Of a DNA stretch of 39,360 nt, positions 1 to 39,360 are shown in pieces. Source of the DNA: Acidobacteriota bacterium. Its GTDB lineage: Bacteria; Actinomycetota; Acidimicrobiia; Acidimicrobiales; RAAP-2. The position numbers were made by a program, and so were the translations under genes. The DNA is taken from positions 1,555 to 40,914 of the forward strand of contig JABBOA010000002.1 of assembly GCA_019352075.1 (NCBI GenBank). The letters run 5' to 3'. The notes below the pieces were generated by a model. The model had not been told where the DNA came from and did not search any database. It saw only the letters and a list, made by a program, of their open reading frames with translations. Each line of letters begins with the position of its first letter. Position 1 is the stretch's first letter.

Positions 1-12
1 CGCACGCGTTCC

Positions 13-909
13 TTAGCCACGGGTGGCCGCCAACGCCGTGACGACGTCGCGCGCCGCCTGATCGAGTTCGTCATCGCCGCAACCCAGCGGTAGTCGACAT
101 TGACCAACGGCGAAGCCGAGCGCGCGCATGGCCGCCTTGGACGGAAGTGGATTGGGGTACATTTCACTCGTTTCGAACGTGCAACTAGGGGCGAGACGCG
201 CATTGAGGACTCGCGCGGCGTTCCAGTCGCCGGCGTGCGCCGATCGAATGAGTGCCGCGAACTCGGGGGCCGCCCAGTGAGCGGCCACCGACACTAAGCC
301 CACCGCGCCGATGGCGAGGAAGGGCAACAACATTGCGTCGTCGCCACTGTACAGGTCCAGGGCCTCTCCCAGCTCGGCCTTGGTCGCCGCGGCCGATACC
401 AGGTCCGACGAAGCATCCTTCAGGGCTACGACGTTGGCGTGCGAACGCACCACCTGCACCGTGGTCGCCGTCGCGACCTTGCGTCCGGTGCGCACCGGGA
501 TGTCGTAAAGCATCAGCGGCAACGGCGTGGACGACGCGATGGCGCCGAAGTGCGCGGCAATGCCGCGTTGACTCGGGCGCGCGTACGCGGGGGTCGTGGC
601 CAGTACTCCCGCGACGCCCGTCGCGGCGACCCTGGAGGTCAGCGCGACCGAGTGCGCCGTGTCCGACGACGAGGTCCCCGCCAGAACCGGGACGGTCACT
701 GCCTCAGCGACGGCGGCGAACAGGTCGAGTTTCTCCCTATCGGACAACGAGGAACCCTCGCCGGTCGAACCGGCGACGACCAACGCGTCGTTGCCCTGGG
801 CGATCAAGTAGCGAGCGACGTCCCGTGCGGCGTCGAGGGCCAGCGAGCCGCTTTCCTCGAAGGGGGTGACCATCGCGGTCAACAGAAATCCGAAACGCGG
901 CGCGACCAT
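13..909 (-). CDS. dapA: 4-hydroxy-tetrahydrodipicolinate synthase
   Basis: 298-aa ORF; DapA motifs VVAGSTGEGSSLSDREK, GVLATTPAYARPSQRGI, PLMLYDIPVRTG, ALKDASSD; directly downstream of dapB. Confidence 0.95.
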   Translation of the reverse strand: MVAPRFGFLLTAMVTPFEESGSLALDAARDVARYLIAQGNDALVVAGSTGEGSSLSDREKLDLFAAVAEAVTVPVLAGTSSSDTAHSVALTSRVAATGVAGVLATTPAYARPSQRGIAAHFGAIASSTPLPLMLYDIPVRTGRKVATATTVQVVRSHANVVALKDASSDLVSAAATKAELGEALDLYSGDDAMLLPFLAIGAVGLVSVAAHWAAPEFAALIRSAHAGDWNAARVLNARLAPSCTFETSEMYPNPLPSKAAMRALGFAVGQCRLPLGCGDDELDQAARDVVTALAATRG

Positions 910-950
910 CCCACGAAGTTACCAGCGTTGCGCGCGACCCTCGAGCCACC

Positions 951-1721
951 TCAGGCAATCAGGTCGTCGATCCCCCAGGTGAAACCGGGTGTTGCGTCCA
1001 CGTGGTTCACCGCGATGGCCACACCCTGGACGAAGCTGACCCGGTCGTAGGAGTCGTGTCGGATGGTGAGCCCCTCACCCGCGCCACCGAAGAGGACCTC
1101 CTGGTGCGCCACGAGACCCGGCAGGCGCACCGAATGTATGCGCACGCCACCCCCGGCGTCCGCGCCCCGAGCACCTTCGAGGGCGACCCGTCGCGTCGGG
1201 TCCTCGGGCGTGACGCGTCCGGCCGCGCGGCGAGCGTCATTGATGTGCGCCGCCGTCGCGATCGAGGTGCCCGAGGGCGCATCAACCTTTCGATCGTGAT
1301 GCAGTTCGATGATCTCCACACGCTCGAAATAGGGTGCCGCCATGGCCGCGAAGCGTTCGCTCAACACCGCCCCGAGGGAGAAATTGGACGCCATGACGAC
1401 GCCCGTCGCTGCGGCGGCGACTTCGACGTGGGACTGTTGGACGTCGCTGAGACCCGTGGTACCGATCACCAGACCGCGACGGTGGCGCGCGCACCACTGC
1501 GCGCTGGTGACCACCGAATCGGGCTGGGAGAAGTCCACCACCACGTCGACTTCCGACGGTGCCACCCGTTCGAGAGAGGTGAAGTGCGAACCACCGAAGA
1601 GGCGCGCGGGCTCACGAAGGTCCACCATCGCGCTCACGACCAAACCGTCGACGAGATTCAGATTCTCGGCGAGAGCCTGGCCCATACGGCCCGCGGCGCC
1701 GACCATGGCGATTCTCTTCAC
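951..1721 (-). CDS. dapB: 4-hydroxy-tetrahydrodipicolinate reductase
   Basis: KRIAMVGAAGRMG Rossmann motif, ELHHDRKVDAPSGTS. ORF track opens at the GTG at 1724; the adjacent GTG at 1721 is the better start by homology and by distance to a -10-like TAGGGT. Confidence 0.94.
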   Translation of the reverse strand: MKRIAMVGAAGRMGQALAENLNLVDGLVVSAMVDLREPARLFGGSHFTSLERVAPSEVDVVVDFSQPDSVVTSAQWCARHRRGLVIGTTGLSDVQQSHVEVAAAATGVVMASNFSLGAVLSERFAAMAAPYFERVEIIELHHDRKVDAPSGTSIATAAHINDARRAAGRVTPEDPTRRVALEGARGADAGGGVRIHSVRLPGLVAHQEVLFGGAGEGLTIRHDSYDRVSFVQGVAIAVNHVDATPGFTWGIDDLIA

Positions 1722-1767
1722 CACCTCACCCTACCGGTCCTGCGCGCCACCCGAGGGCCGGGGTGAC

Positions 1768-1816
1768 GCACCGAGGCCCGCCGCCCGACGCGGGGTCGGA
1801 CGGCGGGCCTCGGTGC
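1768..1816 (-). terminator. Hairpin downstream of pnp without a T-tract
   Basis: Perfect 16-bp inverted repeat gcaccgaggcccgccg (1768-1783) / cggcgggcctcggtgc (1801-1816), beginning 6 nt past the pnp stop. Confidence 0.75.
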
Positions 1817-1821
1817 AGTGC

Positions 1822-4305
1822 CTAACGACGACGCGGGCGCGGTCCGCGACGGTTCCCGCCATCATTCTCGGAGAACGAGGGACCGCCAGGTCCCAGATCA
1901 CCGATCTCGTCGGCCAACTCCGCTTCGAAGGCGGCCTCGAAACTTGAACTCGGGACGGAGGGCGCTGGCGCGCGCGACGGTCGCTCCGCACGCTCGGTGC
2001 GCTCACGACCACCTCGGTCCCCTCGGTCACTGCGCTCACCACGGTCACTGCGCTCACGACCACCACGGTCACCACGGTCACCACGGTCGCGCGGGGAGTC
2101 CTCGACCACCACGTCGGCGTACTCGCCCGCGAGTGACAGCGACACCTTGCCCTGGGGATCGATGTCGTCGACCCTGACCTCGAACGCTTGACCGAGTTCG
2201 ACAACGTCCTCGACCTGACCGATGCGCTTACCCCCATTGAGCGGTGACATCTTGGAGATGTGCAAGAGTCCGTCGCGACCCGGCAGGATGCTCACGAAGG
2301 CGCCGAACTTGGCGATGTTGACGACGCGACCCTGATAGACGGCGCCGATTTCGGCGGTGGGGGGATCGAGGATCAGCGATATCCGACGCTTGGCCTCTTC
2401 GACCGCACGGCCGTCCTTGGCCCCGATCGTGACCGTGCCGACGACGCCGTCGTCGTCGACCGCGATGTCCGCACCCGTCTCCTGCTGGAGGGTGTTGATG
2501 ACCTTGCCCTTGGGTCCAATGACCTCACCGATCTTGTCAATCGGAATCTCGATCGACACGATCTTGGGCGCGACGGCCGCGACCTCACTGCGGGGTTCGC
2601 TGATCGTTGACGTGATGACGTCGAGGATGGCCAGACGCGCCTCCTTGGCCTGGTGCAGCGCCTTAGCGAGAACGTCCGCGGGCAAGCCATCGATCTTGGT
2701 GTCGAGTTGCAACGCGGTGACCGCGTCCGCGGTACCGGCAACCTTGAAGTCCATGTCGCCGAAGGCGTCCTCGGCCCCCAGGATGTCGGTGAGCGTCGAG
2801 TACACGCCGTCCTCGTAGACGAGGCCCATCGCGATGCCCGCCACCGGTGCCTTGATGGGCACACCGGCGGCCATCAACGAGAGCGTCGAACCACAGACCG
2901 AGGCCATCGACGTCGAACCGTTGGACTGCAGGACGTCAGAGACGACGCGCAGGGTGTACGAGAACTCCTGCTCACTGGGCAGCACCGGCACCAGCGCGCG
3001 CTCGGCGAGCATGCCGTGACCGATTTCGCGACGCTTGGGGGCGCCCACGCGACCCGTCTCACCCACCGAATACGGCGGGAAGTTGTAGTGGTGCATGTAA
3101 CGGCGGAACTCGTCGGGGGTGATCGAATCGATCTGCTGCCTCATGCGCGGCATCCCGAGGGTCGTGACGTTGACCACCTGGGTCTCGCCGCGCTGGAACA
3201 GCGCCGAGCCGTGGGTCATGGGGAACAGGTCGATCGCGGCCGAGAGGGGCCGGATCTCGGAAGAGCTACGTCCGTCGATGCGCACGCCCTCGGCGGTGAT
3301 GCGCTTGCGCACGATCCTCTTGGTGATGGACTTGACCGCGGCCTTGACCTCGCTCAGACGATCGGCGAACTCGGGGAGCTGGTCGATGATGGACTTGGTC
3401 GCCACGTCCAGCGCCTCGCTGCGCGCAGTCTTGGTCGTCAGCTTGTTGGCCTCGGCCAGCGCCGCCTCACCCACCTCGCTCACGCGGGCCAGCACGTCGT
3501 CCTGGTAGTCATTGAACGCCTTGTACTCGATCATCGCAATCTCGCCACGCTGGGCGACGAACTCGCGCACCAATTCACGCTGCAGATTGATCGCCTCACG
3601 GATCCACAACTTCGACGCCTCCAGACCAGCCGCCAGGACCTCTTCGGAGACCTTGGGGGCGCCATCGGCGTACATCTCGAAGGAACCCTCGGTGCCGCCC
3701 GCTTCCACCATCATGATGGCGATGTCGGACTCGACCGAGTCCTCCAGCGCCCGACCGGCGACCACGAGTTCGAAGGTGGCGGCGTCGCCCTCGGCGAACG
3801 TCGGGTGCGGCGCCCACACGCCCTCAGTGGTGTACGCCAAGCGAACGGCGCCGATGGGGCCGTCGAAGGGGATCCCTGAGATCATCAATGCGGCCGATGC
3901 CGCGTTGATCGCGAGGATGTCGTGCGGATTCTCCTGGTCGGCGCTGAACACGGTCCCGACCACTTGGACCTCGTTGCGAAAGCCCTTGGGGAACGAGGGG
4001 CGTAGCGGTCGGTCGATGAGTCGACAGATCAGCACTGCCTGGTCCGAGATCTTGCCCTCGCGACGGAAGAACGAACCGGGGATCTTGCCAGCCGCGTAGG
4101 CCCGCTCCTCGATGTCGACGGTCAGGGGGAAGAAATCGATACCTTCGCGCACCGTGCGCGCGGCGGCGACGGTGGCGAGCAGGACGGTGTCACCCAATCG
4201 GGCGAGCACGGCTCCGTCGGCGAGTTGGGCCAAGTGGCCCGCCTCGAAACTCAGGGTCTTGTCAGTGCCCGTGATGGGACTGCTTACGCGGATTGCGTCA
4301 GTCAT
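1822..4305 (-). CDS. pnp: Polyribonucleotide nucleotidyltransferase (PNPase)
   Basis: 827 aa; duplicated RNase PH core, KH segment IGEVIGPKGKVINTLQQETGADI, S1 domain GAVYQGRVVNIAKFGAFVSILPGRDGLLHISKM; located after rpsO. Confidence 0.97.
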   Translation of the reverse strand: MTDAIRVSSPITGTDKTLSFEAGHLAQLADGAVLARLGDTVLLATVAAARTVREGIDFFPLTVDIEERAYAAGKIPGSFFRREGKISDQAVLICRLIDRPLRPSFPKGFRNEVQVVGTVFSADQENPHDILAINAASAALMISGIPFDGPIGAVRLAYTTEGVWAPHPTFAEGDAATFELVVAGRALEDSVESDIAIMMVEAGGTEGSFEMYADGAPKVSEEVLAAGLEASKLWIREAINLQRELVREFVAQRGEIAMIEYKAFNDYQDDVLARVSEVGEAALAEANKLTTKTARSEALDVATKSIIDQLPEFADRLSEVKAAVKSITKRIVRKRITAEGVRIDGRSSSEIRPLSAAIDLFPMTHGSALFQRGETQVVNVTTLGMPRMRQQIDSITPDEFRRYMHHYNFPPYSVGETGRVGAPKRREIGHGMLAERALVPVLPSEQEFSYTLRVVSDVLQSNGSTSMASVCGSTLSLMAAGVPIKAPVAGIAMGLVYEDGVYSTLTDILGAEDAFGDMDFKVAGTADAVTALQLDTKIDGLPADVLAKALHQAKEARLAILDVITSTISEPRSEVAAVAPKIVSIEIPIDKIGEVIGPKGKVINTLQQETGADIAVDDDGVVGTVTIGAKDGRAVEEAKRRISLILDPPTAEIGAVYQGRVVNIAKFGAFVSILPGRDGLLHISKMSPLNGGKRIGQVEDVVELGQAFEVRVDDIDPQGKVSLSLAGEYADVVVEDSPRDRGDRGDRGGRERSDRGERSDRGDRGGRERTERAERPSRAPAPSVPSSSFEAAFEAELADEIGDLGPGGPSFSENDGGNRRGPRPRRR
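2001..2092 (-). repeat. Degenerate codon repeat encoding the Arg/Gly/Asp-rich PNPase C-terminal tail
   Basis: Repeated cgg/tca/cca triplets; minus-strand translation DRGDRGDRGGRERSDRGERSDRGDRGGRERTER. Confidence 0.8.
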
Positions 4306-4320
4306 GGAATTGCTCCTTAT

Positions 4321-4361
4321 GCGGTTAGCAACACTCCGCCCGGATCCCAGTGAGCAACCGC
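4321..4361 (-). promoter_or_regulatory. Candidate stem-loop in the pnp 5' leader
   Basis: gcggtt...cact / agtg...aaccgc(c): outer 6-bp and inner 4-bp stems with an asymmetric internal loop, about 15 nt upstream of the pnp start and adjacent to AAGGAG. Confidence 0.45.
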
Positions 4362-4412
4362 CGCCTGACGCGACTGTTCTCCACTGGCCTCCGAGGTCTC
4401 GGATGTGTTGAT

Positions 4413-4433
4413 CACGTCGACGGCGTCGACGTG
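4413..4433 (-). terminator. Hairpin following rpsO
   Basis: Perfect cacgtcgac-ggc-gtcgacgtg, starting 7 nt past the rpsO stop; no T-tract. Confidence 0.5.
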
Positions 4434-4439
4434 GACCGG

Positions 4440-4697
4440 TTAGCGACGAATGCCGAGACGACCGATCAACTCGCGATAACGCTCCACGTTGCCACGCTGC
4501 ACGTAATCGAGCAGGCGGCGGCGCTGGCCAATGAGCTTCATGAGTCCGCGGCGGGTGTGGTGATCGCCCTTGTGAACCTTGAGATGCTCGGTGAGGTGCG
4601 AGATCCGGTCCGTCAGGATCGCGATTTGGACCTCGGGCGAGCCCGTGTCCGTTGCGTGAGCCTGATAGTCCTTGATGATCTGCTGCTTCTCAGCCAT
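4440..4697 (-). CDS. rpsO: 30S ribosomal protein S15
   Basis: [66 protein letters not shown]...; ORF track start (4754) trimmed to the canonical start. Confidence 0.97.
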
Positions 4698-4787
4698 AGA
4701 GTTTTGCCTTATGAGTCGGGGGTCCCGTTGCGAGCCGCCAACTGAACGACTCACACAATCAGCGTCGCTGACCGAACCTCTAGCCTA
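4698..4787 (-). promoter_or_regulatory. rpsO promoter and structured leader
   Basis: -10-like TAGGCT (4782-4787) overlapping the ribF stop; leader with TCAGC-gac-GCTGA and a 7-bp TGAGTCG/CGACTCA stem (4712-4718/4747-4753) next to the SD-like AAGG. Confidence 0.45.
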
Positions 4788-5730
4788 GCAGGACCGAGGA
4801 CGTGGGACTGAACTTCTCGAAGATTTCGAGACTTCGGGCCACGTCGCGCCCCATCTGGACGACGAGTTCCTCGAGGGTGGCGAAGGACGCCTCGCCGCGG
4901 AGTCGCTCCAAGAAGGCGACGTCGAGGCGTTGACCGTAGAGATCCCCCTCGAATCCGGGGAGATGCACCTCCACCAGGAGGGCGCCGTCCTCGTAGAACT
5001 GGGGCCGCGTCCCCACCGAGACGGCTCCGCATCGCCACTGACCGGACTCCAGGCGCACGGCGCCGGCGTAGACGCCCAGCGCCGGTAGTTGCTGGCGCTC
5101 CCCCGTGCCCACGTTCGCCGTCGCGAAGCCGATCTCACGTCCGCGCGCGTCACCGTGCACGACGGTGCCGCGCAGGACGAACGCCCGCCCCAGGATCTCC
5201 GCGGCCGCCGCCACGTCGCCCGCCGCGAGGCGCGCGCGCACCGCCGAAGAGCTGAAACGGCTCACGTCACCGTAGGTCGACGAGGCGTGGACGCGGAAAC
5301 CGTGACGGTCCCCCTCGCGCACGAGCAGCGCGATGTCGCCTTCGCGGTCGCGACCGAAGTGCACGTCGTCGCCCACCACCAGATCGATCACGCCCAGCTG
5401 ACGCACGAGCACGCGCTCCACGAACGACGCCGCCGACTCCCCCGCCGCGACGTGGTCGAAGCCCATGAGGCCGACCTGTTCGACACCGAGCTGCTCCAGC
5501 CCCTCGAGGCGCTGGTCGATGGTGCCGATCAGCAGCGGCGCCGTCGACGGGGACAGGACCAGCGCCGGGTGCGGATCGAAGGTGACGACGCTGGCGTGGG
5601 CGCCGCGTTCGTGGGCCCGACGCACGACCTCGGCGATGAGGGCCTGGTGGCCCCGGTGCAGTCCGTCGAACACCCCGAACGCCACGGCGCTCGGTCGCAC
5701 CAGTTCGGTGTCGAAATGGCTGAGCCTCAC
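4780..5730 (-). CDS. ribF: Bifunctional riboflavin kinase/FAD synthetase
   Basis: [44 protein letters not shown]; downstream of truB. Confidence 0.95.
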
Positions 5731-6617
5731 GCGGCGTTCTCCGGGGTCAACACGATCTCGGGCTTCCAGAGTTCGCCGCGGCGTCGCAGGACGCCGACCA
5801 GCGCGCCGGTGACGTCGAAGGCGGCAATCTCCGCGAGCGCGAAGGACTCGTCCAACGCCACCCGCTGGCCCACGCGCATCTTGGCCACTTGGCTCGCGTC
5901 GAGGACCGTTCGCTCCAGGCCTTGGACGAGGTGCGACGGCGGCTCCAGCGCCGTCACCACGTCCGTGAGGGACGCCAATTGCGCCAGTGTGCGCGCATCG
6001 TCCACCTCGTGCGCACCGCTGGAGATACGTCGCAACGCTGTCAGATGCCCCACGGTGCCCATCTTCTCAGACAAGTCGCTGAGCAGGACACGGACGTACG
6101 TCCCGACCGAGCAGGTCACGTCGAAGCGCCACCGGTCGGGCACGTCGGTCGCCGCCAGCGCGAAACGCTCGATCACGATCTCGCGCGGTGCGCGTTCGAC
6201 CTCGACACCCTCGCGGGCCAGTTCGTGTAGTCGTCGACCGCCCACCTTGAGCGCCGACACCATGGGGGGTACCTGGCTCTGGCGGCCGATCATCGTAGCC
6301 GCGAGGGCGTTGATCCGCGCCAGGTCGACGTCCGGCACGCCGGCCACCGCGGTCACCGTCCCGTCGGCGTCGAGCGAGTCGGTGGCCACCCCGAGGCGAA
6401 CTTCACCGGTGTAGCGCTTCACCTGGTCCTGGGCGAAACGCAGCAATCGAGTCGAGGGCCCCACCGCGACCAGCAACAGACCCGTCGCCATCGGATCCAA
6501 CGTCCCCGCGTGCCCGACGCGGCGCTCACCGAACAACTTGCGCACCTGCGCCACCACGTCATGGCTCGTGAGCCCGCCGTGCTTGTCGATCAGCAGCAGG
6601 CCACTACTCGTCGTCAT
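5727..6617 (-). CDS. truB: tRNA pseudouridine(55) synthase
   Basis: GLLLIDKHGGLTSHDVV, VGHAGTLDPMATGLLLVAVG; GTGA overlap with ribF. Confidence 0.95.
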   Translation of the reverse strand: MTTSSGLLLIDKHGGLTSHDVVAQVRKLFGERRVGHAGTLDPMATGLLLVAVGPSTRLLRFAQDQVKRYTGEVRLGVATDSLDADGTVTAVAGVPDVDLARINALAATMIGRQSQVPPMVSALKVGGRRLHELAREGVEVERAPREIVIERFALAATDVPDRWRFDVTCSVGTYVRVLLSDLSEKMGTVGHLTALRRISSGAHEVDDARTLAQLASLTDVVTALEPPSHLVQGLERTVLDASQVAKMRVGQRVALDESFALAEIAAFDVTGALVGVLRRRGELWKPEIVLTPENAA

Positions 6618-6963
6618 GACGCTGTCGGCGCAGGACGTCCTCGACGGCGTTGCCGCTCGCGATGGCCGGATCGGCGACGAAGGTCAGTTTGGGCGTGCGC
6701 TTGAGCCGGGTCTGCGCGTTGACCGAACCCTGGATCTGCGCGCGGCGTTGCTCGAGCGCCGCCGCGCGCTCGTCGTCCAGCGAATCCAAGTACACCATCG
6801 CCTGGCGAAGGTCGGCCGTCGTCTCGACGCCCGTCACGGTCAAGAATCCCAACCGCTCATCGACGTCGCCCAAGCGCAGGATCTCCTCGGAGATGACCTC
6901 GCGAAGTATCTGGTTGACCCGTGCCGAACGCGGGTAGGGATGGTGACTCGAGGAATGGGCCAT
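6604..6963 (-). CDS. rbfA: Ribosome-binding factor A
   Basis: RVNQILREVISEEILRLGD..., 119 aa; canonical position between infB and truB. Confidence 0.93.
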   Translation of the reverse strand: MAHSSSHHPYPRSARVNQILREVISEEILRLGDVDERLGFLTVTGVETTADLRQAMVYLDSLDDERAAALEQRRAQIQGSVNAQTRLKRTPKLTFVADPAIASGNAVEDVLRRQRHDDE

Positions 6964-6966
6964 GGG

Positions 6967-9633
6967 TTAGGCCGTTCGCGGAATCTCGCGCTCTTCGAAC
7001 GTCTCGATGATGTCGCCGTCCTTGAGGTCCTGGTAATCCGAGAGTCCGATGCCGCACTCGAAGCCCGACTGCACCTCTCGCGCGTCGTCCTTGAAACGGC
7101 GCAGGGAGGTGATCGAACCCTTCCAGATGATGGTGCCCTCGCGCAAGAATCGCACCTTGGAACCGCGGGTGATGACGCCCTCTCGAACGAAGCAACCGGC
7201 GATCGCGCCGATCTTGGGTACGCGGAAAACTTCGCGAACTTCGGCCTCCCCGGTGACCACTTCCTCGTAGACCGGTGAGAGCAAACCGAGCATCGCCGCC
7301 TCGATCTCCTCGATGAGTTTGTAGATGATCTCGTAAGTGCGGATCTCCACGCCCTCGGACTCGGCGAGTTCGCGACTACGCCGGTCGGGGCGCACGTTGA
7401 ACCCGATGATGGTGGCGGTCGACGCCTTGGCCAATTGCACGTCGTTCTCGGTGATGCCCCCCACGCCACGGTGCACGATGACCAGCTTGACGTCGTCGCG
7501 TTCGAGCTTGCGCAACGATTCGGTGCACGCTTCGAGCGAGCCTTGCACGTCGGCCTTCAAGACGACGTTGAGCGTCGCTGTCTCACCGCGCTGGATCTGC
7601 TCGAAGAGGTCTTCGAGTCGCGCGCCCGACGCCGACGCCACCGGTTGGTGGCCGACCAAACGCACTCGTTGTGCCCGCGCCTCGGCGAGCGAGCGGGCGT
7701 TGCCCAGGTCCTGGGCGACGCGCATCTCGTCGCCCGCGAACGGCGGTTCCGAGAAGCCGAGGATCTGCACGGGTGTCGAGGGACCCGCGGACTTGATCTG
7801 CTTGCCCTGGTCGTTGATGAGAGCCTTCACCTTGCCGAAGGCCGCCCCGGCGACCACCGGGTCACCGACGCGCAACAGACCTGACTGCACCATTACGGTG
7901 GCCACGGGACCGCGCCCCACCTCGAGGTTCGCTTCGAGGACCGTCCCCGTCGCACGACCGGTGGGCCGTGCGGTGAGTTCGGCGAGCTCGGCCACGAGGA
8001 GCACCTGCTCGAGCAAGTCCTCGATGCCGAGTCCCTGCAAGGCGGATATCTCGACGGTGATGGTGTCGCCGCCCCACTTCTCGGGTACCAGACCGTGCTC
8101 ACTCAACTGCTGCAGGACCCGATCAGGATTGGCGTCCTCCTTGTCAATCTTGTTGACCGCGACGATGATCGGCACGTCGGCGGCCTTGGCGTGATTGATG
8201 GCCTCCACCGTCTGGGGCATCACGCCGTCGTCGGCGGCCACCACCAAGATGACGATGTCGGTCACCTTGGCCCCACGCGCGCGCATGGCGGTGAAGGCCT
8301 CGTGACCCGGGGTGTCGAGGAACGCGATGGACTTGCCGTGCCACAGCACCTGGTAGGCACCGATGTGCTGGGTGATGCCACCGGCTTCTCCCGCCACCAC
8401 ATTGGTCTTGCGGATCCGGTCCAGCAATTTGGTCTTGCCGTGGTCGACGTGACCCATGACGGTCACCACCGGCGGACGCGTGGTGGTCGCGATGTCTTCG
8501 TCCATATCCTCTTCGTCGAAGAAACGCGCCAGGAGCGCCGCCTCTTGCTGCTCACCCGGGTCGACCAGCTTCACCGAGGCACCGACTTCCGCGGCGTAGA
8601 GCTCGATCATGTCGTCGCTGAGTCCCTGGACCGCGGTCACGATCTCTCCCTGGAGGAAGAGGAATCGGATGATGTCCGCCGCCGAACGGTTCAGCTTGGG
8701 GCCGACGTCCTTCGCGGTGGAACCGCGCTCGATGATGATGTCACCCTCGGGCACCGGTGCCGAACTCGGCTGCCAGGTCGTCATTTGGGTCGGCTCGAGC
8801 TCCTCGACGTTACGACGGCGACGTCGCGTGGTCTTACGCTGAGAACCGCGCGGTCCGCCCGATCCACGATTCGCGGGTCCACCGCGACCCGGTCCCGACG
8901 CGGGGGCGCCCGTCGTCGAACCCGGGCGCGCACCGAATCCGCCACCACCGGGACGAGACGGCCCACCCGTGCGTGCGGGCCCTCCGGTCGAGGGTCGCGC
9001 ACTCATCGGGCGAGGCGAGCCAGTGCCGGGGCGACTCGAGGGCGCACCGCCGGGGCCACCCGGACGACGCATGCCCGGCGGGGGTGGGATCGGACGACCC
9101 GAGGGACTCATCGGGCGTCCGGGCGGCGGCGGGATTGGACGCCCACTCTGCGACAGCGGCGGGCGATTCGCCGCGGGGGCTTCGGCGCCGTCGCCGGTGG
9201 GTCGCTGCGTGGGTCGGATGGTGGTGGGTCCTTCGCTCGGCGTCACGCGCGGCGCGGGCGGCTTGGGCGCCACCGCGGGACGACTGCGAACGACGCGCGG
9301 CGCCTCCGCGGCGGGCGCGGGCGACTCCTCGACCACCGACGTCGTGGCGACCGCGGGTGCGGGCGTCGCGGGGACGTGCACCTCGGCCGGCTCGGCCGGC
9401 GTCGACTTAGCGGGACGGGCACCCTTGGCCCTGGTCGGCTCCTCGGGCGCCACTTCACGACGAAGGCCCTCATTGTCGACCTTGCGACGGATGCGGTCGG
9501 CCTGGGCGTCCTCAATGGAGGCGGACGGACTCGAGGCCCCAATGCCCAACGTCTGGGCGAGCGCGAGCAACTCCTTGCTCGTCAGACCAAGCTCTTTCGA
9601 GAGCTCGTGTACCCGGATCTTCTTCTGCGCCAA
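6967..9633 (-). CDS. infB: Translation initiation factor IF-2
   Basis: [40 protein letters not shown]; Pro/Gly/Arg-rich linker. Probable TTG start at 9633 ([15 protein letters not shown]) with SD-like AGGGAA; the ORF track opens at 9672. Confidence 0.95.
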
Positions 9634-9678
9634 AACATTCCCTTGCTTCGTGTGCTCGCAGTCCGCAAGCACAATTCT

Positions 9679-9936
9679 CTATTCTTCCACAACTACAACA
9701 GTTTTCGAGCGCCGCACCATCTCGCTCAGCGCGACGGCGTCGTTTTCGTCGAGAGCGCACCTCAGGGCCCGCGACGCCCGCGCCGGATTGACCCCCGCCG
9801 CGCACTCACCCTCGCGGCACCACCAGACCCCGCGACCAGCGCCGTGACCGAGGTACCATCCCGTTCGCGGTGAACGACCCGCGCGCTGCAGATCGGTCCC
9901 TGGACGGCGTTGACGACACACCACGCAGGTCCTCAC
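9679..9936 (-). CDS. ylxR: YlxR/RnpM family (DUF448) RNA-binding protein
   Basis: MRTCVVCRQRRPGTDLQR...GRGVWWCREGEC; between nusA and infB. Confidence 0.88.
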   Translation of the reverse strand: MRTCVVCRQRRPGTDLQRAGRSPRTGWYLGHGAGRGVWWCREGECAAGVNPARASRALRCALDENDAVALSEMVRRSKTVVVVEE

Positions 9937-9941
9937 CGGGA

Positions 9942-11171
9942 TTATGCGTCGTCCCCCGTGACATCGACCTCGAGCACTTCAGCCGACGTGCCGTCCTCGT
10001 CCATGACGATTTCGTCCACCACGCGGATCTCGTGCCCCTGGTCGTCGGCCACCACCTTCACCGTCTCTTCGATGAGCGTCACCCCGTCGGTGAACACCTC
10101 GGTCACGGGGTCGAGGTCGTGGGCGTGCTCGTCGTGCACCAGCGTCACGACTTCGTCGACCACGATCCCCTCCTCGGTCCAGACTTCCTCGACGACCTCG
10201 TCCTCGCCCTCGTTCTCGGAGCGAATGTCGATTCGCCAACCGGTGAGTCGCGCGGCGAGTCGGGCGTTCTGGCCCTCCTTGCCAATGGCCAGCGAGAGTT
10301 GCTGGTCGTGAACGATCACCGTCGCGATGCCCTCTTCGTCGTTGAGTTGGACCTCGCGCACGCGTGCCGGGGCCAGGGCGGCCTGGATGAACTCGATCGG
10401 GTCGTCGCTGTAGGGAACGACGTCGATTCGCTCGGAGCGAAGTTCGTTGGTGATATTGCGAACCCGTGAGCCTCGCGCCCCCACGCACGCGCCCACCGGA
10501 TCGACCATCGTGTCGTTGGACGCCACCGCGATCTTGGAGCGGTGTCCGGGCTCTCGCGCCAGTGCCTTGATCTCGACGATGCCGTTGGCGATCTCGGGCA
10601 CCTCGATCTCGAAGAGCTTGGCCACCAGTGCGGGATGGGTGCGACTGACCACGATCTGGGGTCCCTTGTTGGTCTTGCGCACCTCCACGATGTAGACCTT
10701 GACCCTCGCCCCGTGCTCGTAGCGTTCGAAGGCGATCTGCTCGGCCTGGGGCAGCAATGCCTCCACCCGACCCAGGTCGAGCAGGGTGTAACGGTTGTCG
10801 TTCTGCTGGACGGTGCCCGAGACGATGTCGCCCTCGCGATTGGCGAACTCTTCGTACATCTGGCGGCGCTGGATGTCGCGGATCAACTGCATGAGCACCT
10901 GTTTGGCGGTCTGGGCGGCGATGCGCCCGAAGTCCTCGGGCGTGGCGTCCCATTCGCGGGTGACGTTGCCGTCCAAGTCGAGTTCGAGTCCCCACACCTT
11001 GATCTCGCCGGTCTCGGGATTGATCTCGACTTCGGCGTCCTCGGCGGAATCGGGACGTCGCTTGTAGGCCGCCAATAAGGCGTTGGCCAAGGCAATCAGC
11101 AATTCCCCCTCGTCGATGTTCTGGTCACGCGCAATCTGTCCGAGGGCTTCTAAAAATTCGAAATTTGCCAT
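9942..11171 (-). CDS. nusA: Transcription termination/antitermination factor NusA
   Basis: NFEFLEALGQIARDQNID, S1 segment, DPVGACVGARGSRVRNITNELRSERIDVV KH motif; long acidic C-terminal tail. Confidence 0.96.
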   Translation of the reverse strand: MANFEFLEALGQIARDQNIDEGELLIALANALLAAYKRRPDSAEDAEVEINPETGEIKVWGLELDLDGNVTREWDATPEDFGRIAAQTAKQVLMQLIRDIQRRQMYEEFANREGDIVSGTVQQNDNRYTLLDLGRVEALLPQAEQIAFERYEHGARVKVYIVEVRKTNKGPQIVVSRTHPALVAKLFEIEVPEIANGIVEIKALAREPGHRSKIAVASNDTMVDPVGACVGARGSRVRNITNELRSERIDVVPYSDDPIEFIQAALAPARVREVQLNDEEGIATVIVHDQQLSLAIGKEGQNARLAARLTGWRIDIRSENEGEDEVVEEVWTEEGIVVDEVVTLVHDEHAHDLDPVTEVFTDGVTLIEETVKVVADDQGHEIRVVDEIVMDEDGTSAEVLEVDVTGDDA

Positions 11172-11174
11172 GTC

Positions 11175-11669
11175 TTAGCCTTTCTTGCTCGTGGTTGTGG
11201 AGGGTTTTCCCCGCGAGGGCGACGGCTTGGCCTCGCCACCCCACTGAAACACCGTGCGTGCGCGTTCGATCGACTCGATCCGCACGTGGACTTCGCCGGC
11301 CGACTGGTCCTCGAGCATCACCGTGGTCGCCGTGACGTCGCGTAACGTCCCCTCCAGGCGCCGGGTCGGCTCGTCCGCGCGGCGCTCTCGAAGGGTGACC
11401 ACCTCGCCCACGGCCGATCGAAAATGCTCCACGGTACGCAGCCGCCGCTCGAGTCCGGGACTCGACACGTCCAGCGTGAAACGACCGGGAATCGGGTCGT
11501 TCAGGTCCAACCACTCCGAGATTGCCCGGTTCGCCCTGGTCAATTCCTCTAAATCGACGCCGCCGGCGCGGTTCACCGTCACGTTCAAGGTCCCCTTGGT
11601 GAGCTCTAGGTCGTAAAGTTCAAGTCCCAGGTTGGATAAGAGCGAGCGCAATGGGGTCTCTAGTTCCAT
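11175..11669 (-). CDS. rimP: Ribosome maturation factor RimP
   Basis: LGLELYDLELTKGTLNVTVNRAGGVDLEELTRANRAISEWLD...RFTLDVSSPGLERRL; upstream of nusA. Confidence 0.94.
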   Translation of the reverse strand: MELETPLRSLLSNLGLELYDLELTKGTLNVTVNRAGGVDLEELTRANRAISEWLDLNDPIPGRFTLDVSSPGLERRLRTVEHFRSAVGEVVTLRERRADEPTRRLEGTLRDVTATTVMLEDQSAGEVHVRIESIERARTVFQWGGEAKPSPSRGKPSTTTSKKG

Positions 11670-11708
11670 GCCTCTCCTCTCTATGCCACCAGTGTCGGGA
11701 CAAAGAAA

Positions 11709-11733
11709 AAGCGCGGGCCCGAGGCCCGCGCTT
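11709..11733 (-). terminator. Intrinsic terminator in the rimP leader, or proS terminator; candidate attenuator
   Basis: 11-bp stem aagcgcgggcc/ggcccgcgctt with 3-nt loop; minus strand continues ttttcttt; lies between a predicted promoter (11772-11800) and the rimP start (11669). Confidence 0.8.
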
Positions 11734-11771
11734 AAACGAGTCCAAACGTCCTGAGCGGACTGTCGCGCTCA

Positions 11772-11800
11772 ATTGTAGCAGTTGGGCCCTCCAGAGACAA
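11772..11800 (-). promoter_or_regulatory. Sigma70/SigA-type promoter for rimP-nusA-infB
   Basis: Minus strand TTGTCT - 17 nt - TACAAT, predicted +1 near 11765. Confidence 0.7.
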
Positions 11801-11855
11801 CCGTGTCCTCGAGGGGTCACCCTCCCCCTTGACGCCTCGTGACGAGGGTAAAGGT

Positions 11856-13268
11856 CTAATAGGACCGGGCGATGATGGCCATCAGGCCCGATTCACGCTC
11901 GTTCTCGGGCATGGTGCCGTCGGATCGCTGCAGGCAGCGAACGGTCATGGCCTCCGCCTTGAGGCGCGCCTCACCCTCCTCGCCCACCTCGTGCCACGCG
12001 ACGCGCGCGAAACCGGTCTGGGCGGCCTCGATGGCCCGATCCAAGTCGGGCACCGTGATCGTGTGCGCATCGCGGAAGTCGCGGGCCGCGCGCCACATGT
12101 CGCCCTGGATGTCGTCGACCAGTGACTGCGCGAGGGCGGGCGCCTCGGCGACGGGCACCGCGGCCTTCTCGCCCGTGTCACGGCGCACGACGGTCACCAG
12201 ACCCTGGACCAGGTCGCGAGGTCCCACCTCGATGCGCACGGGCACGCCCTTCACCTCCCAGTCCGTCACCCGTCGGCCGAAACTCCCGCGCTTGCCGTCG
12301 TCCACCAGTGCGCGCAGCCGCGCCGCGGTCAGTTCGCCGTGCAGGGCCTGGCAGGCCGTCAACACCGTCTCGTCCTCGCGCACGGCGATCACCACGACCT
12401 GCGTCGGCGCCAGCGCGGGCGGCACCACCAGTCCACGATCGTCGCCGTGCGCCATGATGAGCCCCCCCACCAGTCGCGTCGACGCGCCCCAGGAGGTGGT
12501 GTAGCACAATTGCGCCTGGCCCTCCTCGCTCTGGTAGAAGATGTCGAAGGCCCGAGCGAAGTTCTGGCCCAGTTCGTGCGAGGTGGCCATCTGCAATGCC
12601 TTGCCGTCGCGCATCATGCCCTCGCAGGTCATGGTGTTGGTGGCCCCGGCGAAACGCTCACTCGGCGGCTTGATACCCAAGAAGGTGGGGACGGCCAGGA
12701 CCTTTTCCAAGAAGTCGTTGTAGACCTCCATATGGATCTTCATCGCGTAGTCCGACGCGTCACGCGCGCTCGCGTGGGCGGTGTGACCCTCCTGCCACAA
12801 GAACTCCGACGAACGCAGGAACAGTCGAGGACGTAACTCCCAGCGCACCACGTTGGCCCACTGATTCAACAGCAAGGGTAGATCACGATAACTCTGGATC
12901 CACTTGGCCATGAATTCGCCGATGACGGTCTCCGACGTCGGACGTACCACCACCGGCTCGGCGAGCTTCTCGCCGCCAGCGTGGGTCACCACCGCGAGTT
13001 CGGGGCTGAAGCCTTCGACGTGTTCGGCCTCCTTCGAGAGATAGCTCTCGGGGATGAAGAGGGGGAAATACGCGTTCTGCGCCCCGGCGAGTTTGATCCG
13101 CTCGTCGATAGCGGACTGGATCCGTTCCCAGATGGCGTAGCCGTAGGGGCGGATCACCATGGTGCCGCGCACGGGACCGTTGTCGGCCATCTCCGCCTTG
13201 GCCACCACGTCCTGGTACCACTGCGGGAAATCTTCGTTCTGGGGGGTCAAGACACTGGGACCGGCCAC
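11856..13268 (-). CDS. proS: Prolyl-tRNA synthetase, archaeal/eukaryotic-like class
   Basis: RGTMVIRPYGYAIWERIQ, VVRPTSETVIGEFMAKWIQSYRDLPLLLNQWANVVRWE, C-terminal ...IARSY. ORF opens at ATG 13280; an SD-like AGGAG favours GTG 13268. Confidence 0.93.
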   Translation of the reverse strand: MAGPSVLTPQNEDFPQWYQDVVAKAEMADNGPVRGTMVIRPYGYAIWERIQSAIDERIKLAGAQNAYFPLFIPESYLSKEAEHVEGFSPELAVVTHAGGEKLAEPVVVRPTSETVIGEFMAKWIQSYRDLPLLLNQWANVVRWELRPRLFLRSSEFLWQEGHTAHASARDASDYAMKIHMEVYNDFLEKVLAVPTFLGIKPPSERFAGATNTMTCEGMMRDGKALQMATSHELGQNFARAFDIFYQSEEGQAQLCYTTSWGASTRLVGGLIMAHGDDRGLVVPPALAPTQVVVIAVREDETVLTACQALHGELTAARLRALVDDGKRGSFGRRVTDWEVKGVPVRIEVGPRDLVQGLVTVVRRDTGEKAAVPVAEAPALAQSLVDDIQGDMWRAARDFRDAHTITVPDLDRAIEAAQTGFARVAWHEVGEEGEARLKAEAMTVRCLQRSDGTMPENERESGLMAIIARSY

Positions 13269-13322
13269 GTTTCTCCTCATCGACGTGGAACGAGCCTAGT
13301 GAATCGCCACGGGGCGCTGCGT

Positions 13323-14552
13323 TCAGTGCTCGTCGCGTCGGCGAATGCGCTCGATGATCTGCGTCGCGTTGTTCGCGTCGGCGCCCTTCGCGTCCAACAG
13401 GGCGGCCCGGTCGGCGGCCGCGGCGGCCGGCGCCGTCTCGTCGCGGGCGGCGAGGCGGGCCTCGATACCCTCCTTGGCGATCTTGCGGGCCTCGTCCACC
13501 AGCGCCTCGACCATCTCGTCTTCAGGGACCACCCGAATGATCTCACCTCGGATGAAGAGATGTCCCCGGTGCTTGCCCGCCGCGATGCCGAGGTCCGCGT
13601 GGCGGGCCTCTCCGGGTCCGTTGACCACGCAACCCATCACCGCCACCTGGATTGGGATGTCGAGTTCGGCGAGCGCCGCCTGCGCCTGGGTCGCCACAGC
13701 GATCACGTCCACCTCGGCGCGGCCACAACTGGGACAAGCGATGAGGTCGAGTCCCGATCGCTCGCGCAGGCCCAGAACTTCGAGCAACTGACGGCCCGCC
13801 TTCGCCTCCTCCACCGGATCGGCGGTCAGCGAATAGCGCAGGGTGTCGCCGATACCCTCGGCCAGCAGCGTCGCGATGCCCGCGGTCCCCTTGAGCAAGC
13901 CGCCGGGCAGCGGGCCCGCTTCGGTCACGCCGAGGTGCAGCGGATGGTCGAAGGTGTCAGCGGCCAGGCGGTACGCCGCGATCATCGTCGCGACCGACGA
14001 CGCCTTGACCGAGATCTTGACGTCGTCAAAGCCGACCTCCTGGAAATAGGCGAGTTCGACGCGAGCCGACTCCACGAGGGCCTCGGGGGTCGCACCACCG
14101 AAACGCTCGTAGATGTCGGGGTGCAGGCTGCCGGCGTTCACGCCGATACGAATCGGCACTCCGCGATCGCGCGCCTCACTGGCGACCAGTCGGATCTCTT
14201 CGGGCTTGCGAAGGTTCCCCGGATTGAGACGCAGCCCGTGCACGCCCGCGTCCAGGGCCGCCAGTGCCATCTCCACGTGGAAATGGATGTCCGCGACGAT
14301 CGGCACCGGTGAGCGCGGCACGATCTGGGCGAGCCCCTCGGCGGCGGCACGCTCGTTGCACGTGCACCGCACGATGTCCGCGCCGGCTCCGGCCAGGGCG
14401 TAGATCTGGGCGAGCGTGGCCTCGACGTCGGCGGTCTTGGTCGTCGTCATCGACTGGACGGAGATCGGCGCGTCACCTCCCACCTTCACCGAGCCAACGG
14501 CGATCTGACGCGTGAGGCGACGAGGGGACAAGGAACTGGCAGTGACATCCAC
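13323..14552 (-). CDS. ispG: (E)-4-hydroxy-3-methylbut-2-enyl-diphosphate synthase
   Basis: RRLTRQIAVGSVKVGGDAPISVQSMTTTKTADVEAT, CPSCGRAEVDV, GCVVNGPGEARHADLGIAAG. Confidence 0.96.
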   Translation of the reverse strand: MDVTASSLSPRRLTRQIAVGSVKVGGDAPISVQSMTTTKTADVEATLAQIYALAGAGADIVRCTCNERAAAEGLAQIVPRSPVPIVADIHFHVEMALAALDAGVHGLRLNPGNLRKPEEIRLVASEARDRGVPIRIGVNAGSLHPDIYERFGGATPEALVESARVELAYFQEVGFDDVKISVKASSVATMIAAYRLAADTFDHPLHLGVTEAGPLPGGLLKGTAGIATLLAEGIGDTLRYSLTADPVEEAKAGRQLLEVLGLRERSGLDLIACPSCGRAEVDVIAVATQAQAALAELDIPIQVAVMGCVVNGPGEARHADLGIAAGKHRGHLFIRGEIIRVVPEDEMVEALVDEARKIAKEGIEARLAARDETAPAAAAADRAALLDAKGADANNATQIIERIRRRDEH

Positions 14553-14590
14553 CCCACCATTCTGCCGTGCGCGAGGACGCGCGTGATCAC

Positions 14591-15856
14591 CTAATTGAAG
14601 GGATTGGTGATGGGGTAGACGATGTCCAAGTACAGGGTGAAGGCGAACAGCACGGCCAGCACCCCGACGAAGGCCACCACGATCGGGGTCAACTTGTTGA
14701 TATCCGCGTGATACGGCGCCCCGCGTCGACCACGTTGACGGATCCGCTCGTAGGTCGCGACGGCCACGTAACCCCCGTCCAGGGGCAGCATCGGCAGCAT
14801 GTTCATCACTCCGACGAAGACGTTGAGGGTGATCAAGATGTAGAGGAAGACCTGTAGGTTCGACTGCGCCGCCTGGTCCGCCAGACGCACCACGCCGACA
14901 ATGGACACCGGGCGCGTCGTCTGAGACGTGGTCGACTTCGCCGCCGACGGCGTGACGACCTGGTGCAGGAGGTTGGCGAACTCCCCGGGCGAGAACACGT
15001 GGACCAGGGCGTGTGCGGCCTGGTCGACGGTGCGCGCCACCATGGTCACCGAAGCGGGAATCGCAGCGAGGTAACCCGAGCGCACCGTGGGATTGGTGAG
15101 TTGGATCCCCAGGAGGCCCACTGGTTGGGGACCGCTCACCTCGGGTTTGCCGTTCACCAGGACCCGTCGGCCGTCGATCGGGGTCGCGCGCAGCACCACG
15201 TCACGTCCCGCGCGACGAACCGTGAGGGAGATCTCATGACCGGCGTTGGCGTGGATGGTGGCGTCGAGGATCGCCATACCGTTGACCCGGTGTCCGTCGA
15301 TGCTCACGATCTCGTCACCGATTCGTAGTCCGGCCAGCTGACCCGCCGTCTGGGCGTGGCCCTGCCAGTGCGTGAAACCGTCGATGCTCACCCGCTGGGC
15401 GTCGGCATGGCCGACGAACACCAGCGCCCCGTAGGCGAGCAGGAGCGCCATCACGACGTGCATCAATGAACCGGCGGATGCGAAGAGGACCTTGCGCGGG
15501 TACGACGCGGACCGGTAGGTCCGCTTCTCGTCGTCGGGTTCGATCTTGTCGTACCAGGTCATCCCGGGCACTTTGACGTAGCCACCCAGCAGGAGCGCCC
15601 GGATGCCGTAGCGGGTCTCACCGCGCGTCGTGGACCAGAGGACGGGTCCAAAACCGACGAAGAAATCGGTCACCTCCATCCCCGCGCGTTTGGCGGTGAT
15701 GAAGTGACCGAACTCGTGCCCCATGACCATGGCGATCACCAGGAACAACACCAGGGGCAACGCCCATCCCCAGAGCCAGGTCATGGCGGCGATGACCACG
15801 ACCGATCCCACCAACAACGTGTAGACCGAGGTGCGCGACGACTCGTTTTGCATCAC
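14591..15856 (-). CDS. rseP: Site-2 protease (M50) RseP/Rip1-like membrane metalloprotease
   Basis: GHEFGHFITAKRAGMEV zinc motif, PDZ-like segment, NMLPMLPLDGG; between dxr and ispG. Confidence 0.9.
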   Translation of the reverse strand: MMQNESSRTSVYTLLVGSVVVIAAMTWLWGWALPLVLFLVIAMVMGHEFGHFITAKRAGMEVTDFFVGFGPVLWSTTRGETRYGIRALLLGGYVKVPGMTWYDKIEPDDEKRTYRSASYPRKVLFASAGSLMHVVMALLLAYGALVFVGHADAQRVSIDGFTHWQGHAQTAGQLAGLRIGDEIVSIDGHRVNGMAILDATIHANAGHEISLTVRRAGRDVVLRATPIDGRRVLVNGKPEVSGPQPVGLLGIQLTNPTVRSGYLAAIPASVTMVARTVDQAAHALVHVFSPGEFANLLHQVVTPSAAKSTTSQTTRPVSIVGVVRLADQAAQSNLQVFLYILITLNVFVGVMNMLPMLPLDGGYVAVATYERIRQRGRRGAPYHADINKLTPIVVAFVGVLAVLFAFTLYLDIVYPITNPFN

Positions 15857-17016
15857 TGGGGCAGGTTAGCGTGAGTGATTCGCCGCGCCATCGCGTCGTT
15901 CTCGACCACCGCGTCGAGGTCGACGAGGGGGTCATCGACGTAGTCATCCATGGTGCGCGACACCAGGTCCACGATGTCCGACCACCCGATGCGCTCCTCG
16001 AGGAACGCGTCGACGCACACCTCGTTGGCCGCCGACAACCACGCCGCCGCCGCGCCGCCGCGCCGCGCCGCGGCGTAGGCCAGGTCCAGTGCCGGAAAGG
16101 CGTCGCGGTCCGGCGGTTCGAAATCGAGCCGCAGCGACGTCGTGAAGTCGAGTCGTCCCCAGTGATGGGCCATTCGCTCCGGGGCCCCCAGGCAGTAAGC
16201 GATGGCCAGGCGCATGTCGGGTCGCGACAGCTGGGCCAGCACCGCGCCGTCGACGTACTCGACCATCGAATGGACGATGGACTGTGGGTGCACGACGACG
16301 TCGATGCGCTCGACCTCGATCCCGAAGAGGGCGGAGGCCTCGAGCACCTCGAGCCCCTTGTTCATGAGGGTCGACGAGTCGATGGTGATCTTGGGCCCCA
16401 TGCGCCACGTGGGGTGGGCCAACGCGTCGCGTTTGCTCGCGCGCGACAGTTGGGTGCGACTCCAGCCGCGAAACGGCCCCCCCGACGCGGTGAGGAGCAG
16501 GCGCGACACGTCGGGGTGCCCCACGTCGCTCGATCCCGCCAGACATTGATGGATGGCGCAGTGCTCGGAGTCGACGGGCAGGATTTGCGCACCCGGCGTG
16601 GCGCGGGCGTGGGCCACCACCGGGGCGGCGGCGATGAGTGACTCCTTGTTGGCCAGCGCCAGGCGCGCCCCGGCCTCGAGCGTCGCGAGGGTGACCGGCA
16701 GTCCGGCAAAACCCATGACGGCGTTGACGACCACGTCGACGTCCGCGCAGAGCTCCCGTAACCCCCGCTCGCCCACGACGACGTCCACGTCGTTGGCCAC
16801 CAGTGCCGTGAGGCGTCGCCGGTCGCCGTCCTCGTTCACGCCCACCCGACGGACGCCAAACTCGTTGACCAGGGCCGCGAGTTCCTCGATCCGCCGACCT
16901 GCGGACAGTGCCACGAGTTCGAAGCGATCGGGCTCGCGTCGTAGGACCTCGATGGTCTGGGTGCCGATCGAACCCGTCGCCCCCATGAGCGCGACGCGCG
17001 TGCGTGAGACACCCAT
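15853..17016 (-). CDS. dxr: 1-deoxy-D-xylulose 5-phosphate reductoisomerase
   Basis: VALMGATGSIGTQTIEVLR, ANKESLI, PVDSEHCAIHQCL, TASGGPFRGW, KITIDSSTLMNKGLEVLEA. Confidence 0.96.
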   Translation of the reverse strand: MGVSRTRVALMGATGSIGTQTIEVLRREPDRFELVALSAGRRIEELAALVNEFGVRRVGVNEDGDRRRLTALVANDVDVVVGERGLRELCADVDVVVNAVMGFAGLPVTLATLEAGARLALANKESLIAAAPVVAHARATPGAQILPVDSEHCAIHQCLAGSSDVGHPDVSRLLLTASGGPFRGWSRTQLSRASKRDALAHPTWRMGPKITIDSSTLMNKGLEVLEASALFGIEVERIDVVVHPQSIVHSMVEYVDGAVLAQLSRPDMRLAIAYCLGAPERMAHHWGRLDFTTSLRLDFEPPDRDAFPALDLAYAAARRGGAAAAWLSAANEVCVDAFLEERIGWSDIVDLVSRTMDDYVDDPLVDLDAVVENDAMARRITHANLPQ

Positions 17017-17018
17017 GG

Positions 17019-18317
17019 CTAGCTCAACGACAGCAGGTGCGTCATGAAGTACATGGTGGGCAGGGCAAACAGGAGTCCGTCCACGCGGTCCAGCATCCCT
17101 CCGTGGCCCGGCAGCAGGTGTCCGAGGTCCTTCACACCCAACGTGCGCTTGAACATCGACTCGAACAAGTCACCCATCGGCACGACGACGCACAAGGCCA
17201 GTGCGCACTCCAGGCCGTGCGACATCGTCCACGGATGGATCCTCGGCAGGATGAGGGCGCCCGCCAGCAACGTCAAGATGGTGCCGCCGATCGTGCCCTC
17301 GATCGTCTTGTTGGGCGACAGTCGTGTGTTGAGTGGGCGTTTGCCCACCCAACGTCCGATGAAGAGTGCGCCGGTGTCATTGGCCACCGTCAAGATGATC
17401 GCGCCCAGAAGGTAGGCCAGCCCGTGGCGGTGAGTGAACGTGTGTGGCGAGGCCATCAGCAGCGCGAAGGATCCCAGGACGCCGACCCAGGCGAACACGA
17501 AGATCGTCGCGCCCACGCCGTCAACGACGTCGATCATCTTCTCCGCGTTGAGGTACCAGACGAAGGAGAACATCACCAATAGTGCGGTCACCACCGCGGT
17601 CGCACCGAGTCCCTTGTCGTACACGGCGACGCACAGTGTCACCACCGCCACGAGTCCGAGGATGGTCGCGGGATGCGCACCCACCGCGCGAAAGCCCGCG
17701 AAGGCCTCGCCCGCGGCCAGCGTCAACGCCGCGACGACCAGTACCGTCACCGCGATGGGACCCAGGTAGAAGATCACGAGCACCACCGCGGCGAGAAGGA
17801 CCCCGGTGAGCGTGGCGACCGACACGCTGCGCGTCGAGCCCTTTCGCACGGCGCGACCCGACAAGGGGTCTTCGCGCAGTGTGCGCCGCGTACGGTGCGC
17901 TCGCGTCAGGGCGGGTCGCGGCGACGCGTCCAGGATCTCCTCATCGGTGACCGTCGACTCGGGGGTGAACTCCCAGGGACGCAGGTCCTCCTCGGTCTTG
18001 TCCACGGCCAGGAGCGACGCGTCGAACTGCTCCTCGTGCGCCACCCAGTCAGCCTCACCCTCGCGCCAAGCGGGCGCGGGAATGGCGGCCCACGGGTCCA
18101 CCGCGTCGGCGCTCTCTCGCGCGACCACGATCGGTACCTGACCCGTCGGGGCGTCGGTCCAGTGGGGCAGGAGCGTCTCGGGGTCGATCAGTGGGGCCAC
18201 GTCGCCCGCCGCGCCGACCACGTCGGCCCCGGTGATCGTGACGCGCGGGTCGCTGGAGCTCACCACCGGGACCTCACCGGTGGGCACGTCAACCAGGGCG
18301 TCGTCGTCAGACTTCAA
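17019..18317 (-). CDS. cdsA: Phosphatidate cytidylyltransferase with N-terminal extension of roughly 150 aa
   Basis: Multi-TM C-terminal half with CDP-DAG synthase signature LSPNKTIEGTIGG...FKRTLGVKDLGHLLPGHGGMLDRVDGL. TTG start with GGAG SD, overlapping the frr end. Confidence 0.92.
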   Translation of the reverse strand: MKSDDDALVDVPTGEVPVVSSSDPRVTITGADVVGAAGDVAPLIDPETLLPHWTDAPTGQVPIVVARESADAVDPWAAIPAPAWREGEADWVAHEEQFDASLLAVDKTEEDLRPWEFTPESTVTDEEILDASPRPALTRAHRTRRTLREDPLSGRAVRKGSTRSVSVATLTGVLLAAVVLVIFYLGPIAVTVLVVAALTLAAGEAFAGFRAVGAHPATILGLVAVVTLCVAVYDKGLGATAVVTALLVMFSFVWYLNAEKMIDVVDGVGATIFVFAWVGVLGSFALLMASPHTFTHRHGLAYLLGAIILTVANDTGALFIGRWVGKRPLNTRLSPNKTIEGTIGGTILTLLAGALILPRIHPWTMSHGLECALALCVVVPMGDLFESMFKRTLGVKDLGHLLPGHGGMLDRVDGLLFALPTMYFMTHLLSLS

Positions 18318-18876
18318 GTAGCTCCTGCTCCTTGTGCGAGAGGAGGCCGTCCACGACCGCCACCTCGTCCTGGGTCATCTTGTCCAGCACCTTCTCCAAG
18401 TGTTCGAGGTCGTCCTGGGACAGCCCCTGGTCCTTCTCGAGGTTCTCGAGCTCCTGGCGCGCATGACGACGCACGCCGCGCAAGGCCACCTTGCCCTCTT
18501 CCGCCTTGGTCCGGACGATCTTGACGAAGGACTTGCGCCGCTCCTCGGTGAGCGCGGGGAAGGCGAGGCGGATGACAACGCCGTCGTTGGAGGGATTGAG
18601 CCCGAGATCGGCGTTCGTGATGGCCTTTTCGATCATCGCCATCGCGCCCTTGTCGAACGGCGACACCACGAGCAGTCGAGGCTCGGGCACCGAGAAGTTC
18701 GCCAGTTGCTTCAGCGGCGTCTCGGCACCGTAGTAGTCCACCAGGAGGTTCTCCACCAGGGCGGAGGACGCGCGCCCCGTGCGTACGTTGGCGAATTCGA
18801 TCCTCACGTGCTCGATGGCCTTGGCCATCCGCTCGCGCGCATCGTCCATCACCAGATCGACCATTTCGTTGTCCAT
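18307..18876 (-). CDS. frr: Ribosome recycling factor
   Basis: ARERMAKAIEHVRIEFANVRTGRASSALVENLLVDYYGAETPLKQLANFSVPEPRLLVVSPFDK. Confidence 0.97.
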   Translation of the reverse strand: MDNEMVDLVMDDARERMAKAIEHVRIEFANVRTGRASSALVENLLVDYYGAETPLKQLANFSVPEPRLLVVSPFDKGAMAMIEKAITNADLGLNPSNDGVVIRLAFPALTEERRKSFVKIVRTKAEEGKVALRGVRRHARQELENLEKDQGLSQDDLEHLEKVLDKMTQDEVAVVDGLLSHKEQELLEV

Positions 18877-19586
18877 TAGTTCACCAGCGTACCGACCGCG
18901 TCACCCTTGAGGGCGCGGTCGAGATTTCCTCGGGCCATGAGGTCAAAGACCCGAATAGGTATTGCGTTGTCCTTGCAGAAGGTGATGGCGGTCATGTCCA
19001 TGACGCGTAGGTCCCGGGCGATCACGTCGTCGAAGAGGACCTCGTCGAACCTGACGGCCGCCGCGTTCTTGCGCGGATCCTCGCTGTAGACGCCATCCAC
19101 CCCTCCGTGGGTTCCCTTGAGAACCATATCGGCCTCAATCTCGGCGGCGCGCTGTACCGCGGCGGTGTCAGTCGTGAAGTAGGGATTGCCCATGCCCGCC
19201 GCGAAGATGACGACGCGACCCTTCTCGAGGTGGCGGACCGCCCGACGGCGAATGTAGGGTTCGGCCACCTGATCCATGCCAATCGCCGACATCACACGGG
19301 TGGCGCACCCGTGCGACTCGATCGCGTCCTGCAGCGCGAGGGCGTTGATCACCGTCCCGAGCATGCCCATGATGTCGGAGTTCGCCCGGTTCATTCCGGC
19401 CATCGCTCCCGTCGCGCCGCGCCAGATGTTGCCACCACCCACGACGACCGCGAGTTCGAGGCCCCCGCGAGCCATCGCGTCAGCGATGACGGTCGCGAGG
19501 AAATCCACGGTGCTCGCGTCGATGGTCTCGTCGCTGGCCGATGAGGCGAGCGCCTCACCCGACAGTTTCAAGACCACGCGACTCAC
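18876..19586 (-). CDS. pyrH: UMP kinase
   Basis: VVLKLSGEALAS, VVGGGNIWRG, ADMVLKGTHGGVDGVYSEDPRKNAAA. Confidence 0.96.
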   Translation of the reverse strand: MSRVVLKLSGEALASSASDETIDASTVDFLATVIADAMARGGLELAVVVGGGNIWRGATGAMAGMNRANSDIMGMLGTVINALALQDAIESHGCATRVMSAIGMDQVAEPYIRRRAVRHLEKGRVVIFAAGMGNPYFTTDTAAVQRAAEIEADMVLKGTHGGVDGVYSEDPRKNAAAVRFDEVLFDDVIARDLRVMDMTAITFCKDNAIPIRVFDLMARGNLDRALKGDAVGTLVN

Positions 19587-19589
19587 GGA

Positions 19590-20387
19590 CTACTCCCCGA
19601 TGACGACTTGGGCGTAGGCGGTGATCGTCGCGCCACCGAGTAACTGGGTGATGGTCTGCTTCTCGTCCTTGACGTAACTCTGTTCGAGCAACACGCGCTC
19701 CTTGAACCAACCGTTCAGTCGGCCCTCGATGATCTTGTCCAAGGCGGCGGCGGGCTTGCCCTCATTGAGGGAGATCTCCTCGATCGTCTTGCGCTCAGCC
19801 TCGATCTCCTCGGCGGGCACGTCGTCACGCGAAAGGTACTGGGGTTTGGCGAAGGCGATGTGGACGGCGATCTCGTGCGCCAGTTCGTCCGAGCCCCCCT
19901 TGACCACGATGGCGACGGCGTTGACGCCGCGACCAGCCTGCGTGTGGTTGTAGGTATCCACTACTTCACCCTCACCCGCGACCAGGCGGTAGACGCGTCC
20001 GACCGAGATGTTCTCCTTCAACGTCGTGAGCATCGTCTCGATGTTCTCCTCGAAGTGCGCCACTGCAGCTTCGCCCTCGTCGCACACGCGCACGGCGATG
20101 TCGTCCACCAGTGAGGTGAATTCATCGGATTTGGCGACGAAGTCGGTCTCGCAACGCATTTCGACGATGGCCGCCAGGTTGCCGTTGCGCACGACCGCTA
20201 CGGCGCCCTCGCCGGCCTCACGATCGGCACGCTTGGCCGCCGAGGCCTTGCCCTGGACGCGCAACCACTGCACGGCGTCCTGCACGTTGCCCTCGTTCGC
20301 TTCGAGCGCCTTCTTGGCGTCCATCAGGCCGACGCCCGTGGTCTTGCGAAGCGACATGATGTCCTTGGGGTTTGCGGTGTATGACAC
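19590..20387 (-). CDS. tsf: Elongation factor Ts
   Basis: LRKTTGVGLMDAKKALEANEGNVQDAVQWLR, EMRCETDFVAKSDEF. Confidence 0.97.
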   Translation of the reverse strand: MSYTANPKDIMSLRKTTGVGLMDAKKALEANEGNVQDAVQWLRVQGKASAAKRADREAGEGAVAVVRNGNLAAIVEMRCETDFVAKSDEFTSLVDDIAVRVCDEGEAAVAHFEENIETMLTTLKENISVGRVYRLVAGEGEVVDTYNHTQAGRGVNAVAIVVKGGSDELAHEIAVHIAFAKPQYLSRDDVPAEEIEAERKTIEEISLNEGKPAAALDKIIEGRLNGWFKERVLLEQSYVKDEKQTITQLLGGATITAYAQVVIGE

Positions 20388-20418
20388 CTTGACTTCTCCT
20401 CTTGTAGTCGAGCGTTGA

Positions 20419-21198
20419 TTAAGCGGTGGCCACGACGACGGCGTCCGCGACCGGGGCGTCCGCGACCGGGGCGGTGGACGCCGCGGCGGCCTTCAGGGCG
20501 GCGGGGCGATTGTGACGGATGAAACGACCTTCGGTCACCGCGTCGGCGATCAGTCGGCACAACAACGCCCCGGAGCGGATCGCGTCGTCGTTACCCGGAA
20601 TCACGTAGTCGATCACGTCGGGGTCGCAGTTGGTGTCGACCACGGCCACCACGGGCAAGCCCAACTTGCGCGCCTCGGTGACGGCGATGTGCTCCTTCTT
20701 CGTGTCGATGACGAAGATCGCGTCGGGGACACGGTCGAGATTGGCGATACCCGACAAGTTGCGGTCCAACTTCTCGAGCTCGCGGCTGTGGCGTAGCGCC
20801 TCGCGCTTGGGCATGCCTTCGAAGTCACCGGCCTTTTGCATCGCGCGCAGTTCCATCATGCGCTTCACGCGACCGGCCACGGTGGAGAAGTTCGTGAGCA
20901 TGCCGCCCAGCCAGCGCTGATTGACGAAAGGCATGCCACAGGCGTTCGCGTAGTCCTCAATGGGACCTTGGGTCTGCTTCTTCGTTCCGACGAAGAGGAC
21001 GACGCCGCCCTCGGCGACGAGGTCACGGACGTAGGCGTAACTCTGCTCGATGCCCGCCAGGGTCTTTCTCAGGTCGATGAGGTAGATACCGTTGCGCTCA
21101 CCGAGAATGAAGCGGCGCATCTTGGGGTTCCAACGACGGGTCTGGTGCCCGAAGTGCACACCCGAGTCAAGCAATTCCTGCAAAGTGACGAGAGCCAC
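20419..21198 (-). CDS. rpsB: 30S ribosomal protein S2
   Basis: [42 protein letters not shown] start with GGAAGG SD. Confidence 0.97.
20441..20470. repeat. Perfect 15-bp tandem duplication in the rpsB 3' end
   Basis: gcgtccgcgaccggg x2, encoding the VADAPVADA tail. Confidence 0.85.
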
Positions 21199-21311
21199 GA
21201 ATATTTCCTTCCGTTCGGTTGATCAACCCCGTGGTGCACTCCGAGGAGCGACCGTACGAAACCACGTGGTGTGTCTGCGCCCTCCCACTCTGGGAGAGCC
21301 AAATCAGCCTA
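21199..21311 (-). promoter_or_regulatory. rpsB promoter and about 100-nt structured leader
   Basis: -10-like TAGGCT (21306-21311); hairpins ctccca-ctc-tgggag (21282-21296), cgtggt/accacg (21230-21235/21261-21266), palindrome ggttgatcaacc (21217-21228). Confidence 0.45.
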
Positions 21312-21373
21312 GTCGAACCAGCCGGTCGTCGACGATGGGCGATGGCGACACCGGTGACGACCGTCGCGCGTGG

Positions 21374-22279
21374 TCAGCCCCTCGGGTGGGTGTCGCGATG
21401 AATCTTCTGGAGTCGCGACTTCGAGACGTGGGTGTAGAGCTGAGTGGTGGTGAGGCTCTCGTGGCCGAGCAACTCCTGAACCACTCGCAGATCGGCGCCC
21501 CCCTCGAGCAGGTGAGTGGCGTAGGTGTGGCGAAGCGCGTGGGGGTGCACGTGACCCGACGCCAGTCGCCGATCGAGGATCCGACGAACGTCGCGCACCC
21601 CCAAGCGCCCGCCCCGGCGATTGAGGAACAGTGCGTCGCTCGGCGAGTCCGGTGTCGCCATCTGCGCACGGCATTCGCGCCATCTCTCGATGGCCTCCCA
21701 ACCGACCCGGTGCAACGGCACCATTCGTTCCTTGCGGCCTTTGCCCAGGACCCTGAGCACCCCTCGGCGGTCGTCGAGTCGCTCGAGGTCGAGGCCACAG
21801 AGTTCGCTGACGCGCAGTCCCGCGCCGTAGAGAATCTCGCACACCGCCCGGTCGCGACGGGCCCAGGGGTCGTCGCCCCATTCCTCGTCGAGCAGTACGT
21901 CGAGTTGGCGCCGCCCGACGATTTCGGGCAGGCGCGACCCGGGGCGCGGCGCCGACATCCGGGTCGCCGGATCGGTCACGACGAATCCTCGTTGTACGGT
22001 CCAGGCGAAGTAACGACGCAACGCGGCGCGCCGACGGGCGATGGACGCGCGCCCGTCGCCACTCATGTTCATCGTGGCCAGGTAGTCGCGCAACGTGCGC
22101 CGCGTGACCTCGCGGGGGTCGAGAACGCCGTGTTCGCCGGCCCACGCGACGAATCGCACGAGGTCGCCGCGGTACGCGCGTATCGTGTCGGGCGATCGGT
22201 CCAGAGCACGCAACGTCGCCGCGAACTCGTCCAGGTGCCACGCTCGAGACTGGTCGGCGACAGCGCTATCGCGGCTCAC
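21374..22279 (-). CDS. xerC: Tyrosine recombinase XerC/XerD
   Basis: LGKGRKERMVPLHRVG, HPHALRHTYATHLLEGGADLRVVQELLGHESLTTTQLYTHVS; probable GTG start (VSRDSAVADQ) instead of the track start 22360. Confidence 0.88.
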   Translation of the reverse strand: MSRDSAVADQSRAWHLDEFAATLRALDRSPDTIRAYRGDLVRFVAWAGEHGVLDPREVTRRTLRDYLATMNMSGDGRASIARRRAALRRYFAWTVQRGFVVTDPATRMSAPRPGSRLPEIVGRRQLDVLLDEEWGDDPWARRDRAVCEILYGAGLRVSELCGLDLERLDDRRGVLRVLGKGRKERMVPLHRVGWEAIERWRECRAQMATPDSPSDALFLNRRGGRLGVRDVRRILDRRLASGHVHPHALRHTYATHLLEGGADLRVVQELLGHESLTTTQLYTHVSKSRLQKIHRDTHPRG

Positions 22280-22353
22280 GTTTCCTAGGCTAGTGAGCCC
22301 CGGTGGCCAACGAAGCCCACTCACTAGAGTGGGGTCGACGACAAGGAGGGCGT

Positions 22354-23028
22354 GTGTCACGGATCTTGATTGTTGAGGATGACGAGCACATTCGCACCGC
22401 GTTGCGCCTGATGTTCCGCGGTGAGGGTTACGACGTGGACGATGCCTCTAACGGGGAGGACGGGGTCGCCCTCTTCGAGAAGCGCAACGCCGACGTCGCC
22501 ATCGTCGATATCATGTTGCCCGGAATGTCGGGATTCGACACCTGCGTCGCCCTGCGCAGCCGCTCCGACATTCCGATCGTGATCGTCTCGGCGCGTGACG
22601 ACACCTCCGACGTCGTCAAGGGCCTCGAATCGGGCGCCGACGACTACGTGACGAAGCCCTTCGTGCCGCTGGAGCTCCTCGCGCGCGTACGCGCCCACCT
22701 GCGGCGTCGACCCGACGCGGCGGCTCGGGCCTTTCACATCGGCGAATTGCACGTCATACCCGACGAGGGTGTCGTGCGTCACGCCGACGGCACCGAATTG
22801 CACCTGACGTCGACCGAGTTTCGCCTGCTGGTGGATCTGGCGAAGGTGAACGGCAAGGTTCTCTCACGCGAGGACCTTCTCGAACGGGTGTGGGGCTACG
22901 ACTACTTCGGCGATAGTCGACTCGTCGATGTGCACGTGCGTCGCCTGCGGATGAAGATAGAGCCCGATCCCGCGGTTCCGGTGCACCTATTGACCGTGCG
23001 GGGTGCGGGGTACAAGCTGGTGCTGTAG
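22354..23028 (+). CDS. OmpR/PhoB-family response regulator (MtrA-like)
   Basis: RILIVEDDEHIRTALRLMF, DVAIVDIMLPGMSGFD, DDYVTKPF, winged-helix RVWGYDYFGDSRLVDVHVRRLRMKIE; GTG start preceded by AAGGAGG. Confidence 0.93.
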   Translation: MSRILIVEDDEHIRTALRLMFRGEGYDVDDASNGEDGVALFEKRNADVAIVDIMLPGMSGFDTCVALRSRSDIPIVIVSARDDTSDVVKGLESGADDYVTKPFVPLELLARVRAHLRRRPDAAARAFHIGELHVIPDEGVVRHADGTELHLTSTEFRLLVDLAKVNGKVLSREDLLERVWGYDYFGDSRLVDVHVRRLRMKIEPDPAVPVHLLTVRGAGYKLVL

Positions 23029-24416
23029 TGCGCCATCGGAGCCTGCGACTGCGCCTGGTCTTGATCTTTGGCTTGGGCACGCTCCTGATGAGTTCACTCT
23101 TGGGCACCCTGACCTTCTTCGGCGTCCGTGACGTGCTGATCTCCCAACAGCAACAGACCGACCTCCAACAGAGTTACGTCAACGCGGCGCTGATCCGCAA
23201 CACCATCTACACCGCACCCTTGACCCTCAACAACGAACTCAATTCGATCCAGCAGTCGGCGAACTCCACTTTGATTCTGCGTATCGCGGGTCAGTGGCAG
23301 ACTCTCAGCTCACTGGTGCCCACCGCCGACATCTCGACCGCGTCGATTCGCGCCGTCAACGAGGGCCACGTCACGACCGAGACCCGCATGATCCTGTCGC
23401 AACTCAACTTCGTGGTGGGCATCCCCATGCCCGCGGTGCAGACCCAGGTCTTCGAAGTCTGGCAGCTCAACGGACTCGAACACAACATGCGCGTACTCCT
23501 GCTGGTCATCGGGTCGGCGGCACTGTTCACGACCGTGCTGGGCGCGTCGGGCGGCATCTGGGTCTCGCGGCGCACCTTGCGCCCCCTCGTGGTGGTCTCA
23601 GACGCCGCGGCGCGCATCGCCGGGGGCGACTTCGCCACCCGACTGCCGACCACGCACGCCGGCTCCGAGGTCGAGCAGCTGACCGAGTCCTTCAACACCA
23701 TGGTGAACCAACTCGTGACGAAGCTCGAACGCGACGCACGATTCGCGAGCGACGTGAGCCACGAACTGCGCTCACCCCTCACGGCATTGGCGATGTCGGC
23801 CTCGATCCTCGAGCAACACCGCGAGGAGCTGGACCCGGCCGCTCAGCAAAGCCTCTCGTTACTCAGTGCGGAGATCCAAGTCTTCCAGGGACTCATCGAG
23901 GACCTCATCGAACTCTCGCGCTCGGACGCGGGCGCTGATTCACTTCGTCTCGAAGTCATCTCCCTCGAGGAGCTCACGCGTCAGGCCGTCCGTTCGGTCA
24001 CGCGCCGACTAGGGGGCGCCGAGCCACCCGTCGAAGTCGACCCCCGACTCCACGACGCGCGCGTCCTGGTGGATCGACGACGCTTCGAGCGCATCATCGC
24101 CAACCTGATGGACAATGCGCAGCACTACGCGGGCGGCGTCATCGCGCTACGCCTCGTGGCGCGCGGTTCGCACGTGGAGCTCAACGTCGACGACGCGGGC
24201 CCCGGCATCACCGAGACCGACCAGGAACACGTCTTCGAGCGGTTCTACCGCGGACGCGCGGCCCACGACCGCAGCGTGGTGCGGGGCACCGGACTCGGTC
24301 TGGCGCTGGTGCGCGAACACGTCAAGTCGCTCGACGGCGAGATCCGCGCCACCACCAGTCCCGAGGGCGGAGCGCGATTCCAAATCGACTTGCCACTGGT
24401 GCAAGAACCCTCATGA
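23028..24416 (+). CDS. Sensor histidine kinase (MtrB-like, HAMP + HisKA + HATPase)
   Basis: Two TM segments, HAMP, FASDVSHELRSPLTALAMSASIL, NLMDNAQHYA, GTGLGLALVREHVKSLDGEI; 1-nt overlap with the regulator. Confidence 0.93.
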   Translation: MRHRSLRLRLVLIFGLGTLLMSSLLGTLTFFGVRDVLISQQQQTDLQQSYVNAALIRNTIYTAPLTLNNELNSIQQSANSTLILRIAGQWQTLSSLVPTADISTASIRAVNEGHVTTETRMILSQLNFVVGIPMPAVQTQVFEVWQLNGLEHNMRVLLLVIGSAALFTTVLGASGGIWVSRRTLRPLVVVSDAAARIAGGDFATRLPTTHAGSEVEQLTESFNTMVNQLVTKLERDARFASDVSHELRSPLTALAMSASILEQHREELDPAAQQSLSLLSAEIQVFQGLIEDLIELSRSDAGADSLRLEVISLEELTRQAVRSVTRRLGGAEPPVEVDPRLHDARVLVDRRRFERIIANLMDNAQHYAGGVIALRLVARGSHVELNVDDAGPGITETDQEHVFERFYRGRAAHDRSVVRGTGLGLALVREHVKSLDGEIRATTSPEGGARFQIDLPLVQEPS

Positions 24417-24991
24417 CCTCGCTGCGTCGCGCCTTCGTCATCGTCTGCTGCGCACTGTGTTTGAGCAGTTGCACGTTGGTGTCGACGTCGTCGTCGCCGT
24501 CGCTGATCGGTGCGGCCGCGGTGCCGCTGGGTCTGCTCCAGCCCACGATTCCCTTCACCGACTACGCCCAGGTCCGGTGGGTCACGCGCAGCATCTTCCT
24601 CATCGACCGCGCCGAGCACATCGTCGCGGTCGCGCGCCTGATGACGGCACCTGCGAGTCTCTTCGCCCTGCTCTACTACGAGACCCAGGGCCCCGACCCC
24701 ATCGAACTGGCCAACGGCATCACCACCCAGGTCCCCACCACCATGGTCGTGAATCAGGCCACCATCCACGACGGCGTGGCCCTCATCGACGTGAGCAAAG
24801 CTCTCACGCAGATATCCCTCGACGCCCAGCGCGTCGCGGTCGGTCAATTGGTCTTCGCCGCGGCGTCCATGGGGGCCACGCGGGGGATCCGGATCTCGAT
24901 CAATCAGTCCCCCTACACCCTCAAACTCCCCACGGGAGCGCTCGCCACGCTCATCACCCCCGCCGACGTGGCCTACCTGAAGAAGGGTTAG
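24413..24991 (+). CDS. GerMN-domain lipoprotein
   Basis: Lipobox-like LCLSSC; LIDVSKALTQISLDAQRVAVGQLVFAAASM GerMN-like; 4-nt overlap with the kinase, cf. mtrA-mtrB-lpqB. Confidence 0.75.
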   Translation: MTSLRRAFVIVCCALCLSSCTLVSTSSSPSLIGAAAVPLGLLQPTIPFTDYAQVRWVTRSIFLIDRAEHIVAVARLMTAPASLFALLYYETQGPDPIELANGITTQVPTTMVVNQATIHDGVALIDVSKALTQISLDAQRVAVGQLVFAAASMGATRGIRISINQSPYTLKLPTGALATLITPADVAYLKKG

Positions 24992-25389
24992 CGCTGGTGC
25001 GCCGGGCGAAAAACCGGGGCCGCGCTCCAGAGGTGTTCGAGGTCGTAGTACTCGCGCGTCTCCAGGTCGAAGACGTGAACGATCACGTCGCCGTAATCGA
25101 GGGCGATCCACTGCGCGGTGGTCCAACCCTCCACGCGCGTGGGTTTGAGGTCCAACGCCAGTTCCACCCGGCGCTCCACCTCCTCGGCGATCGCCCGCAC
25201 CTGGCGGTCGTTGCGCCCGGCAGCGATGATGAGGGCGTCGAAGGAGTCGACGAACTCACGAAGGTCCAACACCACGGTATCGATGCTGAGTTTCTCATCG
25301 GCGCCCTCGATCGCCGCGTCGATCAGCGCAGCGACGAAACGATCCTGCGGGCCGTGAAGGGAACCCGCCCCGGCGATGATCTCGCTCAG
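24988..25389 (-). CDS. rsfS: Ribosome silencing factor RsfS
   Basis: VVLDLREFVDSFDALIIAAGRNDRQVRAIAEEVERRVEL...WIALDYGDVIVHVF. Start uncertain; no ATG/GTG/TTG in the relevant segment, CTG at 25389 overlaps the upstream stop. Confidence 0.85.
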   Translation of the reverse strand: MSEIIAGAGSLHGPQDRFVAALIDAAIEGADEKLSIDTVVLDLREFVDSFDALIIAAGRNDRQVRAIAEEVERRVELALDLKPTRVEGWTTAQWIALDYGDVIVHVFDLETREYYDLEHLWSAAPVFRPAHQR

Positions 25390-25565
25390 TGGCCCACTCC
25401 CAGAACGATGAGCGCCACCACGAAGGGGATGCTCACGGCCACGATGCCCGCCACCGCGTGACGCTGGCGAAGTCGGCGTGCGTCGCGTCGGGTGCGCGGT
25501 GCGCGCTCGTACACCGCTAGCGGTGCCGATGACGCGTCTGAGATGTCGAATGCGCGAACCGCCAT
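25386..25565 (-). CDS. Small (59 aa) predicted single-TM protein, absent from the ORF track
   Basis: ATG..TGA: MAVRAFDISDASSAPLAVYERAPRTRRDARRLRQRHAVAGIVAVSIPFVVALIVLGVGH; exactly fills the nadD-rsfS gap. Confidence 0.65.
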   Translation of the reverse strand: MAVRAFDISDASSAPLAVYERAPRTRRDARRLRQRHAVAGIVAVSIPFVVALIVLGVGH

Positions 25566-25576
25566 TGCGCCCTACT

Positions 25577-26146
25577 TTACTCCCTGGCGCCCTGAAAGAT
25601 GGCGATGACCGGTTCGGGCATGAACAATCGCAGCGCCGCCAGGTCGAGGGGGGTCTCACGCAGGAAAGTGCTGGAAAGGTCCACGGGGGTCATGGCGATT
25701 TCGTAACAATCCCAACCCGCTGGCGCCGTCAACAGGGCACCCGGACGTGGAATCACCCCCACCGCCACGAGATGGCGCAACTCCTCGGCCCGGTGCCACG
25801 AGGGCAACTGGGGCGCGAGGTCCGCGCCGATCAGGACGTCCACGTCGTCAGCCTCCTGGAGCAGTTCCACGACGGTGTCGATCGTGTAGGAGGGTCCGGG
25901 TCGGTTGATCTCGCGGTCACTCACGCGCACCAGAGCCAGGTGATCGAATGCCGCGCGGGCCATGGCGAGGCGCAGCGGCGCCGCGTGCACCGGTCCCAGC
26001 GCGCTCTTATGGTACGGATCGCCGGCGACGGTCACTTCGATCGCGTCGAAGCGACCGGTGGCCGCCACCGCGGTGAGGGCCGCCACGTGACCGTTGTGGG
26101 GCGGATCGAACGTGCCACCGAAGAGACCGACGCGACGGAGAGGCAC
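25577..26146 (-). CDS. nadD: Nicotinate-nucleotide adenylyltransferase
   Basis: VGLFGGTFDPPHNGHVAAL, GPSYTIDTVVEL, LIGADLAPQLPSWHRAEEL. Confidence 0.94.
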   Translation of the reverse strand: MPLRRVGLFGGTFDPPHNGHVAALTAVAATGRFDAIEVTVAGDPYHKSALGPVHAAPLRLAMARAAFDHLALVRVSDREINRPGPSYTIDTVVELLQEADDVDVLIGADLAPQLPSWHRAEELRHLVAVGVIPRPGALLTAPAGWDCYEIAMTPVDLSSTFLRETPLDLAALRLFMPEPVIAIFQGARE

Positions 26147-26192
26147 CCCGTCAGCCTACCCGGGCCAATTGCTCGTTCTCCGAAGAAACCTC

Positions 26193-26205
26193 TAGCCTTG
26201 GGTGA
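26193..26205 (+). promoter_or_regulatory. -10 element for a candidate leaderless aroF transcript
   Basis: TAGCCT (26193-26198) + 6 nt + ATG (26205); TTGCTC 18 nt upstream as a possible -35. Confidence 0.5.
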
Positions 26206-27584
26206 TGGCCCCCATCACGTCATGGAACCCCACCAGTTGGCGAGAGCGCGTTGCGGCGCAGAGCCCCCAGTGGCCCGACCCCCAACACCTCGCGCGCGTC
26301 GAGAAGCAGCTCGCGGCCCAGCCACCGCTCGTGTTCGCCGGCGAGGCGCGGCGCCTGACCCACCAGCTCGGCCAGGCCGCGCGGGGTGACGCCTTCTTGC
26401 TGCAGGCCGGTGATTGCGCGGAGTCCTTCGCCGACGCCTCGGCCGACGCCATCCGCGACAAGTTGAAGGTCATCTTGCAGATGGCGGTGGCGTTGACGTA
26501 CGCCGCGGGCGTGCCGGTCATCAAGGTCGGTCGGATCGCCGGTCAGTTCGCGAAGCCGCGTTCGGATCACTACGAGGAACGCGACGGCGTGCGCCTCGAC
26601 GCTTTCCGCGGACACATCGTCAACCACGAGGACTTCACCGAGGAGGCCCGTCGCCCGAACCCCGATCGCCTGCTCGACGCGTACCACCAGAGCGTCGCCA
26701 CCCTCAATCTGCTGCGCGCTTTCACGACGGGGGGCTTCGCCTCCTTGACGCGGGTGCACGCGTGGAATCAACAGTTCGTCACGAATTCCCCCGAGGGCAA
26801 GCGCTACGAGGTCCTGGCCGACGACATCGACCGCGCCCTCGCCTTCATGCGCGCCTGCGGGGTCAATCTCGACGGCGACCACGAACTCTCCAGCGTGGAC
26901 TTCTACACCAGTCACGAGGCGCTGATCCTGCCCTACGAACAGGCGCTCACGCGCCAGGACTCCTTGACGGGTGACTGGTACGACTGCTCCGCGCACATGC
27001 TCTGGATCGGGGACCGGACCCGACAGGTGGACGGCGCCCACGTGGAGTTCCTGCGAGGGGTGGCCAATCCCATTGGGCTCAAGGTCGGTCCCAGTACCAG
27101 CGTCGAGGACCTCAAGGTCCTCCACGGCCTCTTGAACCCCGACAACGTGCCCGGCCGGCTCACCCTGATCTCGCGGATGGGCCGCGACAAGGTCACCGAG
27201 CGGCTACCGGCCCTGGTGGAGTCGATGACGGCCGAGGGGGCGCAGGTGTTGTGGACGTGCGACCCGATGCACGGCAACACCTTCAAGGCTCGCGGTGGCC
27301 ATAAGACCCGCCACTTCGACGACGTCCTCACCGAGGTGGCGCAGTTCTTCGCGGTACACCAGTCACTGGGCACGTGGCCCTCGGGGCTACACATCGAGTT
27401 GACCGGCGACAACGTCACCGAATGCCTGGGCGGTGGCAACCAGTTGGACGAATCGGACCTCGACACCAATTACACGTCGATCTGCGACCCCCGTCTCAAT
27501 GCGTCGCAGAGCCTCGACATGGCGTTTCACGTCAGTGAATTCCTTCAGCGCGCCGTCACCGCCCGCGGTGCTCGGTCGTTGTAG
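26205..27584 (+). CDS. aroF: 3-deoxy-7-phosphoheptulonate synthase, class II
   Basis: [76 protein letters not shown]. Confidence 0.95.
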
Positions 27585-28222
27585 CGCAGCAGTCGGACCT
27601 CACCGCGATCGATCTCGATCTCGGTGAGCGAGCAGTGCTCGGTGCGTAGGCGCAGTCGCGCGTGCGCGGGGGCGCCCATCGCGAGCTTGATCGCTTGTTC
27701 GATGACGCCACCATGGACGAACAGCAGGACCAGCCCTTCCCCGTGGCGCTCCCCCAAGCGAAGGAACGCGCTCACGCAACGCTCGTAGAAACCGGTCCAG
27801 GACTCCCCCTGGGGAGCGAACGGCGTCGTCGGGTCGACGTCCCAGTCGGGGCCGCCGAAGTTGGCGATCATTTCCTCCCACGTCATCGCGTCGGCGAGGC
27901 CCGGATGGAGTTCACACAGGTCACAGTCCTCCTCGACGTCGCACCCGAGCGTGCGCGTCACGATCGCCGCGGTCTCCTTGGCGCGCGCCAGGACCGAGGA
28001 ATACACCGCCACCGCTTCGTCGAACTCGTGCGTACGCTCCACCCGGTGCGCCAGCGCCCGGGCCTGGTCGCGTCCCCGTTCGGTCAAGCCGGTGCAACCG
28101 CGCGGCCCACCGACGACCCCCGCGACGTTGCAGCCGGCCTCGCCGTGGCGCACCAGGAGCAGTCGGGTGCCTCGCGGCTCTTCGCCGCTGGTGCGAAATC
28201 CCTGCGGTGGCTCCTTCGACAT
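27545..28222 (-). CDS. Histidine phosphatase (phosphoglycerate mutase-like) superfamily protein
   Basis: [47 protein letters not shown]; starts at the VWA-gene stop (TGATG). Confidence 0.85.
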
Positions 28223-29613
28223 CAGCTCAGCCCTCCGACGAACGTCTCGAGTTGACGCAGTGTGCGACACTCCACGACGTCGTCGCAGTGCGCCGCGTAG
28301 AGGGCCAGAACCGAGTCACCACTGTTCCAGTAGCTGCGGGGCTCGGGATTGAGCCAGTACAGCGCCTTGACCCGCGAGCGAATGTCGGCGAGCACGGGGG
28401 CCTGGGCGGGGTGGTAGTTGTTGCGTGCGTCGCCCAGAATCAGCACCGTGCTGCGTCGAGTGAGTTCCGGTGCGTAGCGCTGCGCGAAGATCCCGAGTGC
28501 GCGACCGTAGTCGCTATGACCGTCCACTGCCACCACATTGGCCTCCGCTCCGATGCGCTCCACGGCACGCGCTGGATCCTGCGACTCGGCGAAGAGGTGC
28601 GTGACTTCGTCGAGGCCGTCGACGAAGACGAAGCTTCGCACCTGGGAGAACTGACTGGCGATGGCGTGCACCAAGTGCAGGGTGAACCGCGCGAAGGACG
28701 CCACCGACCCCGACACGTCGGCGATGACCACGATCTCGGGCTTGGCGGGTCGCGGCGGCTTGAAACGCACGTCGATGGGAACGCCCCCGGTCGATAGGGA
28801 ACTGCGCACCGTGTGACGCAGGTCGATCGGCCCGCGGTGGCGACGGCGACGACGGCGCGCCAGGCGAACCGCCAACTTTCGGCTGAGCGGCCGCAGGGCG
28901 CGTTCGAGTTGCGCCATCTCCTCGCGATTGGCGTGCATCACGTCGACGTCCTCGGGCAACGTCTCGCGCACCGACTCGGCCATCGCCTCGGCGCCGCGGT
29001 CCTGCACGAGGCGCTCGCGAATCTCAGTCTCCACCATGGCCGTGAACCCCTCGATCCGCTGGTGGGCGTCGTCGCGGGCGAGTCGCTCCTCGAGGGCGTC
29101 GGATTCGTCACCGAGGCTCATTCCCATCAAACGTTGCTCGAGCGCCTCGAGATCGAGTTGGCGCATCGTGCGGTAGAGGTAGTAGGCGCCGCCCACGGGT
29201 CGACCGGGCTCGATGCCGGCGAAGCGCGCGACGGCCTCGGCGGCACCCTGACGCAGGGCGCGAAGATCGTTCTGGCGCAGAGCCTGCAGCAATTGCTCGG
29301 TCAATTGGGCCGTCGAGCGCGCCGGCGCGTCCGGCGCGTCCGGCGCGGACCCGTCGCGGCCCGCGACGCCGTCGGGCGCGTCGGCCTCGATCTCGAGGCG
29401 GCGATTGGCGAAGAAGACCTCGTAGGCGGTGTCGAAGGCGCTGAGGTGGTCGCTGCTCTTGACGAGCGTCGCACACAGGGCGGCGCGGAACAGTGTTCGA
29501 TCCGCGACGTCGATCGACTCGAGGGCGCGCGCCGCGTCCACCGTCTCGCTCAACGACACGGGCAGTCCCACCGTGCGCAATTCACCGATGAAGGAGCTGA
29601 GGAGGTCGAGCAC
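28222..29613 (-). CDS. VWA-domain (CoxE-like) protein
   Basis: EIVVIADVSGSVASFARFTLHLVHAIASQ MIDAS-like DxSxS; RRSTVLILGDARNNYHP; adjacent MoxR ATPase. Confidence 0.85.
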   Translation of the reverse strand: MLDLLSSFIGELRTVGLPVSLSETVDAARALESIDVADRTLFRAALCATLVKSSDHLSAFDTAYEVFFANRRLEIEADAPDGVAGRDGSAPDAPDAPARSTAQLTEQLLQALRQNDLRALRQGAAEAVARFAGIEPGRPVGGAYYLYRTMRQLDLEALEQRLMGMSLGDESDALEERLARDDAHQRIEGFTAMVETEIRERLVQDRGAEAMAESVRETLPEDVDVMHANREEMAQLERALRPLSRKLAVRLARRRRRRHRGPIDLRHTVRSSLSTGGVPIDVRFKPPRPAKPEIVVIADVSGSVASFARFTLHLVHAIASQFSQVRSFVFVDGLDEVTHLFAESQDPARAVERIGAEANVVAVDGHSDYGRALGIFAQRYAPELTRRSTVLILGDARNNYHPAQAPVLADIRSRVKALYWLNPEPRSYWNSGDSVLALYAAHCDDVVECRTLRQLETFVGGLS

Positions 29614-29616
29614 GCG

Positions 29617-30579
29617 TCAGGACACACGCCCGAGAATCTCGCGGGTCGCCTTCTCGATGTCCGACTGGTACTTGAGCAGGATGTGCAGAGTCTCGGCCAC
29701 CAGTTCCTCGCCCAACTCGTCGCGACCCAGTATCACGAGTGTTCGAGCCCAGTCCAGGGTCTCCGACACCGACGGCGCCTTCTTGAGATCCATCAGTCGC
29801 AACGTCCGCACGACCTGGGCGATCTGCTCGGCGAGCGCCGTGGCGATACCGGGGACGCGCGAGACGATGATGTCGCGCTCACGCTCCACGTCGGGATAGC
29901 CCACGTGCAGGTACAGACAACGTCGCTTGAGCGCCTCGGAGAGCTCACGGGTGTTGTTCGAGGTCAAGAACACCATGGGAATCTGGCGAGCCCTCATGGT
30001 GCCGAGCTCGGGGATCGACACTTGGTACTCCGAGAGGACCTCGAGTAGCAGGGCCTCGGTCTCGAGTTCGACCCGGTCGACCTCGTCGATCAGCAAGACC
30101 ACCGGTTCGGTCGCGGTGATCGCCTCCAGGAGCGGTCGCGTGAGCAAGAACTCCTCGGCGAAGATATCCTCTTCGAGTTCGGACCAGACCTCCGCCGACC
30201 CCTCTGGTCGTCCGGCCTGGATCCGCAGTAGCTGCTTGCGGTAGTTCCATTCGTAGAGCGCCTTGGTCTCGTCGAGCCCCTCGTAGCACTGCAGCCGGAT
30301 GAGCCGGGCGCCGAGGGCCTCGGCGACGGCCGTGGCGAGCGCGGTCTTGCCCGTGCCCGCGGGCCCCTCCACCAGCACCGGCTTGGCGAGCCGATCGGCC
30401 AGGAACGTCACCGAGGAGATCGCGTCGGAACTCAGGTAGTCGTGTTCGGCCAGACGAGTGCGCAACTCGTCGGGCGACGAGAATCGTACGGGCGCGACCT
30501 CGAGACCGAGTCGCTGAGCCAACTCCTCGCGGGGGTCGAGCGCGCTCAACGGACGTGTCCCTCGCCGCGCACGACCCAC
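29617..30579 (-). CDS. MoxR-family AAA+ ATPase
   Basis: PVLVEGPAGTGKTALATAVAEALG Walker A, VVLLIDEVDR Walker B, FLTSNNTRELSEALKRRCLYL. True start may be TTG at 30549, overlapping the proA stop. Confidence 0.9.
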   Translation of the reverse strand: MGRARRGTRPLSALDPREELAQRLGLEVAPVRFSSPDELRTRLAEHDYLSSDAISSVTFLADRLAKPVLVEGPAGTGKTALATAVAEALGARLIRLQCYEGLDETKALYEWNYRKQLLRIQAGRPEGSAEVWSELEEDIFAEEFLLTRPLLEAITATEPVVLLIDEVDRVELETEALLLEVLSEYQVSIPELGTMRARQIPMVFLTSNNTRELSEALKRRCLYLHVGYPDVERERDIIVSRVPGIATALAEQIAQVVRTLRLMDLKKAPSVSETLDWARTLVILGRDELGEELVAETLHILLKYQSDIEKATREILGRVS

Positions 30580-31778
30580 TTGAGACAGGTCAACTCGCGA
30601 AGGCCCATCGGCCCGCGCGCGTGGAGTTTCTGGGTCGAGATGCCCACCTCTCCCCCGAGGCCCAATTCACCACCGTCGACGAATCGCGTCGACGCGTTGA
30701 CCACGACGGCGGCCGCGTCGACGCGGCGCACCCACGCCTCCGCACTCACCCGGTCGTTCGTCACGATCGCTTCGGAGTGGCCCGTGCCGTAGCGTGCGAC
30801 GTGGTCGATGGCCTCATCGAGCGTCGCCACGACCTTGACGGCCAGGATCAGATCGAGGAACTCGCGCTCGTAGTCCTCCTCACGGGCCACGAGGGTGCCG
30901 GGCAGCACGGCCAGCGTCGCCGGGTCGCCGCGTAACTCCACCTCGGGGATGGCTCGCGCCAAGGCGACGAGGAAGTCATCGGCCAGGGCCCGATGCACCA
31001 GCACCGTCTCGGCGGCGTTGCACACGCCGGGTCGCGACGTCTTGGAGTTGGCCACGATGCTCACCGCCATCTCGACGTCGGCGCTCTCGTCGACGTAGAC
31101 GTGGCAGTTGCCGTCCCCATCGAGGACGAAAGGCACGCGGGCGTGCTCGCGCATGGCCGCGATGAGACTCGGCCCACCTCGCGGGATCAGGCAATCGAGG
31201 GTGTCGGTCATTTGCATGAAGTCGACCGCCGTTCGGTGCGAGGAGTCCTGCACCAGTGCCACCGCGTCCGCCGGCAGGCCCTCGCTCACCAGCGCATCAC
31301 GCCAGAGGTCGACGATGAACTGATTCGAACGCTGCGCCGAGGACGACCCCCGTAGGTAGGCCGTGTTGCCGCTGCGTACGCACAGACCCGCGACGTCACT
31401 GGTCACGTTGGGGCGATTCTCGTAGACGACGCCGATCACGCCCAGGGGGACCCGCAGTCGCTCGACGCGAAGTCCATTGGGACGCACGCTCGCGTCGAGT
31501 GACTCAAAGAGGGGGTCAGCGGCCGCGGCGATCTCGCGCAGGGCATCGGACATCGCGGCGATTCGTTGCGAGGTGAGGGTCAGTCGGTCCCGGCCGGCAC
31601 CGGACTCGACGTAGGCGTCGACCTCGCGGGCATTGATCGCCAGGAGGTCCGCCTCGCGCTTCTCCAGGGCGTCGGCCACCCGCAAGAGCGTTCCCACCCG
31701 CTGTTCCTCAGTGGCCTGCGCCATGACGCGCGACGCGTCGCGCACGGCACGACCCTGGGCCGCCAGAAGACTCGTCAT
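30546..31778 (-). CDS. proA: Gamma-glutamyl phosphate reductase
   Basis: RLRVPLGVIGVVYENRPNVTSDVAGLCVRSGNTAYLRGSS, RGGPSLI, SRPGVCNAAETVLVH; ORF track start 31859 trimmed to MTSLLAAQG. Confidence 0.95.
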   Translation of the reverse strand: MTSLLAAQGRAVRDASRVMAQATEEQRVGTLLRVADALEKREADLLAINAREVDAYVESGAGRDRLTLTSQRIAAMSDALREIAAAADPLFESLDASVRPNGLRVERLRVPLGVIGVVYENRPNVTSDVAGLCVRSGNTAYLRGSSSAQRSNQFIVDLWRDALVSEGLPADAVALVQDSSHRTAVDFMQMTDTLDCLIPRGGPSLIAAMREHARVPFVLDGDGNCHVYVDESADVEMAVSIVANSKTSRPGVCNAAETVLVHRALADDFLVALARAIPEVELRGDPATLAVLPGTLVAREEDYEREFLDLILAVKVVATLDEAIDHVARYGTGHSEAIVTNDRVSAEAWVRRVDAAAVVVNASTRFVDGGELGLGGEVGISTQKLHARGPMGLRELTCLKWVVRGEGHVR

Positions 31779-31797
31779 GGTGCAATCGTACTGGAGG

Positions 31798-32871
31798 TCA
31801 GCAGTCGCGACGCAGCAGCACCAGGTCGTCGCGGTGTACGACCACGTCGTCGACGTCATCCCACGAGTCGGCGTTGACCCGCACCAGTCCCTTGGCGAGC
31901 AGTTCGCCGGCGGGTCCGACGATCTCGACCGCGTCCCCCTCGGAGAAGTCCCCCTCGAAGGAGACCACCCCCACGCGCAACAAGCTGCGACCGTGGTGCT
32001 CCAGTGCCTCGAGGGCGCCGGCGTTGACGTGCAGCGACCCCGACGACGCCACCGCGAAGGCGATCCAGGCCTTGCGTGCCGACAGGCGGTCCGCCCGCGG
32101 TTCGAAGGTCGTGCCGAAGTCGTGGGCGCCGTTGAGGGCGCGTCGCACCGGCGTCGCGGCCTTCGCGGGCGCGATGACCGTGGTCACTCCCGACCACGTC
32201 GCCATCCGTGCCGCGGCGACCTTGGACGCCATGCCGCCGCTACCCACGCCGGAACGACTGCGACCGGCCACGCCCTCGACGTCCGCATCGATCGAAGTGA
32301 CCACGTCGATCAACTTCGCCGTCGGATCCAGCCGCGGGTCCGCGGTCAGCAGCCCCGGCGTATCGGTCAGCAGTACGAGATGACTGGCCGTCACCAGATT
32401 GGCCACCAGTGCGGCCAAGCGGTCATTGTCACCGAATCGAATCTCCTCGTCGGCGACGGCGTCGTTCTCGTTGATGATCGCCACCACGTTGAGGGCGTGC
32501 AGTGACGCCAGCGTCGAGCGCGCGTGCAGATACTGTCCGCGGTGTGAGAAATCGAGGGGGGCGAGGAGGACCTGTCCGACCGTGACCTCGTGTCGTGCGA
32601 AGGCTCGACGCCACGCGTCCATGAGGAGCGGTTGTCCCACGGCCGACACCGCCTGGAGGGTCGCGGCGTCGGTGGGTCGGCGTCGCCCGCCACCCACGTC
32701 CGCCCATCCCGCGGTGATGGCGCCCGAGGTCACGACCACGGCAGACCAACCATCGTGACGCAAGGCGACGACGTCGGCCGCCACTGCATCGAGGACGTCC
32801 TGGGCGACACCGCCGCGGTCATCGGTGACCGAGGAGGTACCGATCTTGACCACGACGCTAGACGAAGTCAT
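31798..32871 (-). CDS. proB: Glutamate 5-kinase
   Basis: VVVKIGTSSVTDD, VVTSGAITAGWADVG, INENDAVADEEIRFGDNDRLAALVA, C-terminal PUA-like domain; start trimmed from 32991. Confidence 0.93.
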   Translation of the reverse strand: MTSSSVVVKIGTSSVTDDRGGVAQDVLDAVAADVVALRHDGWSAVVVTSGAITAGWADVGGGRRRPTDAATLQAVSAVGQPLLMDAWRRAFARHEVTVGQVLLAPLDFSHRGQYLHARSTLASLHALNVVAIINENDAVADEEIRFGDNDRLAALVANLVTASHLVLLTDTPGLLTADPRLDPTAKLIDVVTSIDADVEGVAGRSRSGVGSGGMASKVAAARMATWSGVTTVIAPAKAATPVRRALNGAHDFGTTFEPRADRLSARKAWIAFAVASSGSLHVNAGALEALEHHGRSLLRVGVVSFEGDFSEGDAVEIVGPAGELLAKGLVRVNADSWDDVDDVVVHRDDLVLLRRDC

Positions 32872-34234
32872 CTTCCTCGTCGTCCCCGACACCGTCGAGG
32901 CGTCCGTGTCGCGCGAGACGTTCGCGTCGCGTCGCGCGATGGTGCTCGCCGCGGTCGAGCCCGGCTCCGACGTCATCACGCCACCATTCAAAGGACAGGG
33001 GACCGATCGTCACCACGTCGCCGTCGCGCACGCCGGCGCGGTTGAGGACGCGGTCCACGCCCAGGGCCTTGAGGCGCTTGACGATCTCGGCGAGGGCCTG
33101 ATCGTCAGTGAGGTCCTGGAAGCGAACGGCCCGCTCGGCGCCGCGACCGGCGACGCGCCAGTTCTTCTCGCCCTCGCGTTGCAACGTGATCTCGTCGGGC
33201 ACCGGTTTGTGCACCACGACCTCGTGCTCGAGTTGCTGCGCCTCGAGTTCGCGCACCTTCACGACCAGTCCGGCGAGCTGGGCGCTGAGCGCGTCGATAC
33301 CGGCGCCGGTCACCGCGGAGATGGTCGCCACGTCAGAAAGTTGATGCGCCGCCACGTCGCCCTTGGAGCCCACGACGATGCGCGGTCGTTCGAGCAGGTC
33401 CGCCTGGTAGTTGCCGAGTTCACCCAGCAGCACGTCGAGTTGCTCGTGGGGGGCGAGCGGCGCGTACTCCGACAGGTCCAACAAGACGCACAGGACCCGC
33501 GCACGTTCGACGTGACGCAAGAAGTCGTGCCCGAGGCCTCGCCCCTGCGCCGCCCCTTCGATCAGTCCCGGGATGTCGGCCATCACGTACTCGGTCGCGT
33601 CTTGGGGGCGACCAGAGCGAGCACCCACCCGCACGACACCCAGATTGGGGATCAGGGTCGTGAAGGGGTAGTCAGCGATCTTGGGGCGCGCGGCCGATAC
33701 CCGAGAGATCAGCGTCGACTTCCCCACATTGGGGAAACCGATGAGTGCCACGTCGGCCTGCAGTTTCAATTCGAGGTTGTACCAGCGTTCCTCGCCCACC
33801 TCGCCCTGCTCGGCGAAGGCCGGGGCGCGCCGCGAGTTCGACAAGAAGCGGTTGTTCCCCTGGCCGCCGAGCCCCCCTTCCGCCGCTCGCCATCGGTCGC
33901 CCGGCCCAGCGAGGTCGACGAGCAACTCACCGTCCTGGGAATACACCAGCGTGCCGACCGGAACCGCCACCACGACGTCCTTGCCGTTCGAGCCGTGCAT
34001 TCGCTTGGACGTACCGTGCTGGCCGTCGGTCGCTCGCCGGAAGGGATGGTCACGAAACCCCAGCAACGACGCCTGATTGTGGTCGGCCACCAGCCAGACG
34101 TCACCACCGCGACCGCCGTCGCCCCCGTCGGGACCGCCCTTGGCCACGTGGGCTTCACGGCGAAAACTGACACAGCCCGCGCCGCCGTCGCCGGCCTTGG
34201 CGTGCAATTGGGCCGAATCGACGAAACTACTCAC
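32858..34234 (-). CDS. obg: GTPase Obg/CgtA
   Basis: VDSAQLHAKAGDGGAGCVSFRREAHVAKGGPDGGDGGRGGDVW, VALIGFPNVGKSTLISRVSAARPKIADYPFTTLIPNLG; OCT domain at C-terminus. Confidence 0.96.
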   Translation of the reverse strand: MSSFVDSAQLHAKAGDGGAGCVSFRREAHVAKGGPDGGDGGRGGDVWLVADHNQASLLGFRDHPFRRATDGQHGTSKRMHGSNGKDVVVAVPVGTLVYSQDGELLVDLAGPGDRWRAAEGGLGGQGNNRFLSNSRRAPAFAEQGEVGEERWYNLELKLQADVALIGFPNVGKSTLISRVSAARPKIADYPFTTLIPNLGVVRVGARSGRPQDATEYVMADIPGLIEGAAQGRGLGHDFLRHVERARVLCVLLDLSEYAPLAPHEQLDVLLGELGNYQADLLERPRIVVGSKGDVAAHQLSDVATISAVTGAGIDALSAQLAGLVVKVRELEAQQLEHEVVVHKPVPDEITLQREGEKNWRVAGRGAERAVRFQDLTDDQALAEIVKRLKALGVDRVLNRAGVRDGDVVTIGPLSFEWWRDDVGAGLDRGEHHRATRRERLARHGRLDGVGDDEEDDFV

Positions 34235-34240
34235 GTCTCC

Positions 34241-34246
34241 ATCCTA
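34241..34246 (-). promoter_or_regulatory. -10 element for a candidate leaderless obg transcript
   Basis: Minus strand TAGGAT + 6 nt + GTG start at 34234. Confidence 0.4.
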
Positions 34247-34263
34247 CGGTCCAACCATCCGTG

Positions 34264-35628
34264 CTATCCGACGAGCTCGTCCAACGCCGCGTCGAAAACC
34301 CGCTGATGACGTGCGACGTGCTCGAGGCTCGTCGCCGGACACATCAACGCCATGTTGTGAAAGGGAGTGAGCAGGACACCGCGATTGACGCCGTAGAGGT
34401 GCAGATAGTCCTCCAACTTTGCGTCCGCGCTGGCGGCGGACTCCCCGCCGTTCCTCGGCGCGGGGTCCATGAAACGGTACTCACATCGCGTGCCGAGACG
34501 ACTCACCGACCACGCCAGGTTGTGGTGACGGATCGCGTCGTCCACCCCCTGGGCGAAGGTCGTCGCGAGCACCTCCATGGCGCCGAAGGCCTGGTCGGTC
34601 AACACCTCGCCCAGCACGGCGCGCATGGCCGCGAGGCTCATCGCGTTGCCCGCCAGCGTCCCGCCCACTCCCCCGACGTCCACGATGTCGGCGCCGTGCG
34701 CCAGCGAGCCCATCACGCGATCCGCCAGTTCGGCACTCAGACCGTACGCCCCGCAGGGTACTCCACCGCCCAGCGACTTTCCGATGGTCAGGGCGTCGGG
34801 CGACAGCCCCCAGCGCCGGGTGGCACCGCCGGGACCCGCGGAGAACGTGTGGGTCTCGTCCACGATCAACAGCGTCGCCGTCTCGTCGCAGAGTCGACGC
34901 ACGCCATCGAAGAAACCGGGCTCGGGCAGGACGATACCGATGTTGGTCAAAGCTGGTTCGGTCAGGACCGCGGCCACGTCACCGTGGCGCAGCTCTCTCT
35001 CCAGGGCTTCGAGGTCATTGAATTCCACGACCCGGGTGGTGGTCGTGGGGTCCACCGCGGCACCGACGTTGCCCGGACGCGACACCGGCCGGCCGCAGTC
35101 GTCCAGGACCACGAACGTCTCATCCACCGTGCCGTGGTAGCAGTAGGAGAACACCAGGATCTTGGGTCGCTGAGTGACCAGGCGCACCAGACGCAACAGC
35201 CACCGATTGGCGTCGGTCGCCGAGAGGGTGAAGGACCATTGACGCAGACCGAAACGACGAGTCAATTCGTGCGCCACCCATTCCGCGTCCTCGGTGGGCA
35301 GCATGGTGGTGACCCCGCCCCGGCGACGCACGCGTTCATCGAGGGCTCGCGTCAGGGGTTCGGGGGAATGCCCCGCCATCGCCCCGGTGTCGCCGAGAGC
35401 GAAGTCGACCATTTCGTGTCCGTCGACGTCGGTGATCAGCGCGCCGTGCGCCTCATCGAAGGAGAGGGGGAATCCCCCCGCCCATTTGTTCATCCACGTC
35501 ATCGGGACCCGGGCGAACAGGTGCCGCGCGTCGTGGTGCATCGCGAGGGAGCGAGGGTTCTCGCGCCGATAGCGATCCTGCTCGCGGACCAACAGTCTGT
35601 TCAAATGCTGACGATTCAAGGCCTCCAT
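34264..35628 (-). CDS. Class III PLP aminotransferase (glutamate-1-semialdehyde aminomutase-like)
   Basis: GHEMVDFALGDTGAMAGHSPEP, FSYCYHGTVDETFVV, LLIVDETHTF, LTIGKSLGGGVPCGAYG with likely PLP lysine. Confidence 0.82.
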   Translation of the reverse strand: MEALNRQHLNRLLVREQDRYRRENPRSLAMHHDARHLFARVPMTWMNKWAGGFPLSFDEAHGALITDVDGHEMVDFALGDTGAMAGHSPEPLTRALDERVRRRGGVTTMLPTEDAEWVAHELTRRFGLRQWSFTLSATDANRWLLRLVRLVTQRPKILVFSYCYHGTVDETFVVLDDCGRPVSRPGNVGAAVDPTTTTRVVEFNDLEALERELRHGDVAAVLTEPALTNIGIVLPEPGFFDGVRRLCDETATLLIVDETHTFSAGPGGATRRWGLSPDALTIGKSLGGGVPCGAYGLSAELADRVMGSLAHGADIVDVGGVGGTLAGNAMSLAAMRAVLGEVLTDQAFGAMEVLATTFAQGVDDAIRHHNLAWSVSRLGTRCEYRFMDPAPRNGGESAASADAKLEDYLHLYGVNRGVLLTPFHNMALMCPATSLEHVARHQRVFDAALDELVG

Positions 35629-35834
35629 CGCCCCATCGTAGGTGAGCGGCGAGCGGCCGCGTGAGCATCCATTCCCTCTAATATCGCCCTGGTCAGGCTT
35701 TATTCAAATCAAGGGCGGTCGCACAACTTAAATATCTGCTCGAAATCCCTAAATTACAGCGTTTTACCGATAAAGATGGCTCCGGTTCAGGGAACTCTCC
35801 CAGTCCGAATTAACGAAGAGTAAGGAGTCGACCG

Positions 35835-36110
35835 GTGAACAAGGCCGAGTTGGTAGATGCAATTGTTGCCGAGAGTGGAACGACGAAGGCCGCAGCGACG
35901 GAGTTCCTGCGCGCGTTCGAGGATGTCGTCGTAGAGAACGTCGCCAAGGGCGAGAAGATCGTGCTGTCGGGATTTCTGTCCTTTGAGCGCGTCGAGCGCA
36001 AGGCTCGTACGGCTCGCAACCCCCAGACGGGCGAAGCGATCCAGGTGGCCGCATCGCGTGCCCCCAAGGTATCGATTGGTTCGACGTTCAAAAAGGCCGT
36101 CAAGGGTTGA
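35835..36110 (+). CDS. hup: HU family DNA-binding protein
   Basis: MNKAELVDAIVAESGTTKAAATEFLRAFEDVVVENVAKGEKIVLSGFLSFERVERKARTARNPQTGEAIQVAASRAPKV; GTG start with TAAGGAG SD. Confidence 0.96.
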   Translation: MNKAELVDAIVAESGTTKAAATEFLRAFEDVVVENVAKGEKIVLSGFLSFERVERKARTARNPQTGEAIQVAASRAPKVSIGSTFKKAVKG

Positions 36111-36189
36111 GACCCCCACCGCGGCGCCCACTTCGTCGCGGTGTATTCGCCCGAGTCCGGCCGAAACCGTCCTCGTGCGAATTTGCAGT

Positions 36190-36228
36190 GCACAACGCCC
36201 CTTGGAGATTCTCCAAGGGGCGTTGTGC
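36190..36228 (+). terminator. Strong hairpin terminator after hup, no T-tract
   Basis: Perfect 18-bp stem gcacaacgccccttggag/ctccaaggggcgttgtgc with 3-nt loop. Confidence 0.8.
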
Positions 36229-36601
36229 TGGAAAACTTCGCCGCACGGTCCCGTGAATTCACGAAATGAGACGTGACGGCGGCCCGTTCGCACACGATTC
36301 TTCCGGGCGAGTTCGAGATCATCGCAGCGGCGCACCCGCGCTACGAAGCCCCAGGACAATGACGTGCCGACCGGCGAACGCCGAGACCGGAACGGAGTCG
36401 GACGACGACTGGGCCGCCGCGCGCAACGACGGCATCGGCCTTCGTCGAGAACGAAAGCGGTCAGTGCGCGCCCAGGCGTGACGATACCCTCGAGGGAGTC
36501 GCCACGGCGCTCAAGGGAGGGGGCGTGGCCCCCCATCATCACGCGACGACTCGCGTGGTCAGCTCCGCCTCTCGAGCAGTGCGACGATGGACTTCGGGCC
36601 A

Positions 36602-36645
36602 CAACGACGAATCCCCCGGGCGCGGGCCCGGGGGATTCGTCGTTG
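36602..36645 (-). terminator. Strong hairpin terminator after rpmA, no T-tract
   Basis: Perfect 19-bp stem caacgacgaatcccccggg/cccgggggattcgtcgttg with 6-nt loop, starting 19 nt past the rpmA stop. Confidence 0.85.
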
Positions 36646-36663
36646 GCCCAACAGTGCGCGGAG

Positions 36664-36918
36664 TCAACCCTCCGTGAGAATGTCGACGAGCTTACGCCCA
36701 CGACGGAAGCCGAACTTGACCTTGCCTTCGGCTAGGGCAAACAAGGTGTCGTCCTTGCCGATGCCGACGTTACGGCCAGGGTGAAAAAGGGTACCGCGCT
36801 GACGGATGATGATCGAGCCGGTCTTGACGAGCGTACCGTCAAAAGCCTTCACGCCCAATCGCTGGGCGTTCGAATCGCGACCGTTACGGGTTGAACCGCC
36901 ACCTTTGGTCTTTGACAT
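36664..36918 (-). CDS. rpmA: 50S ribosomal protein L27
   Basis: [60 protein letters not shown]. Confidence 0.97.
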
Positions 36919-36927
36919 GAGTTCTCC

Positions 36928-37266
36928 TTACGCCTCGACGGGTGCTGCGGCCTTAGCCGACTTGGGGGTGATCTTATTGATTTCGACAGTGGTGTACCAC
37001 TGACGGTGTCCCCAACGCTTCCGCTGGATCGACTTCGCCTTGTAAGTGAGAGCACGAATCTTGGGTCCGCTCTCCACCCCCACGATCGTGCCGGTAACCA
37101 GGGCGCCCTCGAGGGCCGGACCAGCGAGCACGCTGTCCCCGTCCACTAGCAAAACGGGCTCGAACTCAATGACAGCACCATTCTCTTCGACTCGCTTATC
37201 CACGCGGACCAATTGGCCCTCGGTGACGCGCTCTTGAGATGTGCCTACTCGGATGACGGCGTACAT
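36928..37266 (-). CDS. rplU: 50S ribosomal protein L21
   Basis: MYAVIRVGTSQERVTEGQLVRVDK...KIRALTYKAKSIQRKRWGHRQWYTTVEINKI; start trimmed from 37353. Confidence 0.95.
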   Translation of the reverse strand: MYAVIRVGTSQERVTEGQLVRVDKRVEENGAVIEFEPVLLVDGDSVLAGPALEGALVTGTIVGVESGPKIRALTYKAKSIQRKRWGHRQWYTTVEINKITPKSAKAAAPVEA

Positions 37267-37306
37267 AGGGTTTCCATAGTAGCCGATATCCATGGTCGTG
37301 CGTGTA

Positions 37307-38977
37307 CTAAAGACCGGTCGCGACGACAAAACCGCGCCCGTCGCACACGGCACAGACCTTCGACACCGACTCCAGCAACCCCTCGTTGACGCGCTTTCGC
37401 GTCATTTCGACCAGTCCCAACTCGGAGATATCAAAGACCTGCGTGCGAGTCTTGTCCCGGCTGAGGGCCTGACGCAGGGCTGAGGCGACGGCTTCGCGGT
37501 GCGCCTTGGTCTCCATATCGATGAAGTCAATGACGATGATGCCGCCGATGTCACGCAGTCGCAGTTGACGCGCCACCTCCTCGGCCGCCTCCAGGTTGTT
37601 GCGAAACACCGTCTCTTCGAGGTTGGTGGTTCCCACGTTCTTGCCAGTGTTGACGTCGACGACGGTGAGTGCTTCAGTGCGTTCGATGATGAGCGATCCA
37701 CCCGACGGCAGGAAGACCTTACGGTCGAGCGCCCGGTGCAGTTGCTCGTGGACGAAGTAGCGCTCGAAGAGGGGAAGCTCCTCGGTCGAACGGTCGTAGT
37801 ACTCGATGCGGTCCGCCAATTCTGGATTGACCGCGAGCACGTAGTCACGAACCTTGTTGAAGAGGTCGGCGTCGTCAATGATGACACCACGGAAATCTTC
37901 GTTCAGCTCCTCGCGTAGGACGCGCACCGCCAGGTCCAGGTCGCGGTACACCAGGCGGGGCTGATTGGACTTGGAGACCTCGGCCTCGATGGCGTCCCAT
38001 TTCTCACATAGCGACGTCACGTCACGCGCCAGGTCGTCGGCCGCCACCCCCTCAGCGGCCGTGCGAATGATGATCCCGTGGCGCTCAGGCTTCACGTCGT
38101 CGATGATCTTGCGTAGTTGGCGGCGTTCCCCGTCGGGTAGCCGCTTGGAGATGCCAATCGTGCTCGAATTGGGAACGAGCACCGCAAAACGTCCGGGCAA
38201 CGACACTTCTTGGGTCAGTCGGGCGCCCTTGGCGCCGATTGCGTTCTTAGTGACCTGGCATATCACCGTCTGACCCGACTTGATCATCTGCTCGATGCGC
38301 TTGTCGTTGGCGGGCGTTCCTTCGAGGTCGTCGTCGCTCAGCGAGATGTCGCCGCGGTACAGCACCGCATTCTTGGGAATGCCGATGTCAACGAAGGCCA
38401 ATTCCATTCCCGGCAACACATTTTGAATACGACCCACGTAGATATTTCCGTCGATCTGGTTGGTCTCGTCGGCGGCCTTGGCCACGGTGTATTCCACCAT
38501 CGTGCGGCCCTCGAGGGTGGCGATATGGGTGGCGTCCTTGGCGGTGTGCACGCACATGAGATAACGCCCCTGGGCACGCGTGCGACGCTCTCCCCCACGT
38601 CGGCGACTCTTTCGCGCCCGGCTCGCGTCATCGTCATCGACGAACGGAGCCGACGCCTCCACTGGCGCATCCATCGCCCGGACACTCTGTCGACCCTGTC
38701 CGCCCTGACCAGTGGATCCCTGGCCAGACTGTCCACGCGACGCCTGACCATTCTGCCCTTGGCCGCCTTGGCCGCCTTGGCCGCCTTGGCCGCCTCGACC
38801 GCGCCCGCCGCGCCGACGTCGGTTCGCCCCTTGTCCACTGCTCGGTGCGCTAGGTGTGGTCGATTGGTCGCGCGCGGGCGCGTTCGAAGGCCGGGTGTCG
38901 CCAATCTGCGGTGCGGGGCGAGTGTCGCCGATTCGTGGGCTAGTTGGCGCCGCGGGGGTGGTGATTTCGTCGCTCAC
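37307..38977 (-). CDS. rne: Ribonuclease E/G
   Basis: NIYVGRIQNVLPGMELAFVDIGIPKNAVLY, GKNVGTTNLEETVFRNNLEAAEEVARQLRLRDIGGIIVIDFIDM, VCAVCDGRG; upstream of rplU-rpmA. Confidence 0.94.
   Translation of the reverse strand: MSDEITTPAAPTSPRIGDTRPAPQIGDTRPSNAPARDQSTTPSAPSSGQGANRRRRGGRGRGGQGGQGGQGGQGQNGQASRGQSGQGSTGQGGQGRQSVRAMDAPVEASAPFVDDDDASRARKSRRRGGERRTRAQGRYLMCVHTAKDATHIATLEGRTMVEYTVAKAADETNQIDGNIYVGRIQNVLPGMELAFVDIGIPKNAVLYRGDISLSDDDLEGTPANDKRIEQMIKSGQTVICQVTKNAIGAKGARLTQEVSLPGRFAVLVPNSSTIGISKRLPDGERRQLRKIIDDVKPERHGIIIRTAAEGVAADDLARDVTSLCEKWDAIEAEVSKSNQPRLVYRDLDLAVRVLREELNEDFRGVIIDDADLFNKVRDYVLAVNPELADRIEYYDRSTEELPLFERYFVHEQLHRALDRKVFLPSGGSLIIERTEALTVVDVNTGKNVGTTNLEETVFRNNLEAAEEVARQLRLRDIGGIIVIDFIDMETKAHREAVASALRQALSRDKTRTQVFDISELGLVEMTRKRVNEGLLESVSKVCAVCDGRGFVVATGL
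38761..38796. repeat. 9-bp tandem repeat (ggccgcctt, about 4 copies) in the rne N-terminal low-complexity region
   Basis: ggccgcctt x3 + ggccgcctc, encoding (GGQ)n on the minus strand. Confidence 0.85.
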
Positions 38978-39274
38978 GACGGGTACTCCTTGAGTTCTGG
39001 GTGAAGGGATTGCGCCCCAGGGCGCATCTCACCGTGGAAAATTCGTGGGGCGCCGATGGCGCGGCCACGTCGGACCGGAAAACTCCGTATTGGGCGGTCG
39101 AAAACGCGGTGCCAAGGGCCCGATCAAGTGGGGCTACCTCACTGGCGTGTACCACGTTGCATCCTCACTGCGGGCAACGACGGAATGAAGTCACTCGGTC
39201 GTCACTGCGATCTCATTGCGCCACCGTCTGGTGTCCGGCCGCGCCCAACACTTCAAGGCTACTCGCAAAGTGCC

Positions 39275-39360
39275 CTATCCGGCCTTCTTTGTGGTCGTGG
39301 GGGTTGACGTGGTGGATGAAGTGGTGGTTGGAGTCGTAGTAGTAATGGTAGTGGTAGTGG
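39275..39360 (-). CDS. Partial CDS: Thr/Ser-rich C-terminal tail of an unknown protein (continues beyond the window)
   Basis: Open minus-strand frame from the edge to TAG at 39275-39277: TTTTITTTTPTTTSSTTSTPTTTKKAG*. Confidence 0.5.
   Translation of the reverse strand, partial: TTTTITTTTPTTTSSTTSTPTTTKKAG

Follow-up and report, generated by a model that had tools for sequence, protein, structure and literature searches.

A putative rimP-leader-type transcription attenuator with a lineage-specific 5' element upstream of the rimP-nusA-infB operon in Acidimicrobiales

Between the genes proS and rimP, the 39,360-nt stretch of DNA analysed here (hereafter the window) carries on its minus strand a GC-rich hairpin with a T-rich tail, located downstream of a candidate promoter and shortly before an operon encoding NusA. 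The question raised by this locus is whether the hairpin ends transcription arriving from proS or belongs to a leader controlling entry into the rimP operon. Gene order, structure and comparisons with relatives favour the latter, namely a transcription attenuator of the rimP-leader type acting on rimP-nusA-infB, a reading drawn from sequence to which we assign a probability of roughly 0.8. All genes concerned lie on the minus strand. The first one after the terminator is rimP (11175..11669; Pfam RimP_N, 2.1e-15), followed by nusA (9942..11171; Pfam NusA_N and NusA-like KH), ylxR (9679..9936; Pfam YlxR, 3.1e-8) and infB, encoding IF2 (6967..9672; Pfam IF-2, 1.3e-42). The genes rbfA, truB and ribF (4780..6963; Pfam RBFA, TruB_N and FAD_syn) come next with tight spacing and, from this packing, probably belong to the same operon. 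The upstream neighbour proS (11856..13280, assigned by Pfam) stands outside the system.

The candidate promoter (11772..11800, minus strand) consists of TTGTCT (11800-11795), a 17-nt spacer ending in TGC, as in an extended -10, and TACAAT (11777-11772), from which we infer a start site near 11765-11763 on the minus strand. It is the sole minus-strand sigma-70-like match in the window. Two sigma-70-like matches were found in positions 1..20000 against 1.3 expected from shuffles, and none in positions 19400..39360 against 1.7 expected, so that the promoter match taken alone is not significant. The 30-nt 5' leader element ACAGTCCGCnnAGGACGTTTGGACTCGTTT (11734..11763, minus strand), which is lineage-specific and near-invariant within the genus, includes the short repeats AGTCC (11761-11757), GGAC (11751-11748) and GGACT (11743-11739). 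It is followed by the terminator hairpin AAGCGCGGGCC-TCG-GGCCCGCGCTT (11709..11733, minus strand), a stem of 11 bp, nine of them G-C, with a predicted energy of -22.0 kcal/mol (z -4.2), and this is the lone strong terminator-like site in the window, the other matches listed having 5-7 pairs. The U tract TTTCTTT (11702..11708, minus strand; identity 0.65, its distal part varying among relatives) ends 32-33 nt before the rimP ATG (11669), and this interval contains the Shine-Dalgarno-like sequence AGAGGAGAGG (11671..11680, minus strand). The promoter, the 11-bp GC-rich hairpin, the tail and the interval of about 33 bp to rimP are thus all present as the preliminary description had laid them out, and so are the repeats; as to the tail, two T of TTTTTCTTT pair with AA at the base of the stem.

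This organization corresponds to the rimP-leader, defined as a terminator preceding rimP-nusA-infB, with a GGGc...gCCC stem located 4-130 nt from the gene (Naville & Gautheret 2010, PMC2965389). It was put forward in 2010 as the attenuator with the widest distribution, NusA being its likely effector, and showed no larger conserved element in that study, where Actinobacteria gave few terminator predictions (PMC2965389). The locus shares with it an intrinsic terminator before the same operon, with a G-rich 5' arm, a C-rich 3' arm and a U tract: the stem GCGCGGGCC-TCG-GGCCCGCGC followed by TTTTTCTTT displays the GGGC...GCCC signature, and its position, 5' of an operon whose gene order is supported by Pfam and at the distance given above, falls within the published range. 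It differs from the published motif by its very short promoter-to-terminator distance, the hairpin being predicted to begin at about +31, and by the near-invariant 5' element of this genus. The Rfam family RF01770 (rimP) has the same gene context; its model of 102 positions, searched directly, gave no match in the window or in the source genome and none over its cut-off in 20 relatives, and it exceeded this cut-off in just 1 of 14 control genomes. As RF01770 gave no match, we file the leader under the published rimP-leader motif rather than under this family. Searched against Rfam at gathering and permissive thresholds, the window returned nothing at threshold, riboswitch and leader families included; weak matches to small-RNA families, such as suhB with 27 bits (threshold 41), were discarded as matches to a GC-rich hairpin. 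Our literature search retrieved no report of the rimP-leader in Acidimicrobiales or mycobacteria.

To assess conservation of the leader, rimP was located in 61 genomes, and named relatives were retrieved with NusA; the latter are MAGs that mostly bear the label Acidimicrobiaceae or Acidimicrobiales, a good number of them having palsa or bog isolate names. Calculated over 75 distinct genus sequences, the mean pairwise identity reaches 0.90 for the 5' element and 0.92 for the hairpin, against 0.43 for the fourfold sites of rimP and 0.65 for the RimP protein, and since both leader parts are far more conserved than these fourfold sites, the leader locus stands above chance. Conservation in the same set is moderate for the -10 (0.78), poor for the -35 (0.59), and falls to 0.46 in the promoter spacer, 0.46 between the terminator and the Shine-Dalgarno sequence and 0.25 in the first 50 alignment columns upstream. 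Pairing within the helix of the hairpin is preserved in 97% of cells, two pairs showing compensatory changes, and the -10 lies 36-39 nt from the hairpin in nearly all loci of the genus. Of the 99 genus genomes, 93 gave a match to a covariance model of the leader; rimP was not detected in five of the others, and in the last one a contig end lies 56 nt from the rimP start, so that the leader occurs in 93/93 genomes where the site is assembled.

The GGGc...gCCC stem is retained in the genus and more widely. A GGG/CCC terminator directly 5' of rimP was found in 24/26 loci from other genera of the family (about 0.1 expected from shuffles) and in 18/29 loci of a phylum-wide draw (about 0.1 expected), and a GGG/CCC stem together with a T run occupies this position in 24 of the 32 loci from other families of the order (0.10 expected). 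A -10 hexamer, counted when at least 5 of 6 positions matched, lies 22-45 nt 5' of the hairpin in 25/46 loci from other genera of the order and phylum, whereas shuffles gave 3.1 (sd 1.6), and from this enrichment we conclude that promoter and terminator are co-conserved. The preliminary description had made its reading depend on the promoter being conserved in relatives along with the hairpin, which is what both the spacing within the genus and the enrichment outside it reveal; they likewise bear out its placement of the terminator between a conserved putative promoter and rimP.

Several loci of this wider sample depart from the common layout. Four loci of one family in the phylum draw (L193, L196, L200 and L205, family f70) have an inverse rimP terminator with a C-rich 5' arm and a G-rich 3' arm, AGCCCCTC..GAGGGGCT, an arrangement similar to the inverse CCCg..cGGG terminator described in certain Gammaproteobacteria. 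At locus L044 (G050), the -10 TATACT ends just 9 nt before the terminator stem, placing the hairpin at the extreme 5' end of the RNA, where it may act as a stability element. Locus L199, from a 9.2 Mb genome (G416), is without a terminator-like hairpin 5' of rimP, and the leader seems to have been lost in some members of the phylum with large genomes, as in this one.

Because the conservation of the 5' element equals that of the terminator, it needs an explanation of its own. With a model restricted to this element, the 61 genus genomes gave a single copy each, in every case at rimP, and a search for a second copy in these genomes gave just chance-level matches outside rimP; its exact pattern is likewise single-copy in the source genome. 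The next closest copy, in the genus of G511 (E 5e-11), keeps GUCC-GCAA-GGAC, and in the other genera of the family the leader has diverged, GCTGTCCGGTC...GGACCTCGTnGAAGCG. At loci L026, L126, L127 and L218 (the last from G511), the element has a small first loop of four bases, GCAA or GUAA (GNRA type); that all three cases with such a loop, two lineages of the genus and G511, are of GNRA type hints weakly at formation of the first small hairpin. Beyond this, when 43 leaders from other genera were compared with shuffles, no excess was seen for upstream folding and general stem formation (mean z +0.34) or for complementarity between leader and terminator arm (mean z +0.57); in sister genera, two candidate upstream helices did not beat shuffles and RNAalifold kept the terminator alone. 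The pairings GUCC/GGAC (P1), AGUCC/GGACU (P2), GUCCGC:GCGGGC (AT) and GGUC/GACC (H) were either invariant or showed covariation not above shuffles. A further pairing suggested by single-sequence folding, GUUUGGA/UUUAAGC (P3), was rejected, being broken by variants in relatives.

Since there is no excess of folding or complementarity and no covariation in these comparisons, sequence-specific recognition of the 5' element by a protein is favoured. A possible resemblance of GGACUCGUUUAAG to the RNA bound by NusA in M. tuberculosis plays no part in this preference. We tentatively consider that the element could represent a new protein- or ligand-binding sensor on the nascent RNA, controlling the rimP-nusA-infB terminator beyond generic NusA-stimulated termination in this Acidimicrobiales lineage, a possibility that we regard as real but short of probable. 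Recognition could alternatively take place on DNA, the element being an operator just past the start site that a repressor binds independently of the terminator. The dyad AGTCC-GCnnA-GGAC with its direct repeat GGAC, and a strong sequence conservation without strong folding, would suit such a site; we nevertheless hold it unlikely, considering that the dyad halves stand 4 to 6 nt apart, a variation unusual for a rigid DNA site, and that the genomes contain no second copy.

The repeats had initially been described as competing, and their presence and conservation are established, as is their capacity for three pairings that overlap one another. As parts of a switch they fare less well, no pairing among them having covariation beyond that of shuffled controls. 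In a three-way arrangement, GUCCGC, situated near the 5' end, would have two possible partners: pairing with GGAC/GGACU would leave the terminator free, and pairing with GCGGGC in the terminator arm would form an antiterminator. GUCCG(C/U) can indeed pair with (G)CGGGC in 17/17 of the most diverse genus sequences examined and this pairing would explain the invariant GC after GUCC, but the very invariance gives no covariation, a 6-bp antiterminator would be far weaker than the -22 kcal/mol terminator, and the folding comparisons in other and sister genera speak against it. As no alternative conserved pairing with covariation that would exclude the terminator was found, such a switch seems to us quite improbable.

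It could also be envisaged that promoter and terminator together form a separate small-RNA gene, whose RNA of about 60 nt acts in trans, the operon being fed by read-through. The near-invariance of the RNA from about +1 to the end of the stem in more than 90 species, which is more than a terminator alone needs, would fit this scenario; against it, the element always lies at rimP, in leader position, in all genomes examined, its terminator part is the known rimP-leader found over the phylum, and no small-RNA family of Rfam reached threshold, which makes a function in trans very improbable.

The reading that the preliminary description had kept as its alternative, an ordinary terminator ending proS with a coincidental promoter upstream and rimP served otherwise, agrees with the arrangement in most of the genus, where a codirectional proS ends 140-210 nt upstream and the hairpin would also stop proS read-through, but it is contradicted by leaders that are intact without an adjacent proS and is scarcely tenable: the hairpin remains at rimP where proS lies 0.3-3.6 kb off or was not detected in the vicinity, conservation at constant spacing extends over the -10 and the leader but not over the sequence closer to proS, and the gap between hairpin and rimP leaves no room for another promoter. 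Two loci are particularly telling in this respect. At L046, in a one-contig genome, the nearest upstream gene codes for a helix-turn-helix protein and runs on the opposite strand, and at L083 proS and the rimP promoter are separated by an oppositely oriented DUF4232 gene; as these upstream genes are divergent, the hairpin, in an intact leader at both loci, cannot serve a codirectional upstream neighbour. The position of the hairpin is therefore tied to rimP and not to the end of proS. The insertion at L083 has a counterpart at L109, both involving a secreted-looking gene on the opposite strand. At L106 and L047, a different, longer-looking proS with a weak match to that of the window lies upstream of rimP, an apparent replacement of proS at the same locus.

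According to the attenuator reading, RNA polymerase would start near 11765, synthesize a leader of about 30 nt and meet the intrinsic terminator between about +31 and +63. Some or most of the transcripts would stop as an RNA of about 60 nt and the rest would read through into rimP-nusA-ylxR-infB-rbfA-truB-ribF. Transcripts of rimP must cross the hairpin, because just 33 nt, including the ribosome-binding site, separate the tail from the gene; as the operon encodes essential factors, substantial read-through would be required and the terminator would thus act as a valve. The likeliest and most economical agent setting this valve is, by analogy, NusA itself, more NusA leading to more termination and hence to less operon expression, and we lean towards NusA as the main effector. 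The 5' element would probably add a recognition site on the nascent RNA for NusA or for another protein, which is a guess. NusA aids suboptimal hairpins most, and the strong, perfectly paired stem observed here argues against a need for help from a factor. Regulatory 5' terminators also tend to be weaker (PMC2965389). Conversely, many relatives have an interrupted distal U tract, a reported trait of NusA- and NusG-dependent terminators (PMC8060035), and these sequences would fit a factor-stimulated termination. A close precedent is B. subtilis, where NusA controls its own synthesis by promoting termination within the nusA leader (Mondal et al. 2016, cited by the 2025 review PMC12288461), as the preliminary description had noted; there too the terminator lies in the leader of the same operon and gates nusA, in a leader of about 180 nt (PMC2965389) compared with about 95 nt here. 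The likeness to E. coli, where NusA represses its own nusA-infB operon (cited in PMC2965389), concerns self-repression and the operon, whereas mechanism and leader differ.

Judged on its sequence, the locus is a putative built-in brake of a known type, the rimP-leader, extended at its 5' end in a lineage-specific way; the literature search gave no report of this leader for the lineage. The rimP-leader is now seen over Acidimicrobiales and much of Actinomycetota. If NusA sets the valve, the self-limitation of NusA via a leader terminator would be common to distant phyla. The tight spacing of promoter and terminator makes the predicted terminated RNA of about 60 nt easy to test, and the genus-specific 5' element, conserved far above its surroundings in more than 90 species, provides a definite starting point in the search for the factor reading this leader.
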